From contig NZ_AP017378.1 in assembly GCF_003966735.1 (NCBI RefSeq), positions 3,058,905 through 3,122,904 of the forward strand: 64,000 bases of DNA, given 5' to 3'. The notes beneath the pieces are model-generated. The model was given only the letters and a program-made list of their open reading frames with translations, did no database searches and was not told where the DNA came from. This DNA is from Desulfovibrio ferrophilus. Lineage in GTDB: Bacteria; Desulfobacterota; Desulfovibrionia; Desulfovibrionales; Desulfovibrionaceae. This document shows positions 1 to 64,000 of the stretch, one piece after another; positions within the stretch are counted from its first letter, which is position 1; every line of letters begins with the position of its first letter. The position numbers were made by a program, and so were the translations under genes.

Positions 1-15
1 AGGTAGGTTTCGTCT

Positions 16-1236
16 ATGAATATGGATTTCAGTAGTGTTTTCACTGCCACTAACAATATCTTTTTTATTGTAATAGCTTTGTGTCTTGTGTTTGGAATCA
101 TGAGAGGTGAAATTGGTAGAGGGCAGCTTGTGTCTTCTTTGCCTGGAGTTGCAATATCTTTAGGTATCTTGGGGACTTTTTATGGCATATTTGTTGGCCT
201 TATGGGGTTTGACGAAGCACATATATCGGAAAGCATTCCTGAGCTTTTACGGGGTATGAAAACTGCTTTTGCAACCTCTCTTGCTGGCATGTCCACTTCA
301 ATAATTCTAAAATTTTATTACTCGTGGTCTGACGATAAATCTGTAAAAGCATCAAATGATCCGGTTACAAGCTTGCGTAGAATAGAAGATGCAATTGTGT
401 CATGCTTTAAATCTGATGAAGAATATTCTTTAGTGTCTCAAGTAAAGCTCATTCGCCAAGAGTTGATAGATAGCAGAAGAGAAACGAAGCAAGCGTTTAA
501 AGAGTTTGCTGATGAGTTTTCAAAAATTGCATCTGCTTCTCTCGTTGATGAACTTCAAAAAGTTGTAAATGATTTCAATGCAATGCTGAATGAACTCGTT
601 AGTGAATCATTCAAAGAGCTTTCTTCTGCGATGATCAGTCTTAATGATTGGCAGCAACAATACAGAATATCAATCGAAGAAAACCAAGAAAATCTGAAAG
701 ATTCCTATTCCAAGATGAAACAGCTTCACGACACGTTTGAAAACGTAGTAGATCGCCTCGTACAGTTGGATGGTACATTCGAAAGCATAGATCAAAGTCT
801 TACAGCAATTTCTGTGTCAGGAGCAGAGTTAGACGAGCATACAAAAGCGATAGCAAGCCAAAACATGTTGCTTGAGTCTGCCATCAAGTCCGTTCGCGAC
901 ATGGGACAAGAAGCGTCAAAGGTTGTGCCGGAGATTTCAGCTAAAATGAATAAAATTGTGAATGAAATTCAGGTACTTCAAACAGAAACTAACGATTTTG
1001 TGGGGAGAACTACTGAAGAGCTTTCTGATGGCTTCAAACAGCTCTCTACCGAGGTTCAAAATCATACTAAGGCTATCGAAAAAAGTCTTGAGGAAGAGCT
1101 TACAAAATCTCTTAATTCACTTGCGGGTTCTCTGTCGGCGCTCTCTGGGAAATTTGCTTCAGATTACCTTCCTCTTACCGAGAAATTAAGAGACGTTCTG
1201 TCGATTGCGGAGGGTGGTAATGGACGCATGGGCTAA
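16..1236 (+). CDS. zorA: ZorA-like MotA/TolQ/ExbB-family proton-channel protein with long cytoplasmic tail
   Basis: A 406-residue inner-membrane protein. Hydrophobic segments lie near residues 14-30, 42-64 and 84-102. The second contains GTFYGIFVGL, typical of MotA/ExbB/TolQ channel subunits. Residues from about 120 to 400 are a polar, heptad-rich region that should form a long coiled-coil tail, the hallmark of ZorA as opposed to flagellar MotA. In the Zorya family ZorA and ZorB form a peptidoglycan-anchored proton-driven motor that senses phage infection. An AGGTAGG ribosome site lies about 8 bases before the ATG. It overlaps the next gene by 17 bases. The window edge hides whatever lies upstream. 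Family membership is strong; the defence role is inferred from the three-gene order. Confidence 0.8.
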   Translation: MNMDFSSVFTATNNIFFIVIALCLVFGIMRGEIGRGQLVSSLPGVAISLGILGTFYGIFVGLMGFDEAHISESIPELLRGMKTAFATSLAGMSTSIILKFYYSWSDDKSVKASNDPVTSLRRIEDAIVSCFKSDEEYSLVSQVKLIRQELIDSRRETKQAFKEFADEFSKIASASLVDELQKVVNDFNAMLNELVSESFKELSSAMISLNDWQQQYRISIEENQENLKDSYSKMKQLHDTFENVVDRLVQLDGTFESIDQSLTAISVSGAELDEHTKAIASQNMLLESAIKSVRDMGQEASKVVPEISAKMNKIVNEIQVLQTETNDFVGRTTEELSDGFKQLSTEVQNHTKAIEKSLEEELTKSLNSLAGSLSALSGKFASDYLPLTEKLRDVLSIAEGGNGRMG

Positions 1237-1933
1237 AAAAGAAGAAAGCTACTGGCCTTCAATTTCTGATCTTATGTCCGGTCTTATGCTGGTCTTTCTC
1301 TTTATTGCGATTGCCTACATGAGGAACGTAGAAGAGGGGCAGAAAAGAATAAAAAAAGTAGCTGTCGCATACCAAGAAACACAGGTGAGCCTATATAATT
1401 CATTGATGGACGAATTTAAAGGCGATTTGCCTAGGTGGAAGGCTAGAATAGACAAAGATACACTCTCTGTTCAATTTATGGAACCTGATGTTCTTTTTCA
1501 AACTGGAAGCGCCGAAGTTACAAACCAATTTAAGACTATCCTTGATGATTTTTTTCCACGATATCTACAGGTTCTTTTTTCTCATGAGTACCAAGACTGC
1601 ATTGAAGAAATAAGAATCGAAGGTCATACATCGTCAGAATGGGGAAATGGTGATGTCGCACATGAAAAAGCATATTTTCACAACATGCGTCTATCTCAGG
1701 ACAGGACTAGGTCTGTCTTGCGCTACTGCTTCGGGCTGGCTGCCAATGAAGAGCAAAAAGGGAAGATGGAGAAGTATGTAACTGCGAATGGGCTCTCCTC
1801 AAGCCGATTGGTCAAGGACGAACAAGGTTGTGAATTGAAGCGCTTTTCCAGGCGTGTTGAATTTAGGACACGTACGAACGCTGAGCAAAAAATTGTGGAA
1901 ATTGTGGAGCAGCTAAACAATGAAATTCCCTGA
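1220..1933 (+). CDS. zorB: ZorB-like MotB/OmpA-domain stator protein
   Basis: A 237-residue protein. A single N-terminal membrane helix (about residues 18-34) is preceded by SISDLMSG, so Asp17 sits where MotB/ZorB proteins carry the proton-accepting aspartate. The C-terminal half is an OmpA-like peptidoglycan-binding domain with IEGHTSS near residue 131 and the helix DRTRSVLRY. I chose the ATG at 1220 because GGAGGG lies five bases upstream; a TTG at 1205 is also in frame. The gene overlaps the ends of both neighbours, indicating translational coupling. In Zorya, ZorB anchors the motor to peptidoglycan. It is too short and in the wrong context to be flagellar MotB. Confidence 0.8.
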   Translation: MDAWAKKEESYWPSISDLMSGLMLVFLFIAIAYMRNVEEGQKRIKKVAVAYQETQVSLYNSLMDEFKGDLPRWKARIDKDTLSVQFMEPDVLFQTGSAEVTNQFKTILDDFFPRYLQVLFSHEYQDCIEEIRIEGHTSSEWGNGDVAHEKAYFHNMRLSQDRTRSVLRYCFGLAANEEQKGKMEKYVTANGLSSSRLVKDEQGCELKRFSRRVEFRTRTNAEQKIVEIVEQLNNEIP

Positions 1934-2807
1934 TTATTTAAGCTGTTTAGAAATTAAAGAACTTTTGGTGAGTATGGGAATCCAGACGATCCCTGAGATT
2001 AAGCCTGTTAGCCTTACGTATCAATCCAAAAATTTTAGGGAAGTAGAAGTTGAGAACCCTGTAATACAATTTGGCAAGCGGCTTGAGGCTGGAGCAATCT
2101 CGCTCGACAGTGAAGATGTAAGGATAACTATAGCCAAAGATGATACAATCGAAATCAATGGTCTCAAGGCATGTGCCTACATCAAAAAACAGTCATATGG
2201 GGTGAATCTCTACCGTAAAACCAGTACCTATAGATATCACCTCTGCAACTGTGCAACAATTCAATCAATGATAGCTGACGGTCGGTTGAGCAGATACGTT
2301 TCAACCACAAGGAGCGATGGATTATTTCCGGTAATCGTACAATCACCTCCGCGAGCGAAGGAACATATCTTGGAGTTAGAGTTGTGTAAGAATTGCCGAG
2401 AAATGCTTGCTGCTCGTGGGATGCTGCCAAATCATTATTCTTTGGAAAAGTTTTTCAATGCCTACCAACCTGACATACCCAAAACGATACGTCGGACAGA
2501 GCAGGTTATTACCAAGGAGAAGTATGCGCCCGACCACCCAGAAGTTGCAAGGAGATACAAGGAGAGGGAAAACTATCGTTGTCAAATGTGTAGTGTAAAC
2601 TGCCAAGATGCTCAGCACTGTCTCCATCTCCATCATATTGATGGCGATGGTCAAAACAATAACCGTTCTAACTTGAGAGTTTTTTGCGCCGACTGTCATG
2701 CACGCCAGTCAAGGCATACACATATGTTAGGGAATCCTAATTTTATTCAGATGATTAACCAAATTAAAAAGCTTAGAAAAGAACAAGGAATTCTGAGTCT
2801 TGATTAG
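1920..2807 (+). CDS. zorE: HNH endonuclease, ZorE-like effector
   Basis: A 295-residue protein with a C-terminal HNH nuclease domain: CQMC (Cys221/224), the catalytic-type LHHIDGDG (His238/239), Asn251, and CADC (Cys256/259). Upstream lies a second four-cysteine set, CNC at 109-111 and CKNC at 156-159, which could bind another metal. The start overlaps zorB by 14 bases, so the three genes are one operon. In Zorya type II the HNH protein ZorE is the nuclease recruited when the ZorAB motor is triggered. Assignment to ZorE is by gene order plus HNH domain; the N-terminal 150 residues are not recognised. A bidirectional terminator follows. Confidence 0.72.
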   Translation: MKFPDYLSCLEIKELLVSMGIQTIPEIKPVSLTYQSKNFREVEVENPVIQFGKRLEAGAISLDSEDVRITIAKDDTIEINGLKACAYIKKQSYGVNLYRKTSTYRYHLCNCATIQSMIADGRLSRYVSTTRSDGLFPVIVQSPPRAKEHILELELCKNCREMLAARGMLPNHYSLEKFFNAYQPDIPKTIRRTEQVITKEKYAPDHPEVARRYKERENYRCQMCSVNCQDAQHCLHLHHIDGDGQNNNRSNLRVFCADCHARQSRHTHMLGNPNFIQMINQIKKLRKEQGILSLD

Positions 2808-2884
2808 CCATCGCGGAATTAGGGAGATCAGGAAAAAGAGGGCCAAGTCTCTTATTTTAGCATTTTGATCTACCATCAAAAACA

Positions 2885-2918
2885 AATCCCCTGCCCGCAT
2901 TCAAGCGGGCAGGGGATT
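2885..2918. terminator. Bidirectional Rho-independent terminator
   Basis: A 14-bp perfect inverted repeat (2885-2898 and 2905-2918, arms beginning AATCCCCTGC) with a six-base loop. It has T-rich sequence after it on the plus strand and a T-run on the minus strand. It lies between the convergent ends of the Zorya-like operon and the polyamine operon and can serve both. Confidence 0.85.
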
Positions 2919-2964
2919 CTTTCTTGCTCATATATTTTGTGAGTCGTCTTGCCTTTATGAGAAC

Positions 2965-3822
2965 TCAGTCCTCTTCCTTCTTCGTGAAGTAGAGGTTCAG
3001 CAGGGCCAGCAGCGAGGTGCCAAGGATCAGCATCAGGGAGACCGCGTTGATCACCGGGGTGCTGCCGTCGCGCACTTGCAGGTAGAGGTTGATGGGCAGG
3101 GTCGGTTTCGAGCCCACCAGAAACAACGTGGTGTTGAAGTTCTCGAAGCTCATCAGGAACGCCACGGCCCCGGCACCGATGATGGCCGGGCGCAGGAACT
3201 TCAGCGTGATGTGCCATATGACTTGCAGTGGCGTGGCCCCCAGGTTCAGCGCGGCCTCCTCCAGAGAGTGATCGAACTTTCTGAGGCGTGCCGAGACCAC
3301 CAGCGTCACGAAGGTGGTGATGAACGAGAACTGGCCCAGCACCACCAGCCAGAAGCTGGGGCGGAAGACATCGATGTCCAGCCCGAAGGTCTCGTCAAAG
3401 AACGTGCCCGCCGTGTTTGCGGCCAGAAGCAGCGAGATGCCCAGGATGACCCCGGGGATGACCAGCGGCGCCAGCATCAAAAAGTAGAGCGCGCCCTTGA
3501 AGCGGAAGTCTTCCTTCTCGAACAGGAAGCTGGCACACGTGCCCACCACCACCGAGAGGATGGAGACGCAAAAGGCGGTCTCGAAGCTGGTCACGATGGA
3601 GCGCAGGTTCTGGTCATCGTGGAACAGGCCGATGCGCTCCGGGCCGTTGGCAACAAACCAGTCCAGACTGAAGCCCTGCCAGGGCAGGGACGGGAAGTTG
3701 GAGTCGTTGAAGGCCAACACGCACGTCACAAGCAGCGGCGCGAACAGGAAGGTGAAGTAGAGCACGATGAAGGCGGTAAAGGACCAGTCGTAGCCCTTGC
3801 TGCGGGGGAGCGAACGGATCAT
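2965..3822 (-). CDS. potC: Spermidine/putrescine ABC transporter permease PotC
   Basis: A 285-residue inner-membrane permease with about six hydrophobic helices and the cytoplasmic EAA loop (EEAALNLGATPLQVIW), which docks on the ATPase. It is the second permease of a polyamine importer, pairing with PotB and PotA. The start overlaps the potB stop by four bases (ATGA), so translation is coupled. Length and the charged TKKEED tail are normal for PotC. Last gene of the minus-strand operon potD-A-B-C, ending at the shared terminator. Substrate (spermidine versus putrescine) cannot be told from sequence. Confidence 0.9.
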   Translation of the reverse strand: MIRSLPRSKGYDWSFTAFIVLYFTFLFAPLLVTCVLAFNDSNFPSLPWQGFSLDWFVANGPERIGLFHDDQNLRSIVTSFETAFCVSILSVVVGTCASFLFEKEDFRFKGALYFLMLAPLVIPGVILGISLLLAANTAGTFFDETFGLDIDVFRPSFWLVVLGQFSFITTFVTLVVSARLRKFDHSLEEAALNLGATPLQVIWHITLKFLRPAIIGAGAVAFLMSFENFNTTLFLVGSKPTLPINLYLQVRDGSTPVINAVSLMLILGTSLLALLNLYFTKKEED

Positions 3823-4673
3823 GACGCCACCTCCCCGAGTTTCTGGCCCGTGAGCTTCAAGCCTGCCCAGATGATGGCCGAACTCAGCACCAGCAGCAGG
3901 AATCCGAAGGCCGAGCCCTGGTTCCAGTTGAAGCTGGCGATGAACTGGTTGTAGATCTGCTCCGTGAACCAGAGCGAGTTCTTGCCGCCCATCAGGTTCG
4001 GGGTCAGGTAGTTGCCCAGCGCCAGCATGAAGACCACGATGGCTCCGGAGGTGATGCCCGGCTTGCAGTGCGGCAGGATGATGGTCCGCCAGATGGTCAA
4101 CTGCCCGGCGCCCAGGTCGTGGGCCGCCTCGATCAGGCTGTCGTCCAGGCTTTCCATGACCGAGACCAGCGGCACGACCATGAACAGCATGGAGGTGTAG
4201 ACCAGGCCCATGATCATGGTGGCGTCGTTGTAGAGCATCTCGATGGGCTTATCGATGAGCCCGAGCTGCAACATGAAGAAGTTCAGAACGCCCGACTCGC
4301 GCAGCAGGATCATCCAGCCGTAGATGCGCACCAGCTCGCTGACCCAGAACGGCAGCAGCAGGAGGATCATCAGCGCGCCCTGCGAGCGGGCACGGGCCAG
4401 CTTGGCGATGTAAAAGGACACCGGCATGGCCAGCACGAAGGTGATCATGGTGGTGATGATGGCGTAGAGCGCGGTGCGCACAAAGGTCAGCCAGTAGATG
4501 GGCTCGGTAAAGAAATTCTTGTAGTTCTGCAGGGTCCAGACCGCGTCTCCGTAGTCGTTTTCACCCCGGAAGCTCATGGTTAAGAGGTCGAGGTGGGGCA
4601 AAACGATGAGCAGCAGCAGCCACATCAGAACAGGGGCCATGAAGATCCAGAAGGCCAGGCGCGAACGTTTCAT
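3819..4673 (-). CDS. potB: Spermidine/putrescine ABC transporter permease PotB
   Basis: A 284-residue permease. A signal-anchor helix (about residues 8-28) is followed by five more membrane segments and an EAA loop, EAAHDLGAGQLTIWR, near residue 185. It forms the membrane pore with PotC. It starts three bases after the potA stop and overlaps potC, so it sits in the middle of a tightly packed operon. Base composition is GC-rich like potC and potA and unlike the AT-rich genes on either side of the operon. Confidence 0.9.
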   Translation of the reverse strand: MKRSRLAFWIFMAPVLMWLLLLIVLPHLDLLTMSFRGENDYGDAVWTLQNYKNFFTEPIYWLTFVRTALYAIITTMITFVLAMPVSFYIAKLARARSQGALMILLLLPFWVSELVRIYGWMILLRESGVLNFFMLQLGLIDKPIEMLYNDATMIMGLVYTSMLFMVVPLVSVMESLDDSLIEAAHDLGAGQLTIWRTIILPHCKPGITSGAIVVFMLALGNYLTPNLMGGKNSLWFTEQIYNQFIASFNWNQGSAFGFLLLVLSSAIIWAGLKLTGQKLGEVAS

Positions 4674-4676
4674 GGT

Positions 4677-5759
4677 CTACTCCTGCGCCTCGAAACAGGT
4701 GCCCGAATCCGGGTGCCAGCCCACGGTGATTCTGTCGCCCGGTTTGATGTAATCGAATTTGTGGTTCTGGGGCAGGGTCACGATGAGTTCGTGTTCTTCC
4801 TTGGTCACGGTGAGCAGGCGGCTGTTGGCGCCGTCAAAGAGGATGGCCTTGACCGTGACCTCGAACAGGTTCAGCCCGTCCTTGTCGCGCGGTTCGATGC
4901 GCATGGCCTCGGGCCGCAGGAACAGGTCCACTCGGCTGCCCTGGGCGAAGGTCGTGTAGGCCTTGGAACGGAAGGCGTAGCCTTCGTCCGTGGTCAGTGA
5001 CACGTCGTTGGCACTGCTCTGGGTGACCGTGCCGGTCCACTTGTTGGTGTCACCCACGAACTGGGCCACAAAGGGCGTCTCGGGCTTGCCGTACAGCTCT
5101 TGGGGAGTGCCCATCTGCTCGAAGCGGCCGTTGTTCATCACCGCCACGCGGTCCGACATCACAAGGGCCTCGGACTGGTCGTGGGTGATGTAGATGAACG
5201 TGGTGCCCACCTTGGCCTGCAGTTTCTTCAGCTCCACCTTCATCTGCTCGCGCAGCTTCAGGTCCAGCGCGCCCAGGGGCTCGTCCAGCAGCAGTACAGA
5301 CGGGTTGAGCACAAGGGCGCGTGCGATGGCTACGCGCTGCTTCTGCCCGCCGGACAACTGGTTGATCTGTTTTGCGCCGTAGCCGGGCAGGTCCACCCGT
5401 TCGAGGATGGCCTCCGTGAGCTTGCGGATTTCAGCCGAGGCCACGCCGCGCCGTTTCAGGCCAAAGGCGATGTTTTCCTCGACGTTCATCATGGGGAACA
5501 GGGCCAGATGCTGGAACACCAGGTTTACGGGGCGGCGGTTGGGCGGCACGCCGAGCATGTCCTTGCCTCGGATCTCGATGGCCCCGGAGGTGGGTTCCTC
5601 GAATCCGGCAACCATCCTGAGCAGGGTGGTCTTGCCGCAGCCCGAAGGCCCGAGGATGGAAAAGAAGGACCCGGTGGGCACATCAAAGGTCACGTCATCG
5701 ACAGCAGTGAAGTCGCCGAAGCGTTTCACTACGTTGCGTATGGAAAGATCGTTGGTCAT
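4677..5759 (-). CDS. potA: Polyamine ABC transporter ATP-binding protein PotA
   Basis: A 360-residue ATPase that energises PotB/PotC. Visible: Walker A GPSGCGKTT near residue 42, Q-loop FQHLALFP, signature LSGGQKQR, Walker B LLLDEPLGALD and the switch histidine in ITHDQSEA. The last 110 residues form the TOBE regulatory domain usual in PotA/MalK. An in-frame extension to 6074 exists but is only antisense reading through potD; the ATG at 5759 gives the family's normal N-terminus (LSIRNVVKRFGDF). An 83-base gap with a hairpin separates it from potD. Confidence 0.93.
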   Translation of the reverse strand: MTNDLSIRNVVKRFGDFTAVDDVTFDVPTGSFFSILGPSGCGKTTLLRMVAGFEEPTSGAIEIRGKDMLGVPPNRRPVNLVFQHLALFPMMNVEENIAFGLKRRGVASAEIRKLTEAILERVDLPGYGAKQINQLSGGQKQRVAIARALVLNPSVLLLDEPLGALDLKLREQMKVELKKLQAKVGTTFIYITHDQSEALVMSDRVAVMNNGRFEQMGTPQELYGKPETPFVAQFVGDTNKWTGTVTQSSANDVSLTTDEGYAFRSKAYTTFAQGSRVDLFLRPEAMRIEPRDKDGLNLFEVTVKAILFDGANSRLLTVTKEEHELIVTLPQNHKFDYIKPGDRITVGWHPDSGTCFEAQE

Positions 5760-5788
5760 GGCTCTGCGTCTTTGTGAGGATTGAAGAA

Positions 5789-5815
5789 GGCGGGAAGTCT
5801 CGTCGACTCCCCGCC
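5789..5815 (-). promoter_or_regulatory. Hairpin between potD and potA
   Basis: An 11-bp stem (5789-5799 with 5805-5815, one mismatch) and five-base loop in the 83-base potD-potA gap, followed on the transcribed strand by TTCTTC. It may be a partial terminator or an mRNA-stabilising hairpin, as often found after binding-protein genes to raise their expression over the permeases. The weak T tract argues against full termination. Confidence 0.45.
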
Positions 5816-5842
5816 CAGAATACATAGAATGGTCCAGGCTGA

Positions 5843-6900
5843 CTAGTTGGCAGCCTTGATCTTGTCCAGGATCTTGCCCTCGAGGCTTTCCAGCTTCGCG
5901 GGGACCGGCGGATACCACTTGATGTTGTCGATGGTGGCCTGCGGGAAGGAGCGGGCGAAGTTGGCGGCAACGGCAGCGTCGGTGAACTTCAGGGCGTCCT
6001 TGGAGGCGGTGGCGTACTTTTCCTGCGAGGAGAAGTAACCGGCGTTTTCGGGCTTCATGATGAAGTTGATCCACTTGTAGGCGGCGTCAACATTCTCGGC
6101 CTTGGAAGGAATGGTGAAGGTGTCGATCCAACCCAGAGCGCCTTCCTTGGGGGCCTTGAAGTCGATGGCGGCGTTGTCGGCATGGAGCTTCCACCCGCCG
6201 GCGTCCCAGGCCATGGCCACGAAGACTTCCTCGGAGCGCATGGACTCAAGCAGGGAGTCGCCGTTGGCCCAGTAGTTCTTGACGATGGGCTTGGCATCGA
6301 TCAGGGCCTCGGCGACCTTGTCCAGCATGGCCTTGTAGGCTTCGGTGTCGTTGTACAGGGCAAAGGGATCGTAACCCAGGGCAAAGGCCATGGCGATGAG
6401 CGTGGGGCGCTTCAGGCGGTAGCTCACGCGGCCCTTGTACTTGGAATCGATCAGCGCCTTGAAGGCGTCGGCATCGGCGGCCTTGGCGCTGTTCACGATC
6501 AGGCCGGAGGTGCCCCAGCAGAAGGGGACACCATAGGAGTCACTGCCGACCTTGGTGTTCTTCTTCACTGCTTCCAGCATGGAGGGGATGAACAGGGCGG
6601 AGTCGATCTTGGAGTAGTCCAGGGGCTGGTAGAGGTTGTATTTCTCCTGAACGGAGGAGATGCGGTCCTGAGAGGGCTGGGCGAGGTCGAAGCCTGCACC
6701 GCGGGTGGCGCGCAGCTTGGCGATCATTTCCTCGTTGTTGGAGAAGGTGACTTCGACCTTGATGCCGGTCTCCTTCTCGAAGGTGTCAATCAGCTGCTGG
6801 GGGCATAGCCTTTCCAGGTCAACAGCTTCAATGTCTCTGCCTGGGCAGTCCCCGCAAAGGCAAAGATCGCCATCATCGCGATAATGATCAATTTTCTCAT
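5843..6900 (-). pseudogene. potD: Periplasmic polyamine-binding protein PotD, interrupted by a -1 frameshift
   Basis: The body reads as a normal extracellular solute-binding protein (FSNNEEMIAKLRAT, PFCWGTSGLIVNS, AMAWDAGGW). The true start is the ATG at 6900, preceded by GGAG, and encodes a classic signal peptide MRKLIIIAMMAIFAFAGTAQA, then ETLKLLTWKGYAP. There the reading frame runs into TGA, because a run of five G on the plus strand (6799-6803) is one short of the six needed to continue into QQLIDTFEKETG. One added base restores an uninterrupted protein of about 352 residues. The rest shows no decay. It may be a sequencing error, a very recent mutation or homopolymer phase variation. As written, no secreted PotD is made. 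Confidence 0.85.
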
Positions 6901-6942
6901 GGCTGAACTCCTCAAAAATGACGGTGTAATAAAAGATACTTA

Positions 6943-6971
6943 TAATTACAGACGTCTTTAGTTTTGTGCAA
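6943..6971 (-). promoter_or_regulatory. Likely sigma-70 promoter of the pot operon
   Basis: Reading the minus strand, TTGCAC (plus 6966-6971) is separated by 17 bases from TAATTA (plus 6943-6948), about 40 bases before the potD start. The segment is much richer in A+T than the coding DNA. No operator was recognised. Confidence 0.5.
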
Positions 6972-7494
6972 GGGAGTTTTGGCAATGACACCAAAGCGAC
7001 ATATTTGTCGGTTCGGTCGTTTGTGGGGCTGTTGTAACGGCGGATGTGCGCATCGGTCCCTCAACACCACAAGGAAGGCCTTTGGTAAGAGAAAGAATTA
7101 GGGGGTTTTTTTGTTGTGAGCGGATGGGGTTATGGTTGCGGATGGAATGGAAAAGATGGTGGGAAGGCTGAGCGGCACGGTTGGTTTTGAAATGCTAAAA
7201 TAAAAGACATGGCCCAATTTTGTATGGGGCAGAGATCGGAAATGGAAATGGTTTATGTAATTGCTGTCTTAAAAAACTTGCACCGAATGTGCGCAAAACG
7301 AAAGTCTATGGCAGTACAATACTGAGAGAAGTGACCCTAGAAATCAAGGGTACTTCTGACTTTAATTTCAATCTGCTACTTATGAAAATAGTCTGAAATA
7401 CAGGTGCTTAGTATTGACAATTTGCTGTATTGATACGTACTGATTTAACTAAATATCCAGAATAAAACTGTTAAATATTTAAGTTGGAGGCGGT
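6972..7494. other. AT-rich intergenic region without a recognisable gene
   Basis: About 520 bases between divergently transcribed potD and the cyclase-like gene. No ORF with a ribosome site and no strong terminator was seen. The last 150 bases are very AT-rich and contain TTGACA-like and TTGATA-like hexamers that could be promoter elements for the gene at 7495, but no pair with a good -10 box and correct spacing could be fixed. Confidence 0.5.
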
Positions 7495-8229
7495 GTGATC
7501 GTCGATAATGGACAACGGTATGTTGCTTTTTTTGATATGCTTGGATTTAGGTCATGGCTTGAATCCGAAGGGTCGAGCGAAGTATTTACTTATGTTCGTG
7601 GATTTTTAAATTTGATGATTAGGGCGAGTCTTCCGGGTAGTATTGTGCATCCAGATATGTCCGTTACAGTCAAAGACGAAAATATTTCATGTATAAATTT
7701 TTCCGATTCAATTGTTTTTTACACTCGCGACGATTCTGAACAATGTCTAGAAACCATGCTTACAGTATCGGGTGAGTTTATGAACTCGGTTATAACGGGG
7801 CCATCTCGCATGATTCGTGGTGCAATTGCGCATGGAGATTTTCTTGCGGATCCAACTGCCAATGCTTACGTTGGCCAAGCGCTTGTCGACGCGTATTTAT
7901 TAGAGGGGAGTCAAGATTGGTTGAGTTGCAGCATTGCCCGTTCGGTCGAGTCGCGACCGGGGTTCGAAGCCTTGCGTCTGAAGTATCCAAATTTTATCGT
8001 AAAGGCCCTAGTACCGTTGAAGAACACGTCCGATATCCCTTACTGTCTAAATTGGGCCGATAGCGACTTTTTTTCTGATACATATTTCAATGCCGAACGG
8101 GGTCTTGCGGATTGCGAGAGTAAGGCTATGATATCTGTTGCTGACAACTATAGTGAACGCGAAAAGTTGGTTATGCGCATGTCAAACACTCGGATGTTTA
8201 TTCGTCACTATAACGGAAACAGAGTGTAA
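7495..8229 (+). CDS. Stand-alone class III nucleotide cyclase-like protein
   Basis: A 244-residue soluble protein beginning at GTG with GGAGG four bases upstream. The order of motifs matches the class III adenylate/guanylate cyclase fold: FFDMLGF near residue 13 (first metal aspartate), NFSDSIVFYT near residue 65 (second metal aspartate), RGAIAHGDFL, then YVGQALVDAYLLE, the counterpart of the G-x-x-V-N-x-A helix. Both metal-type aspartates are retained, so catalysis is possible. No sensor, membrane or HAMP region is attached. It is markedly AT-rich compared with the pot and ech genes, suggesting acquisition. Function unknown; small cyclases of this fold occur in Pycsar defence, but no effector gene is adjacent. 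Confidence 0.6.
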   Translation: MIVDNGQRYVAFFDMLGFRSWLESEGSSEVFTYVRGFLNLMIRASLPGSIVHPDMSVTVKDENISCINFSDSIVFYTRDDSEQCLETMLTVSGEFMNSVITGPSRMIRGAIAHGDFLADPTANAYVGQALVDAYLLEGSQDWLSCSIARSVESRPGFEALRLKYPNFIVKALVPLKNTSDIPYCLNWADSDFFSDTYFNAERGLADCESKAMISVADNYSEREKLVMRMSNTRMFIRHYNGNRV

Positions 8230-8333
8230 CCGCCCCATTGAGAGTTAGAAATAGGGGGATACCATGTCTATTCCCTGTATTTCCTTTACTCCGTCTCTCC
8301 GTCTTCGTCCCCCAATTCCCCATTCCACTCCAC

Positions 8334-8999
8334 TCAAAAGATCAGGCGGCTCTCGCTGATGGCCAGCTTGCGCAGGGCCTTGATCCCATCCAGCTCCAGC
8401 TTTGCCATCATCCGGGTGTAGTAGCTCTCCACGGTGCGTACGCTGATCTTAAGGGCGGCGGCGATGTCCACATTGCTCTCCCCTTGCGCCAAGAGCGTCC
8501 AGATCTGTCGTTCCCGCTCGCTGAAGGTCTTGGTGTTCACGGAGTTGCCGGACAACGGCACACCCTGCGCGGGAGCACCGGCCTCGAGATTGGCGGCAGC
8601 GCGGGGGCTGACGTAGCGCTCTCCTGCCAGAATCCGGTGCACGGCCTCCAGAAGGACCCCCGACGGCTCGCGTTTGGTCACGTAACCGCTGGCCCCTTGA
8701 TCCGCGGCGCGTTGCTGCGTGGCTGCGTCTTCGTGCATGGAATAGACGAGCACGGGGATGTTGCGTTCCACCATCACGGGGATCAGGTCCAGGCCGCTTT
8801 CGCCGCACAGGCTGAGGTCGACCATGGCGATGTCCGCGCGGCTCTCGTCAATGGCTGCCATGGCTTCTTCCAGGCAGGTGGCTACACCGCAAATGACATG
8901 ATTGTCCTGGGCCAGGAGCAGGGTCAGGCCGTCGAGTACTGCGGGGTGATCGTCGGCCAGAAAGATGCGAGCGCCCTGGGTGATGGGGGCAGAAGTCAT
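8334..8999 (-). CDS. NarL/FixJ-family response regulator with LuxR-type HTH
   Basis: A 221-residue two-domain regulator. The receiver domain (residues 10-130) has the acidic pair DD at 16-17, phospho-acceptor Asp61 in IAMVDLSL, and the conserved lysine in YVTKREPSG. The C-terminal LuxR HTH (about 155-218) has FSERERQIWTLLAQG, SVRTVESYYTRMMAKL. The ATG at 8999 is preceded by AAGGA; the upstream in-frame extension has no ribosome site. It should bind DNA when phosphorylated. No histidine kinase lies next to it, so its partner and targets are unknown. Flanked by non-coding DNA on its 5' side. Confidence 0.85.
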   Translation of the reverse strand: MTSAPITQGARIFLADDHPAVLDGLTLLLAQDNHVICGVATCLEEAMAAIDESRADIAMVDLSLCGESGLDLIPVMVERNIPVLVYSMHEDAATQQRAADQGASGYVTKREPSGVLLEAVHRILAGERYVSPRAAANLEAGAPAQGVPLSGNSVNTKTFSERERQIWTLLAQGESNVDIAAALKISVRTVESYYTRMMAKLELDGIKALRKLAISESRLIF

Positions 9000-9248
9000 G
9001 ACGTATTCCTTGTCTGTGATGAAGATGGTGTGACGCCGCAGGAGACGGAACAGGTGTAGCAGCCAAGCCAGAGCAGGCAATACAGGGCGTAGAGGGTGCG
9101 CTTCATGATTGTGCGATTGAGTGAGAGCTTAGGTGTCGATGAAGATATATTAGTCATTGACTTATGCTGTTGGGATAGTTGTATTTATTTCTGTAAATAT
9201 CTGAACTTTATGGTTTTTTGGTGTGCATTTTTTTAGCATTGTTGGACT

Positions 9249-9275
9249 TTGAAGGCAAGGATCCCCGCATCTTCA
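9249..9275 (+). repeat. Diverged intergenic repeat, copy A
   Basis: Contains TTGAA, seven bases, ATCCCCGCAT, one base, TTCA. The same pattern with identical spacing occurs on the opposite strand at 12776-12802, on the other side of the MBOAT/SGNH gene pair. About 21 of 27 positions agree, with looser similarity (TTCGG, TGC, AGC) continuing beyond. Confidence 0.35.
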
Positions 9276-9663
9276 GTGATTCGGAGCGTGCGAGCGTTCT
9301 TTTTACCCGGAATACCCGGCTTCAGCGTTCAGGCAGGGAGCTGTGGCGGCTGCCCTCAGCGCATTTTTATAAAAAAAATGCTCAATGTACGTGGTTTCAC
9401 GTACAGACCTCGGGTGTTGGGTCGGGTAAAGAAGTTGTCACGCTTGGATTTGGTCGGCTGCGGTTGACCACTCCGCCACACAAGAGCCTCAAATGATTGG
9501 GGTGGAAGAGGCGGGGCAGAGTGTGAAAATTTCGCGAGAATCCGGCCCGTCGTCACGGGGGGGGAATTCTCCGGGGTGATCTGAAAACAGATGGTTTGAA
9601 GCATCACCTTGAAAATGTAGGGGGGAGGTGCTCAGAGAGGGGGGCCTGGTCTGAGTATCTTAT

Positions 9664-9693
9664 GAGGGTCTTTTCCGTATGGAAAGGACCCTC
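9664..9693 (+). terminator. Terminator-like hairpin
   Basis: Arms GAGGGTCTTTTCC (9664-9676) and GGAAAGGACCCTC (9681-9693) with a four-base loop and one mismatch, followed by GCCTCTTTG. It has no gene immediately upstream on the plus strand, so it would end an unannotated transcript from the preceding 600 bases. Confidence 0.5.
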
Positions 9694-9996
9694 GCCTCTT
9701 TGAGTCTCGTGAGTATTCAACACGCCGAATTGGTTCAGTGGTTTCGCTTTGGGTAGATATGGGTGAGGTGAAGGCTGCCCATCCAGGTGGACTGTTTGAG
9801 GACTTCAATATTTTGAGCTTGTTCCCTGGGGGTGCCTCTGCGTCATGGCACCCTTCCCCTGTGTCATCTTGGGCTCTGCTTTAGAAAACTTATGATTGCT
9901 TGATTCTTCTTTAGACTTTAAGCACATTTCATCAATGCGTTGGCGGACAAGCCGCCTGCCCTGATTTTGTCCTAAAGTCGATCGAGAGTCGTCCTC

Positions 9997-11424
9997 ATGG
10001 TTTTCAGCTCCCTTGAGTTCATCTATCTGTTCCTGCCGCTGGTGGTGATTGGTTATCATCTGCTGTGCCGGTTCGGGTTTTACAGGGCCGCGCCGCTCTT
10101 CCTTTTTTCGGCGTCCGTGTTCTATTACGGATACTGGAACCCTGCCAATACCTGGCTGATCCTGGCCTCCATCGTGGTGAACTACCTTTGGTCGATGCTG
10201 CTTTTCAATGTGGAGCGGTATCGCAAGCCTGTGTTGATCATGGGCATTGCGCTGAACCTCGGGGCCTTGTGCTATTACAAATATACGGACTTTTTCCTGG
10301 GCACGGCCAATGAGTTGTTTGGCGCATGGTTCACCTTGCAGCACATCGTGCTGCCCATCGGCATCAGCTTTTTCACCTTCCAGCAGATTGCCTTTCTGGT
10401 GGACGTCTACCAAGGCAAGATGAGCGGGCGCGAAGGGCTGTCGAGCTACAGTCTGTTTGTCTGCTTCTTCCCGCAACTGGTGGCCGGACCCATTGTGCAT
10501 CACCGCGAGATGATGCCCCAGTTCAGCAGTCTGGAAAACCGTCGCTTCAACTGGGACAATATCTACGCCGGTCTGGTGATGTTTTTCCTCGGACTGGGCA
10601 AGAAGGTCATGGTGGCTGATTCCCTGTCCCCGGTGGTGGGCTACTGTTTCGACACTTCCGCTTCTTTGAGTTTTGCGGAGGCGTGGCTGGGCAGTCTGGC
10701 CTATACGCTGCAGCTCTATTTCGATTTTTCGGGCTATAGCGACATGGCCATCGGCTGTGCGCTGCTATTCAATATCCATCTGCCCCAGAACTTTCTATCG
10801 CCCTACAAAGCCTCAAATATACAGGAATTCTGGCGCAGTTGGCACATTACCTTGTCCCGTTGGCTGAGGGATTATCTGTACATCCCCCTGGGTGGAAACA
10901 GGAAAGGCGAGCGGGGGACCCTGCGTAACCTGTTCATCACGTTTCTGCTGGGCGGCCTGTGGCATGGTGCCGGGTGGACCTTCGTGGCCTGGGGATTCCT
11001 GCACGGCACGGCCCTGTGTCTGCATCGTGTCTGGTCCCGCTGGTGGGGCCGCAAGATGCCAAGGGTGGCGGGCGTGTTCGTTACTCTGATGTTCGTTAAT
11101 TTTGCGTGGGTCGTGTTTCGGGCCACCAGCTTTTCGGACGCCCTCAAGGTCTATGGCGGAATGCTGGGGCAAAACGGCTGGGTGTTGGGCGAGGCCTTTA
11201 CTCGCACCGTTGCATTGTCGACGCCCAGTCATGGGCGGCTAGTAATCCCGGGGATCGTGTTCCTGCTGGGCATCTGCCTGTGGGGGCCCAACAGCACGGA
11301 GCTGACGAGCAAGAGGATGCCTCATCTGGCAATGACGGCCTGGGTGACGGCCTTGGGATTGAGTTCATTGTTGTTGTTCCTGCAGGCCAACCGGGTCAGT
11401 GAGTTTATTTATTTTCAGTTCTAG
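9997..11424 (+). CDS. MBOAT-family O-acyltransferase (AlgI-like)
   Basis: A 475-residue polytopic membrane protein of the AlgI/DltB type that moves acyl (usually acetyl) groups across the membrane onto exported polysaccharide or another cell-surface acceptor. Visible: LYFDFSGYSDMAIG, the WRSWHITLSRWLRDYLYIPL block, and the active-site region LWHGAGW with the invariant histidine near residue 325. The C-terminal EFIYFQF is typical. It is followed 26 bases later by an SGNH-fold partner gene, the usual pairing. There is no alginate or DltA/DltC context, so the acceptor is unknown. Confidence 0.9.
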   Translation: MVFSSLEFIYLFLPLVVIGYHLLCRFGFYRAAPLFLFSASVFYYGYWNPANTWLILASIVVNYLWSMLLFNVERYRKPVLIMGIALNLGALCYYKYTDFFLGTANELFGAWFTLQHIVLPIGISFFTFQQIAFLVDVYQGKMSGREGLSSYSLFVCFFPQLVAGPIVHHREMMPQFSSLENRRFNWDNIYAGLVMFFLGLGKKVMVADSLSPVVGYCFDTSASLSFAEAWLGSLAYTLQLYFDFSGYSDMAIGCALLFNIHLPQNFLSPYKASNIQEFWRSWHITLSRWLRDYLYIPLGGNRKGERGTLRNLFITFLLGGLWHGAGWTFVAWGFLHGTALCLHRVWSRWWGRKMPRVAGVFVTLMFVNFAWVVFRATSFSDALKVYGGMLGQNGWVLGEAFTRTVALSTPSHGRLVIPGIVFLLGICLWGPNSTELTSKRMPHLAMTAWVTALGLSSLLLFLQANRVSEFIYFQF

Positions 11425-11450
11425 ATAGGGCCAGAGCCCTTGGATGTTTG

Positions 11451-12596
11451 ATGCAAAAGACCAGACTTCACGCCATATTCCTGCTCATCGTGCTCGGTCT
11501 CGCCGTTCCGGCGGTGGGGGTGCTGAATTATGCCGTGGATCCGCTGCAGGTATATAGCCGGGCCAACGGGATGCCCTGGATGTGGCAGAATCAGCGCTAT
11601 CAGAATGTGGCCAAGATTCGGCATTACATCAATGCAGGTGAATACCGGAACGTGATTCTCGGCAATTCGACCTCGGATAATTATCTGCCTTCGCGATTGG
11701 AGCAAATTTTTGACTGGGAACCGACGATCAAGCTGACCATCGATGGCGGAACCCTGTGCGAAGTGGGGGGGATGCTGGATCATCTGGATATGGCGAAGGT
11801 GGAGCACGTGTTTTGGGGCATCGGGCTGGAGATTCTGAACGATAGTGCCGATGCGGGGAATGAAAAGTATGAATTCCCCCGGTATCTCTATACCGCGCCG
11901 GTGCTGGATGATTATCCGTATTTATTGAATATCGATTTCTTCAAATATTCCCTGCGGACGCTGGTTGGTCTGTCCCCGAAACCGGGGCGTTGGTTCAAGG
12001 ATATGGACCTGCTCAATTACTGGATGACCGACGAGCGCGTGGCCAATTACGCCACCTATGAAGAGGCCCTGAACAGGCATCTGAAACGGATAGAGGAAAG
12101 CGGAGATAAACAACGTTCCGCAGTGGAGGAGGATGTTTCGTGTCCCGGTGTGGATGCCAACGTTTTACCTCATGTGCGGGCCAATCCTGGCATCAAGTTC
12201 GTGTTCGTGCTCAGCCCGGTGCATGGCGTTGGCCGCAAAAGTGAGATCGATCTGCCGCGCTATTATGCGGCCCAGCGGCATCTGGTGCGAGCGTTGGATG
12301 CCCTGCCCAACGCCACGGTCTATGGATTCGAGAATGAACCACAGATCGTGAACAATCTGGCAAACTTCCGGGATAATGTGCATTTCCATTCCGGGGTCAA
12401 CGAATTCATTATCAATACCATCGCCAGCGGGCGCGAGCCGCTCACGGCCAGCAATGTGGACGCTTACATCGAGTCTTGCCTTGCCGTGCTGGAAGACAGC
12501 GGTAAGGTCTTTGATTTTGCCGCAATGATCCCCATGCGCACGGAGCATGAGCGCCAGGTGCTGGCCGATGCCCTGGATCACAAGGGGCAGAAGTAG
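11451..12596 (+). CDS. SGNH-hydrolase-like (AlgJ/AlgX-type) partner of the MBOAT protein
   Basis: A 381-residue protein with an uncleaved or cleaved N-terminal signal segment (residues 5-25), so it faces the periplasm. The fold shows as LGNSTSDNYLPS near residue 70, which carries the block I serine, and FRDNVHFHSGVNEF near residue 305, which carries the Asp/His pair expected in block V. Such proteins complete transfer of acyl groups delivered by the MBOAT partner. It starts 26 bases after that gene; the ATG at 11451 is used, and a TTG immediately before is less likely. Specificity unknown. Confidence 0.75.
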   Translation: MQKTRLHAIFLLIVLGLAVPAVGVLNYAVDPLQVYSRANGMPWMWQNQRYQNVAKIRHYINAGEYRNVILGNSTSDNYLPSRLEQIFDWEPTIKLTIDGGTLCEVGGMLDHLDMAKVEHVFWGIGLEILNDSADAGNEKYEFPRYLYTAPVLDDYPYLLNIDFFKYSLRTLVGLSPKPGRWFKDMDLLNYWMTDERVANYATYEEALNRHLKRIEESGDKQRSAVEEDVSCPGVDANVLPHVRANPGIKFVFVLSPVHGVGRKSEIDLPRYYAAQRHLVRALDALPNATVYGFENEPQIVNNLANFRDNVHFHSGVNEFIINTIASGREPLTASNVDAYIESCLAVLEDSGKVFDFAAMIPMRTEHERQVLADALDHKGQK

Positions 12597-12775
12597 GCAG
12601 GTGCCTGGGCTCATGTTTTGGGCTTTCTGGAAACTCTCCTTCTTTTCCAAGACCTCTCTGTTTGTCTTCTTTTTGCATGTTAGAGCGTAAATATGCGTAG
12701 CAAGCGCCTAGGATAATTGATTGTTATTCTTGAGGATGGAGTGTGCGTGCCCGTGCTGCATGCCGAAACTCTTCG

Positions 12776-12802
12776 TGAATATGCGGGGATTCCCCCATTC
12801 AA
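12776..12802 (-). repeat. Diverged intergenic repeat, copy B (inverted)
   Basis: Minus-strand copy of the element at 9249-9275 (TTGAA, seven bases, ATCCCCGCAT, one base, TTCA). The two copies face each other around the MBOAT/SGNH pair. Its GGGGATTCCCCC core is itself nearly palindromic. Confidence 0.35.
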
Positions 12803-12806
12803 TTTT

Positions 12807-12835
12807 TTGAGTGCCAAGCTTACATTGATCATAAC
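12807..12835 (+). promoter_or_regulatory. Candidate promoter of the structured RNA
   Basis: TTGAGT (12807-12812), exactly 17 bases, then CATAAC (12830-12835); 4 of 6 matches to each sigma-70 hexamer. Transcription would begin near 12842, immediately before the run of hairpins that ends at the terminator at 12987-13016. Confidence 0.4.
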
Positions 12836-12841
12836 GGGTGT

Positions 12842-12986
12842 TGAAGGGGGGAACCGGCCCTGTGTGGCCGGACCGGTATAAGCAGGCACCCTGCTGATCT
12901 TCCAGAGCGGAGTTGTTTCGGTACTCCCAGTTTGGTACCCGGTGCAAATGATTATTTGCCGAAGACGACTCCGTTCAGGAAGGTGA
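12842..12986 (+). ncRNA. Candidate structured RNA upstream of the hemerythrin gene
   Basis: About 145 bases dense in local hairpins: CCGGCC/GGCCGG (12854-12871), AGCAGG/CCTGCT (12881-12895), then a multi-branched element closed by CGGAGT (12908-12913) and ACTCCG (12968-12973), with inner TTCGG/CCGAA (12917-12921, 12959-12963) and an apical GCAAAT/ATTTGC hairpin (12944-12959). An alternative GGTAC/GTACC pairing (12920-12939) competes with the inner stem. A strong terminator follows at once. No ORF fits. It could be a small RNA of about 175 bases or a transcriptional riboswitch/attenuator for the hemerythrin gene. It does not match any riboswitch class I know. Confidence 0.45.
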
Positions 12987-13016
12987 AACCCGGTGACTCA
13001 GGTCACCGGGTTTTTT
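12987..13016 (+). terminator. Strong Rho-independent terminator
   Basis: AACCCGGTGAC (12987-12997), TCAG loop, GTCACCGGGTT (13002-13012), then a run of T through 13016. Perfect 11-bp stem. It ends the candidate structured RNA 69 bases before the hemerythrin start codon. Confidence 0.88.
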
Positions 13017-13084
13017 GGTGTCTGAATTCAGGCAGGGTGGCTGGTCTGTCCCTTTGTGTTATGCTCGGTGCAAAGGAGGTCCGC

Positions 13085-13507
13085 ATGCCGAAACTCAACT
13101 GGAGCCCGAGTCTGTCTCTGGGAGTGAAAAGCCTGGACAGACAGCATCAGGAACTCATCGACATCGCCAACAAGGTGATTGAGGCCGTGGAGCAGGAACA
13201 AGGGCAGGATGCCGTGCGTAGCGTCATCCAATCCCTGCGCGAGTATACCGTGCACCATTTCCACGATGAAGAAGAACAGATGAAAGCCGTGCGCTATCCC
13301 AAACGTGCGGACCACGCCGCGCTTCATGCGGAACTGGTGCGCTCGGTCAAGGACTTCCAGTACAGGATTTACATCAAGGAAGTGGTCTCCGGCGCACAGG
13401 TCAAGGCCTTCCTCAAGGGCTGGCTGCTGGAGCACATTCTGAATGAAGATCTGGATTTCGGACGCTATGTTCAAAGTGTGAATGCTCTGGCTGATCAGGG
13501 CGACTGA
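13085..13507 (+). CDS. Bacteriohemerythrin
   Basis: A 140-residue four-helix oxygen-binding protein with the full di-iron ligand set: His21 (DRQHQEL), His58 and Glu62 in HFHDEEEQM, His77 and His81 (ADHAALHAE), His117 and Asp122 (LLEHILNED). The ATG at 13085 is set by a near-perfect AAAGGAGGT ribosome site at 13072-13080. In anaerobes such proteins bind or deliver O2. It sits alone downstream of a terminator, so it either has its own promoter or is expressed by read-through of that terminator. Confidence 0.92.
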   Translation: MPKLNWSPSLSLGVKSLDRQHQELIDIANKVIEAVEQEQGQDAVRSVIQSLREYTVHHFHDEEEQMKAVRYPKRADHAALHAELVRSVKDFQYRIYIKEVVSGAQVKAFLKGWLLEHILNEDLDFGRYVQSVNALADQGD

Positions 13508-13991
13508 TTCCACCCCCCTCGGCAGATTTCAATGCCTTGTCTTGTGCCTCAAAGCATGTCTTTTTGTGTTTTTTTGCCTGTCTCAGTGGTTAATTTCTCC
13601 TTTCTGTAGTTGTTTGGTTAACCAATCAATGCGCATGATGCGGAAACTGGATTGAGTGCCTGTCTTGGTTGCTTGAACAGTCAATTGTGTGCCGATTAGG
13701 TATGCAATAGGACTGTAAACCAGTTGTGGCGAGGCATTCGTGACTGTTCCAGCATATGCCAACTGCTTCGTCAGGCCCCTCCTGAAGCCCCTGTCTCGTG
13801 AATCTCTACCTCTGTGGTGGTGCATGAAAGCAATGTAGCGGGGGGTGGTTGACCTGAGGTTTTTTGTACCCTACAAAGTTTGCCCGGCCTCTTTAAGGAC
13901 CAGTGGTTCGGTCGGGTATCGCCCTCGGCGTGGCAACCGAGGGCGGTGGTGTGTGTTGTTTCAGAGGCAATTCTTTTTTCAAGGGGTAACC
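13508..13991. other. Intergenic region and ech leader
   Basis: About 480 bases with no supported gene. An 80-codon minus-strand ORF (13583-13825) has no ribosome site and an arginine-rich start; it may be a gene remnant but is not called. The last 150 bases are the ech leader, with a perfect 8-bp hairpin GCCCTCGG/CCGAGGGC (13921-13928, 13937-13944) that lacks a T tract and so is not a terminator. Confidence 0.4.
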
Positions 13992-15899
13992 ATGTCGAAT
14001 CTGCTTGTAGTTCTCGTTCTCTTGCCCTTCGTGGCCGGATTGGCGTGCTATCTGCTGCGCGCTAGCTTCGTTCGGTCACTGGTTGTCTTGGGCACGGGCG
14101 GCATCCTGGCGGTGGCTTCCATCGCGCTCATGATGACCGGTCCGTTCACGTATTCGCCTGGACCTGTGCTTGGCATGAGCTGGGATTCGCTGATCACCAT
14201 CGCGGATTTCGCGCTGCTCATCGTGATCCTGTTTTACGGTTTTAAGCACAACAACCTGCTGATCAAACTTTTCTCAGTCGCACAGATGGTGGGGCTGGTG
14301 ATCCTTGAGCTGTTCTGGGTGGACCATACTGCCCATGTGCCGACGTTCTACGCGGACCAGCTTTCGTTGATCATGGTCTTGATCATCAGCATCGTCGGCT
14401 CGCTCATTTGCATCTACGCCATTCCTTACATGAAGGAACACGAAGAGCATCTGCATCTCGAAACCTCGAAGCAGCCCCGGTTCTTCCTGTTCCTGGTGCT
14501 CTTCCTGGGCGCCATGAACGGCCTGGTGTTGTCCAACAACATCCTGTGGCTGTACTTCTTCTTCGAGATCACCACGTTCTGTTCCTTCATGCTCATCGGG
14601 CATGACGGTACCGAGATCGCCATCAAGAACTCCGTCCGCGCCTTGTGGATGAACAGCGCTGGCGGCGTGGCCTTTGTGGCGGGTATGATGTTCATTTACG
14701 CCACCGCAGCCACCCTGGACATCCAGGCACTGCTGGCTTCCGGAAGCGCCACTGCCGTGGGCCTGCTTGTCGGTCTGGCGTTCATCTCTTTTGCTGGCTT
14801 CACCAAGGCCGCCCAGTTGCCCTTCCAGGGCTGGCTGCTCGGCGCCATGGTTGCACCGACTCCGGTCTCCGCGCTGCTCCATTCGAGCACCATGGTCAAG
14901 GCCGGCGTCTATGTGGTCCTGCGCTTCGCCCCGGCCTTTGCCGGTACGTTCGTGGCCACCGGCGTGGCCCTGTGCGGTGGATTTACCTTCCTGGCTTGTG
15001 CCGCTCTGGCCATCAGCCAGTCCAACGGTAAAAAGATCCTGGCCTATTCGACCATCTCGAACCTGGGTCTGATCATTGCCTGCGCGGGCATCAACACCCC
15101 CGCGGCTCACACCGCAGCCATCTTCCTGATCATCTTCCACGCCGTGTCCAAGGCTCTGCTGTTCCTGTGCGTTGGCACCATCGAACAGCGCATCGGCAGC
15201 CGGGACATTGAAGACATGCGCGGCCTCTACGCCCGCATGCCCCGCACGGCCTGGATCACCATCACCGGCATCCTGACCATGCTGCTGCCTCCCTTTGGTG
15301 TGCTGCTGGGCAAATGGATGGCCATCGAGGCCGCTTCCGATCAGCTGTTCGTCGTGGTCATGCTGGCCATGGGTTCCGCGCTGACCGTCGTCTACTGGGC
15401 TCGTTGGGCGGGATCGCTCCTGGACATGCCCGGTGGCGAGAAGCCCGTACCCGAAGAGCAGGCCCTGCTGATGCGTCTGCCGCTGCTGACTCTGTGTCTG
15501 GGTTCCGTGGGCTTGGCCCTGGCTTCCCCGGCCATGTACGAGTATCTGATCCGGCCCATGTTCGCCTCTGCGCCCTTTATGGTCACGGGTGGCGTGTTGT
15601 CCGGTCCCATGGGCGCTTTCGCCGTGTATCCGCTGTTCCTGGTGCTGGGTCTTGGTCTGCTGTACGCCTTGCGCGTCGTCAAGAAATCCCGCGGCATGAC
15701 CTTCGCTGCCCCGTACTCTGGTGGCGCCAACGTCAAGGGCTCCAACGATGGCTCCTTCGTCGGTCCCATGAACGCCCCGGTTAAGATCGAGGCCGGTAAC
15801 TACTACCTGCCCGCTTTCTTTGGTGAGGAGCGTTTGACCACCTTCGCCAATATCGCTGCGATCGCTCTGATCGTGCTCATGATTGGAGGGGCCCTGTAA
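13992..15899 (+). CDS. echA: Ech hydrogenase subunit EchA (NuoL/Mrp antiporter-like)
   Basis: A 635-residue polytopic membrane protein related to complex I subunit NuoL/HyfB, with some 15 hydrophobic helices. Conserved polar sites within the membrane include the FFEITTFCSFMLIGHD stretch, KAAQLPFQGWL and HSSTMVKAGVY. It is the ion-pumping arm of the Ech energy-converting hydrogenase, which couples electron flow between ferredoxin and H+ to ion translocation. I start at the ATG at 13992, set by AAGGGGT at 13981; the upstream in-frame codons lie in the leader. Its stop overlaps the echB start by one base. Confidence 0.9.
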   Translation: MSNLLVVLVLLPFVAGLACYLLRASFVRSLVVLGTGGILAVASIALMMTGPFTYSPGPVLGMSWDSLITIADFALLIVILFYGFKHNNLLIKLFSVAQMVGLVILELFWVDHTAHVPTFYADQLSLIMVLIISIVGSLICIYAIPYMKEHEEHLHLETSKQPRFFLFLVLFLGAMNGLVLSNNILWLYFFFEITTFCSFMLIGHDGTEIAIKNSVRALWMNSAGGVAFVAGMMFIYATAATLDIQALLASGSATAVGLLVGLAFISFAGFTKAAQLPFQGWLLGAMVAPTPVSALLHSSTMVKAGVYVVLRFAPAFAGTFVATGVALCGGFTFLACAALAISQSNGKKILAYSTISNLGLIIACAGINTPAAHTAAIFLIIFHAVSKALLFLCVGTIEQRIGSRDIEDMRGLYARMPRTAWITITGILTMLLPPFGVLLGKWMAIEAASDQLFVVVMLAMGSALTVVYWARWAGSLLDMPGGEKPVPEEQALLMRLPLLTLCLGSVGLALASPAMYEYLIRPMFASAPFMVTGGVLSGPMGAFAVYPLFLVLGLGLLYALRVVKKSRGMTFAAPYSGGANVKGSNDGSFVGPMNAPVKIEAGNYYLPAFFGEERLTTFANIAAIALIVLMIGGAL

Positions 15900-16753
15900 T
15901 GACCACTGAAATCATCCTGATTCTGATCGCTGTGATTGTCGCCCCCCTGCTGGGCGGCCTGATCTCCGGTATTGACCGCAAGCTCACCGCGTGGTTCCAG
16001 TCCCGTCAGGGACCCCCGATCACCCAGGGCTTTTTTGATGTTGCCAAGCTCTTCGGAAAAGAGAAGATGGCCGCCAACCCCTGGATCATCTTCTGCGCCT
16101 GGGTCTACCTGGTGGCAGCTGCTCTGTCCGTGGTGCTGTTCTTCCTACAGTCCGATCTCTTGCTCATCTTCTTTGTACAGGCCATCGGTGCCGTGTTCAT
16201 GGTCATTGGTGCCATGAGTGTGCCGTCTCCTTACAGCCAGGTGGGCGCGCAGCGCGAACTGATCCAGATTCTGACCTACGAGCCCCTGCTGATTCTGGTG
16301 TTCGTTTCCATCTATCTGGCCACTGGCAGTTTCCAGATCGATCAGATCATGCAGGTCGAGCAGCCCTTGCTGTTCAAGCTGCCGCTGATGTTCATCGTTC
16401 TGGGTTACGCTCTGACCATCAAGCTCAGAAAGTCCCCCTTCGACTTCTCCACGTCCCACCACGGACACCAGGAGCTGGTCAAAGGCGTGCTGACCGAATA
16501 CTCCGGCCCCTTCCTGGGTCTGGTGGAGGTCGCTCACTGGTACGAGACCATCCTGGTGCTCGGCCTGTGCGCTCTGTTCTGGAGCACGAACATCCTGGCC
16601 ATGATCGCCCTGTTGGTGGTGACCTATCTGGCCGAGATCATCATCGACAACACCATGGCTCGTATGACCTGGCGTTGGATGCTCAAGTACGTGTGGAGCG
16701 TCGGCCTGGCCCTTAGTTTCGTGAACCTCATCTGGCTGTATGCAAAGGTCTAG
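15899..16753 (+). CDS. echB: Ech hydrogenase subunit EchB (NuoH-like membrane anchor)
   Basis: A 284-residue membrane protein homologous to NuoH/HycD. It shows GPPITQGFFDVAKLFGKE near residue 40 and SPFDFSTSHHGHQELVKG near residue 180, the regions that contact the hydrogenase module in complex I relatives. About eight membrane helices. It links the peripheral EchCDEF arm to EchA. Start codon overlaps the echA stop (TAATG). Confidence 0.92.
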   Translation: MTTEIILILIAVIVAPLLGGLISGIDRKLTAWFQSRQGPPITQGFFDVAKLFGKEKMAANPWIIFCAWVYLVAAALSVVLFFLQSDLLLIFFVQAIGAVFMVIGAMSVPSPYSQVGAQRELIQILTYEPLLILVFVSIYLATGSFQIDQIMQVEQPLLFKLPLMFIVLGYALTIKLRKSPFDFSTSHHGHQELVKGVLTEYSGPFLGLVEVAHWYETILVLGLCALFWSTNILAMIALLVVTYLAEIIIDNTMARMTWRWMLKYVWSVGLALSFVNLIWLYAKV

Positions 16754-16759
16754 GGAGCT

Positions 16760-17197
16760 ATGCTGAAATCATTCATTAAAAAATCAAGGGTCAAGTCTCC
16801 CTGGATCATGCATTTTGATTGTGGGAGCTGTAACGGTTGCGACATCGAGACGCTGGCCTGTCTGACCCCGGTCTATGACATCGAGCGCTTCGGTATCGTC
16901 AACGTGGGTAACCCCAAGCACGCCGACATCCTGTTGGTGACGGGGACCGTGAACCATCGCAACAAGAAGGTCCTGAAGAACCTCTACGACCAGATGCCCG
17001 AGCCCAAGGCTGTGATTGCCATTGGCGCATGCGGTACCTCTGGCGGCGTGTTCCGTGAGGCCTATAACGTGGTCGGTGGCGTGGATAAGGTCATTCCGGT
17101 GGACGTGTACGTTCCCGGCTGCCCTGCCAAGCCCGAAGCCATCATTGACGGTGTTGTTCTGGGACTCCAGAAATTCGCCGAGAAAGTTGAAGGATAA
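16760..17197 (+). CDS. echC: Ech [NiFe] hydrogenase small subunit EchC (NuoB-like)
   Basis: A 145-residue soluble subunit carrying one [4Fe-4S] cluster. Cluster cysteines are in CGSCNGC (21-27), IGACGTSGG and VPGCPAKPE, the NuoB/EchC pattern. It receives electrons at the NiFe site side and passes them toward EchF. It starts six bases after echB with AGGGAGCT as ribosome site. Confidence 0.94.
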   Translation: MLKSFIKKSRVKSPWIMHFDCGSCNGCDIETLACLTPVYDIERFGIVNVGNPKHADILLVTGTVNHRNKKVLKNLYDQMPEPKAVIAIGACGTSGGVFREAYNVVGGVDKVIPVDVYVPGCPAKPEAIIDGVVLGLQKFAEKVEG

Positions 17198-17208
17198 AGG
17201 GAGCAACC

Positions 17209-17574
17209 GTGATTGAGAATCTTAAAGAAGTCACCCAGGATACGGTCGCAAGCGAAGTCCTGAAGCTGAAAAATGACGGCTACAGACTCGTGACCATGTC
17301 CTGCACTGAGTTGGACGCTGACTACGTGGACATCCTGTATCACTTCGACAAGGACCTGAAACTGGCCAACCTGCGCATGAAGCAGCCCAAGGACGCCAAG
17401 GTGCCCAGCATCTCCGGCATTCTCTTCGCTGCCCTGCTCGTGGAAAACGAGATGCGCGACCAGTTCGGCCTGGAGTTCGAGGGTCTGATCCTCGATTTCA
17501 ACAGGACCCTGTATCTCGATGAGGAAATCACCGAGGTGCCGATGGTCTCCAACGTCAAGATCGTCAAACAGTAA
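17209..17574 (+). CDS. echD: Ech hydrogenase subunit EchD (NuoC-like)
   Basis: A 121-residue subunit related to the NuoC/30-kDa family. The recognisable C-terminal half has EMRDQFGLEFEGL. It starts at GTG with AAAGGGAG in front. It has no cofactor ligands and serves as a structural bridge to EchE. Short for NuoC but normal for EchD. Confidence 0.9.
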   Translation: MIENLKEVTQDTVASEVLKLKNDGYRLVTMSCTELDADYVDILYHFDKDLKLANLRMKQPKDAKVPSISGILFAALLVENEMRDQFGLEFEGLILDFNRTLYLDEEITEVPMVSNVKIVKQ

Positions 17575-17583
17575 GGATACATC

Positions 17584-18660
17584 ATGGCCAAAACTATAAT
17601 TCCCTTTGGTCCTCAGCATCCGGTTCTGCCGGAGCCGGTCCACCTGAAATTGGTGGTCGAGGACGAAATCGTCAAAGAGGCCATTCCGGCTCTTGGATAT
17701 GTTCACAGAGGTCTGGAGAAGCTGACCGAGATCCGCGATTATCATCAGATGATCCAGGTCGTGGAACGCGTCTGCGGCATCTGCTCCTGTCTCCACGCCG
17801 CTTGCTTCTGCCAGGGCATCGAGGAGCTGATGAAGGTGGAGATTCCCCCCCGCGCCAAGTACCTGCGCGTGATCTGGGGCGAGCTGCATCGCATTCACAG
17901 CCACATGCTGTGGCTGGGTCTGTTTGCCGACGCCTTCGGTTTCGAGAGCGTGTTCCAGCAGTTCTGGAAGGTCCGTGAGAAGATCATGGATATCCTGGAA
18001 GCCACTGCCGGCAACCGTGTCATCATCTCCGTCAACGTCATGGGTGGTACCCGCTACGACATCAGTCCCGAGCAGTGCCGTTGGATCCTGCAGGAGTTGG
18101 ATGAAGTCGAGACCGGCATGATCGCCTTGCAGAAGACCATGATGGAAGACTATACCGTCAAGCACCGTACCGTCGGTGTTGGCGTACTCACCAAGGAGCA
18201 GGCCATCGAGCTTGGCGCTGCTGGCCCCACCCTGCGTGGTTCCGGCGTTGCCCAGGACATGCGCATGCTCAAGTACGGCGCTTTCGCCGAGTTGGATTTC
18301 GAGCCAGTCGTCGAGACCGGTGGTGACTGCTACTCGCGCTCCAACGTGCGTTTCCGCGAGACCCTGCAGTCCATCGATCTGGTTCGCCAGGCCATCTCCA
18401 AGTTGCCCGAAGGCGAGACTCGCGTCCCGGTCAAGGGCAACCCCGAAGGCGAGATCATCTCTCGTATCGAGCAGCCTCGCGGCGAGCTGATGTACTACAT
18501 CAAGGCCAGTGGCAAGAAGTATCTGGACCGTGTGCGTATTCGCACCCCCACATTCGCCAACGTGCCCCCCTTGCTTGCCATGGTGGGCGGCATCGAGTTG
18601 GCGAACGTCCCCGTGGCGGTCTTGTCCATCGACCCGTGCATTTCCTGCACGGAACGCTAA
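17584..18660 (+). CDS. echE: Ech [NiFe] hydrogenase large subunit EchE
   Basis: A 358-residue catalytic subunit. The NiFe site ligands are Cys64 and Cys67 in RVCGICS and Cys352 and Cys355 in DPCISCTER. The protein ends at that arginine, so it lacks the C-terminal extension that maturation proteases remove from most NiFe large subunits. Absence of the extension is known for CooH and Ech-group enzymes. It reduces protons or oxidises H2, exchanging electrons with ferredoxin through EchC and EchF. Confidence 0.95.
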   Translation: MAKTIIPFGPQHPVLPEPVHLKLVVEDEIVKEAIPALGYVHRGLEKLTEIRDYHQMIQVVERVCGICSCLHAACFCQGIEELMKVEIPPRAKYLRVIWGELHRIHSHMLWLGLFADAFGFESVFQQFWKVREKIMDILEATAGNRVIISVNVMGGTRYDISPEQCRWILQELDEVETGMIALQKTMMEDYTVKHRTVGVGVLTKEQAIELGAAGPTLRGSGVAQDMRMLKYGAFAELDFEPVVETGGDCYSRSNVRFRETLQSIDLVRQAISKLPEGETRVPVKGNPEGEIISRIEQPRGELMYYIKASGKKYLDRVRIRTPTFANVPPLLAMVGGIELANVPVAVLSIDPCISCTER

Positions 18661-18672
18661 GGAGGAGCTGCC

Positions 18673-19071
18673 ATGCTGTTCATGACACCGAATGTCGTTA
18701 AGAACTTCCTGTCCAAGAAGTCCACCCGCCTGTATCCCTTTGAAGTGCGCGAGCCCTTTGCAGGCTACCGTGGCGAGTTGGTCAATAACATCGACGAGTG
18801 CATCTTCTGTGGCATGTGTTCCAAGAAGTGCCCCTCGCAGTGCATCACCATCGATCGCAAGGCCGGAACCTGGGAATGTGATCCCTATGCCTGCATCTAC
18901 TGCTCCATCTGCGTGGAAGCCTGTCCCACCAAGTGCCTGTCCATGAACAACGTGCACCGCAAGCCTGCGGCCACCAAGGTCATGTACTCGCTGCAGGGTG
19001 AGCCGCCCAAGCCCAAGAAAAAGGCTGCGGCCAAGGCTGACGACAAGCCCGCTAAAAAGGAAGACAAGTAG
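18673..19071 (+). CDS. echF: Ech hydrogenase subunit EchF, 2x[4Fe-4S] ferredoxin-like
   Basis: A 132-residue electron-transfer subunit (NuoI-like) with two four-cysteine motifs: Cys43/46/49/53 (CIFCGMCSKKC) and Cys74/77/80/84 (CIYCSICVEAC). It is the likely docking point for ferredoxin. The last 25 residues are a Lys/Ala/Asp-rich tail (KPKKKAAAK, KPAKKEDK) absent from the ferredoxin fold and probably disordered. Last gene of echABCDEF; AGGAGG precedes the start and a terminator follows. Confidence 0.94.
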   Translation: MLFMTPNVVKNFLSKKSTRLYPFEVREPFAGYRGELVNNIDECIFCGMCSKKCPSQCITIDRKAGTWECDPYACIYCSICVEACPTKCLSMNNVHRKPAATKVMYSLQGEPPKPKKKAAAKADDKPAKKEDK

Positions 19072-19110
19072 CCCGCACCTGCGAACTGCTTGATTTCTGA
19101 TTGAACATCA

Positions 19111-19143
19111 AGCCCTCCTGGCTCAGGCCGGGGGGGCTTTTTT
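19111..19143 (+). terminator. Rho-independent terminator of the ech operon
   Basis: AGCCCTCCTGG (19111-19121), short loop, CCGGGGGGGCT, then TTTTTT; two G-U pairs in an 11-bp stem. Forty bases after the echF stop. Confidence 0.88.
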
Positions 19144-19257
19144 GTGTGCTGGTTACAAGGGGTCGTGTGTTGTAGGTCGCAGTTTCTCTGTCTTGGTCCG
19201 TGGTCATGGATCATCCCGGGCATTGACTTCGTGGGAACAGCTTCCCATGATGCATGG

Positions 19258-19713
19258 ATGAAAAATGATCTCAAGCTGAGCCGCTGTGTGCAATTGCTCG
19301 CGGACAATGACCTCTTGGTGCTGGCCACCACTGGCCCACAGGGGCCGCACACCTCGCTGATGGCCTATGCGGCGTCACAGGACGGTCGCGAGGTCTACCT
19401 GGTCACGGCTGAGGACAGCCGCAAGTGGACCAACATCCAGTCCGACCCCCGGGTCAGCCTGATGATTGATGACCGGGTGCAAAAGCTTCCCAATGATCGC
19501 GAGTCGATTCATGCCCTGACCATATCCGGAGAGCATGATCCCCTTTCGGATGGTCCCGAAGCCGAACGGGTCCGGGCACTGCTCCTTGGGCGTCACCCAC
19601 AGCTTGAACTCTTTTTGAGTCGCCCCGAAGGGCGACTGCTGCGCATCCGGGTTCGCAGTGTTCTGCTGCTGTCGGGCCTCGCCGATGCCTTCCACCACAG
19701 TTATCCTTCCTGA
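19258..19713 (+). CDS. Pyridoxamine 5'-phosphate oxidase-family FMN-binding split-barrel protein
   Basis: A protein of about 151 residues. The start VLATTGPQGPHTSLMAYA, followed by VYLVTAEDSRKWTNI and VSLMIDD, is the flavin-binding split-barrel pattern seen in general-stress and pyridoxamine-oxidase-like proteins. The start codon is uncertain: the ATG at 19258 is used, but no ribosome site is evident and a GTG at 19231 is in frame. Role unknown. It stands alone between the ech terminator and the chemoreceptor. Confidence 0.7.
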   Translation: MKNDLKLSRCVQLLADNDLLVLATTGPQGPHTSLMAYAASQDGREVYLVTAEDSRKWTNIQSDPRVSLMIDDRVQKLPNDRESIHALTISGEHDPLSDGPEAERVRALLLGRHPQLELFLSRPEGRLLRIRVRSVLLLSGLADAFHHSYPS

Positions 19714-19922
19714 CTCCTCGGTTTTCTCCTTGGTCACAAGGTGTCACCGGATTGAAACCCGGCTGTCACCCGAATCTCCTCTCGTCCCTGTGACCAGCAG
19801 GGATATTCCCCCTTGTCGCTGAAATGTAACGCAAAAGACACCGTCTCATAGACAAGTGACTGATTTGTTCCAGTAGTCAGGATTCTCAGCATGAGGGAAA
19901 TACTCTACTGGGAGATTTGAAT

Positions 19923-22349
19923 ATGAGTCTGCGTGTCAAATTGATTGTCTTCTGCCTGCTTCTGGGGCTGCTGCCCGCAGTGGCGGTGGGACTGTTCAGC
20001 GTGCGCCTGGCTTCGGACAGCCTGTCTGGCGGAGCCATGCAGCAGCTGACTTCGGTGCGTGAAGCCAAGCGGCACGAGTTGCAGGAGTTGTTCGGAACCT
20101 GGCGCCGAGAGGCCGAGATCTACGCCAGCGTGAAGGAAGTCTACAATGCTCTGGGCATGATCCGCGATTTTGCCTGGGGTACAGCCAAGTCCGGGCAGCG
20201 CATGGATGTGACCGACGAGGAATATATCGGTCTGCTGGAATATGTGGGCGGCGCGTTCAAGCCTTTTGTGGAGAAGCTCGGTTTCAAGGATGCCTATCTC
20301 ATCGGAGATGATGGCCGGGTGTATTATTCGTACCAGCGCGGCAACGACTTGGGCGAGGACTTGAAGGAAGGGACGGCTCTTGCGGGCACGAACCTGCAAC
20401 GTGCCTGGCAACTGGCCATGACGGGCAAGACTGTGTTCGTGGATGTGGAACCCTATGCCCCCATGGGCGGTACCCCCAGTGCATTCGTGGCCACGCCCGT
20501 GTATTCGCATATTGGCGAGATTTATGGGGTGGCGGCGTTGCGGCTCCCCCTTGAGCGGATCAATGCCATCATGGCCGTGCGATCGGGCATGGGCCAGTCC
20601 GGCGAGACCTACCTTGTGGGCAATGACGGTCTGATGCGATCGGATTCATACCTGTCCCCGGAAACGCATAGCGTTGCAGCGTCCTTTGCCGATCCCGGCC
20701 AAGGCCGGGTTGAGACCGTGGCCGTCCGCGAAGCCCGAAGCGGCATTGAAGACACACGGATCATCGTCGATTACCGGGGAGAGCAAACCTTGTCTGCCTT
20801 TGCGCCTCTGGCTGCAGGGGGGCTCGATTGGGTGCTCCTGGCGGAGGTCGAAGCCGCCGAGGCCTTTGCCCCGGTGCATACCCTGAAGCTGGCTGCCTCC
20901 GGGGCGGTGCTGGTGCTGGTGCTGTTTGCAGCCGTGGCGATGTTCGGTTTCGTGCGCTATGAGATCGTGCGGCCTCTGGACCGGGTGCAGGGTTTTCTGA
21001 CCGCTGTCAGCGAGGGAGATTTCAAGGCCACAATGCCTGCAGGCTTCAAGGCGGAACTCAAAGCCCTGGTCGATGGCATCAGTGTCATGTTCGACGAGGT
21101 CAAGAAGAAGTTGGGTTTTGCGCAGGGCGTGCTGGACGGGGCCACTCAGCCCTGCATGGTCCTGCATCATTCCGGTGGCATCAGTTATATCAACAGATAT
21201 CTGATCGAGTTGATGGGCAAGACCGGCAATCCTGATGAGTATAGGGGTATGACTCCGGGTGAATTCTTCTTTGGTCAGCCGGGCAAGGCCACGGCTTCAT
21301 CCAAGGCCCTTGAGCAGCAGAAGCGCCTGACCAAGGAAGTCAGGATGAAGACCGATACGGGGCAGACCCGAATCGTGTCCGTGGAAGCCTCCCCGGTCTA
21401 TGACCTGGACGGCGAGTTGCTCGGGGTGTTTACGCTGTATTTCGACCTGACGCAGATCCGTGAGCAGGAGCAGCGCATCACCGAGCAGGCCGGGCGCATG
21501 TCCCGGGTGGCTGAAGAGGCTGGTGGCATTGCCGTGGATGTGACTGCCACAGCCAGTGAACTGTTGGGGCAGGTTCAGAATACTTCGGGCGGTGCAAAAC
21601 AACAGAACGAGATGACCATGAGCACGGCGGTCAGCATGCAGCAGATGAGCGTGACTACCGATGAAGTGGCCCTGAATGCCTCCAACGCCTCCACGAGTGC
21701 CTCCGAAGCTCGTGACAAGGCCGTGGCCGGCGACGAGATGGTGGCCCAGGTCGTGGGCGCCATCGGGGTGGTGCGTGAGCGTACCGAGGCCTTGAACAGG
21801 GACATGGAGAATCTGGGGGCCAGGGCGGAACAGATTGGCAGTGTGATTACCGTGATCGAGGACATTGCGGATCAGACTAATCTTCTGGCCCTGAATGCCG
21901 CCATCGAGGCGGCCCGTGCAGGCGATGCCGGACGAGGGTTTGCGGTGGTGGCCGACGAGGTCCGCAAACTGGCCGAGAAGACCATGCAGGCCACCAGAGA
22001 GGTCGGCATAGCCATCAATGGCATTCAGGAAGGGACAAGGCTTTCAGCCGATGCAGGGCGCTCCGCCTTCGAAGCCGTGGATCAGAGTACCCGTCTGGCG
22101 GAACAGTCCGGGCAGGCTCTCAGGGAAATCGTGGAGATCATCGATGACACGGCCTCCAAGGTCCAGGCCATCGCCACCGCCAGTGAGGAGCAATCCGCGG
22201 CCAGCATGGAGATCAGCCGGGCGGTGGAGAACATCAGTGACATCTCTCAGACCACCATGGATGAAATGTCTCATTCTTCCATGGCCATTGCCGGGCTGGA
22301 GGAGCAGGTGCGGAAGTTGGATCTCCTGATCAAAGACATCCGCGCATAG
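19923..22349 (+). CDS. Methyl-accepting chemotaxis protein with periplasmic cache, HAMP and PAS domains
   Basis: An 808-residue transmembrane receptor. Order: helix at residues 7-27, a roughly 290-residue periplasmic sensor of the double-cache type, second helix near 320-343, HAMP linker ([13 protein letters not shown]), a PAS domain (about 400-520), then the signalling domain with the hairpin tip [20 protein letters not shown]. There is no C-terminal CheR-binding pentapeptide. ATG at 19923 has GGGAG eight bases upstream. It should signal to a CheA/CheW array encoded elsewhere. Ligand unknown. Confidence 0.92.
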
Positions 22350-22390
22350 CAGGGCCGTTGAATCTCTCCCGCTGGCTTCGTTGCTGCAAG

Positions 22391-22439
22391 GGCTTCAGAA
22401 TCTCGCGTCTTTTATGCGCGTCGATCTTGAAGCTCTTTT
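22391..22439 (+). terminator. Imperfect terminator after the chemoreceptor gene
   Basis: GGCTTCA (22391-22397) can pair with TGAAGCTC (22428-22435), with partial pairing inside, followed by TTTT. Forty bases after the stop codon. Confidence 0.35.
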
Positions 22440-22681
22440 GCGCCCGCCCCTCGTGATTTTTGAACGACCAGCAGGGGGGGCGTTCTGGCAATAACATGTG
22501 GTTTGTTTGCGAAGGGAGGATTGCACGGCGGCAGGCATGGCTCGTACAACAACAGGACCAATGGGGCGGGGAGCTTCCATCCCTTGTGGGAGTTAAATCG
22601 GGGAATTCCCCCATATGACCGGGGGTTTTGAAGTGGATATAAAGAGAAGCTGTGTGTCTATAACCGACAACCCCTCTTTGT
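22440..22681. other. Intergenic sequence without a recognised gene
   Basis: Together with the terminator before it this makes a 330-base gap. It contains G- and C-runs (GGGGAATTCCCCC near 22600) but no ORF with a ribosome site and no clear promoter. Minus-strand ORFs here are shadows. Confidence 0.4.
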
Positions 22682-23053
22682 ATGATGAAAACAGTGCCCA
22701 CCGTGTTCTTTGTTCTGCTGCTGTGCTCCCTTGCCCTGCCCGTGTGGGCTGGGGAACTGGTGGTGGACAACTTCAGTGAGCAAGAGACCTGCTGTGTGAC
22801 GTTTGAAACCTGGCGCATGGGGACGGTGGAAACCCGCACCGTGTGCGCTGAGCCCCAACGCCGTGAGCGCTTTGGGGATGGTCTGGCAGCCATCGGTAAA
22901 ATCAAGGGGTACTGCCAGGGCATGGAAAAGACGGTTGATTCGTCCATTCAGCCCGACGTTCGTTTCCTGCCCGAAGGGATTTATTCTCCATTGTCCAGCT
23001 ATCGAGTGGAAATGAATCCCGAAGGCCAGATTACCGTCAGCGAGATCAAGTAG
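22682..23053 (+). CDS. Small secreted protein of unknown function
   Basis: A 123-residue protein with a clear signal peptide (hydrophobic VFFVLLLCSLALP, cleavage after AWA near residue 24). The mature part of about 100 residues has four cysteines (TCC, TVCAE, GYCQG) that could form disulfides. No family recognised. No strong ribosome site is visible before the double ATG, so the exact start is uncertain. It is the first of three plus-strand genes leading to the copper ATPase, but the spacing does not prove an operon. Confidence 0.6.
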   Translation: MMKTVPTVFFVLLLCSLALPVWAGELVVDNFSEQETCCVTFETWRMGTVETRTVCAEPQRRERFGDGLAAIGKIKGYCQGMEKTVDSSIQPDVRFLPEGIYSPLSSYRVEMNPEGQITVSEIK

Positions 23054-23120
23054 CGACCTCTTCTGATCCCCTTCTTCGTTTTCCAGCTTCCGACCTTGAC
23101 GGTGGGAATAAACGGGGCTA

Positions 23121-23139
23121 TCTAATGATAACGACATTC
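23121..23139 (+). promoter_or_regulatory. Possible Fur-box-like operator
   Basis: Contains AATGATAA and agrees with the 19-bp Fur consensus at about 12 positions. It lies just upstream of the small Cys-rich membrane protein, a type often found beside FeoB. Weak match; position is the main support. Confidence 0.25.
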
Positions 23140-23168
23140 ATCATCAATTTGCCCCTATGGGAGTATTC

Positions 23169-23369
23169 ATGACAGGAACCATTGATTTGTCGCTGGTGCT
23201 GGCCATTGTGGCCGTGGCAGCGATCTATTTGATCCGTAGACACTTGCGTAATAAAAAGACCGGCAACCTGGGCTGCGGTTGCGGGGGGGATACCAGCTGC
23301 TCCGGTTGTGGGCAGGCCTCCACCTGCACTGATCCGCACAAGTCGGACGACTTGCCCATGGCCAAATAG
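23169..23369 (+). CDS. Small Cys-rich single-pass membrane protein (FeoB-associated type)
   Basis: A 66-residue protein: one membrane helix (residues 6-24), a basic stretch RRHLRNKK, then a cysteine cluster GCGCGGD, CSGCG, and one further cysteine. This layout matches the FeoB-associated Cys-rich membrane proteins. I use the ATG at 23169, set by GGGAG at 23159; an ATG at 23157 overlaps that site. Here it precedes a Cu+ ATPase rather than feoB, so the metal involved is uncertain. Confidence 0.7.
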
Positions 23370-23421
23370 GGCATGTACTCAAGCGGCATTCCCTTTGCCT
23401 CCTCCAGCCAGGGCAGTAAGC

Positions 23422-25947
23422 ATGATCAAGCACGAAGCCGAAAAGATTCTGCGCACACAGGCCGCCATCAAGGGCATGCATTGCGCATCCTGCTCCAGCC
23501 GTATCGAACGGACCCTTGGTGGTATGGACGGTGTGACTGAAGCCAGCGTGAACCTTGCAACGGAATCCTTGGATGTGAGTTGGGATCCTGAAGTCGTCGG
23601 GCTGGAGGCTATTGCTTCCCGCGTGGGCGAATTGGGATTCGAGGCCATATTGCCCGAAATGGGTGAGCCGTCGGAGCAGACCCTTGAGCTTGCGCTGAGT
23701 GGCATGCACTGTGCGGCTTGTTCCGGGCGCATTGAACGCGTGGTGGGGGCCATGGACGGGGTCTCCCGATCCGAGGTCAATCTGGCCGCCGAGAGTGGAT
23801 TCTTTGTCTTTGATTCCGGGCTGACCTCCAAACGGGCGATCCGTCAAACCATCCACAATCTTGGCTTCGGTACCCAGCCCGCCTCCGGGGCACCGGACGT
23901 GTTCGAGCAGCGTCAGCGCGAGGCTCGTGAGCGCCTGCAAGGCATCCGCAACAGACTGGTTCCGGCCTTCGCCTTTGCCCTGCCGCTGCTGATTCTGTCC
24001 ATGGGCCATATGGCAGGGATGCCCCTGCCACCTGCCCTTGATCCCATGCATAGTCCCCTGAACTTTGCCTTGGCACAGCTGCTGCTGACCCTGCCTGTGG
24101 TCTGGTCCGGGCGGCTGTTCTATCTGCGCGGTTTTCCCAATCTCTGGCGCCGTAACCCGGACATGGACTCCCTTATTGCCGTGGGCACGGGCGCGGCCCT
24201 GGCCTACAGCCTGTGGAGTACTCTGGAGATTGCCCTGGGCATTGATGCCCAGGCCCGGGCCATGGACTTGTACTACGAGTCTGCCGCTGTCCTCATCGCG
24301 CTCATCTCTTTGGGCAAGTATTTCGAGGCCCGTTCCAAGCTGAAGACCTCCGATTCCATTCGGGGGCTGATGCGTCTGGCGCCTGAGACGGCGCTTCTCG
24401 TGGATGCAAAGGGTGAGACCTCCGAGATTCCATTGGACGAGGTCGAGTCCGGGGATATGTTGCTGGTGCGTCCTGGCGAGCGGGTGCCCGTGGACGGCAC
24501 CGTCGTCTCCGGGGCGTCCAGCGTGGATGAATCCATGCTTACGGGCGAGCCGTTACCCGTGGCCAAGGCCGAAGGCGATGTCGTGGTGGGTGGAACCATG
24601 AACACCACGGGCGCATTGACCCTGCGGGCCGATAGCGTGGGCAAGGATACCGTGCTTGCGCGCATTATCCGTCTGGTCCAGCAGGCCCAGGGCTCCAAGG
24701 CCCCCATCGCCAATCTGGCGGACAGGGTGAGTTTCTATTTCGTGCCAGCGGTCATGGCCGTTGCCGTGGCCTCGGGCCTGACTTGGTATTTTCTGGGCGG
24801 GGCCAGCTTCCCCTTTGCCCTGCGCATCTTCATCTCCGTGCTGGTTATTGCCTGCCCCTGTGCCATGGGTCTGGCCACGCCCACATCCATTATGGTGGGT
24901 ACCGGGCGCGGGGCGCAGTTGGGCGTTTTGGTCAAGAGCGGGACGGCCTTGCAGACTGCTGAATCCGTGGACACGGTGGTCTTCGACAAGACAGGCACCC
25001 TGACCCACGGGCGCCCCGAGTTGACGGATGTGGTTGTTTTTGCTGGCGACGAATCCGGCAACGCACTGGATGAGGACGGATTGGTGGCCTTGGCGGCGTC
25101 CGTGGAACGTTCCTCGGAACATCCCCTGGCCACTGCCATCATGCGTGGAGCCGAAGCCCGGAAGCTGGTCGTGGCAGAGCCCGAATCCTTCGAGGCCGTC
25201 CCCGGTCACGGGGTGCGGGCCGAAGTAGACGGGCAGGCCGTGCTGTTCGGGAACCTGACTCTGATGCAGGAGCATTCCGTCTCAGGGGTCGAGGCCGGAC
25301 GAGAGCAGGCCGAGGCCCTGGCCGGGCAAGGCAAGACCGCTTTGTACCTGGCTGTGGACGGGCGCTTGGCTGGAGTGCTGGCCGTGTCTGACACCCTGCG
25401 TAAAGAAGCCCCCGAAGTCGTTACCCGCCTCAAGGCATTGGGTGTGCGGGTGGTGATGCTCACCGGCGACGAAGAATTGACGGCGCGGGCTGTTGCCGCC
25501 CAGGCAGGCATCGAGACCGTGGTGGCCCGGGTCCTGCCCGAGCGCAAGGAGGCGGAAATTCGCAGCCTGCAGCAGGACGGACGCACCGTGGCCATGGCCG
25601 GTGACGGTATCAACGATGCCCCGGCCCTGGCGCGCGCCGACCTTGGCATTGCCATGGGGTCCGGTATCGATGTGGCCATTGAGTCCGGCGACGTGGTGCT
25701 CATGAAGAGCGATTTGCATGGGGTGCTCACGGCCCTTGGCCTGTCGCGGGCGGTGATGCGCAATATCCGTCAGAACCTGTTTTGGGCGTTTGCCTTCAAT
25801 ACCTTGGGCATCCCCGTGGCCGCCGGGTTGCTGCATGTCTTCGGGGGGCCGACCATGAATCCCATGCTTGCGGGTACGGCCATGGCGTTGTCCTCGGTGA
25901 CAGTGGTGTCCAACGCCCTGCGTCTGCGATTTTTCAGTCCGTCCTAG
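23422..25947 (+). CDS. copA: Cu+-exporting P1B-type ATPase CopA
   Basis: An 841-residue membrane pump. Two N-terminal heavy-metal domains each carry GMHCxxC (Cys21/24 and Cys97/100). The membrane metal site is CPC at 478-480, the phosphorylated aspartate Asp522 in DKTGTLT, and the ATP/hinge motif GDGINDAP lies near residue 730. CPC with two CxxC domains indicates Cu+ (or Ag+) export to the periplasm. The start [10 protein letters not shown] at 23422 is chosen over a longer frame because the extension overlaps the preceding gene. No copper regulator is adjacent. Confidence 0.94.
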
Positions 25948-26198
25948 GGAAATGAATCCCTCCGGGGGAGGAGAATCCTTGGGCGAAAATGGCCCAGTTG
26001 TCTTGGGCTTATCAAAAAAAAATAGGCTTGCCCTGCTTGGGCTCAGGGCCAGGGAAGGACTCAATTTGCTCAGGCGAGGGTTCCTTTTCCTGGCTGGGTA
26101 TTGTAACCTTCCGGCAACGTGGAAATCTGCCCCTGCCCTTCTGCGCTGGGTCTACTTATATTCAATGAAACCTCTATCTTACACACAAGAGACGCTGA

Positions 26199-28439
26199 AT
26201 GTTCAATTCTGAGATGCCTCCTACGATGATGCCCGTCAAAGTCAACGACAATGCCAAGACCGTGCTCTCCAAACGCTATTATCGCAAGGATGGGAATGGG
26301 GAGCCCATAGAAGATGCAACGAGCATGTTCTGGCGGGTGGCATCGGCCATCGCCGCCGAGGAAGCCAAGTACGATAAGTCTCCGTTCAAGGTGGAAAAAC
26401 TGGCTCGTGAGTTTTTCGACCTGATGACGGAATTCAAGTTTTTGCCCAACTCCCCCACGCTGATGAATGCGGGCACGGACCTGGGTCAGTTGGCAGCCTG
26501 TTTCGTGCTGCCCGTGGGCGACTCCATGGAAGAGATATTCGATGGCGTGAAGCACGCGGCGTTGATCCACAAGTCCGGCGGAGGTACGGGCTTTTCCTTC
26601 TCCCGCCTGCGCCACAAGGACGCCCGCGTGGGCTCCACCGGTGGCGTGGCTTCGGGCCCGTTGTCCTTCCTGCGAATTTTCAACACGGCCACCGAGCAGG
26701 TCAAGCAGGGCGGGACGCGCCGCGGAGCCAATATGGGCATCCTGCGTGTGGACCATCCAGACATCATCGAATTCATCAGGGCCAAGGAGCGCGACGGGGA
26801 TCTGAACAATTTCAACCTGTCCGTGGCCCTGACCGAGAAGTTCATGCAGGCCGTGGAGAAAAACGAGGAATACGACCTCGTGGCCCCGCACAGCGGCGAG
26901 ACCAAGGCTCGGCTGAAGGCCCGCGAGGTCTTCAATATGCTGGTGCAAAAGGCCTGGGAATCCGGTGATCCGGGGATCATCTTCCTGGACCGCATCAACC
27001 GCGACAATCCCACCCCGGCTCTGGGTGAGATCGAGAGCACCAACCCCTGTGGCGAACAGCCGCTGCTGCCCTATGAGGCCTGCAATCTGGGCTCCATCAA
27101 TCTGGCACTGGTCTACAAGGACGGCGAGGACCACGGCATCGATTGGAAGGAACTCAAGCGCATTGTGCACCTGTCCGTGCGCTTCCTGGATAACGTCATC
27201 GACGCCAGTCGTTACCCTCTGGATCGCATCGGTGAGATGGTGCGGACCAACCGCAAGATCGGTCTGGGCGTCATGGGCTGGGCGGACCTGCTGTTCCAAC
27301 TGGGTATTCCCTATGACAGCCAGGAAGCCCTGTCTCTGGCCGAACGGGTCATGAAGTTCGTCAATGACGAGTCCAAGGCTGCGTCCAAGAAGCTGGCCAA
27401 GGAGCGAGGCGAATTTCCGGCCTACAAGGAATCCACTTACGGTCAGCGCAATCTGGGGCCGTATCGCAACGCCACCACGACCACCATCGCGCCCACGGGC
27501 ACTCTGTCCATCATCGGGGCTTGCTCCTCGGGTGTGGAGCCGCTGTTTGCCCTGTCCTTTGCGCGTCACGTCATGGACGGTGAGAAACTGGTGGAGTCAA
27601 ATCCCTATTTCAAACAGGCGCTCATCGATTCCGGTAGCTACTCGGACAAGTTGATGGATGAGGTGGCTCAGAAGGGCAGTATCAATAAGATTGAACATCT
27701 GCCCGACGATCTGAAGCGGGTTTACGTCACAGCCATGGAAATTGAGCCCGAATGGCATCTGAAGATGCAGGCGGCCTTCCAGCGGCACACGGACAACGCC
27801 GTTTCCAAGACCGTGAATCTGCCCAACTCGGCCTCCAAGGAGGATATCTACAATATCTACTGGATGGCCTACGAGCAGGGCTGCAAGGGTGTGACTGTGT
27901 ATCGCGACGGGAGCAAGTCCACCCAGGTGTTGTGCACGGGTGAGGGCTCCAAGGCCCAGGACGAGAAGGATAAAGGCGCCAAGGTGGTCCAGGATCGTCC
28001 TGATGTGATCTATGGATTCACCCAGAAGGTGGAAACCGGGCTGGGGGTCATGTATCTGACTGTGAACGAGGTGGACGGACGGCCTTTTGAGGTCTTTGCC
28101 ACCATCGGCAAGTCCGGGCGTTCCATTACGGCCAAGGCCGAAGCCATTGGCCGATTGGTGTCCCTGGCGCTGCGTTCGGGCGTGGCCGTGCGCGAGGTTG
28201 TGGCCCAGTTGAAGGGCATTGGTGGCGAGCACCCGGTGTTCCGCAAGAAGGGCATGATCATGTCCATCCCTGATGCCATTGCCTGGGTCTTTGAGCAGCG
28301 CTATCTGGGTGCGGATGAGCTGGTGCCTGGGGCGACCAACGATTTGGCCAACCCCAAATGCCCGGACTGCGGCAACGAGCTGATCTTCCAGGAAGGTTGT
28401 TTCATCTGTGGCGGGTGCGGGTATACCAAGTGCGGGTAG
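26199..28439 (+). CDS. nrdJ: Adenosylcobalamin-dependent (class II) ribonucleotide reductase
   Basis: A 746-residue enzyme reducing ribonucleotides to deoxyribonucleotides, using B12 to form the thiyl radical, so it works with or without oxygen. Seen: ACFVLPVGDSMEEIF, the radical/active-site block NPCGEQPLLPYEACNLGS near residue 285, PTGTLSIIGACSSGVEP, then a TSCPD-type region (GKSGRSITAKAEAIGRL) and a C-terminal zinc ribbon CPDCGNEL, CFICGGCGYTKCG. The ATG at 26199 is used although its ribosome site is weak; ATGs at 26226/26229 are alternatives. Monocistronic in appearance. Confidence 0.94.
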   Translation: MFNSEMPPTMMPVKVNDNAKTVLSKRYYRKDGNGEPIEDATSMFWRVASAIAAEEAKYDKSPFKVEKLAREFFDLMTEFKFLPNSPTLMNAGTDLGQLAACFVLPVGDSMEEIFDGVKHAALIHKSGGGTGFSFSRLRHKDARVGSTGGVASGPLSFLRIFNTATEQVKQGGTRRGANMGILRVDHPDIIEFIRAKERDGDLNNFNLSVALTEKFMQAVEKNEEYDLVAPHSGETKARLKAREVFNMLVQKAWESGDPGIIFLDRINRDNPTPALGEIESTNPCGEQPLLPYEACNLGSINLALVYKDGEDHGIDWKELKRIVHLSVRFLDNVIDASRYPLDRIGEMVRTNRKIGLGVMGWADLLFQLGIPYDSQEALSLAERVMKFVNDESKAASKKLAKERGEFPAYKESTYGQRNLGPYRNATTTTIAPTGTLSIIGACSSGVEPLFALSFARHVMDGEKLVESNPYFKQALIDSGSYSDKLMDEVAQKGSINKIEHLPDDLKRVYVTAMEIEPEWHLKMQAAFQRHTDNAVSKTVNLPNSASKEDIYNIYWMAYEQGCKGVTVYRDGSKSTQVLCTGEGSKAQDEKDKGAKVVQDRPDVIYGFTQKVETGLGVMYLTVNEVDGRPFEVFATIGKSGRSITAKAEAIGRLVSLALRSGVAVREVVAQLKGIGGEHPVFRKKGMIMSIPDAIAWVFEQRYLGADELVPGATNDLANPKCPDCGNELIFQEGCFICGGCGYTKCG

Positions 28440-28469
28440 GTTTCGAGTGATTAGTGTCAAATAGACAAG

Positions 28470-28500
28470 CAGGGCTTCGGGTTGTTCGGCGCCCTGTTTT
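28470..28500. terminator. Terminator between nrdJ and wecA-like gene
   Basis: CAGGGC (28470-28475) pairs with GCCCTG (28491-28496), followed by TTTT. It lies between convergent genes and may serve both. Confidence 0.5.
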
Positions 28501-28510
28501 ACGTTGGCGC

Positions 28511-30019
28511 TTAGGTCTTTGGCTCAGATTGAAGGACGGAGTCTAGAGTGCGGACGATCGTTCGTCGAAATTGTTCGAGCCGTGTCAGGGTGGTCGGATC
28601 AAGAGGGTTATTCTTAAGGTCCTTGATAACCCAAAGAATCCCAATTTGATGGCCGTCGCCGCTTAATAGCGGGAGCTCAAGTTTCATTAAGCCTGGTTTG
28701 CAAATAGTTGAATCTTGATTGTGGGTGTCGCCTGAACAACTATAGGTATATGGTTGTTTGGAAGGAGTCTTTTTTTTATGTGGGCAGAATTCTGTATGAG
28801 TTTTTAAACGCATTTCAGCGAAATCAATGGAAAGATATTTGAGCATATCGCAGATATTAGACCATAATTCATCGACACTTTTGCTTTCTTGGGTTCTCAA
28901 CTGGTAGTCAAGAAACTGCCGTCGATCTTTGCTGATACCGGTTGCGTCAGCAAGATCGCGAAGCCAGCACGTTGTTATTTTGAAAGTGAGTCGGTTGCTA
29001 ATGACGAGTCGTAGAAGAATGACCAGAATAAGTGAGCCAAAGACCAATACGAATCCGTGGGCTTCGTATTTGACGTGAACGATATAGATAGTGAACAGGC
29101 AAAGTGATGTGGTGAGAACATAGAGGAAGAAGACGGCCTTCCTTGTTGTTAACCCCATTCGGATTAATTTGTGGTGAATGTGCCCGTTGTCGGGCGAGAA
29201 CATTTTGCGACCACGTAGAAAACGCCTGATAGGGGTTGTCACGGTGTCAAAAATAGGGACCCCCATGCCAACAAAAGGGATCAAAAAAAGAGCACTGAGT
29301 TGACCTTTTGCGGAACCGAGGATGGATAGGCCTGAAATAATGAATCCTAAGAAATAACTTCCCCCATCGCCCATAAAAATGACTGAAGGATTGAAATTAT
29401 AACGGAGGAAACCGAGAAGGGACCCTGCAATAATTGCGAAACAGATTGCAGATGGAAACCATCCGCGCATTCCTAGTAAAATAACCAGCATAATACAGGT
29501 GAAGAAGCAAATTCCAGCAGCTAGTCCATCTAGTCCATCGATTAAATTAATGGCATTGATAAACAATAAAAACCAAAAAACGGTCTGGATGTAGCTCACC
29601 CACATTGGTAATTCTGTGCCAATAATTGGAAGTACAGTTATTCGTGTTCCACCATAGAATGCGATACTGGCAGCGATTATTTGACCGATGAGTTTTGTTT
29701 TAGCTTTGAGTTGTTTGATGTCGTCAATAAAGCCAACAGCAAAACACAGCGTAGCCCCAGCATGGAGATACAGGGCTTCTCTTGAAAGTTGAAATTGAAC
29801 ATTGTCAGCTGAATTAAAGAATAAAGTTCCGATGGAAATAGTCAGGGCATAGCTTAAAAAAATGGCCAATCCACCGGACCGGGGTTTAATTTGGGTGTGG
29901 TGCTTGCGTTGGTTTGGGATATCTATGGCTCCAACGTGATAGCCAAAGCGCCGCGCCACCGGTGTGAAAAGAAGGGTTAGGCAAAGAGATAATATGAAAA
30001 GAATGACTGTTGCGAGCAT
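28511..30019 (-). CDS. WecA-like undecaprenyl-phosphate sugar-1-phosphate transferase with C-terminal extension
   Basis: A 502-residue membrane enzyme that starts glycan assembly by transferring a HexNAc-1-phosphate to undecaprenyl phosphate. Motifs of the family: VGFIDDIKQL, NAINLIDGLDGLAAG, FMGDGGSYFLGF and the GHIHHKL histidines. About ten membrane helices occupy residues 1-340. The remaining 160 residues form a soluble domain (AEMRLKTHTE, LPLLSGDGHQIGILWVIKD) that resembles a GAF-type fold and is not part of standard WecA. AAGGA lies six bases before the ATG. It is divergent from the polymerase-like gene at 30231. Confidence 0.85.
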   Translation of the reverse strand: MLATVILFILSLCLTLLFTPVARRFGYHVGAIDIPNQRKHHTQIKPRSGGLAIFLSYALTISIGTLFFNSADNVQFQLSREALYLHAGATLCFAVGFIDDIKQLKAKTKLIGQIIAASIAFYGGTRITVLPIIGTELPMWVSYIQTVFWFLLFINAINLIDGLDGLAAGICFFTCIMLVILLGMRGWFPSAICFAIIAGSLLGFLRYNFNPSVIFMGDGGSYFLGFIISGLSILGSAKGQLSALFLIPFVGMGVPIFDTVTTPIRRFLRGRKMFSPDNGHIHHKLIRMGLTTRKAVFFLYVLTTSLCLFTIYIVHVKYEAHGFVLVFGSLILVILLRLVISNRLTFKITTCWLRDLADATGISKDRRQFLDYQLRTQESKSVDELWSNICDMLKYLSIDFAEMRLKTHTEFCPHKKKTPSKQPYTYSCSGDTHNQDSTICKPGLMKLELPLLSGDGHQIGILWVIKDLKNNPLDPTTLTRLEQFRRTIVRTLDSVLQSEPKT

Positions 30020-30230
30020 GATATCCTTGGAGCTAAAGAACGTGTCGATTCGTAGGTAGTTTTTTGGGATTCTAACTAATTGTTAAATGCTCACCGTTCG
30101 GTTAAACGAAAAGAGATTTCTGATGGCTTGAAGCATTCCTATTTATTATCATTACCTACTTCAAAGTGTGCAAAGATTCAACCAGAGGCGCCTGCATTCA
30201 GTGCCCATTTGAAAGGACTTCCATACGATT

Positions 30231-31493
30231 ATGTCAGTATCGAATCCATTGAAGCGTGTAGCTGAAAAAAAGCATTCTATCTCGGATTTTGGGAGGATGT
30301 GTCTCACCTTTGGGATGTTATTTTATGTGCTCTTTTTCCCTCTGGGTATTTCTTTTCGTGAGATTGGAAACATTACCGGCCTTGTAGGGTTGGCGGTGGT
30401 TCTCCTCTGTGATTATAGACAAAGCAACGTTCGTTTGTATCCATTTAAATGGTCTTATTTTGTCTTTATTGCGCTGATAATATTCAAAATATTCCATAGC
30501 GAATATTCAGGGGCGGGGTATTATGCCCTGCGGACCAATTGGTATAAGGGATTCCTTATTTTCTTTCTTGCAATGGAGTTTGTTAACTCAGAAAAGAACG
30601 TAAGGTATTTGATCTTCGCTTTTGCCATTATGGGATTTTATGAGGGTGTGGTTGGAGTGGTGCAAGGAATTGATCTAATCAATCTAGGTCCCGAGGGGCC
30701 TCTTTTTAAACATCGCTTGGTTGGAACTTTTTCTTCAGCCCGTGTGGGCAATCTGCTTGCTATAGTCCTGCCGATTACTTTTGTCCTGCCCGTTGCGCTT
30801 CCCCGTAAATGGCCCACTTGGGTCCGTTGGGCAACTGCGGTGACAGTGTGGCTGCCGATGTTGTTTCTCCTTTTTGGTGCTGGAACAAGAACTGGGTATA
30901 TTGGGGTTGTCGTTTCGTGTCTGGCTTTTTTGGTGATTCGAGGTGGGGCGTCATTGTTCTTTGTTCTGGGTGGTGCACTGGTGCTGCTCGGTTTGATTTT
31001 TGCGGCACCGGAGCGTTGGGCTTGGGAAGTTATATCTCATGATAATAGAGTTGTTGACGTTTGGCCTATTGCCCTGAGCGTTTTTCGGGAATTTCCTTTA
31101 TTAGGTTCAGGGATTGATACTTATGATGTGGTACATCGCTCTATGGGGTTGTTCCCAAAAGTAATGAAGCAGTTGCCGCACCATCCTCATAATATATATT
31201 TGCAATTTTTATGTGAAACTGGTGTTGTCGGATTTGTTATATTTATACAGTATTTATTTTTTCCTGTGTGGTGGTTATATTTAAATATTAAGAATAGAGT
31301 GAAGTGCATCCGCTCTTCTAGTAATTGGATTTATGCAGCTGCATTTTTAAGTTCGTATGTGGGGTACTTGGCTAGTGGATTCACTGGGCATAATTATTTC
31401 AGATCATGGTGGCTAGGAATATCGATGTTGGTTCTTGGGGCTGCGATAGGTATATGTTTGCATTCATTACGGACTGTGGATAATAAATCCTGA
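30231..31493 (+). CDS. O-antigen ligase/polymerase-family membrane protein (Wzy/WaaL type)
   Basis: A 420-residue polytopic membrane protein with about eleven helices and the Wzy_C-type loop (GAGTRTGYIGVVVSCL, then a periplasmic loop with FREFPLLGSGIDTYD and HHPHNIYLQFLCETG). The histidine/arginine loop pattern is that of O-antigen ligases and polymerases. It may polymerise repeat units or join the glycan to lipid A. AAAGGA lies 13 bases before the ATG, a longer gap than usual. A second such protein is at 40205, so the two may divide the polymerase and ligase roles. Confidence 0.8.
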   Translation: MSVSNPLKRVAEKKHSISDFGRMCLTFGMLFYVLFFPLGISFREIGNITGLVGLAVVLLCDYRQSNVRLYPFKWSYFVFIALIIFKIFHSEYSGAGYYALRTNWYKGFLIFFLAMEFVNSEKNVRYLIFAFAIMGFYEGVVGVVQGIDLINLGPEGPLFKHRLVGTFSSARVGNLLAIVLPITFVLPVALPRKWPTWVRWATAVTVWLPMLFLLFGAGTRTGYIGVVVSCLAFLVIRGGASLFFVLGGALVLLGLIFAAPERWAWEVISHDNRVVDVWPIALSVFREFPLLGSGIDTYDVVHRSMGLFPKVMKQLPHHPHNIYLQFLCETGVVGFVIFIQYLFFPVWWLYLNIKNRVKCIRSSSNWIYAAAFLSSYVGYLASGFTGHNYFRSWWLGISMLVLGAAIGICLHSLRTVDNKS

Positions 31494-31512
31494 CTATTCA
31501 AGGTGTCTTTCT

Positions 31513-31980
31513 ATGCTAAAATTATCAACAATTTTTATTTTAGTTGTTCATTTAACATGCATTGGGGTTTGTTCTGCCACGGATGTCACAGAAGATAGTA
31601 TTTGGTGGGATAAGCAGGACGGATTGATGCTTAAGGTTGAAGGAATGTCCAATCAAGGTAAGATTGTCGGTCAATTGATTGATATCGATGACAAGTCACC
31701 GAGCAAAGGCACAATGATACCTGTTGTTGGATGGTTTTATGATCCATATATTGCCTTTTCAACAAAGATAGATGTCGATTTTCGAGGTGAATTCGGAGTT
31801 GCTGCGTGGGTCGGGGCAATAGATGGAGGAGTGATGATCGTGCGCTGGACTCGAATTTACAAAGATGGAATGTTGAATAAAGTAGAGAAGAAAAATGGAA
31901 AGTTTCAGTTGACTCAGCCTAAAATGTATGAGTTGTTGTTGCGCGACAGGCGTATAAAATTAAAAAAAATATTTAATTGA
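31513..31980 (+). CDS. Secreted protein with possible avidin-like beta-barrel
   Basis: A 155-residue protein with a signal peptide (cleavage near residue 21) starting 20 bases after the polymerase-like gene. The mature part is beta-rich with a pattern reminiscent of the avidin family: SIWWDKQDGLMLKV, GKIVGQLID, IPVVGWFYDPYIAFSTKI, AAWVGAIDGGVMIVRW. Spacing of W, G and the last tryptophan fits the avidin strands, but several biotin-contact residues of streptavidin (for example Trp79 and Thr90) appear replaced. Homology is my pattern reading, not a search result. Function unknown; co-transcription suggests a role in the glycan locus. Confidence 0.4.
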   Translation: MLKLSTIFILVVHLTCIGVCSATDVTEDSIWWDKQDGLMLKVEGMSNQGKIVGQLIDIDDKSPSKGTMIPVVGWFYDPYIAFSTKIDVDFRGEFGVAAWVGAIDGGVMIVRWTRIYKDGMLNKVEKKNGKFQLTQPKMYELLLRDRRIKLKKIFN

Positions 31981-32094
31981 TGTTATTTGGTTACTTTTTG
32001 TTAAAAAACTGAGCTAATGAGCATTGCAACCTGGCCGTTGCGCATATCAAGCAAGATATTTCACTGATTACACAGCAGGCTTTGGTCGTTTCAT

Positions 32095-33222
32095 TCACTT
32101 CCGCCACACCACGCGGTTCACGTAATCCGTATAGCTCAACAGGATTCTGAGCACTTTTTCGGATACATTGTGCATTTGATAGTCTTTAACTGCGCGTAGG
32201 GTTCGTGTGTCGCCGCGCCCTTGTGTTTCGAGTATCGCAAGTCCCTGCCTGATACGCTCCCAGTCCAAGCCAACCATCATCACGGCTCCCTCTTCCATCC
32301 CTTCGGGTCGCTCGTGCGCTTCGCGAATATTGAGTGCCTGGAAGTTTAGAATAGAGGACTCTTCGGTTATGGTTCCACTATCAGACAGCACGGCCCGGGC
32401 ATGGGTCTGCAGCTTGACGTAGTCAAAGAAACCGAGGGGTTTGAGCAGCTCGATTTTTGAATCCAGCTGGAGCCCCTGGTCTTCCAGCCGTTTGCGGGTA
32501 CGCGGATGGGTTGAGACGATCACGCGCTGTCCGAAGGTCCTGGCAAGCTGATTCAGGGTCGCACCCAATGCACTTAAATTCTTCGGGTTGTCGACGTTCT
32601 CTTCGCGATGGCAGCTGACAACAAAATACGACTGGGCCTGCAATTTCAGCTGATCAAGAACAGCAGAGCCTTCGATTTTGTCGCGATAGGCGGTAAGCAC
32701 CTCGAACATGGGGCTGCCTGTTTTGATTACGCGGTCCGGGGAGAGCCCTTCGCGCAACAGGTACTCTCGAGCGATATCACTGTATGGCATGTTGATATCT
32801 GCCGTGTGGTCGACGATGCGGCGATTGGTTTCTTCGGGCACCCGGGCATCGAAGCAGCGGTTCCCTGCCTCCATATGGAAGATGGGGATATGTCTGCGCT
32901 TGGCGCTGATGGCCGCCAGGCAGCTATTGGTATCGCCAAGAACCAGCAGTGCATCCGGAGTCTCCTGCTCAAGCAGAGGGTCAATTCCGGCGATGATGTT
33001 GCCGATGGTTGCCGCTGTGCTCGCGCCCACGGCTTCGAGGAAGTGGTTCGGCTTGCGCAGTCCGAGATCGTCGAAGAAGATCTGATTCAGTTCATAATCG
33101 TAGTTTTGGCCGGTGTGCACCAGAACGTGATCCACATGTTCGTCCAGAAGCAGCATCACCCGTGACAGGCGAATGATTTCCGGACGGGTACCAACCACCG
33201 TCATGACCTTGAATTTTTTCAT
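32095..33222 (-). CDS. fnlC: Non-hydrolysing sugar-nucleotide 2-epimerase (FnlC/CapG type)
   Basis: A 375-residue enzyme of the WecB fold: [11 protein letters not shown] at the N-terminus, [33 protein letters not shown], and [10 protein letters not shown] near residue 285. Following FnlA and FnlB in a tight operon it should perform the last step to UDP-N-acetyl-L-fucosamine, inverting C2 of the talosamine derivative. Its start overlaps the fnlB stop by four bases. Taken alone it could be read as WecB (UDP-GlcNAc 2-epimerase); context favours FnlC. Confidence 0.85.
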
Positions 33223-34340
33223 ATCTCGACCATCTCAGCATAGGTGTCCGGGTCCTTCGGATCAAATATCTCGTTGGACCAGAACAGTGTGTGAAGTTTG
33301 CCCGTTCCAGCATTGGTGATGTCGTGCGTGTAAAAGGTAGGCATATCAACATATGCCGGCTGCCCGCCTCTGACGCGGAAAGTGATCACTTCGTTGGTAA
33401 AGAGCTTGCGGAGTTTGATTTCGGCCTCACCTCCGATCACTAGAAATCGTTCCACTTTGCGCAGGTGGAAGTGGTTGCCGCGGGTGATGCCGGGGTGGGT
33501 TGAAGACATGAATGTCTGTCCTCCCTGGTCGGCTTTGACTGCTTCGAACAGGTCGCCACGCTCATCACTGTGCAGTTGCAGGGCCACAGGGTAGTGACTC
33601 GGGAACAGGTAGCTCCGGAGTGTATTGAAAAGCCTGAGGTCGAGCGTATCGCTTAGGTCCGGGAATACATTTTCGCCATAACGGGCAAGCAAGGCGTTGA
33701 GGCGGTCGAGCAGTTCGCTGACTTTCAGTGGTCGCCCGCTCATGCGGTTGCTTTGCACCTCGCCGCCTGTGCAGGCAGGGGATTCGATCCAGTCGACGAA
33801 GAGCCGGGCCACATCCTGGGCATGGACCAGCTCCAGATCCCCGTCCACGTCAATGCGAGGTGCCTCGCCATTGGCAAGTTGATGACAGAAGGTGGAGACC
33901 ACCGAGTTGTAGAACGGTTTGCCGAATTCGCCGAAGATATGTGGCAGAATGACATTGTTGACCGGAACTCCTGTGGTACGCCCCCAGTTTTCGAATTTTT
34001 CTCCTGCCAGACGCTTGCCCCGGCCATAGCCTGTATCGCGAGTCACGTGGGTCGAATTAGCGTATACAATGGCGGCTTTGCTGTGGGTGCGCCGAAGGGA
34101 ATCGATAAGAGCCTCGGCCAGCCACCCATTGACGCGCTCAACCTCTGCCTCGTCGCCACGGTTCATGCCCGCGCAGTGGATAATGGCACCAAGGCCGTCC
34201 ACGAAGCGATTCAGTAATGCATCGTCGCTAAAGGTTTCTCGGGTGGCCAGTCTGATGTCGTATTGGCCCTGTCTGGCATGCAGAAAGGCCCGAATATGAT
34301 ACCCGAGCAGCCCGTCTGCTCCTGTTATTCCGATGATCAT
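33219..34340 (-). CDS. fnlB: Bifunctional reductase/C3-epimerase FnlB (CapF type)
   Basis: A 373-residue two-domain enzyme: an N-terminal NAD(P) Rossmann domain ([12 protein letters not shown] at residues 4-15, [10 protein letters not shown] for the YxxxK pair) and a C-terminal cupin ([18 protein letters not shown], metal-type histidines). CapF uses the cupin to epimerise C3 and the Rossmann domain to reduce C4 in UDP-L-FucNAc synthesis. Overlaps both neighbours by four bases, the hallmark of the fnlABC set. Confidence 0.92.
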
Positions 34341-35368
34341 AGGCGGCCTACCTGCTCCAGTTCCGTGCGGACTTCAGGCAAGCTGAGCAGCAGGTTTTCG
34401 ACTTCTGCGATATCCAGACGCTCAGTATTGTGGGAGGTGTAGTCTTCGATGGAAGCCCCGCGAGTGTCTCCCTCGGTAAAATACTTGCTGTAGTTGAGGT
34501 CGCGATTATCCATTGGAACACGGTAGTAATCGCCCATGTCGTCGGCTTTGAGCAGTTCTTCGCGGGTCGCAAGGGTTTCGTAGATTTTTTCGCCGTGGCG
34601 CATACCGATGATCTTGACCGGTACATCTGAGGCGAACAGATTCTTCAGCGCCTGTGCAAGCACCTCCACGGTGCAAGCTGGTGCCTTGCGCACAAACAGA
34701 TCGCCCTGGGCAGCATTCTGGAGTGCAAACCCCACGAGTTCAATAGCCTGGGATAGCGGCAGCAGAAAGCGGGTCATGTCCGAGACAGTGACTGTAAGTG
34801 GCTTTCCAGCCTTGATTTGCTTGATGAAGAGGGGGATCACGGAACCGCGGGAGCACATCACATTGCCATAGCGAACACTGGAGAGGATTGTCTGGTCCGA
34901 ATTCATGGCTCGGGCGGCAGCCGTGGTGACCTTTTCCATCAGCGCCTTGGTCATGCCCATGGCATTGATCGGATAGACAGCCTTGTCCGTGGAAAGGCAG
35001 ACAACCCGCGATACCTTGTTTCGAATGGCCTCTTCAATGACGTTGGAGCTGCCCATTACATTGGTTTGCACCGCCTGGGTCGGGAAGAACTCGCAAGAGG
35101 GCACCTGCTTCAGCGCTGCTGCGTGGAAGACGTAGTTCACTCCACTCATGGCGCGTTCAAGGCTGTCACGATCCCTGACGTCTCCGATATAAAATTTCAG
35201 TTTCGGGTCAGCGTATCGGATGCGCATCAGTTCCTGTTTCAGTTCATCACGCGAGAAGATGCGGACTTCCTGCACCTCTGAGTCGCGGAGCAAATCCAGT
35301 AGCTCATTGCCGAAAGAGCCTGTTCCTCCGGTGATTAATACCGTCGCTCCAGCAAAACTTTTTTTCAT
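34337..35368 (-). CDS. fnlA: UDP-GlcNAc 4,6-dehydratase/5-epimerase FnlA (CapE type)
   Basis: A 343-residue short-chain dehydrogenase-type enzyme with ITGGTGSFGNELL at the NAD site and the family's Met-x-x-x-Lys variant, GMTKALMEKV, in place of YxxxK. It makes the first intermediate of UDP-L-FucNAc from UDP-GlcNAc. The start MKKSFAG at 35368 has AAGGG in front; an upstream ATG lies inside the neighbouring gene. Sits between the glycosyltransferase (two-base gap) and fnlB. Confidence 0.9.
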   Translation of the reverse strand: MKKSFAGATVLITGGTGSFGNELLDLLRDSEVQEVRIFSRDELKQELMRIRYADPKLKFYIGDVRDRDSLERAMSGVNYVFHAAALKQVPSCEFFPTQAVQTNVMGSSNVIEEAIRNKVSRVVCLSTDKAVYPINAMGMTKALMEKVTTAAARAMNSDQTILSSVRYGNVMCSRGSVIPLFIKQIKAGKPLTVTVSDMTRFLLPLSQAIELVGFALQNAAQGDLFVRKAPACTVEVLAQALKNLFASDVPVKIIGMRHGEKIYETLATREELLKADDMGDYYRVPMDNRDLNYSKYFTEGDTRGASIEDYTSHNTERLDIAEVENLLLSLPEVRTELEQVGRL

Positions 35369-35370
35369 GT

Positions 35371-36624
35371 TCAACCCTTGCTTCTGCATTCTTCTATGAC
35401 CTCGGTAATCCAGCTTTCAAGCCGGTTGAACAGATTGTTTCGCCCAAATTCCTGTCTGGCATAAGCACGTCCCTTGTGACCCATCGCATGGCGTTGTTCA
35501 GGTGACAGCCCAGCGAGTTTTGCTATGTTTTGGGCCAGAGTATTTGAATCACCTGCATTGCAGGTCGTTCCTCCACCAGATTCAGTGATCACTCTTGCCC
35601 CTTCTCCATCCAGCATTGCCAGCAGTGGTTTTCCAGCAGAAAGGTAGGACTGGACCTTGCCCGGAATGGTGAGGGAAAAAATCGGAGCTGATCGCAATGT
35701 AACGAGTAATGCATCGGCTGTCGAAAAAATTTCAGGCATTGCCGACGATGGGAGCTGCCCCAGAAAGCTGAAATGCTTGCTGAGGTTGCGTCGCTTGACT
35801 TCAGACTTTACCCATGGAGCCATTCGTCCGTCACCGGCAATTATCCATTGAACGTGTGGCGACTCTTTCGCCACAATTTCGGCAGCATCAAGAATTGCCG
35901 GAAAATCCTGGGCCGCGCCGATGTTCCCTGCAAAGACGATTCTGAATTCACTTGCTCGGTCTGGCTTGTTCTTGTTGCCAGGTTTTTTGGAATGGCAGGC
36001 CGCTTCATATTCGGCTTCCATCCAGTTCGGGAAGTACATGATTTTGTCCAGCGGCACGCCGAGTGCTGCAACATTTGTCTCGAACGCCCTTGATTGCACA
36101 AGAACTCGGGAGCAGCGTGAGTATATCCACCGAACTCCGCGCTTGACCAGTCCGAGGATCAAAGGAGAACGAATCGCCCCGGTTGCTGAAAGTGACTCCG
36201 GCCAAAGGTCCAGAACCCAAAAAAGAATGGGCGCCTTGTAACGCCACTTAGCCAGAGCCGCAGGAAAACCGACGGTGACCGGTGAAGTTTGAAATACGAA
36301 GATTGCGTCAAAATGCTCATGCCTCCCCATGCGGAAGAAGACTCCCCATGAGGCTGTGACCACGAACGAGAGATAATTCAGGATTAAGTGGAGGTTTCCT
36401 CCCTTGCCGCGTGGGATAAGGGGCACCCTGAGGATTCTTGCGCCGGACAGATGCTCCTCTTTGGGACCATTCCAGCCATAACCGGGGAAGAATTGACCTG
36501 AGGGGTAGTTGGGTTGGCCAGTCAGGACAGTGACGTTGTGTCCTCGTTCGCCAAGGCCTTGGACCAGGTCGTTGATTCGAAAATTTTCGGGCCAAAAGTA
36601 TTGGCTGACGATGAGAATATTCAT
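35371..36624 (-). CDS. wbuB: WbuB-like GT4 glycosyltransferase, probably L-FucNAc transferase
   Basis: A 417-residue GT-B enzyme. N-terminus MNILIVSQYFWPENFRINDL is that of the WbuB group; the donor side shows FAGNIGAAQDFP and AGKPLLAMLDGEG. In enterobacterial O-antigen clusters wbuB directly neighbours fnlABC and transfers L-FucNAc; the same order is seen here. I use the ATG at 36624, which matches the family start, instead of the longer frame. Specificity is inferred from context. Confidence 0.8.
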   Translation of the reverse strand: MNILIVSQYFWPENFRINDLVQGLGERGHNVTVLTGQPNYPSGQFFPGYGWNGPKEEHLSGARILRVPLIPRGKGGNLHLILNYLSFVVTASWGVFFRMGRHEHFDAIFVFQTSPVTVGFPAALAKWRYKAPILFWVLDLWPESLSATGAIRSPLILGLVKRGVRWIYSRCSRVLVQSRAFETNVAALGVPLDKIMYFPNWMEAEYEAACHSKKPGNKNKPDRASEFRIVFAGNIGAAQDFPAILDAAEIVAKESPHVQWIIAGDGRMAPWVKSEVKRRNLSKHFSFLGQLPSSAMPEIFSTADALLVTLRSAPIFSLTIPGKVQSYLSAGKPLLAMLDGEGARVITESGGGTTCNAGDSNTLAQNIAKLAGLSPEQRHAMGHKGRAYARQEFGRNNLFNRLESWITEVIEECRSKG

Positions 36625-36879
36625 GGAAAAGGAATTCCTCTTCAGAGGGATATTGGTCACCTTTGCGAAAGCATATCGCATAAGATCCAAGCTGTTACCG
36701 AACAGAATCGCTCATGAATGCATTGCTCTTGGACTATTTGTCCCCTTAGAGCAGGTGTGATGTCAGCCGTTTGTCTTTGAGGCTATTCTGTTGGAATACG
36801 CAAAACCCCTTGATGATAGATTGACTTAACGCGTCTTGTCTCATCAGAAGCTGCGCTGAGGCCTTTGGTACTATCGCTG

Positions 36880-38043
36880 CTATGTCCATTTGACCTTTGG
36901 CATGATGGCATCTTCGCGGATGCGCCCCTTGTGTCTTGCCACGAATTCCAGCATGCGCGCGACTTTGTCCGAGGTCAGCAGGTGCGGTTCCAGCCCCAAA
37001 TCCTTTAGTCCGGTGTAAGTCGGGTTGTAGTAGTGCTCTTCGGCCTCGCGGCGGGGATTTTCGATGTTTTTCACCGTGACGTCGATGCCTGCCTGCTTTC
37101 CGCCTTCCAATATCAGTTCGGCAAGTTCATTGACAGTGAAGGTTTCCGTGATCTGGTTGTAGACCTTGTATTCACCGGCCTGAGCGGGATTCAGAATGGC
37201 CAGTTCCACGCAGGCCAGGGTGTCGCGCAGGTCCAGATAGCCTCGGGTCTGGCCTCCCTTGCCGTACACTGTCAGGGGGATGCCTGCCACCGCCTGAACC
37301 AGGAAGCGGTTGACCACCGTGCCGAAGACATCATCGTAATTGAAGATGGTGGCCAACTGTTCGTCATCGCTTTGGTCGGTGAAAATGCCGTAGACAGGCC
37401 CCTGGTTGAGGTCCGTTACCCGGATATCCCAGATGCGGCAGTAAAAATAGAGCATGTCGCCGTCCTGAGCCTTGGTCAGGTGGTACAGCGAGCCGGGAGT
37501 CTTGGGGTACAGGAAGCGATGACTGCGCCCCTTGTAGTCCACATCCAGATAGCCTTCCTCGATGTCGATGTCCGGAGTGCCGTAGACGCCCATGGTGCCC
37601 AGCTTGACGATGTGGCAGGCCGGGTTGAATTCCTTGACCGCCTGAACGAGGTTCATGGTGCTCATCAGGTTGTTGGACAGGGTGAAGGCGGCCTTGTCGC
37701 GGTCCATCATGGAGTATGGAGCCGAAGGCTGTTCGGCATAGTGGACGACTGCGTCGGGTGTCCAGTCCAGACCAAAGGCCTTGCCCGTGAAGCAGTCCTG
37801 CATGAACTCCCATACGCAGAGGTCACCCTCGGCACAGTGGACGGTATGGTTGCTGGCAGCCTGCCAGAGACGAGTGCGTTCGCCAAGGTCTGGCACCGGA
37901 AGGAGCGGAGGCGATTGCAGTTCGTCACAGGCCTTGCGGCGGAAATAGTTGTCCACAACAGCCACGCTGTGGCCCTGAGCGCTCAGGTGCATGGCCGTAG
38001 GCCAGCCAAGATAGCCATCACCACCGAGAATCAGAATATTCAT
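36880..38043 (-). CDS. UDP-sulfoquinovose synthase homologue (SQD1/SqdB family)
   Basis: A 387-residue NAD-dependent enzyme with long identity blocks to SQD1: GGDGYLGWPTAMHLS at the NAD site, HYAEQPSAPYSMMDR, KLGTMGVYGTPDIDIEEGY (Thr150), YHLTK (Tyr187/Lys191), TDLNQGPVYG, YGKGGQTRGYLD and RREAEEHYYNPT. SQD1 converts UDP-glucose and sulfite to UDP-sulfoquinovose. Catalytic Thr, Tyr and Lys are all present. In plants and cyanobacteria the product becomes a membrane lipid; in archaea (Agl3) it enters glycans. Here it lies within a polysaccharide locus with no SQDG synthase nearby, so a sulfonated glycan sugar is the likely product. Confidence 0.85.
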   Translation of the reverse strand: MNILILGGDGYLGWPTAMHLSAQGHSVAVVDNYFRRKACDELQSPPLLPVPDLGERTRLWQAASNHTVHCAEGDLCVWEFMQDCFTGKAFGLDWTPDAVVHYAEQPSAPYSMMDRDKAAFTLSNNLMSTMNLVQAVKEFNPACHIVKLGTMGVYGTPDIDIEEGYLDVDYKGRSHRFLYPKTPGSLYHLTKAQDGDMLYFYCRIWDIRVTDLNQGPVYGIFTDQSDDEQLATIFNYDDVFGTVVNRFLVQAVAGIPLTVYGKGGQTRGYLDLRDTLACVELAILNPAQAGEYKVYNQITETFTVNELAELILEGGKQAGIDVTVKNIENPRREAEEHYYNPTYTGLKDLGLEPHLLTSDKVARMLEFVARHKGRIREDAIMPKVKWT

Positions 38044-38052
38044 ATCGTGTTC

Positions 38053-39129
38053 CTAGGGCCAGTATCGTTCGTCGGGATGGTCCGCGTGGTCAAAGGGCAG
38101 TTCCAGCAGATTGTTGTCCAGCAGGAAGCGTTCGATTTCATTCTGGGACATGAGGGCCTCCTCTGCAGAGATGTAGGGCCGGTCCACGGAGTTCGAAACA
38201 ACCCCTTCGTACTCATAAGAGATATCTTCGTACAGGCTGCGGAAAGCCGGGACAACAGCGAAATAGTCAGTAAGCTCCTGGGATCGCCTGGTTTCTTCGT
38301 GGCTCATGAGCTCTTCATAGAGTTTTTCCCCGGGCTTCATTCCGATGATCTCAATGGGGATATCTTGGGCCTTGTACCCGAACTGCGGAGCCAGTAGTCG
38401 GATCATGACTTCGGCCAGGTCGCGGATGCGGATGACGGGCATCTTGGTGATGAAGACTTCTCCCCCCTGAGCCATGCTGGCGGAATCGATCACCATGCGT
38501 ACGGCTTGCGGGATGCTCATGATGAAGCGGGTCATCTTGTCATCTGTCAGGGTCACGGGGCCACCTTTCTTGATCTGCTCAGTGAAGATGGGGACCACGG
38601 AGCCCCGTGAGCCAAGGACGTTACCGAAACGGGTGGAAGCAAAGACAGGGCCGTTGCCACGACGGTTGCTGTTTGCGGCTGTCATCAGACGTTCACCCAT
38701 GAGCTTGGAAGTACCCATGACGCTGGTGGGGTTCACGGCTTTGTCGGAACTGGTGAAGATAACCTTCTCCACGCCATTGTCTGTGGCGGCCTGGATCACA
38801 TTGCTCATGCCAAGGATGTTTGTTTGTACGGCCTCCATGGGAGAGCGTTCGCACAGGATGACATGCTTGAACGCGGCCACATGAAAGACGATATCCACAC
38901 CTCGCATGGCGCGGGAGAGTTTCTCATGATCACGAACGTCGCCAAGGAAGAAGCGGGCGATGCCTGCCGGGGCAAAGCGCTGTTCGAGGAAAAACAGTTC
39001 ACTTTCGTTGTTGTCGATGCCGATCAGTTCGCCAACGGGGAAGGTTTCCACAAGCTGGCGTACGAGTTCATTGCCAATGGTGCCACAGCAGCCGGTGACG
39101 AGGACTCTGCTTTTCGTCAAGTCTGTCAT
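38053..39129 (-). CDS. UDP-HexNAc 4,6-dehydratase-family enzyme (CapD/FlaA1 short form)
   Basis: A 358-residue NAD-dependent polysaccharide biosynthesis protein: VTGCCGTIGNELV, AFKHVILCE, TSSDKAVNPTSVMGTSKLMGE (Met/Lys catalytic type), FGNVLGSRGSVVPIF, GMKPGEKLYEEL. This group acts on UDP-N-acetylhexosamines to give 4-keto-6-deoxy sugars. No membrane domain. Nine bases before the SQD1-like gene, so probably co-translated. It could feed a second deoxyamino sugar, but no aminotransferase is seen nearby. Confidence 0.82.
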   Translation of the reverse strand: MTDLTKSRVLVTGCCGTIGNELVRQLVETFPVGELIGIDNNESELFFLEQRFAPAGIARFFLGDVRDHEKLSRAMRGVDIVFHVAAFKHVILCERSPMEAVQTNILGMSNVIQAATDNGVEKVIFTSSDKAVNPTSVMGTSKLMGERLMTAANSNRRGNGPVFASTRFGNVLGSRGSVVPIFTEQIKKGGPVTLTDDKMTRFIMSIPQAVRMVIDSASMAQGGEVFITKMPVIRIRDLAEVMIRLLAPQFGYKAQDIPIEIIGMKPGEKLYEELMSHEETRRSQELTDYFAVVPAFRSLYEDISYEYEGVVSNSVDRPYISAEEALMSQNEIERFLLDNNLLELPFDHADHPDERYWP

Positions 39130-39171
39130 ATGTCTATCCTGTTGAATGATGCCTGATATCGTTTCGGGTAT

Positions 39172-40155
39172 TTACTTTCGATTCAAAAACCAGCGGAATG
39201 TTTTTTCCAATCCGTTTCTAAACTCGATGGCTGGAGACCATTGAAGTATTTTGCGAGCTTTGGAAATGTCGGAGAAGTTGCGCTGAACTTCGCCTTGTCG
39301 CACGGGTGCGTGCTCTAGATTGACGTCAAGGGAGGCAAGGTCGTGGGCTAGAGTCTTGAGGGCTTGGGCTAGTTCGAGGACCGTGTGCTCCCTGTGAGTG
39401 GCGATCTGGAAGGCCTCACCTCCCACCTCGGGAGTGGTCAAGGCTGCCCAGATTGCACCTGCTAGGTCCTCCACGGCGATGAAGTCCCGAGTTTGAGTCC
39501 CATCGCCGTAGATGGTGAGGGTTTCACCAGCCAGGATTTGACGGATGAATAGCGCGGCGACGCTTCCTTTCTTGGTGGAATAGGGGCCGTAGACATTGCC
39601 GAACCTGAGGCAGGTTGTCTCTATGCCGTATGAGCCGTGATAGGCAGAGCAATAGGCTTCGCCGCAGAGCTTGCTGGCTCCATAAGGCGAGATGGGGCGA
39701 GCGACCATTTCTTCATGGATGGGCGGTTCCTGTTCGCCTAGAGGGGCGCCAGAAGAGGCTAACACAAACCGCTTAACTCCGTTGATGCGACAGCCCTCAA
39801 GATAATTGAACGTACCCATGACATTCATTTCGCAGTCCCGGCGCGGGTTTTCGATGGACGGGATGACCCCTGTGTTTGCGGCTAGGTGGACGACTCCGTT
39901 GGCACCGGCACATGCAACTTGGGCGAGATCATGGTCAAGAATGTTACCGGTGATGAGGTCAACGCCAGGGGTCCATTGTTGAGGAACCGATTTTCCACAA
40001 GGCCTGAATTCGCAGACCTGCGACAAGTCTTCGGGGCTGCCTACGCTCAGGTCGTCTACAATACGGATGCAGACGTCAGCGTTGTTTTCGAGAAGATAGT
40101 GGATGAGATTGACGCCGATGAAGCCACAGCCACCTGTGATGAGGATATTAATCAA
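39172..40155 (-). CDS. NAD-dependent sugar-nucleotide epimerase/dehydratase (GalE/WbpP-like)
   Basis: A 327-residue extended short-chain enzyme: ITGGCGFIGVNLIHYL NAD motif, HLAANTGVIPSIENP, SSGAP in the Ser position, and YGASKLCGE (Tyr/Lys pair), then LRFGNVYGPYSTKKGSVAALF. It is most like UDP-hexose 4-epimerases of polysaccharide loci. Substrate cannot be fixed. Forms part of a run of three sugar-nucleotide genes. Confidence 0.82.
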   Translation of the reverse strand: MINILITGGCGFIGVNLIHYLLENNADVCIRIVDDLSVGSPEDLSQVCEFRPCGKSVPQQWTPGVDLITGNILDHDLAQVACAGANGVVHLAANTGVIPSIENPRRDCEMNVMGTFNYLEGCRINGVKRFVLASSGAPLGEQEPPIHEEMVARPISPYGASKLCGEAYCSAYHGSYGIETTCLRFGNVYGPYSTKKGSVAALFIRQILAGETLTIYGDGTQTRDFIAVEDLAGAIWAALTTPEVGGEAFQIATHREHTVLELAQALKTLAHDLASLDVNLEHAPVRQGEVQRNFSDISKARKILQWSPAIEFRNGLEKTFRWFLNRK

Positions 40156-40204
40156 TCCGAAATTCCCTTTTGATATAAATTTGTATCGATAAGACGAAGC
40201 AATG

Positions 40205-41494
40205 TTATTTAATATGTTGTTTTCGCAACATCAATAGCTCAAGATGAGCTATTGATAAAATTGACCATAAAGTATAGCTCATCATTATATTTGAAAATAA
40301 TCCAATAAAAAAAACAGAGGCTAGGTTTGCTATCCATATGGATGCAGTGTTGCGCTGTTCTTGGCTTTGAGATTGAATATAGAACGTTGTGAACCTGTAT
40401 ATTGGTAATACCCATAGAAGAATTAGTAGTGATGCTAGAGCTAATCCATGTGATCCAGCAACCGATAGATACGTGTTGTGTATTGTAAAGTTGTTGAGAT
40501 AGTATTCTTTTTCGAATTCTATTCCTCGACCGAATAGTGGGTTGCTTTTTATTGCATCAATGGCAATTCGATTTTGATCTATTCTATGTTTTAATGATCT
40601 TTGGCTTTTAGATATTTGATCTATGCTGTTTGAAATAGTGTTGTTATATTTTGCTGGTACTATAGACGCTATCATGATTATGAGTGGAATAGCTATGGCT
40701 AGCATGCGAAAATTAGCTGTTTTTAAGCGTGATGTGAGAATGAAGTATAATAATATAAAGATATAAATGATAAGCGCTGCGTATGAAGATCTAAATCCTG
40801 ACATGCCAATTGCTATTGTTAGGAGTACTATTGATAAAGTAAAAAGTTTTTTGTAACAGTATTCTTTTTTGAATAAGTACTGTGTGGCAATTGCGATTGA
40901 TCCAATGCAAAGAATACCATATCCGCCTCTTTTTCCAATGAGTCCGGTTGATGCTTGAAAGAGCTGGTTTGTAAGCAATAATGGCCGTTTCATCATCACT
41001 TGGGTAGGTTCGAATGTTTCAAGCCCCATAAAGAGATGAAGTAATGCTGTTACTGCAGCTGCGATTCCACCAGCAAAAAAAAGAATCTTAGGTAGATGGG
41101 TGTGTGTGGAATTATTTTCTTGAGAGTGGATATGTGAGACGACAATGAAAAATATTGCTCCGATACCGATTGTTCCAGAAGTGTATGCAATGCTACCTAT
41201 TCGGGATGAAATCCCGTGAGGTTCATTGAGGTATGAATGTATGATTGATTGTGTGAAGAGTCCCGTGGATAAAAGAAATGCAAATATGAATCCTGCGTTC
41301 CAGCATAAGGATATAATCTCTTGTCTTGAAAGTGATGAGAGTACAAGAATAGAAAATATTACGATGCAAATAGAAGGTGGTGACCAGTGAATTCCAAGTC
41401 GTAAAATAATGAATTCTTGAAATACAATGCAAAGAAAAGAGAGGAGTCCAAATAAAATTGTTTTATTTGTTCTTATTGAATTGAAGGTGCTCAT
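40205..41494 (-). CDS. O-antigen polymerase/ligase-like membrane protein
   Basis: A 429-residue, very AT-rich gene encoding about eleven membrane helices. The large periplasmic loop holds KSNPLFGRGIEFEKEYYLNNFTIHNTYLS, the Wzy_C pattern (split here over a turn), with the characteristic H-N-x-Y-L near residue 330. Low GC and rare-codon use compared with neighbours is usual for Wzy polymerases, which are exchanged between strains. Complements the similar protein at 30231. Confidence 0.75.
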   Translation of the reverse strand: MSTFNSIRTNKTILFGLLSFLCIVFQEFIILRLGIHWSPPSICIVIFSILVLSSLSRQEIISLCWNAGFIFAFLLSTGLFTQSIIHSYLNEPHGISSRIGSIAYTSGTIGIGAIFFIVVSHIHSQENNSTHTHLPKILFFAGGIAAAVTALLHLFMGLETFEPTQVMMKRPLLLTNQLFQASTGLIGKRGGYGILCIGSIAIATQYLFKKEYCYKKLFTLSIVLLTIAIGMSGFRSSYAALIIYIFILLYFILTSRLKTANFRMLAIAIPLIIMIASIVPAKYNNTISNSIDQISKSQRSLKHRIDQNRIAIDAIKSNPLFGRGIEFEKEYYLNNFTIHNTYLSVAGSHGLALASLLILLWVLPIYRFTTFYIQSQSQEQRNTASIWIANLASVFFIGLFSNIMMSYTLWSILSIAHLELLMLRKQHIK

Positions 41495-41506
41495 TTTTAT
41501 ATGCCA

Positions 41507-42682
41507 TTAACTGCAGTGTGTGGACCTGTATATTTGATTGTATGTTTCAGCTTGTTTGCGTGCGACAATATTCACGTCCAAATGAGAAAGTATCGCTTGT
41601 CTGGCTGCATTTCCTCTTCGTGTGCGTAGATTTTTGTCTGATGCGAGATTGAGGACCAGCTCAGCTAGCTTGTCTGGGTCCCTGGGGGGGGCAATGGCTT
41701 CTTTTTTTTCTGAGTCAAGGAAGCGTGCGACGTCTCCTACGTCAGTCGAAACAACTGGCTTGGCCATACTCATCGCTTCCCAGACCGATAGAGGCGAGGC
41801 CTCAGAGTCCGAGGCGCAGACATAGATATCGGCAGCTTCAAGTACTGCTCTTACATCTTTTTGGAAGCCTATAAAAGTTATATTGGTCATTTCGTTCTGA
41901 GCAATCAGCTTGTCGAGTCTCTTTTTGTATTGTTTTTGAGATTCGTGAGTCTTGCCAATAATAAAAAAATGCATGTCGCCACGTTTTTGGGATGCTTTAT
42001 GGGCCATCCGGATGAATGTTTCCAGCCCTTTGGCAGGATTGATCGAACCGCAGGTTACGACTTTTAAGCCTTGCCAATCTGAGATGCTTTTGCAGGGAGT
42101 TGATAGGCCTGGGGCAAAGTGTTTCGTGTCAACTGGCGCCTGAACCTCGTAGGTGGGGAGATTGCTTGGTGCCATACTGCTTAAATAATACTGCTTCACG
42201 CGGCTCGCAGCAACGATCAATGCGCTTGGAAGAACTCTAGCTAGGGCGCGGAAAGCAATCCGGAAGGGGAGTGGAAGGCCGGTGTCATTCAGATGCCAGA
42301 CGGAGGGGGTGCCAGCAAGTCGTGCTGCAATAAGTCCTTTGATTTGCCAGATGCCGCCACTGCAATGGATAATGTCGAAGCGCTGACGCCGGAAGAATTT
42401 GGTCAGCTTTAGCACTTCAGTGGGAAAGAAGAAGATATAGCGCGCCAGAAGTCGCTTGTCTCTAGTCAAGCGATGAAGTGGAAATAGCCTGAAGTTGATT
42501 TTGCGTTCCTCAAGTAGCTGTATAAAATCTGCGCTGTCCATCTCAGGCAGCACTACCGTTGTTTCAACTCCGTGCGTAACGAGTCTGTGGGCAATCTCAG
42601 CGATGCGGACTTGCGGCCCGCCGAGACGCCCTTCTTCGATAATATTGCAGACTCGTAAATTGAATTTATTGGACTGATGCAT
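41507..42682 (-). CDS. GT4-family glycosyltransferase
   Basis: A GT-B enzyme of about 391 residues. N-terminus CNIIEEGRLGGPQVRIAEIA is the acceptor-side glycine loop; the donor side has GSINPAKGLETFIRMA, FIGFQKDV and the E-x7-E region SDSEASPLSVWEAMSMAKP. The ATG at 42682 is preceded by AAGGA at about ten bases; an ATG at 42742 would add 20 residues without a ribosome site. Donor and acceptor unknown. Confidence 0.82.
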   Translation of the reverse strand: MHQSNKFNLRVCNIIEEGRLGGPQVRIAEIAHRLVTHGVETTVVLPEMDSADFIQLLEERKINFRLFPLHRLTRDKRLLARYIFFFPTEVLKLTKFFRRQRFDIIHCSGGIWQIKGLIAARLAGTPSVWHLNDTGLPLPFRIAFRALARVLPSALIVAASRVKQYYLSSMAPSNLPTYEVQAPVDTKHFAPGLSTPCKSISDWQGLKVVTCGSINPAKGLETFIRMAHKASQKRGDMHFFIIGKTHESQKQYKKRLDKLIAQNEMTNITFIGFQKDVRAVLEAADIYVCASDSEASPLSVWEAMSMAKPVVSTDVGDVARFLDSEKKEAIAPPRDPDKLAELVLNLASDKNLRTRRGNAARQAILSHLDVNIVARKQAETYNQIYRSTHCS

Positions 42683-42847
42683 ATTGTATTGTTCCTTGAG
42701 AGCTGGTGCGTCCCCCACGACAGAGTTTGAATATGCACTCATGAGTTTAGCATGCTGCTTATAACTGTAGTCAAGGATAACTACAAGCTACAGGTTCGTA
42801 GTGCCACGCTTTGTTTGTCCTGGGCTTTTGGATTGTTGGTGGGTAGT

Positions 42848-44092
42848 CTACGGTTGGGTGAGCATCCATTTTTTTATTCTGGCGTATTGACTGGTGAGAA
42901 AAGACTGAGTTCTTGGGTATCGAAGCAGGTAGCCTTTGACTCCTGGGAGAGGCGACTTTATCGGTCCTTGATAGGTGGATCCTGCCATCAAGATGTTTTC
43001 AATGGCTTGGCAGAACTTTTGAGTGCAGGAGAAGTCGCTGCCCCCAGCGATTGCTTTTTCAATAAACTCTAGGTCTTTATAAGGTTGTCTTTCTTGCTCA
43101 GAAAAAGATTGGAGGATTTTATCCTGATTCAGGGGGGTTAATCCATTGTATTGCTGAAATACACCGAATTGGCCCATGTAGGGTTCACTTAGGACTACCA
43201 CGGGAATACCGAGTTGGAGTGGTTTGAGTAATAGCGTTGATGGAGCACCGATGACGTATTTTGCCCTAGCAATCAGATTGTTTGTCTCAGTTTCGTCCAT
43301 GGTGACTCGAACAGTCTCTGTCTCAAGGTGTTTGAAAGCGTATTCTTGTGAAGCTTTTGATTTTTCCTTGATGACGATCGATATGTTTTTATTCCGAGCG
43401 AGAGTATAAATGCCTGATTGTTCGATGACTTCGTCGGTCATGGCTTTGAAGCGCCCCTCTTTGCCCGAGAGTTTTGTCCACGAAGGAACTAAGAGGATAT
43501 GCTTTTTGTTTTGCAGCAGCTTATGGTCAATGGTGCCGAGTTGGTCATTGGAGGGGAGTCCTACGGCAAAGAGGCGTTTCTCAAGATTTGGATTGTGTTT
43601 GAGGAGGCAAGAGTGGTCGTAGTTGCCGATACACAACGCGTAGTCATAGCAGATGCCTAAATTTAAGGCCTGTCGCTGTAGTCCTGCAGTGTCGTTCTCA
43701 ACGCAGCCCTCCTGACAACCAACGACTGGTATGCCTCGTCTCTTGAGAATGCTGTAGAGCAGGGGGGTTCCCCACCGTAGTTTACCCACGTTTTCATCGA
43801 AAATTGCAAGATCGATAGGCAGGTGTTTGGTGGCCTGCTTAAAATCAATGCTATATGTGTCAGCCGTGTTGGAATGAGCCTGTGAGGCCTCTCCGAGATT
43901 GGTGGCGCCAGCCTTGAGCAATGCCCTGATCATGTCGGGCCTGGTGTCGACGCCTGCCCCGCCGAAAGGAAAATGGGATGCCATTTTGCGATACTGGAAA
44001 AAATACATCTGATGATTTGTGCAGAGTTCGAGGACTGCAGGTAGAATATTTGCTGCAGCCCTGGGATAGCTCATGCAGAAAAGGATATTCAT
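42848..44092 (-). CDS. GT-B-fold polysaccharide biosynthesis protein of uncertain family
   Basis: A 414-residue soluble protein. The two-domain layout and the C-terminal part (LVPSWTKLSGKEGRFKAM, IVIKEKSKAS, IGAPSTLLLKPLQLGIPVVVLSEP) resemble CDP-glycerol glycerophosphotransferase-like or UDP-GlcNAc 2-epimerase-fold proteins. No clear donor motif can be assigned. It lies between the MBOAT gene and a GT4 gene, so it probably builds or modifies the same glycan. 165 bases separate it from the next gene. Confidence 0.6.
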   Translation of the reverse strand: MNILFCMSYPRAAANILPAVLELCTNHQMYFFQYRKMASHFPFGGAGVDTRPDMIRALLKAGATNLGEASQAHSNTADTYSIDFKQATKHLPIDLAIFDENVGKLRWGTPLLYSILKRRGIPVVGCQEGCVENDTAGLQRQALNLGICYDYALCIGNYDHSCLLKHNPNLEKRLFAVGLPSNDQLGTIDHKLLQNKKHILLVPSWTKLSGKEGRFKAMTDEVIEQSGIYTLARNKNISIVIKEKSKASQEYAFKHLETETVRVTMDETETNNLIARAKYVIGAPSTLLLKPLQLGIPVVVLSEPYMGQFGVFQQYNGLTPLNQDKILQSFSEQERQPYKDLEFIEKAIAGGSDFSCTQKFCQAIENILMAGSTYQGPIKSPLPGVKGYLLRYPRTQSFLTSQYARIKKWMLTQP

Positions 44093-44140
44093 GCTACTTC
44101 CTGTGTAGAGGCTATAAAGCTTAGTTAGATGCTGAAGGTT

Positions 44141-45535
44141 CTAAAATTGGGCGTATATGAAAGGAGAAAAATGCGTCGGGAAATATACAATTGTTAGCCA
44201 AATCATGGAGCAAAGGGCGAATGGAGTATACCATGCTTTTTCTGGTAATAGAAACAGGCTTTTTGATGTGTTAACAAGTACATGGAAAGCAACAGTCCCA
44301 ATGATGATAAAAATGACAAATGGATGAACCCATTGAACCCCATCTTGCAGTGTGAACATGCCCCGCATTATTCCTAGTGCTTCACTTAAAGAACTAGATC
44401 TGAATAAAATCCAACCGATGTGAACGCTAAACAATGTCGTCAAAATCTTAACTGTATTTTTTAATCGTGTCTGAAATTTAGTACTTGGAAGAGGTTTGAA
44501 ATTAATATTGCGATGCACAGAGAGAAGTATCCCGTGGTATCCTCCCCATATGACAAAGAGCCATGTTGGTCCATGCCACAGGCCGCAGAGTAACATCGCT
44601 GTAAGCAGGTTGACGTGGGTGCGTAGTGGTCCTTTGCGGTTTCCTCCAAGAGGAATATAGAGGTAGTCTCTGATCCAAGTAGAGAGCGAGATGTGCCAGC
44701 GACGCCAAAACTCAGAAATATTTGTCGCAAGATACGGGAAATTGAAGTTTGTATTGATTCGGATTCCGAGCATGCGGGCTAAGCCGATGGCCATGTCTGA
44801 ATACCCTGAAAAATCAAAGTAGATCTGAAGAGTATAGGCCGCTGACGCTATCCAAAGGGTTAGTCCATCAAAGGCGGTTGCGTTGGGCCATATGAAATTG
44901 ATGTAGGCTCCAAGATGATCAGCTAGGAATACTTTTTTAAACATGCCGATGGCGAAAAGTCTGAATCCCGCAGAAAGATCGTTGATGTTAGGGGCTGGTA
45001 GATTGTTGAACTGCGGAAGAAAAGTTGTTGCGCGTGTTATTGGTCCTGCTGCAATTTTAGGGAAGAATGTAAAATAAGTTGCATAGTCTATATAGCTAGT
45101 GCAAGGCGAAATCTTTTTTTGAGAGACATCAATAATATAGCTAATGGATTGGAATGTGGTAAACGATATTCCGAGTGGAATAATTATATTAAGAGTTCTG
45201 CTATCTATTTGAAGATCAGTGAAGAGTGCTAGTGCTGATCCAATGAAAAAATTATAGTATTTAAAAAAGCCAAGAATGAGAAGTGGGACTGCTACTCCAG
45301 CTATAGTTAGCCGTTTTGTGCATGGCCCATTGCTGTTGTTAATAGCTTTTGCAATTATGAAGTCAGAAAAGGCTTGAAGTAATATCAGTCCAAGAAGTCG
45401 AACATCCCAGTAGGCATAGAACAGTGCATTTGAAAAGAGAATTACCCGAAGCCTTAGTGGGGTGCTCTTGACCCAGGTGCATAATCCTAAAACGCAGAAG
45501 AAGAAAATGATGAATTCAATCTGTGTGAACTGCAT
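44141..45535 (-). CDS. MBOAT-family O-acyltransferase (AlgI-like), second copy
   Basis: A 464-residue polytopic membrane protein: YFDFSGYSDMAIGLARML, WRRWHISLSTWIRDYLYIPLG (split by the family's helix), and LWHGPTWLFVIWG with the active histidine near residue 315. It transfers an acyl group to the exported glycan. Clearly paralogous in family to the protein at 9997, but the sequences differ throughout and this one is much more AT-rich. Its start overlaps its partner gene by 20 bases. Confidence 0.9.
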   Translation of the reverse strand: MQFTQIEFIIFFFCVLGLCTWVKSTPLRLRVILFSNALFYAYWDVRLLGLILLQAFSDFIIAKAINNSNGPCTKRLTIAGVAVPLLILGFFKYYNFFIGSALALFTDLQIDSRTLNIIIPLGISFTTFQSISYIIDVSQKKISPCTSYIDYATYFTFFPKIAAGPITRATTFLPQFNNLPAPNINDLSAGFRLFAIGMFKKVFLADHLGAYINFIWPNATAFDGLTLWIASAAYTLQIYFDFSGYSDMAIGLARMLGIRINTNFNFPYLATNISEFWRRWHISLSTWIRDYLYIPLGGNRKGPLRTHVNLLTAMLLCGLWHGPTWLFVIWGGYHGILLSVHRNINFKPLPSTKFQTRLKNTVKILTTLFSVHIGWILFRSSSLSEALGIMRGMFTLQDGVQWVHPFVIFIIIGTVAFHVLVNTSKSLFLLPEKAWYTPFALCSMIWLTIVYFPTHFSPFIYAQF

Positions 45536-46745
45536 GGTGTATGGATTGGTTCAAATGGATGTTTTTCGTGATCGCTTGGGCAATTAACAAATGTCCGAGA
45601 GCATTCAAGTGCCCACTGTCTGGGCGAGAGTTTGCGAATCCCCTTGGGAAGCCCTTTCCCGATTGATACCCTGATATGAAGAGATTGTTCATTGTGATTG
45701 TTGAGAAGCCGCAATTCGTGGCGAGATTCAAGAATGCTGTTGCCAGTGTGTCATCGTCATCTTGCATGGTAACGAGGCCGCAGCGGATTCGTGGTACTTT
45801 GGGACAGTATATAATTGTGATTGGCCGGTTGCTGGTCGCCTTGAGCTTAGACAGGATAAAGGCCCAAGGCTCAAGAGCTTCTTCAATTGAGGGAAGCCCC
45901 ACAGATGGGAGGGGTTCTCCAAAGCCAAATATACGAGTACTTGATGGGCTTTCGGGTTGTTTAGGAGGTTGGTCTTGAACTGCCAGTAGCTGTTTAAATT
46001 TGTCTGTATATCTTAACGAAGATGTCTTGATTGTGGATACGGCGTAATATGCTTTTTTTATGGTTTTCCATAGAAATTCAAGGCGATAGTTTGCGATGAA
46101 TCTCTTGAGTTGTTTGCGTAATCCAAAAGGTGAATTTGGGTCTCGATTGGGGTCTTGCGAGGCATCAATATGCAAATAAGGCTTGGAGAGGAATTTCGCA
46201 TGCCGGGCTGTTGGCTGATCTGGCAATGTATCTCTGATGTCGGTAAGGACGATATAGTGTGCCGTGATGCCTGGGATGGCTTGCTCGACGACTGGAATGT
46301 CGAGGCAAAAGTCGGCCATGCTGAGTCCGGAGGATGCAAGGTTGAGCCCTGATACCCTGTGAGATGTTTGCTTAAGGGATAGTTGGGTGACGCGGTTGGC
46401 AACTTTTTTCTTGTCGTTGATTTGTAGCCCTTCAATGTGTGAGTCGCCCCATATGGCGACGTGGGGTGCAGGGAGTGATGAGAGTTGTAGGCCGCCGGGC
46501 ATCCCGAAATCACCAAAAGAGCTAGTCGCCCAGCCCTCGAAACGTTGTGTGAAAACTGACCCAGGCATCCGAATGTGTTTCCCGAGGATTTGACTGAATT
46601 GGTATAGAGCAAGAGAGTTGTGAAAGACGAGGGAGATGCCCCATATGAATAGAAGTGAACATAAAAAACTTAAAACCCATTTCGACAGCATTCTGAGAGA
46701 TGATTTAGGCTTTATTGATTTTTGTGAATAGGGCTGAGAATTCAT
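45516..46745 (-). CDS. SGNH-fold acyl-transfer partner of the MBOAT protein
   Basis: A 409-residue protein with an N-terminal membrane anchor (about residues 25-45) and a periplasmic SGNH domain: IWGDSHIEGLQI supplies the catalytic serine (block I) and DSGHLNALGHLLIAQAI the Asp/His pair (block V). The catalytic blocks are cleaner than in the pair at 9997-12596. Translationally coupled to the MBOAT gene, so the two form an export-acylation module for this locus. Confidence 0.82.
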   Translation of the reverse strand: MNSQPYSQKSIKPKSSLRMLSKWVLSFLCSLLFIWGISLVFHNSLALYQFSQILGKHIRMPGSVFTQRFEGWATSSFGDFGMPGGLQLSSLPAPHVAIWGDSHIEGLQINDKKKVANRVTQLSLKQTSHRVSGLNLASSGLSMADFCLDIPVVEQAIPGITAHYIVLTDIRDTLPDQPTARHAKFLSKPYLHIDASQDPNRDPNSPFGLRKQLKRFIANYRLEFLWKTIKKAYYAVSTIKTSSLRYTDKFKQLLAVQDQPPKQPESPSSTRIFGFGEPLPSVGLPSIEEALEPWAFILSKLKATSNRPITIIYCPKVPRIRCGLVTMQDDDDTLATAFLNLATNCGFSTITMNNLFISGYQSGKGFPRGFANSRPDSGHLNALGHLLIAQAITKNIHLNQSIHHAVHTD

Positions 46746-46757
46746 CTTTAAAAATGC

Positions 46758-47648
46758 CTAAAGGGTTTGTCCGAATATGGAAAACTGAGCGCAAGTGGTC
46801 AGTCTATGTTGAACATGTTCTAGATTGCGGAGGTATAGAACGTTGCCGCCAATTTTCATTCCATCGGTGGACAGGGATACGGTTCGCGATGTGTTGTCGT
46901 ACTGATAAGGTAAGAATCCATAGGATCTAATGAGTTCATCAATCGCAGCATTTGACGAGCCATATTTTAGGGCATGTTCCTTTAGCTCAATAATGATAGC
47001 GCATAATTCTTGAGAAGCCAGTGTGTTGCTTGCTCCTGTCAGAGCGTTATACTCAAAGCCCTCGATGTCCATTTTTATAGCTGCAGGAGCTGAGCCCTGA
47101 AGAATGGAATCGAGAGTGTCAACCGGTACGGCTGTGGATGGAGTGCTGCTATTTGTGTTGTTTATGACTCGGTTGCTTGCGCCATTATCGACCGAAAAGT
47201 TGAGAGTTTCTTTCTTGTTGCCAACACCCATATTGTACGCAGTGACTTTGTCTTGAATGGTGTTGATTGCAACGTTGTCCAGCAGTTTTGCAAAAGTGCG
47301 GGGTACAGGCTCAAAGCTGATTGTTTGAGCTCCTGCTGCTGCACTTGCCAAGACTGTATAAGCTCCCGCATTGGCCCCTACGTCCAAAAAAATATCTTCT
47401 TCACGCAGGAAGCGAAGCAGAAAGCTCATGTCCGCATAATCGTGGAGCCCGGAATAGATGCAGCCAGTAAGTCCTGTGTCCCCGGGAGCTACCAGCAGTC
47501 GAGCCTCGTTGATCCATGGGATAGCGACCTTGCCCGGGGCAATTCGACTGCCTAGCTGCCATCGCAGGTATCTGACTAAGGCGTCGACGGCATGCCCCTG
47601 GTTGAAGGGATTCTGGAGGATGCTGCGAATTGTTCGGTGAATTTTCAT
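46758..47648 (-). CDS. FkbM-family methyltransferase
   Basis: A SAM-dependent methyltransferase of about 296 residues. SAM motif I is DIFLDVGANAGAYTVLAS, motif II SFEPVPRTFAKL, and AIKMDIEGFEYNALTGA is the FkbM acidic block. FkbM enzymes O-methylate sugars in glycan loci. The ATG at 47648 (MKIHRTI) is used; a TTG at 47765 would add 39 residues of poor quality. Neither has a good ribosome site. Stop lies 12 bases before the SGNH gene. Confidence 0.82.
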   Translation of the reverse strand: MKIHRTIRSILQNPFNQGHAVDALVRYLRWQLGSRIAPGKVAIPWINEARLLVAPGDTGLTGCIYSGLHDYADMSFLLRFLREEDIFLDVGANAGAYTVLASAAAGAQTISFEPVPRTFAKLLDNVAINTIQDKVTAYNMGVGNKKETLNFSVDNGASNRVINNTNSSTPSTAVPVDTLDSILQGSAPAAIKMDIEGFEYNALTGASNTLASQELCAIIIELKEHALKYGSSNAAIDELIRSYGFLPYQYDNTSRTVSLSTDGMKIGGNVLYLRNLEHVQHRLTTCAQFSIFGQTL

Positions 47649-47771
47649 ATTGGTAGGTGTTATTCTAGGGTGAATGCCATTGAGGGCAAGGAAATCAGAC
47701 AAGTGGTTGATAGATCGGAATAATATCGAAGTATACGCATCAGGTGTGGCCAAGTCTAGTGTCAAACATGC

Positions 47772-48638
47772 TTAGCGAGGGGCGGCTATTGTTTTAATGA
47801 TTTGGGATGCAGTGGAACCGATTTTGGGGCTCAGATGAAAGGAGGCGCCACCGAGTTGTTCAAGGGCGACTTCTCGATCATGTTCACTTAGCGTGAGTTT
47901 CATTTCCGAGGAGTTGAGGCGATGGGTTTGCTCAATTAGCCCTGTGCCCCGCAAAAATCTGACCAATTGATTTCCCCCTGGCATTTGCTCAAGCAATACT
48001 CTGGTGGTGCGCATGACTGTACTTAGGGCTTTGCTTTTTGAGGGGGGCCTGTCCTTGGCATACTGGTGATTCATGATTGCCGATGGCGGGGTATGCTCTG
48101 TGCTGACGCCTAGGAATGTGAAGATATGGTGTAATTCATCTGTTGGTGAAGTCTGAAAGGTTTGAAAATTAGCTATATATATGGATTTTTTGGGGAATAG
48201 GCTCTCGCAGCGCTTTAGGTGGTTGTCGTATCTGCTGTCGCGCAGCAGCATGGCGTCTGATTCCATGGCTTGGATAAAGCTAGGGGTTCCACTGTAGCTT
48301 CCAGAACGTATTTTTAGTGCGTAATGATTAAACATGCGATCAATTGGATCACGATAGACAAGTATAATTTGTACGTTCGGTAGGTTTTTTGAAATTCGTT
48401 CAAGAGTACCCGGTGTGCCTACATAGTCAGGAGTGACTTCGCCGATAGCCTTGTGTTTTGGGCCCGCTTTTGAAAAATGCGAAGCATACCATGCAATGCC
48501 CTTGTCAAACTGTCTGTCAAAGAAATGAAGTTGTTTTTCTTCGGGAAGAAAGATTTCCGGGTGCGTGCGCAGCACGGCGTGCAGCCAAGTGGTCGCGCAC
48601 CGCGGGGGGCCGATGATAAGAAAATTGGGGAGGGTCAT
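47772..48638 (-). CDS. PAPS-dependent carbohydrate sulfotransferase
   Basis: A 288-residue soluble sulfotransferase of the heparan-sulfate type. The 5'-phosphosulfate loop is IIGPPRCATTWLHAVL at residues 8-23 and the 3'-phosphate motif is ILVYRDPIDRMFNHY near residue 95, with the usual EKQLHFFD and GEVTPDY in between. It should transfer sulfate from PAPS to a glycan hydroxyl. Within a sulfate reducer, which makes APS in bulk, sulfation needs only an added APS kinase, not seen here. Stop is about 120 bases before the FkbM start. Confidence 0.88.
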   Translation of the reverse strand: MTLPNFLIIGPPRCATTWLHAVLRTHPEIFLPEEKQLHFFDRQFDKGIAWYASHFSKAGPKHKAIGEVTPDYVGTPGTLERISKNLPNVQIILVYRDPIDRMFNHYALKIRSGSYSGTPSFIQAMESDAMLLRDSRYDNHLKRCESLFPKKSIYIANFQTFQTSPTDELHHIFTFLGVSTEHTPPSAIMNHQYAKDRPPSKSKALSTVMRTTRVLLEQMPGGNQLVRFLRGTGLIEQTHRLNSSEMKLTLSEHDREVALEQLGGASFHLSPKIGSTASQIIKTIAAPR

Positions 48639-48663
48639 GATCTGGAGCCTTTGGTTTTGACTG

Positions 48664-49860
48664 CTACTGTTGAGTTTTTAACGTGGGGTATCCACGACAG
48701 GTCAGGGCATGATTAATGGCCTGAATGTGGCCCTGGATCATTGTGCTCACAGTTAATCTAGTCTCAGCATACCGCGCGCAATTGTCGCTCATGAAGTGTC
48801 GTTTAGCTAGGCATTTCAGAACATTTTCAGCGAGTGTCTCAGCCTGGAGAGTATCAGAAAAGCGGCCAGTTAGACCATGGGTGATGTAGTCAACCTCAGG
48901 GGCATGGATTGTTCCCGGAGAGTCTGGGGCCCAAGGGCGGCTGGTGACAATAGGGAGGCCAAGGCAGAAGGCATGGTTAACCGCGAGGCCAATATGACCT
49001 GGATTGAGCAGTATGTCGCTGGCAAACAGATAAGAGGCCGATTGAGCCCAGTCGTCAATATATCCGGTGAAGTGGATATCTTCAAGCCCTGCTTGGCGGG
49101 CGCGTTGCTCAATTTCGAGCCTAAGGGGGCCGTCTCCGATTATAATGGCCCCGCATTTTATTCCCTTTTTGTGAAGAGCATCAAGCGTATCTTGAATTAA
49201 GTCGGGGCGCTTATTTTGGACCAATCGTCCGATGTATGAAACGTACGGAAGGTCTGGCTTGAGGCCTAAACGTTTGCGCACGGTGCTGCGTCCTTCAGTC
49301 TCCAAAGTGCGTCGCAAATTGATTAGGACATCGCTATCCAAAGTGTTTCGTCCAACGAACAGTTTGCTTGGGGCAACGATGTCGCATAGTTCGGCTCGGG
49401 ATTGGTCTGTATAGCAGACAAAGGCGTCGCAGGCGCGCAGCATGGCCCTGTGAATGTAGTCATATGGATGTTGGCTATTTGCTAGCGTCCTTGATCTTGA
49501 GCGGCCATGGCCCCTGAGAACAAGAGGAATATTTTGTATCTTACAGTGCAGAACGAGTGGGTACAGAGCGGTGAATCGAGGATTTTGAGAGGCGATGATT
49601 GCAGCTGGGCGTCCGTACTTTTTGAAAGGGGCTGTAAACGGCTGGTGCATGAGTTTTTGTCCCAAGAACCATCGGTTGTGAACGGCAAGAGTCTCGAAAG
49701 GCAACGCATGGTGGTCAGAGTGGAAGCTGTCCTTTCTGGCATGACCATGGATGATAACCAGTTGTCCCTCCAGAGCTTCATTCAATCGTTTCCAGATGGG
49801 AATCCGGTAATGAGGGATGAAGGGTTGATAGAGAAAGAATTTTTTGTCGTGTTCAGCCAT
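48664..49860 (-). CDS. GT4-family glycosyltransferase
   Basis: A GT-B glycosyltransferase of about 398 residues: YQPFIPHYRIPIWKRLNE at the N-terminus, LVLRGHGRSRSR, then SYIGRLVQNKRPDLI, IIGDGPLRLEIEQRA and FASDILLNPGHIGLAVNHA. The ATG at 49860 has GAGGA six bases upstream and overlaps the stop of the upstream gene by eight bases. Donor unknown. Confidence 0.85.
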   Translation of the reverse strand: MAEHDKKFFLYQPFIPHYRIPIWKRLNEALEGQLVIIHGHARKDSFHSDHHALPFETLAVHNRWFLGQKLMHQPFTAPFKKYGRPAAIIASQNPRFTALYPLVLHCKIQNIPLVLRGHGRSRSRTLANSQHPYDYIHRAMLRACDAFVCYTDQSRAELCDIVAPSKLFVGRNTLDSDVLINLRRTLETEGRSTVRKRLGLKPDLPYVSYIGRLVQNKRPDLIQDTLDALHKKGIKCGAIIIGDGPLRLEIEQRARQAGLEDIHFTGYIDDWAQSASYLFASDILLNPGHIGLAVNHAFCLGLPIVTSRPWAPDSPGTIHAPEVDYITHGLTGRFSDTLQAETLAENVLKCLAKRHFMSDNCARYAETRLTVSTMIQGHIQAINHALTCRGYPTLKTQQ

Positions 49861-51076
49861 TGATATCCTCGCGTCCCGTGTCATCCAGAATATCATTTAC
49901 AAGGCGGCCATGCTGTTTCCAGGCTGGTGTTGTGAGGATATTGTGAACATACTCGATACCGTTTTGGGACAGTGTCTTATAGAGATCGGGCTTCTCGATG
50001 AGCATTTTCAATGCGCAGCAGAAAGTTTCTTCGGAATCGGGGGGGACCAGCAGAGCGGTTTTATGGTCTTGGAGTTGAAGGGGGATACCTCCTACGCTAG
50101 TGGAGACCACTGGTAGGCCATGCCGCATGGCTTCATATATAACTCGTGGAAACCCTTCATTGTGAGAGGATATAACGAGTGCGTCCGATTCAGAATAGAT
50201 GTTGTTCAGTTTATTTTTATCTGAGATATATCCATGAAATTTGTAGTGGCAATTTTTGTCTGTATTCAGGATGTTTCTGAGAGTTTGTTCTTCCGGGCCA
50301 GCGCCAACGAGGTGGAGTTCAGCTTCAATGTTGGCCCCAGTGACAAGTGAACGAAAGGCTCTAGCCAGAAGAGATAAATTTTTAATGGGGATAAAGCTAC
50401 CTACATAGAGAAATCTGAAACGCCGGGGAGGATTCTCCTTAGGTGTTTCTGGGTATGGAGTGGCATGGTTGGAGGTCTCAATATCAACCATTGGGGCCGT
50501 GCGGATTACTTGGGGATGTTTGGCGCTGGTCTGCTTGTAGACTTTTTCTCCAGCACAAATGACGGCCTTTGCCCGACGGATACAATAGTTGGCTCCCCAA
50601 GCATAATAGAGCAGCCTGAGGGTCCTGCCAAGGCTCTTCCCCGGTAATGCATGCCCAGCGTTTTCTCTCCAGTCTGAAGCGAGATATAGGACGAGATGTT
50701 TTGGTCTGGCCAAAAGGACCATCAGCGGGACATAGCTGTTGGGAATGTGTGCAAGGACGCAGGTCTCTTCTTGGCGAACCAGTACCCGCAGTTGTTTTAT
50801 TTCTGATAGAAAGTGACTCATTTTCGAGAGCAGGTTGGGACGAGAGGGCGACAGGAGCGGGAATAGGCCAACTTCTTGCGTAAGCTCCGTTTGCCAGCGC
50901 GGGGATTGCTCCGAGACTTGCATGATTTTGGAGCAAAAGAGGACAGAGTCAAAAAGTGTTGCGAGCCCTTTGAGGTAGGCATTGACGTTGCGATGCAAAA
51001 AGGATTTGTCGTCTTGCTGAACGACGGCTCCCTTAAATATAAGGAGCTTGCGGAGAGAGCTTCCTTTTTGGGTCAT
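49853..51076 (-). CDS. GT4-family glycosyltransferase
   Basis: A 407-residue GT-B enzyme with RFLYVGSFIPIKNLSLLARAF, LHLVGAGPEEQTL and SHNEGFPRVIYEAMRHGLPV on the donor side, the last being the E-x7-E retaining-GT4 motif. AGGA lies eight bases before the ATG. Transcribed just after neuA and coupled to the next glycosyltransferase. Confidence 0.87.
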   Translation of the reverse strand: MTQKGSSLRKLLIFKGAVVQQDDKSFLHRNVNAYLKGLATLFDSVLFCSKIMQVSEQSPRWQTELTQEVGLFPLLSPSRPNLLSKMSHFLSEIKQLRVLVRQEETCVLAHIPNSYVPLMVLLARPKHLVLYLASDWRENAGHALPGKSLGRTLRLLYYAWGANYCIRRAKAVICAGEKVYKQTSAKHPQVIRTAPMVDIETSNHATPYPETPKENPPRRFRFLYVGSFIPIKNLSLLARAFRSLVTGANIEAELHLVGAGPEEQTLRNILNTDKNCHYKFHGYISDKNKLNNIYSESDALVISSHNEGFPRVIYEAMRHGLPVVSTSVGGIPLQLQDHKTALLVPPDSEETFCCALKMLIEKPDLYKTLSQNGIEYVHNILTTPAWKQHGRLVNDILDDTGREDING

Positions 51077-51101
51077 GTTTGAGTTCCTGGAGAAGCTTGG
51101 A

Positions 51102-51818
51102 TTATTGTTTCTGACGCTGCATCAGAATTTCAGCCACTGCGAAATCGAGTTCCGTGTCCACATTGATAGATTCGTCATCGGGGATGACCAAGGCATAGGA
51201 TTCCTGAGAGCCGTAACGGGCCTTGGTTTCCATCAGATAGTCACGTCTGATGGTGTAGATCGATCCGCAACGGATGTAGGCTGGAGGGGTGAGATCCTGT
51301 CGGCGGGCTTCCAGCGGTTCGGGAATGCAGAAGTCTTCCAGGCGGCCCTCGTCGTCTAGCTTCTTGATACGGGCCGGATGCTGGTCGTAGACCCTGGTGA
51401 CGGCGATGACCGAGTCTGCTTTCTTGGCGTCGAGCATCTCTATGGCTTGGTCGATCTGTGCCGTGGTCTTGAGGGGGTTGGTGGCCATCATCTCAACCAC
51501 ATAATCGAATTTTTCCCCGGTCTCCTGCTCGACGTAAGCAACGGCATGGACCAAGGCGTCACCCGAAGTCGCCGTATCTGTGGCGAGATTGACTGGGCGG
51601 AGGAAGGGGATCCTTGCACCGAAGGATGCGGAAACATCAGCGATTTCCTGGTCATCCGTGGAGACGATGTAGTCATCCAGATAGGCCGAGCGTTTGGCCG
51701 CCTCAATGGTGTAGGCGATGACGGGTTTTCCCGCCAGGGGGCGGATATTCTTTTTGGGTACGGATTTGGAGCCGCCTCTGGCGAGGGTGACGCCAAGGAC
51801 TTTTTTCCCATTAATCAT
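51102..51818 (-). CDS. neuA: Acylneuraminate cytidylyltransferase (NeuA-like)
   Basis: A 238-residue enzyme that activates a nonulosonic acid as its CMP derivative. Motifs: LARGGSKSVPKKNIRPLAGKP (mononucleotide loop, split after the lysines), STDDQEIAD, MATNPLKT, YIRCGSIYTIRRDYL, and ESINVDTELDFAVAE at the end. No C-terminal extension. Start overlaps the stop of the GT2 gene (ATGA). Which nonulosonate is used cannot be told. Confidence 0.9.
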   Translation of the reverse strand: MINGKKVLGVTLARGGSKSVPKKNIRPLAGKPVIAYTIEAAKRSAYLDDYIVSTDDQEIADVSASFGARIPFLRPVNLATDTATSGDALVHAVAYVEQETGEKFDYVVEMMATNPLKTTAQIDQAIEMLDAKKADSVIAVTRVYDQHPARIKKLDDEGRLEDFCIPEPLEARRQDLTPPAYIRCGSIYTIRRDYLMETKARYGSQESYALVIPDDESINVDTELDFAVAEILMQRQKQ

Positions 51819-53086
51819 TGCGAATCCTCTCTGGAGATGATGCCAACCTTGGAGCCGACCAGTTCGCCGTTGCGGATGAATTGTGGGCTGGTCGCCAGCC
51901 CTAGGCCGTATAAGGCAACGTACACCGGTGTCTTGCTTGCGCGGGGGCTGTAGTCTGGGCCAATTTGTTGGTAGATGTCACCGTTTTTTGCCCATAGATT
52001 GTTAAATTCTGGACGGGCGAAGAAGACAGAGTCGTACATGCCTTTGTAGTAAAGGCGGGTCAGTTCCCGAATTCGTGAAATATCGAATTCCGGGGATTTG
52101 GGGTTCAGGTAGACGACGCAGTTGGGGAAGAAGTCCTTTGTTCCCGATCGGTCGAGCATTTTTCCCAAAATATCAACAAATGTCAGATGGTTCTCGCTGG
52201 CCTTTCTGGGGAAAATAGTAAGATCTGGGTTCTCCAGCGATTTTGGGTGTTCAGAACTAATGCAGATGCGGGCTTTAGGGAAGCTTCGCGCCAGTTCGGT
52301 GGTTGCGGTCACATAAGGTTCGTGGTGCTTTTGGGAGTGGCCCAGTAGACAAAAGAGGACAGGCTCATGCTCGGGGGCCAGGAATGGCGGATAGTCGTTG
52401 CCGTTTATCATGGTTTTATCAACCAGGATATCCGAAATGGCCTCTGCCCGGTTCATGTCGGAATGATGGTTGATCCCGTGATGGTGATAAACAGCGGCTT
52501 CAGGCGAATAGGCGATGTATGCACCGTGTTCGATCACTTGTGCTGCCCAGAGTCTATCCTCTATATGCGGTGTTTCGCCATCAAAGGGGATGGTCTGCCA
52601 TAATGAACGGCGAATGATACTGTTGGCATTGTGGAAGAAGGTGTCCAACTTCTGGAGACGGGGCTCAATGCCGAAAGTATTCAGGAGGTCTCGTTTATCA
52701 AAGGGATGAGAGGAGGGCAGGGGCAGTTGTCGACCGTAAGCGGCCCCGACGCGTTCGTCGTCCATCGTTTCAACAAGATGTTCCAGCCAGCTCTCTGTGG
52801 CCGGGATGCAATGGGCAGATAGGATGACAGCGAGTTGACCTTTTCCGGCCTCGATCCCCTTATTGATGGCATCGCCAGGGCGAAAGGTTTTCAACTGCAG
52901 AATCGGATCGTCGGGGCGGTAGTGGCTGAAGATGGCAATGGTGTTGTCCGTGCTGCCACTGTCCACTAGGATTGTCTCAAAGTCCCGATAGGTCTGGGTG
53001 TTTACCTGGGCCAGAGCCTGGCCCAGCCAGAATTCTTCATTACGGGCTCGAATGATAATGGAAACCTTGGGGAGAGTGGGTGTCAT
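51815..53086 (-). CDS. GT2 glycosyltransferase fused to a NeuA-like C-terminal domain
   Basis: A 423-residue protein. Residues 1-230 are a GT2 domain: VSIIIRARNEEFWLGQAL, LVDSGSTDNTIAI, and HIEDRLWAAQVIEHG as the acidic acceptor-side motif; the usual DxD position reads LSAHC. Residues 240-420 resemble the CMP-nonulosonate cytidylyltransferase fold by eye: CVVYLNPKSPEFDISRIREL, YDSVFFARPE, TPVYVALYGLGLATSPQF, GSKVGIISRED. The NeuA nucleotide loop is missing, so this part is probably not catalytic. Stands between neuA and neuB, three bases from the latter. Confidence 0.7.
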   Translation of the reverse strand: MTPTLPKVSIIIRARNEEFWLGQALAQVNTQTYRDFETILVDSGSTDNTIAIFSHYRPDDPILQLKTFRPGDAINKGIEAGKGQLAVILSAHCIPATESWLEHLVETMDDERVGAAYGRQLPLPSSHPFDKRDLLNTFGIEPRLQKLDTFFHNANSIIRRSLWQTIPFDGETPHIEDRLWAAQVIEHGAYIAYSPEAAVYHHHGINHHSDMNRAEAISDILVDKTMINGNDYPPFLAPEHEPVLFCLLGHSQKHHEPYVTATTELARSFPKARICISSEHPKSLENPDLTIFPRKASENHLTFVDILGKMLDRSGTKDFFPNCVVYLNPKSPEFDISRIRELTRLYYKGMYDSVFFARPEFNNLWAKNGDIYQQIGPDYSPRASKTPVYVALYGLGLATSPQFIRNGELVGSKVGIISREDSQ

Positions 53087-53089
53087 GGG

Positions 53090-53899
53090 TTAAGCCTCTT
53101 GGCTCCATCGGCCTCGGTATACTTCGCGCACCTCTTGTTCCTCGGGCAGGAAATTAAGCCCCAGATCCGCATTCATTGCCTGGAATCTTGCCGCGGCTTC
53201 TGCGATTTCCTTGAAGGCATCGGGTAGCAGGGCAAAGAGGTTGTCGCGTCCCGGCAGGTTGTTATCGATGGTGAAATGCTTTTCGATGCAATCAACACCC
53301 ATGCCCACCGCGAAAAGGGCGCTCAGGTTGTCCGGGGTATGATCAGAGAAGCCGACCTTGTCGTGCTTTGTCCGTAGGGTCGCAATGCGGGGCAGGTTCA
53401 CCTTTTCGTCCGGGCAGGGATAGAGCGAAACGCAATGTAGGATGACAATTTCGGCCGATCCCTTGCGAAGAATGGAAAGCGCCGTATCGATTTCTTGCTC
53501 TGTGCTGGCGCCGGTGGAAAAGAATACTTTCTTGAAGCGTTTAGCTACGCCTTCAAGCAGTCGGATATTGGAAATTTCTGGAGATGGAATCTTTATGGCC
53601 GCATCGGAGATTGCCGCCATTGGTTCGATGTCTTCCGGGTTGAACAGACTGGTTAGAAAGCCGACATTATTGGCTTCGCAAACAGCTTTGGTCTTTTGGA
53701 AGTCCTCCACGGAAAGCTGGGCTTTTTTGTAGATGTCGCGTCGACCGTCGTCATCCCACGGGCCAGCTTTGAGCTGTGGCTCGCTCCATGTTTGGAATTT
53801 CGCGTAGGTGGCTCCAGCCTCGGCTGCGGCCCTAGTCATCTTTTCGATGAGGTCGAAGTCGCCCATATGATTCCAGCCAATTTCGGCTATGAGATCCAT
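53090..53899 (-). CDS. neuB: NeuB-family nonulosonic acid synthase lacking the SAF domain
   Basis: A 269-residue TIM-barrel enzyme condensing phosphoenolpyruvate with an amino sugar. Motifs: LIAEIGWNHMGD, KIPSPEISN, FFSTGAST, LHCVSLYPCPDE, GFSDHTPDN, CIEKHFTIDNNLPGRDN. The chain ends soon after EEQEVREVYRGRW, where other family members go on for about 70 residues into the SAF (antifreeze-like) domain that closes over the partner active site. Start ATG at 53899 is set by GGAG six bases upstream. First gene of the long minus-strand set. No neuC or leg/pse genes are in view. Confidence 0.88.
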   Translation of the reverse strand: MDLIAEIGWNHMGDFDLIEKMTRAAAEAGATYAKFQTWSEPQLKAGPWDDDGRRDIYKKAQLSVEDFQKTKAVCEANNVGFLTSLFNPEDIEPMAAISDAAIKIPSPEISNIRLLEGVAKRFKKVFFSTGASTEQEIDTALSILRKGSAEIVILHCVSLYPCPDEKVNLPRIATLRTKHDKVGFSDHTPDNLSALFAVGMGVDCIEKHFTIDNNLPGRDNLFALLPDAFKEIAEAAARFQAMNADLGLNFLPEEQEVREVYRGRWSQEA

Positions 53900-54236
53900 T
53901 TTGAACTCCATGCTGGTTATGGTTTTCGGCAACGTCTGCATTTTAATCCGCAACTCGGGCCTATATGTGGACCAAAATAGTCTCTCTGGTCAAGGTTGGC
54001 GGAAAAGGCGAATGCCTAACCCATAAGCGAGTCATACTCTTGTTTCTTCAGGTTTACACGCTGGGGTAATTACCTTAGATTTTACAGGGAGTGAGCCCGT
54101 GGGCAGCTTGGCGCTGCGCGGTTTTTGTGTGTGTGGGAGCGGTGAGGTTCCGCCGGAGCGGGTTGCAGACTCTTTGAGGTCGGATGGTGCGGTCGCATCG
54201 AGAATTAGTGCTTTTTGGGGACAAGAAGATACTTGT
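53900..54236. other. Divergent promoter region of the two halves of the glycan locus
   Basis: Contains no clear gene. A GTG at 54099 with GGGAG upstream opens in frame into the deacetylase gene, but the 46 added residues look unlike protein and the predicted transcription start leaves almost no leader; it is treated as an alternative start only. The plus-strand promoter is listed separately. No minus-strand promoter for neuB could be fixed. Confidence 0.5.
54053..54081 (+). promoter_or_regulatory. Candidate sigma-70 promoter for the plus-strand glycan genes
   Basis: TTTACA (5 of 6 matches) at 54053-54058, exactly 17 bases, TAGATT (4 of 6) at 54076-54081. It would start transcription near 54088, about 150 bases before the deacetylase ATG. 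Confidence 0.5.
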
Positions 54237-55115
54237 ATGGAATATGTTAACTACTCAGCACAACTGAAGAAGAATAGTCTGAGAAGCGTAGCCCGCCATT
54301 TAGTGCTGGATGGTTTAGCTGCTTTTTGGCGATTTACTGGTCGGATTGATCGAGGGTTGTCCCGCCCCAGGGTCCATTTCCTTTATCTGCATCATGTCTT
54401 TCCTGATGAAATCAAGGGTTTCCGTCGTTTGATTGAAATGCTCATCGAAAATGGGCAGACGATCATAAGCTATTCAGAAGCAGTGGGCCGGGTCCACCGT
54501 GGAGCTATTGATAGATCCTATATCTGTTTTTCCTTTGATGACGGTATTGCCAACAACCTTGCCGCAGCCGAAGTGCTTGCAGAATACAATATCTCTGCGT
54601 GTTTTTTCCTGAATTCGGGCATAGTCGGGGAAATGTCTGCGGACAAGGTGCTTGAGCATTGTCGGGTTCGTTTTTTTGGTTCGCCCTTGCTTCGGTTTCT
54701 TGACTGGGATGATGTCTCTCGGATGCAGTCCTTGGGGCATGAGATTGGGGGGCACACCTCAACACATGTGAACATGAGGGATACCCCTGAACCTGAGTTG
54801 CGAAGGGAAATTGAGCAAGATCGAGAGGTTTTAATCAGGCGATGTGGGGAGATTCATCATTTTTCATGGCCCTATGGCCGGTTTATCCATTTTTCCCTGC
54901 AGGCCAAAAGAATGGTTTTTGCCATCGGGTACAAGAGTGTCGCTTCGGCTGTCCGTGGATGCCATGTTGCGGAAAACCGACAGCCTTGCTTGCGTCGGGA
55001 AAATATTGTCGCCACATGGCCCTTGGCGCACGCTAAATTTTTCATGGCGAGAAGTTCTCTTGCTTCAAGTTCAAGTGATAACGGGTGGGGCGGTTTAGAA
55101 CGGAGACCGGTATAG
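54237..55115 (+). CDS. Polysaccharide deacetylase-family protein
   Basis: A 292-residue NodB-domain hydrolase (CE4). The metal-binding triad shows as CFSFDDGIANN (Asp pair) and HTSTHVNM (the H-x3-H pair); FSWPYGRF is motif 3. Such enzymes remove N-acetyl groups from HexNAc units or act on lipid-linked sugars. No signal peptide was seen, so a cytoplasmic or peripheral location is likely. First gene of the plus-strand part. Confidence 0.82.
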   Translation: MEYVNYSAQLKKNSLRSVARHLVLDGLAAFWRFTGRIDRGLSRPRVHFLYLHHVFPDEIKGFRRLIEMLIENGQTIISYSEAVGRVHRGAIDRSYICFSFDDGIANNLAAAEVLAEYNISACFFLNSGIVGEMSADKVLEHCRVRFFGSPLLRFLDWDDVSRMQSLGHEIGGHTSTHVNMRDTPEPELRREIEQDREVLIRRCGEIHHFSWPYGRFIHFSLQAKRMVFAIGYKSVASAVRGCHVAENRQPCLRRENIVATWPLAHAKFFMARSSLASSSSDNGWGGLERRPV

Positions 55116-55368
55116 TCCTGTGTGGTTTGCGGCTACGTGTTGCTGGCCATATCTAGCCCCTCTGGCAGTTTCATTCGAATGTTATGCATGACTTGTCATG
55201 TTTTTTTTACGCGGAAGCTTTCGAGATTTCTGATGTCCGCCTGATATGCCTTGGCTGTGAATGACAAATGCAATATGAATGGAATATTCTTGTTCTATCG
55301 AGAGATAGTTATGGCACTAAGGTGCTTTCCGATTAACCAGTTCGAATAATACAACTTCGTGGTGATAC

Positions 55369-56529
55369 ATGTTCAATGTGGATGTTTTTAATCGATTGCG
55401 GAACAAATACTTTGCTCTTGCTTCTAGGCTGATGCCAGGAAGGAAAGAGGAATTTCGGCTCAGGCGGTTGGCTGCAGACGCTCTTGAACCCCCCACCCCA
55501 AGGGTGCGGTCGTTGCCAGGGCATGCTTTGATCGAGATTAACAATACCTGCAATTTGAATTGCATTATGTGCAATACAAAGATGTCGAAGCGCCCTAAGG
55601 GGTACATGACGCCTGATCTTTTTGAGCGAATTGCCAAGCAATTGAAGCAGGCTGGGTCATTGTATCCTGGGTTGCACACGGTGGGTGAAACATTTGTATA
55701 TCCTGATCTTCCTGCGTTGTTCGATATCGCCCGTTCTCTGGATTATCCACTTTTTATCAGCACCAATGCCCAGTTCCCGGATCGATTGGCTCCGCTTCTG
55801 GAGTCGCATTCCGATATGATTCACCACTTGCGGTTCTCCATTGATGCCGCTGATGCAGAAACATATTCGTCCATTCGCAGAGGGGGCAGGCTCGATAAGG
55901 TCATGGAGAGCCTGGAGGTTGTCAGGCGCTTTAACATGACTTCCAGTCGTCCGGTTCTGTTGGAGGCGGGTTTTGTAATGAGCGCGACCAATATCGCAGA
56001 AGTCGGTCCTTTTATAAAGATGCTGGAGCCCTATTGCCCTCCCGACAAGGTTCGATTCAACCTGATTGACGGGATATCGCCCGATGCCAGTTATTTTCGG
56101 ACGACTTTTCCGTTCAAGAATCTGATCAAGCCGGCAAGACCCTGCCGGATGGTCTTTAGGAATGTGTTTTTTACACATGATGGGAAAGTGTCTCTGTGTT
56201 GTCGCGATTACGACGCCGAAGTTGTTATTGGCGATATTACCAAGCAGGATTTGACCACTATTTGGGCGAGCCCGGAAGCAGGGCGTGTAAGAGATATGCA
56301 TTTGGGCAAAAAGTCGATGACGATCAAGAGTTGTGTCGGTTGTTTTGTATCCAATCGCTCAGTTAGCAGCCTTGTGAATTTGTATATTCATCAACTGTAT
56401 GCATCTGGAATGGATTCCGACAGGATCGGACATGAGGCTTGGACATTCGTTCAGGGTGTCAATGATCAGGTGGGTGCAGGTGGCGACCTCCAAGCGTATG
56501 TTTTGGGAGCCTTTTCAAAAATTCAATAA
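55369..56529 (+). CDS. Radical SAM protein with SPASM-like C-terminal cluster region
   Basis: A 386-residue radical SAM enzyme. The [4Fe-4S]-SAM motif is CNLNCIMC near residue 62 in the context INNTCNLNCIMCNTKMSK. The C-terminal part has CRMVFRNVFFTHDGKVSLCC and CVGC, spaced like the extra cluster of SPASM/twitch proteins. Such proteins occur in glycan loci, where the reaction is usually unknown. Separated by 250 bases from the deacetylase gene. Substrate not assignable. Confidence 0.82.
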   Translation: MFNVDVFNRLRNKYFALASRLMPGRKEEFRLRRLAADALEPPTPRVRSLPGHALIEINNTCNLNCIMCNTKMSKRPKGYMTPDLFERIAKQLKQAGSLYPGLHTVGETFVYPDLPALFDIARSLDYPLFISTNAQFPDRLAPLLESHSDMIHHLRFSIDAADAETYSSIRRGGRLDKVMESLEVVRRFNMTSSRPVLLEAGFVMSATNIAEVGPFIKMLEPYCPPDKVRFNLIDGISPDASYFRTTFPFKNLIKPARPCRMVFRNVFFTHDGKVSLCCRDYDAEVVIGDITKQDLTTIWASPEAGRVRDMHLGKKSMTIKSCVGCFVSNRSVSSLVNLYIHQLYASGMDSDRIGHEAWTFVQGVNDQVGAGGDLQAYVLGAFSKIQ

Positions 56530-56573
56530 GCGACCTTGTGGGGTGGCTGGCAACAGTATTGTGAGTAGTATTT

Positions 56574-57596
56574 ATGATTGATTCTGATGTGGTTTTTCGC
56601 GAAAGACTTGTAAACTATTTGAATACTATTGATGCTTATCGTGACGGTGAAATGTATTCAAAGCTCTGGGGAAACTTCATTCGTGAATTTTCTTTAGGGC
56701 AGGATGGAATGCAAGGGTTGCCGCAGCTAAACCAGACTCAGTGCCGGGGATATGTGCCCAGAGAACGCCGCGTGGGCAGGGTTGATCGGCAGGAGTGGAT
56801 TGAAGATGCTGTGGGGTGGTCGGTTAATATGGTTTATGTGTTGGCTGAAGCCATTGCGAAGCGTCTCAAGAGCAAAAAAGTCCGGCATAAATATGATTGG
56901 CGGACGTATCGAATAAAGCGCTTTCTAAGGATGCAGGGGATAGATTACCGCGCTGAGCTCAGTAAGGGATATCCAGCCAATAGTATTAGCTCTTCCTTTT
57001 TTGCCTTGCGGGCTGTGTACTATCAACGCTTGCTATTGCAATATTCGAGGTCTGTTGTTGCCAATCCGCAGAGGATTCTCGAGGTTGGGGCCGGGGTTGG
57101 TACCTTGGCGATTATGCTTGCGCGGATGCTTAAACCGCGTGAGTACGTTGTTGTTGATCTGCCCGAAATGCTCCCTGTTTTAGCAATAGAAGTGAGGCGT
57201 CATTACCCTGAGGCCAGAGTTGTTTTTCCTAATGAGGAGGTGCCTGAGCGGTCTTTGGGCAATTCTGTGACATTCGTCTTGCGGACTCCTACGCAGCATA
57301 CTTCGATTCAAGATGAAAGTGTGGATATTGCGCTCAACATTGATTCATTTGCCGAAATGCCTATTCAGGCTGCGCGCTCCTATGTTGAGATGTTCAATAG
57401 AACCTTGGCCAAGGGTGGGGTCATGTTTTTGGCCAACCGCGAATCGCGAGTTCATGATGGACAGGCGGAAATTAACTCCATGTGGACGTTGCCTTACGAC
57501 CCAAATCATGAGGTGATGCTATTTGAGCATTGTCCTATGCGCCATTATGTGATGAGCGGGAAAACTCCCAATATCAACAGGATTAGCCGTAAATGA
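56574..57596 (+). CDS. Putative sugar O-methyltransferase
   Basis: A 340-residue protein matching the putative sugar O-methyltransferase pattern: an N-terminal helical part with SLGQDGMQGLPQLNQTQCRG and the SAM site RILEVGAGVGTLAIMLARML, followed by VVVDLPEML. The C-terminal NRESRVHDGQAEINS and MRHYVMSGK fit the family. Overlaps the start of the next gene by four bases, so it is coupled to the second radical SAM enzyme. Confidence 0.75.
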   Translation: MIDSDVVFRERLVNYLNTIDAYRDGEMYSKLWGNFIREFSLGQDGMQGLPQLNQTQCRGYVPRERRVGRVDRQEWIEDAVGWSVNMVYVLAEAIAKRLKSKKVRHKYDWRTYRIKRFLRMQGIDYRAELSKGYPANSISSSFFALRAVYYQRLLLQYSRSVVANPQRILEVGAGVGTLAIMLARMLKPREYVVVDLPEMLPVLAIEVRRHYPEARVVFPNEEVPERSLGNSVTFVLRTPTQHTSIQDESVDIALNIDSFAEMPIQAARSYVEMFNRTLAKGGVMFLANRESRVHDGQAEINSMWTLPYDPNHEVMLFEHCPMRHYVMSGKTPNINRISRK

Positions 57597-58960
57597 CAGC
57601 TGAGAACCAAGGGCATGCCAGGCGGGCAAGGTTGAAGCGTGTCGTCGTTGTAAATCCTGCCAATTATGGTCGGAACATGGCGGGTCTGAGACCTCCTTTT
57701 GGACTTTTGACTCTAGTCTCGGGACTTATGGGGCTGGGGGTTGAGGTGATATGGATCGATGCTGATCTGATCCGATCTAGGCAAAAAGTGTTTGCTGAAC
57801 TGCGCGACTATTTGGATTGCGATTTGCTCATGATAGGTGGTTTATCCACTGCCTATAAGTCTATTAAAGAAATTATATCCTTTGTTGAAAGTTCAGGTTC
57901 AAGCATCAAAATTGTTGTGGGTGGGAGGGTCGCCAAAGACACGGGAGATGTTGTTTGGAAGTTTAACCCCCGACTGGACATGCTTTGCCGGCAGGAAGGG
58001 GAGTTCGTCGTCAAGGACTATGTCGAGCACTGGCCTGATTACAAGAAGGTCAGAGGGATTGAATATCGCATGGGGGACGATATTGTTGTGAACGATGTCG
58101 CTCCTACGCCAGCCACTTTTGCTGACGTGCCCAGGATGAGGTGGGAGATTTTGGACAAGAGTTATTTTGCGGAGCAGGGTTTTTTGCTTACTGGGCGTGG
58201 GTGTCCTTACAAATGTGGTTTTTGTCGAAAAAAAGATAGCCTGGTCGAAAAGCATCGAAGCATGGAGTTTGAAGAGATACTGGATGACATTCGGTATCTC
58301 TTAGAGAAGCGTGGCGTAAATAAGATCACGTTTGTGGATGAATTTTTCATGCAAAACAAAAAACGCGTAGAAAATTTGTGTCACGCTTTCCAAACATTGG
58401 GTGTTTCCTTTAGCTGGGTTTGTACGACTCGAGCGAATATCATCGGTGAAGGGGATGTTCCGCTCCTGCGTTTGATGAAGGAGTCCGGTTGTTCTGCCAT
58501 TAACATGGGGTTGGAAAGCGGAAGCCAGGACATGCTTGATAAGATGAATAAGAAGTTGCGTATTGAGCAATCTGAACGAGCTGTTTCTGCGGCGCGACGA
58601 GCAGGCTTGAAAATTCGTCCCACGTTCATTTTTGGCTTTCCTGGTGAAACTCGAAGGACAGCTCTTGAGTCTGTTCGATGGCGTAGGCGGTGGGGTTTGA
58701 AGGGAGGGTTCTTTTACGCTACCCCCTATCCTGGTTCTGATCTGTATGATCAATGGCTGCAAAGAGATAGTGTTGATTTGGCTAAAGAGGAAGCGTGGTT
58801 GCTGATGGGGCCAAATCTTAACTACTGCAATGTGAATTTGACGGATATGCCGGATTGGAAGCTAAGATTGTTGGGAATTGAGTGCGCGTTGCGCCTGAAT
58901 CCCAAGAGATTTATTAGTAAAAAAATCCAAGGATTGAAGCGTCGCCTAAAAGGTTCGTAA
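57593..58960 (+). CDS. B12-binding-domain radical SAM protein
   Basis: A 455-residue protein of the BchE/HpnJ-like class. The N-terminal 150 residues form a cobalamin-type Rossmann domain (RPPFGLLTLVSGLMGLG, MIGGLSTAYKSI), then the radical SAM cluster motif GRGCPYKCGFCRKKD near residue 205 and the barrel with FVDEFFMQNKKRVE, TTRANII, GLESGSQDMLDKM and FIFGFPGETRRTA. Such enzymes methylate or rearrange unactivated carbon. The Asp-x-His-x-x-Gly of true B12-binding modules is not obvious, so cobalamin use is uncertain. Confidence 0.82.
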   Translation: MTAENQGHARRARLKRVVVVNPANYGRNMAGLRPPFGLLTLVSGLMGLGVEVIWIDADLIRSRQKVFAELRDYLDCDLLMIGGLSTAYKSIKEIISFVESSGSSIKIVVGGRVAKDTGDVVWKFNPRLDMLCRQEGEFVVKDYVEHWPDYKKVRGIEYRMGDDIVVNDVAPTPATFADVPRMRWEILDKSYFAEQGFLLTGRGCPYKCGFCRKKDSLVEKHRSMEFEEILDDIRYLLEKRGVNKITFVDEFFMQNKKRVENLCHAFQTLGVSFSWVCTTRANIIGEGDVPLLRLMKESGCSAINMGLESGSQDMLDKMNKKLRIEQSERAVSAARRAGLKIRPTFIFGFPGETRRTALESVRWRRRWGLKGGFFYATPYPGSDLYDQWLQRDSVDLAKEEAWLLMGPNLNYCNVNLTDMPDWKLRLLGIECALRLNPKRFISKKIQGLKRRLKGS

Positions 58961-59031
58961 ATTGATGATTGTCGTTTGTTGCTGCTGATATTGCATAAAG
59001 AGCTTAGGCAAATCGAATTAAGGGTGCGAAG

Positions 59032-60075
59032 GTGAATGAGATTCAGTATGAACAATTGATGCCCGTCTATTTGTTTTCTATTCCGAGGGGAGGGTCTAAT
59101 ATATTCAGTGCTTTTATGCATAATCATGATTCGATTGTTGCATTAACTCATACAGCTGCCAAACAGTATGTTGATAGAATGCATCTAGGTCAGCCTCTAG
59201 GGTTGGCGAATTCGAGTTGTACTTATGCTGAGAGTGCTCCTCTAAAATGTAATAATTCAGTGACTCATGTTGTTTTGCATAATATGCACTACAACAAGAA
59301 GAAGAAATATTACTATATTGACTACGGGTTGAAAGAGATAGCATCAGGTCGGGCACAAGGTGTCGTTTTGTTTAGACATCCCGTTTCTGTGTTCCTGTCG
59401 ATGGATGCTTTCAGGGCAAAGTTTGATCGCCCTGGGTGGCGTTTGTCGCGGGAAAATTCTTATTGCATAATGGAGCGGTTTATTCTTCCGCAATTAAGCA
59501 TGCTTCGAAATGCCGATGTATACCCTGTCGAGATTGGAAGTTTTATTAAAGACATTGATGCGGAATACGCCTCTTTATGCAAGCACCTTTCCTTGGGCTA
59601 TAAGCCGCGCTATGGTTCTTTCCAAGAAACATTTTCAAGCGTGTGCGCGAGTGATGGTAATCCCTACGCAGTGAAGGATTTTTCTCGATATTCTGGTGGC
59701 TTTGTGGAAGCGAAGGGCTATACCCCAAAGCCGCAGCCTATGTTTTATAATCCTGCGACAGGACAGCCACTTTTGGGGCGAGGTGGATTTAATCCCTGTG
59801 TTCCGGTTTCGCATTCGCGATTAACTGCTTTTAAGCATCGGCTTACCCCTGAGGCTGCAAGGATATTAGAGTCTGTGTTTACGGGTTATATGGCACGTCG
59901 GGATGCTCTGTGGTTATTGGAGAATGAAGATCTTTCCATTGAACGATTGAAGGCGATGGATGTTAATCAAGATCCGATGCGCAAGCTGTTTTTTGTTTCT
60001 TTGTCCATGGTCAAACGAGTTCAAAAACGATTTACTGCCTGTGGCGTAAACAAAAAGGATGAGCCCAATGTATAA
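59032..60075 (+). CDS. Divergent sulfotransferase-like protein
   Basis: A 347-residue protein starting at GTG, with AAGGG seven bases upstream. LFSIPRGGSNIFSAFMHNHD near residue 14 has the shape of the PAPS 5'-phosphosulfate loop, and GVVLFRHPVSVFLSMD near residue 110 matches the 3'-phosphate motif. The rest is not closely like known families. It probably transfers sulfate to a sugar or to another locus product. Overlaps the next gene by eight bases. Confidence 0.65.
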   Translation: MNEIQYEQLMPVYLFSIPRGGSNIFSAFMHNHDSIVALTHTAAKQYVDRMHLGQPLGLANSSCTYAESAPLKCNNSVTHVVLHNMHYNKKKKYYYIDYGLKEIASGRAQGVVLFRHPVSVFLSMDAFRAKFDRPGWRLSRENSYCIMERFILPQLSMLRNADVYPVEIGSFIKDIDAEYASLCKHLSLGYKPRYGSFQETFSSVCASDGNPYAVKDFSRYSGGFVEAKGYTPKPQPMFYNPATGQPLLGRGGFNPCVPVSHSRLTAFKHRLTPEAARILESVFTGYMARRDALWLLENEDLSIERLKAMDVNQDPMRKLFFVSLSMVKRVQKRFTACGVNKKDEPNV

Positions 60076-61021
60076 ACTCTTAGTGGTTACGCCCATTGCA
60101 CATATACGTGGTCTTCGTGAGAAGCTCGCATCTAAATTTGATTTGTTGGAATATCCTGATCCTTTGTTTGAGGACGTTGTCGAAGTCCTCCCTGAGGCTG
60201 ATGTTATCTTCACCAATCCAAATAAATCCAAGCTTCCTATTGATTCAAAACTCCAGCAGGCAATGACTAAGCTGAAGGTGATTACAACGGCTTCGACGGG
60301 GTTGATCCATATTGATTTGATCGAGGCTGGGAGACGGGGGGTAGAGGTGATCTCCTTGACGAAAGAGTTGGCTACCATCGAGAAGATAAGTTCAACCGCT
60401 GAACATGCTCTGGCGCTGACCTTGTCTGCGCTGAGGCGTGTTCCTTGGTCTTTTTCGGATGTGTTGGACGGTAATTGGGATTATGAAAAATTCATTGGTC
60501 GGCAAATTGATCATTTGACTGTAGGTGTCGTGGGGTATGGTCGTCTGGGGAAAATGTATGCTCGTTATGCCCAGGCATTGGGAGCTGAGGTGCTTGTGTG
60601 CGATCCGGCATATGGTTCGGATAACTGTCCCTTTCCTGTGCAAGACATGGCTGAGATGGTTCCTCGTTGCGATATAATTAGTTTGCATATTCATGCAACA
60701 TCTGAAAATTTGGGATTAATTGGGTCCGAGTTGTTGGCTTCTGCCAGAGAAGATCTGCTTCTGGTGAATACTTCTCGTGGTGAAGTCGTGGACGAAAAGG
60801 CGTTGCAGACTTTTCTAGGTAGAAACCCAGGGGCTTGTTACGCTACAGATGTGCTTGCTAGCGAGCAGACTTCCAAGTGGGATAGTCCTATCTATGGCTT
60901 AGCGAAGTCTGGGGGGAATGTGTTGATTACTCCGCACACAGGCGGAATGACGCGCGAGGCCCAGGAAATTGCTTATCACCGAGTGGCAGATATGCTTATT
61001 GAATGTGCAGAATCACTTTAG
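60068..61021 (+). CDS. D-isomer-specific 2-hydroxyacid dehydrogenase
   Basis: A 317-residue NAD-dependent dehydrogenase. The coenzyme site is VGVVGYGRLGKMYARYA with the acidic VCDPA turn; catalytic Arg is in NTSRGEVVDE and the catalytic His in TPHTGGMT. It reduces a 2-keto acid to the D-2-hydroxy acid or the reverse. ATG at 60068 is chosen because AAGGA precedes it; an ATG at 60059 sits on that site. Coupling to a sulfotransferase-like gene and a flippase suggests it makes a hydroxyacid building block. Confidence 0.85.
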   Translation: MYKLLVVTPIAHIRGLREKLASKFDLLEYPDPLFEDVVEVLPEADVIFTNPNKSKLPIDSKLQQAMTKLKVITTASTGLIHIDLIEAGRRGVEVISLTKELATIEKISSTAEHALALTLSALRRVPWSFSDVLDGNWDYEKFIGRQIDHLTVGVVGYGRLGKMYARYAQALGAEVLVCDPAYGSDNCPFPVQDMAEMVPRCDIISLHIHATSENLGLIGSELLASAREDLLLVNTSRGEVVDEKALQTFLGRNPGACYATDVLASEQTSKWDSPIYGLAKSGGNVLITPHTGGMTREAQEIAYHRVADMLIECAESL

Positions 61022-61033
61022 ATAAATTTATTT

Positions 61034-62362
61034 ATGAGTTTTAATAGTAAAGTCATCTCTGTCGTCATCCAGAAAGCTATTGCACTTGTGCTGGGGCTTG
61101 GAACCTCAGTAATTGTTGCGCGGTGTCTAAGCCCCGATGAATTCGGAGTATTAAGGTTTATTCTTGCCATGGTGGGAGCGATTGTTCCCTTGGTTTTATT
61201 GGGACAGCCTAGTGCCAATATTTATTCCATGAGTAAATTTCGGAATCGTGCCCGATCTATCGCGACCAATAGTTTTTTGTATAGTCTATTTGTGTCTGCG
61301 GTTGTTTGCGTTACCTGGTGGTTGTTCTTCGACAGAATTCGTCAATATTATAATCCTGATGTAAGTGCTCTCCATTATAGCTACGTGATGTGGCTCTTCC
61401 CTTTGTTCTTCTTTAAAGCTTGTAATTTATCCCAGGTTCGAGGGCTCGATGATATTCGAGGTTTTAATACTGTTAATTATGTCGAATCTTTCGGGCGATT
61501 TTTGTTATATGCGGTGTTCCTTTTGGGGCTCGATTTGGGGCTGAATTCTGCTGTGCTGGCTAATTTTATAGTCATAGGAGCACAGGTGGTTTTAATTATA
61601 GGATTGATTGTAAGGCAAATTGGACTGCCTCGCTGGTCGATTGATTGGAATTTATTCAAGGATTCGATTCGATTTGGTGCGATGTGCCATGTTGGTGACT
61701 TTCTCGGTAATCTCGCAAGAGTGTCCCTCCCCGTTTTTGTCTTGGGTCACTACGCCAGCATGGAGAGTTTTGGCTTCTACGCCTTGGCCAAGAGTTTAAT
61801 TGTTATGGGAGCCTTGATTTTACGGTCGATAAATGTGGTATTTTTGCCGAAGGTCAGCCGAGTCGATGACGAGCTTAGTTTTGTGCTTACTGCAAGGGTT
61901 TTACGCGTAGGACTATTCTTGGCGATCTTAAACATGCTCCCGATATATATTTTTTCTCCCTGGGTTGTTCCCCTGTTTTATGGTGTAGAATATAACGAAA
62001 CTGTTTCTGTATTGTTTATCTTGGCTCCAGGTGTTTTTTTGGAGAGCCTGCAGGCTTTTGTGATTAGCTATTTTCTAAGTAGAGGGATGCTTTGGACTAG
62101 AAGTATGATTGCTGGGGTGAGATTGGTGGTCAGCGCATTATTGATGGGGGGGCTTATCTTTGCTGGTTTTGATTTTTTTGGTTTCTGTTGGGTTCTTACT
62201 CTCTCAGAAGTCATAATGACCCTGTTTTGCTTGGGATTGTTCATGCATAGTAATGTGTCCCGAAGTTGGCGTTTAATATTTGCCCCGAGTAAGGATGATT
62301 ATCGAGAATTGGCTGAATTGTTTAAAGCAATGCGGCAACGGATGGGAATTAGAAAAGTCTAA
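61034..62362 (+). CDS. wzx: Wzx-type polysaccharide flippase
   Basis: A 442-residue membrane protein with 12 or more hydrophobic helices. The N-terminus VIQKAIALVLGLGTSVIVAR and CLSPDEFGVLRFILAM is typical of MATE/Wzx exporters, and MESFGFYALAKSLIVMGALI of the middle repeat. It would flip lipid-linked repeat units to the periplasm for the Wzy-type polymerase. Only 12 bases after the dehydrogenase. Confidence 0.87.
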   Translation: MSFNSKVISVVIQKAIALVLGLGTSVIVARCLSPDEFGVLRFILAMVGAIVPLVLLGQPSANIYSMSKFRNRARSIATNSFLYSLFVSAVVCVTWWLFFDRIRQYYNPDVSALHYSYVMWLFPLFFFKACNLSQVRGLDDIRGFNTVNYVESFGRFLLYAVFLLGLDLGLNSAVLANFIVIGAQVVLIIGLIVRQIGLPRWSIDWNLFKDSIRFGAMCHVGDFLGNLARVSLPVFVLGHYASMESFGFYALAKSLIVMGALILRSINVVFLPKVSRVDDELSFVLTARVLRVGLFLAILNMLPIYIFSPWVVPLFYGVEYNETVSVLFILAPGVFLESLQAFVISYFLSRGMLWTRSMIAGVRLVVSALLMGGLIFAGFDFFGFCWVLTLSEVIMTLFCLGLFMHSNVSRSWRLIFAPSKDDYRELAELFKAMRQRMGIRKV

Positions 62363-62391
62363 TAGGTCTGAATGTTAAAACTAAGTGTTGT

Positions 62392-63497
62392 ATGATTTCA
62401 AGTAAGATTAAAGTCGGTTACCTCGTTCATGCGTTGGTGAACATCGGGGGCATTGAGCGGAGGATTCATCACGTACTCACTGGTTTGATGGGGCTGTTGA
62501 GCCGGTCTTTTATTCTATGTTTCATTCACCGATGTCTCATTGGATCGAAGAGTTGGGGGTGCCTTTTCATTGCCTGGGAATGAAGGGACTCTATCCATGG
62601 GAGGTATTGAAAGCTGGACGCATGATGGCCAAACAACCCGTGGACTTGTTTCATGCATACGGGCCGGTACCAACGCTTCCTGCGGCTGTGGCGGCAAGGC
62701 GTATGGGAGTCCCTTTGATTTCCGAGCGATATAATTTGGGGCATGGCAGAAAGGCTCGGCACATATGGTTGGCTAAGATTGCTAATGCGACAGCATCCGT
62801 GATTTCGGTCAATTCAGACGCTGTTGGCGAGGTTGTTGTCCGGGATGAAGGGGGCCGATCAGACAAGTTGCATCTGATTCGAACCGGTATTCCCATAGGC
62901 CCCGCTCCAGAGCGATTGACGGACTTTGCGGTGCCTGCGAGTGATAGAGCGCCATTAGTGGTGATGTGTGTCGGGAATTGCCGTTGGGTAAAGAATCAAA
63001 AGATGATAATTGATTCGATCCCGCTAGTGCTCAAGCGATTTTCCGATGTAGAGTTTCATTTTGTGGGTGATGGGCCTGAGCTGGAGAATTTGAAAGCCCA
63101 GGCAGAAAGACTTGGGGTTTCAAATAAGGTTGTTTTTCATGGTAGACGACCTGATGCTCCCACATTGCTCACGGAGGCGGATATTTTTGCGTTGACCTCA
63201 AAGGCAGAAGGGCATTCTAGAGCTGTTCTTGAGGCTATGCAATGCAGTTTGCCTGTGGTGGCGACCAGGCTGGGTGGTTTTGTAGATGAAGTTATCGAAG
63301 GGGAAAACGGTTATTTGGTTGAGCTTGGAGATGTTGGTGCTTTGGCTCAATCGTTCCTTAAGTTGTTGGGTGATGCGGAGCTACGCATGAAGATGGGGCG
63401 TGCTGGAAGATGTCGTGTTGAAGAATTTTTTACTCTTGAAAAATTTTATTCTCGGCAATTGCAGTTGTATAAGGATTTGCTGGCAAGGGAGAGGTAG
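62392..63497 (+). pseudogene. GT4-family glycosyltransferase split by a one-base frameshift
   Basis: The first part, from the ATG at 62392, gives KVGYLVHALVNIGGIERR and HHVLTGL, the normal GT4 acceptor-side start. Near 62485 the frame changes: DGAVEPVFYSMFHSPMSHWI continues naturally in another frame that is open to 63497 and contains the rest of the enzyme (GNCRWVKNQKMIIDSI, VGDGPELENLK, TSKAEGHSRAVLEAMQCSLP). Adding one base in GGTTTGAT at 62482-62489 rejoins a protein of about 368 residues. As written the enzyme is broken. The downstream ORF from 62517 lacks the N-terminal acceptor loop and a ribosome site. Confidence 0.8.
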
Positions 63498-63596
63498 GCT
63501 TTGGTGCGTGGTGGCAGGTTCGCTCCGCAAGAGAAAGCTGTTTGATTTATTGTCCTGACTTTTATGGGTTATTTGATGCATGGTTGAGATGAATTC

Positions 63597-63643
63597 AAAC
63601 GCAACAAGGGCCAGTGCGCTTTACACTGGCCCTTGTTGCGTTT
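63597..63643. terminator. Bidirectional terminator with a 20-bp perfect stem
   Basis: Arms at 63597-63616 and 63624-63643 are exact reverse complements (starting AAACGCAACAAGG) around a seven-base loop. It ends with TTT on the plus strand and has A-rich DNA before it. It lies between the plus-strand glycosyltransferase and a minus-strand gene. Confidence 0.85.
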
Positions 63644-63671
63644 GGCAAAGGATTGTGGCGGGAGGTTGTTG

Positions 63672-64000
63672 CTATTTGTAGGCAGCAATAAGGGCGCGAG
63701 TCCCGCTGTGGTAGTTTGCAAATCTTGGAGAAATTTCAGGAGGAAGCATTACTAATTGTAAGTTTCGGAACCCAACAAAATCCAGCAGTGAGGCAAGGGA
63801 ATTGAGAGAAGGTACAAGCGATGGGCCATGCAGGCTCGCTCGAGGTTTGGCGTTGTCTTCGAATTTCATGTGGAGGTAATTGTCTTCTCGGCCAGTGATG
63901 CGTGTGGCGATCAATGCGACTTTGTTTGTTATTCTATGTAGATTTCTAAGGAAGCGATGGTGATCGAATACGTGGTATAAAATTCCCAGAGCTAATACGA
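63672..64000 (-). CDS. SAM-dependent methyltransferase, C-terminal part (gene continues beyond the window)
   Basis: The minus-strand frame is open from 64000 to a TAG at 63672. It reads LALGILYHVFDHHRFLRNL, then a strand ending ATRITGREDNY, and finally LLDFVGFRNLQLV and YHSGTRALIAAYK. The G-x-L-Y-H-x-x-D pattern is that of class I methyltransferases of the Methyltransf_23/CmoB-like group. The N-terminal SAM-binding part lies outside the window. It points away from the plus-strand glycan genes but ends at the same terminator, so it may belong to the same locus. Confidence 0.65.
   Translation of the reverse strand, partial: VLALGILYHVFDHHRFLRNLHRITNKVALIATRITGREDNYLHMKFEDNAKPRASLHGPSLVPSLNSLASLLDFVGFRNLQLVMLPPEISPRFANYHSGTRALIAAYK

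Follow-up and report, generated by a model that had tools for sequence, protein, structure and literature searches.

A substantial share of the organic sulfur cycle runs through sulfosugars. The genome of Desulfovibrio ferrophilus raises the question of which sugar is formed by a homologue of UDP-sulfoquinovose synthase (SQD1) that is situated among polysaccharide genes. This homologue, designated SQD1L, occupies positions 36880..38043 of the window (the whole analysed stretch of 64,000 nucleotides). It is an ORF of 387 aa on the minus strand; the plus-strand reading of 36880-38043 is interrupted by a stop. The initial annotation ascribed SQD1 function to it and proposed that sulfoquinovose is incorporated into a surface glycan. 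A 2026 review attributes the biosynthesis of sulfoquinovose to a single enzyme acting on UDP-Glc, whose product is used in sulfolipids and in archaeal N-glycans (PMC12890257).

SQD1L and the reference enzymes

SQD1L aligns with Arabidopsis SQD1 from end to end (440 bits, phmmer E 1e-130), and 192 of the 378 aligned residues are identical (51%); the next solved family reaches no more than 49 bits. The AlphaFold2 model of SQD1L (pLDDT 87) is superimposed on 1i24/1qrr with a TM of 0.94 and rmsd of 1.8. Both the search and the model indicate a whole-length SQD1 fold with extended SDR architecture, and the homology proposed at the outset is thus well founded. SQD1L is the sole full-length match in its own 3.7-Mb genome, the two others being short and weak; a copy with 89% identity is present in the only further genome of its genus. 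The NCBIfam model NF041015 (UDP-sulfoquinovose synthase) gives SQD1L 444.8 bits, which is under the curated cut-off of 575. This cut-off is narrow (1 of 14 control genomes is above it), and the miss was given little weight as an argument against family membership.

The three catalytic residues noted earlier are all present. The SDR triad T150, Y187 and K191 corresponds to SQD1 T145, Y182 and K186, and T150 M151 G152 with Y187 and K191 agrees with the [ST]MG...YxxxK motif taken from the available text of PMC8987622. As proof of function, the triad, though truly present, was rejected as insufficient, since Agl3 T144A retains full activity and the triad Thr is therefore dispensable (PMC4388408). 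According to the excerpts of the same study, the alanine mutants of Agl3 H95, R101, M145, Y182 and K186 are inactive and the activity of E147A and Y148A is impaired, all activities being expressed as UDP-Glc-5,6-ene formed. This compound is an intermediate of Agl3, to which sulfite is added afterwards, and UDP-Glc and sulfite are converted by Agl3 alone in vitro (PMC4388408).

H101, M151 and Y154 of SQD1L match further residues studied in Agl3, Tyr154 being the equivalent of Agl3 Tyr148. The Arg after EQ (Arg101) that is expected of a UDP-sulfoquinovose synthase is Pro106 in SQD1L. Arg is found at this position in all three reference enzymes, namely SQD1, S. meliloti SqdB and Agl3, the R101A primer of the latter being given as AEQ-[R]-SAP in the primer table (PMC4388408). 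The ascription of SQD1 function thus holds for the family, the fold and the triad, and is weakened by the loss of Arg101 and by the insufficiency of the triad.

The position of Agl3-Glu147 (148 in SQD1) is Val153 in SQD1L. The sequence L044, which we take to be the sulfolipid-making SqdB of S. meliloti, has EQR but Val at the Agl3-147 position, and its record text describes an epimerase beside a glycosyltransferase. Val at Agl3-147 was dropped as proof of altered chemistry because S. meliloti-type SqdB has it too; there, Val together with changes at 208/267 is compatible with a sulfolipid locus. The SQD1 positions 184/208/267 presumably line the sugar pocket, and the window lineage retains L-N-D at them, i.e., N208 and D267 of SQD1.

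With SQD1, SqdB and Agl3 (EC 3.13.1.1), SQD1L shares whole-length homology, fold, the Thr/Tyr/Lys triad, the Met after Thr and the Tyr after the Glu position. It differs from them in the replacement of Arg101 by Pro and of Agl3-Glu147 by Val, in forming a separate clade and in having partner SDRs adjoining it. Agl3 of Sulfolobus acidocaldarius, which provides sulfoquinovose for N-glycans, resembles the proposed role of SQD1L in supplying a sulfonated sugar for a surface glycan and not for a lipid. Unlike SQD1L, it has both EQR and Glu147; it acts on UDP-Glc and sulfite unaided in vitro.

The glycan locus and the partner genes

The assignment of the gene to a polysaccharide locus was confirmed by the presence of Wzy_C, MBOAT, three group-1 glycosyltransferases, an FnlABC-like trio and NeuB/PseF-like genes, all on the minus strand. 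Next downstream of SQD1L is a WcaI-family-like GT4 glycosyltransferase gene (35371..36690; 125 bits at a cut-off of 276), followed by FnlA/FnlB/FnlC-like genes (34337-35389, 33219-34340 and 32095-33222), for which profile matches predict UDP-L-FucNAc supply, the first two genes being under their own cut-offs and the third above that of WecB. Upstream lies the Wzy_C membrane protein (O-antigen ligase/polymerase by domain match, 40205..41494). The rest of the glycan gene run (41507..51076) has Pfam matches for GT4 glycosyltransferases (41507-42742, 48664-49896 and 49853-51076), MBOAT (44141-45535), an FkbM methyltransferase (46758-47765) and a sulfotransferase (47772-48638); ORFs 42848-44092 and 45516-46745 have no Pfam match. 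The MBOAT gene with its neighbour (44141-46745) and the sulfotransferase gene (47772-48638) suggest that the same glycan may bear O-acyl and O-sulfate groups.

The same run is opened by genes for a PseF/NeuA-like cytidylyltransferase (51102..51818; 167 bits, cut-off 205.7) and a short NeuB/PseI-like synthase of 287 aa (53090..53953; 199 bits, cut-off 399.65). NeuB, NeuC and NeuA do not occur together in the window; NeuC is above its cut-off in the host genome only at G000:C1:2810695, about 300 kb away. A nonulosonic acid is probably present in the same glycan. Beside the locus, on the opposite strand (55369-58960, plus), there are two genes of radical-SAM type with a methyltransferase-like gene between them, named from sequence alone.

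Two further SDR genes precede SQD1L on the minus strand. PSEB (38053..39129, 358 aa) ends 9 bp before the start of SQD1L, and an AGGA overlapping the PSEB stop was recognized by eye as a possible ribosome site of SQD1L. PSEB carries the motif SSDK..M...K, with DK and Lys each in 49/49 sequences and Met for Tyr in 48/49, and thus has the [ST]DK pair, the Tyr or Met and the Lys by which UDP-GlcNAc 4,6-/5,6-dehydratases are recognized. The DK/Met motif is tabulated for the UDP-GlcNAc 4,6-dehydratases WbpM and PglF (PMC8987622, in part). The best solved match of the PSEB profile is 6BWC (370 bits, the next having 283), named in the same text as Pen, a UDP-GlcNAc 5,6-dehydratase (PMC8987622). Like the UDP-GlcNAc dehydratases Pen, PseB, FnlA and WbpM, PSEB has the DK acid/base pair and the Lys; it differs from Pen, its closest solved relative, in that the catalytic Tyr is replaced by Met at the same place, as in WbpM/PglF and the FnlA of the window, and in its linkage to SQD1L. 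The third SDR, EPI (39172..40155, 327 aa), resembles GalE and other 4-epimerases (4zrm, 158 bits) and has the motif SSGAP..Y...K with no dehydratase acid/base pair.

A separate branch of SQD1 homologues

A tree of 120 rows (quick IQ-TREE, SH-aLRT support only) contains one clade of 98 rows with Pro at the position of Arg101 in 97 and Ala in one (SH-aLRT 97). Sequences of this branch are termed P-type and the Arg sequences R-type. SQD1 falls outside the clade, as do the EQR sequences from Chloroflexota, Acidobacteriota, Actinomycetota and a single Planctomycetota MAG, and the S. meliloti-type SqdBs are far from it. Nested in the P-type clade is one of 75 rows (SH-aLRT 96, stem 0.36) that includes the window protein, its first split being formed by the window protein, the congener and L054. 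By this phylogeny, SQD1L is a member of a bacterial branch that is separate from the sampled sulfolipid enzymes.

Position 101 changed twice on the tree, and an independent-pairs test of Pro101 against PSEB comprised 2 pairs only. The residues T-M-N at SQD1 184/208/267 are found in 58/67 rows with PSEB nearby vs 3/22 P-type rows without it. Loss of the Glu at Agl3-147 is confined to P-type rows that have PSEB (6/99 rows) and is seen in none of the 76 viral P-type loci (from the best 80 of 99 viral matches); most SQD1Ls of such cassettes retain this dehydration Glu.

A survey of the order placed P-type SQD1L in 25/297 genomes. A second homologue of SQD1, with about 40% identity, occurs in 11/297 order genomes (L028-L032 and six more). 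The residues of all 25 P-type order genomes were inspected, and those of 5 of the 11 with the second homologue; the five placed members of this group fall with S. meliloti SqdB on the tree. Judging by this position, some of the order members having it may make sulfolipid.

Linkage and co-occurrence of PSEB, EPI and SQD1L

Gene neighbourhoods were compared at 80 genome loci, a non-random set as the best 80 of at least 587 in order of similarity to the window protein, with genes chosen by homology-guided ORF choice. The duplicates L133 and L135 were removed before P- and R-type loci were counted. Outside the P/R rows were L085, L088, L132 (genome) and L189 (viral); in the alignment, L085 and L088 have Pro, both with PSEB, and L132 has Ala. 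PSEB was called above 200 bits to the window protein and is 46-70% identical outside the genus.

Among the matches listed, PSEB is found at 61/82 P-type genome loci (in 60 cases on the strand of SQD1L, in 50 no more than 150 bp away) and at 0/13 R-type loci, and EPI at 33/82 and 1/13, respectively. In the sub-branch of the window, PSEB is usually directly upstream of SQD1L. A cultured bacterium with PSEB-SQD1L is Desulfatibacillum alkenivorans DSM 16219 (L061). Close PSEB is absent from 21/82 P-type genome loci among the matches listed, mostly outside the 75-row clade; for L104, which is inside that clade, 382 bases upstream only are available.

The neighbourhood bias was removed by whole-genome searches, both the order and the phylum samples of which include the window genome. 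In the order, PSEB is matched with an E value of at most 1e-60 in 94/297 genomes, and 24 of the 297 stand apart with at least 374 bits, the next best match having 234, a cut that was set after the gap had been seen. Each of these 24 also has P-type SQD1L, which occurs in 25 genomes of the order; hence 1/273 others has P-type SQD1L, namely G024, which is 85% complete. PSEB and SQD1L co-occur even where they lie apart (by about 33 kb in G167, 17 kb in G216 and 67 kb in G090), and G163 possesses two copies of each. EPI at E 1e-75 is found in 17/297 order genomes, 16 of which have SQD1L.

In the phylum, PSEB at E 1e-75 is present in 25/385 genomes. The 20 with at least 370 bits (over 294, a cut likewise set after the gap was seen) are all among the 25 with SQD1L at least 51% identical. 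Weaker matches (43-47%, 258-294 bits) occur without SQD1L in G461, G380, G345, G337 and G488; since PSEBs down to 46% count as partners elsewhere, these five may be true relatives without SQD1L. Conversely, SQD1L is found without PSEB in G659, G440, G412 and G660 (P-type) and G510 (R-type). Fisher's test gives 1.8e-34 for PSEB with SQD1L and 2.9e-19 for EPI with SQD1L in the order, and 4.2e-29 (strong PSEB) or 2e-24 (all 25 matches) in the phylum; it ignores kinship, and the values overstate independence because PSEB presence is clustered on the tree.

Judged from gene order and co-occurrence, SQD1L belongs to a conserved gene set in surface-sugar clusters, and PSEB probably works in the same pathway. 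The order CysH-SDR-PSEB-SQD1L-EPI is found in L083 and L069, which belong to two different phyla.

Some related arrangements were also encountered. In L083 (8015-8956) and L069 (7918-8904), the SDR between CysH and PSEB is a fourth one, 27-28% identical to EPI. In L288 and L290 (G659 and G412), an SQD1L with the T-M motif is beside EPI, with DegT aminotransferases in the region and no PSEB; another dehydratase may replace PSEB there.

Sulfite supply genes

Sulfite had been suggested as the sulfur donor, a suggestion strengthened by PAPS reductase genes near some relatives and by the DsrA of the host genome (616 bits, cut-off 393). CysH genes above the NCBIfam cut-off and on the strand of SQD1L were found 55 bp downstream in L072 (Histidinibacterium), 2.1 kb upstream in L069 (Anaerolineae, Chloroflexota) and 2.0 kb upstream in L083 (Saprospiraceae, Bacteroidota), with an SDR and PSEB between in the last two, and 2.3 kb upstream in L118 (a Falkowbacteria MAG), with CysD and CysN between. 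Altogether, CysH is within 10 kb at 5/82 P-type genome loci among the matches listed (55 bp, three at about 2 kb, 8.7 kb) vs a chance expectation of about 0.5/82, a rough estimate that assumes 1-2 CysH genes per 4 Mb.

In L255, a PAPS_reduct (PF01507) gene of 142 bits, for which NCBIfam does not separate CysH from CysD, follows SQD1L after 12 bp, with 91-93% identical copies in L253 and L254. Thus, 3/6 genomes from a family near the window lineage have a PF01507 gene directly after PSEB-SQD1L. The viral contigs L181, L190 and L191 have CysH-like matches (36-37%) 24 or 258 bp upstream of SQD1L; L190 and L191 share one gene, so that these three cases are 2 distinct ones. A Cys match was found at 0/16 R-type loci among the matches listed and at 0/18 FnlA/WecB control loci, a small control with two loci from one contig and one containing SQD1L. 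These associations, together with the homology, make it likely that SQD1L adds sulfite. CysN, CysD and CysC neighbours were set aside as evidence for sulfite, as they may serve sulfotransferases; such matches in L055, L096, L146 and L149 were judged weak or partial.

Sialic acid genes and viral contigs

Viral loci were taken from IMG/VR as a non-random set (the best 80 of 99 by similarity to Neu-type proteins), in which L164-L168 carry the same gene, as do L184/L185 and L175/L176. SQD1L has two or more of NeuA/B/C in its vicinity at 10/76 viral P-type loci of this set and, among the matches listed, at 7/82 genome P-type loci (4 of the 7 also with PSEB) and 0/16 R-type loci; in L148, the Neu matches are weak and on the opposite strand. 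PSEB-less P-type genes occur in viral contigs in the arrangement NeuA-SQD1L-NeuB, both flanks lying within 60 bp in L155 and L158, and in L086 and L289 in the arrangement NeuB-NeuC-NeuA-SQD1L. In L118, NeuC, one further gene, NeuA, CysH, CysD, CysN, SQD1L and NeuB follow each other, NeuC being above its cut-off and NeuA and NeuB below theirs.

To our knowledge, an SQD1-like step is absent from the known nonulosonic acid pathways. P-type genes resemble the NeuB/NeuC/NeuA pathway in standing in such NeuA-SQD1L-NeuB or NeuB-NeuC-NeuA-SQD1L runs; the window differs in that NeuB- and NeuA-like genes are in the run and NeuC is elsewhere.

In L287 (G302, about 8400-17900), NeuB-NeuC-NeuA-SQD1L is followed some 2 kb on by PSEB-SQD1L, an arrangement well suited to testing for two different sulfonated sugars. 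The IMG/VR contigs with SQD1L include L181, L190 and L191 (CysH) and L155-L159 (NeuA/NeuB); among 50,697 annotated phage records, none matches SQD1L at E 1e-30.

Proposed pathway and alternatives

From homology, residues, phylogeny, gene linkage and co-occurrence, we infer the substrate, the order of steps and the product. The explanation that we consider reasonably likely is that P-type SQD1L uses sulfite to make a C6-sulfonated sugar nucleotide for a surface glycan, in the window together with PSEB and probably EPI, in other members of the branch by itself or with these partners; where NeuB, NeuC and NeuA accompany it, a sulfonated sialic acid might result. The substrate would, on balance, be derived from UDP-GlcNAc, and the product sugar is probably N-acetylated. 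Of the initial proposal that sulfoquinovose enters a surface glycan, the glycan context persists, and the linkage to PSEB and NeuA/B/C favours another sulfonated sugar.

In such a pathway, PSEB, as a relative of Pen, would dehydrate UDP-GlcNAc to an activated intermediate of the 5,6-ene type, the GlcNAc analogue of that of Agl3. SQD1L would oxidise C4, sulfite would add at C6 and C4 would be reduced again, giving UDP-6-deoxy-6-sulfo-GlcNAc. EPI, where present, would epimerise C4 to the galacto form, and the glycosyltransferases of the locus would put the sulfonated sugar into O-antigen or exopolysaccharide.

The Pen-like relay from PSEB to SQD1L is a tentative and somewhat doubtful part of this scheme. 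It would explain the pairing of PSEB with SQD1L, the changed residues of the 75-row clade and the loss of Glu only in the presence of PSEB. The pocket argument does not apply to the window lineage, as this has L-N-D at 184/208/267, and PSEB may be unneeded for dehydration, as most cassette SQD1Ls keep the dehydration Glu. Moreover, as PSEB has Met where Pen has Tyr, it may work as a 4,6-dehydratase, and the usual product of such an enzyme is without a C6 leaving group; the relay would then fail. Alternatively, PSEB could act after SQD1L as a C5 epimerase. A more specific version is rather unlikely to hold in full: P-type enzymes as UDP-GlcNAc 6-sulfonate synthases, PSEB supplying an exo-glycal, EPI a galacto epimer and NeuC/NeuB/NeuA leading to a CMP-activated C9-sulfonated sialic acid.

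The strongest alternative, though an unlikely one, is that plain UDP-sulfoquinovose is made and that PSEB and EPI act on it later (C5/C4 epimerisation) or make a companion sugar. The 51% identity, the SQD1 fold, the triad and the conserved H101, M151 and Y154 agree with it, as do N208 and D267 of SQD1 in the window lineage; the Val at Agl3-147 is shared with S. meliloti SqdB-type proteins as well. Archaeal glycans with sulfoquinovose and sulfofucose are described in the available parts of PMC12421959 and PMC12890257. However, Arg101 is Pro across the branch (Ala in one row), yet Agl3 R101A is inactive (PMC4388408, in part), and the association with a dehydratase of UDP-GlcNAc type and with NeuC/NeuB/NeuA also argues against plain sulfoquinovose. 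A companion-sugar role of PSEB poorly explains why 24/24 and 20/20 close PSEBs co-occur with SQD1L.

It is distinctly improbable that sulfonation was lost and SQD1L became an ordinary dehydratase or epimerase in a UDP-N-acetylhexosamine pathway, e.g., of a rare deoxy- or diamino sugar, with a sulfur-free product. The absence of Arg101, the disappearance of the dehydration Glu in the window lineage, partners that are ordinary sugar-nucleotide SDRs and the missed curated cut-off for UDP-sulfoquinovose synthase are in line with such a loss. Against it stand the PAPS reductases in the P-type gene runs of L083, L069, L072, L118 and viral contigs, the PAPS_reduct-domain gene in three phylum relatives and the retention of the active-site triad, His, Met and Tyr. 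That a sulfolipid (SQDG) gene is located in the glycan locus by chance is scarcely credible: SQDG-type enzymes may exist in the order, given the second homologue and its five members placed with S. meliloti SqdB, but SQD1L is outside the SqdB clade, it has PSEB/EPI partners and the host genome is without a match to the glycosyltransferase adjoining S. meliloti sqdB (one query, no positive control).

Significance of a proposed sulfonated surface sugar

The pairing of an SQD1 homologue with dehydratase or sialic acid genes was not found described in the open-licence full-text literature, as judged from titles and abstract starts among the matches listed. For sulfofucose, a 2025 paper gives the biosynthetic pathway as unknown and states that reports of the sugar are limited to Fucaceae algae and a single archaeon (PMC12421959). 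The taurine-capped flagellin glycan of Clostridium difficile is similar to the proposed product in placing a sulfonate on a bacterial surface glycan; it differs in that the sulfonate group belongs to taurine within a peptide cap and not to a C6-sulfonated sugar (PMC5207245).

The pathway preferred here, sulfonation by P-type SQD1L with PSEB and probably EPI, lends itself to a simple test: its three enzymes are predicted to be soluble, and the substrates would be sulfite and UDP-sugars that can be bought. If it is true, this branch of SQD1 homologues, present in many phyla and linked to a dehydratase or to sialic acid genes, would add new sulfonated monosaccharides, and also a possible origin for sulfosugars broken down by bacteria. 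Should the more specific and rather unlikely version with UDP-GlcNAc 6-sulfonate synthases hold, amino sugars and sialic acids with a sulfonate group would be common but undescribed constituents of bacterial surface glycans, some of them borne by viral contigs. The recurrence of the branch with one or two partner enzymes, or with sialic acid genes, in surface-sugar clusters suggests that many bacteria coat their surfaces with sulfonated sugars that are yet to be described.
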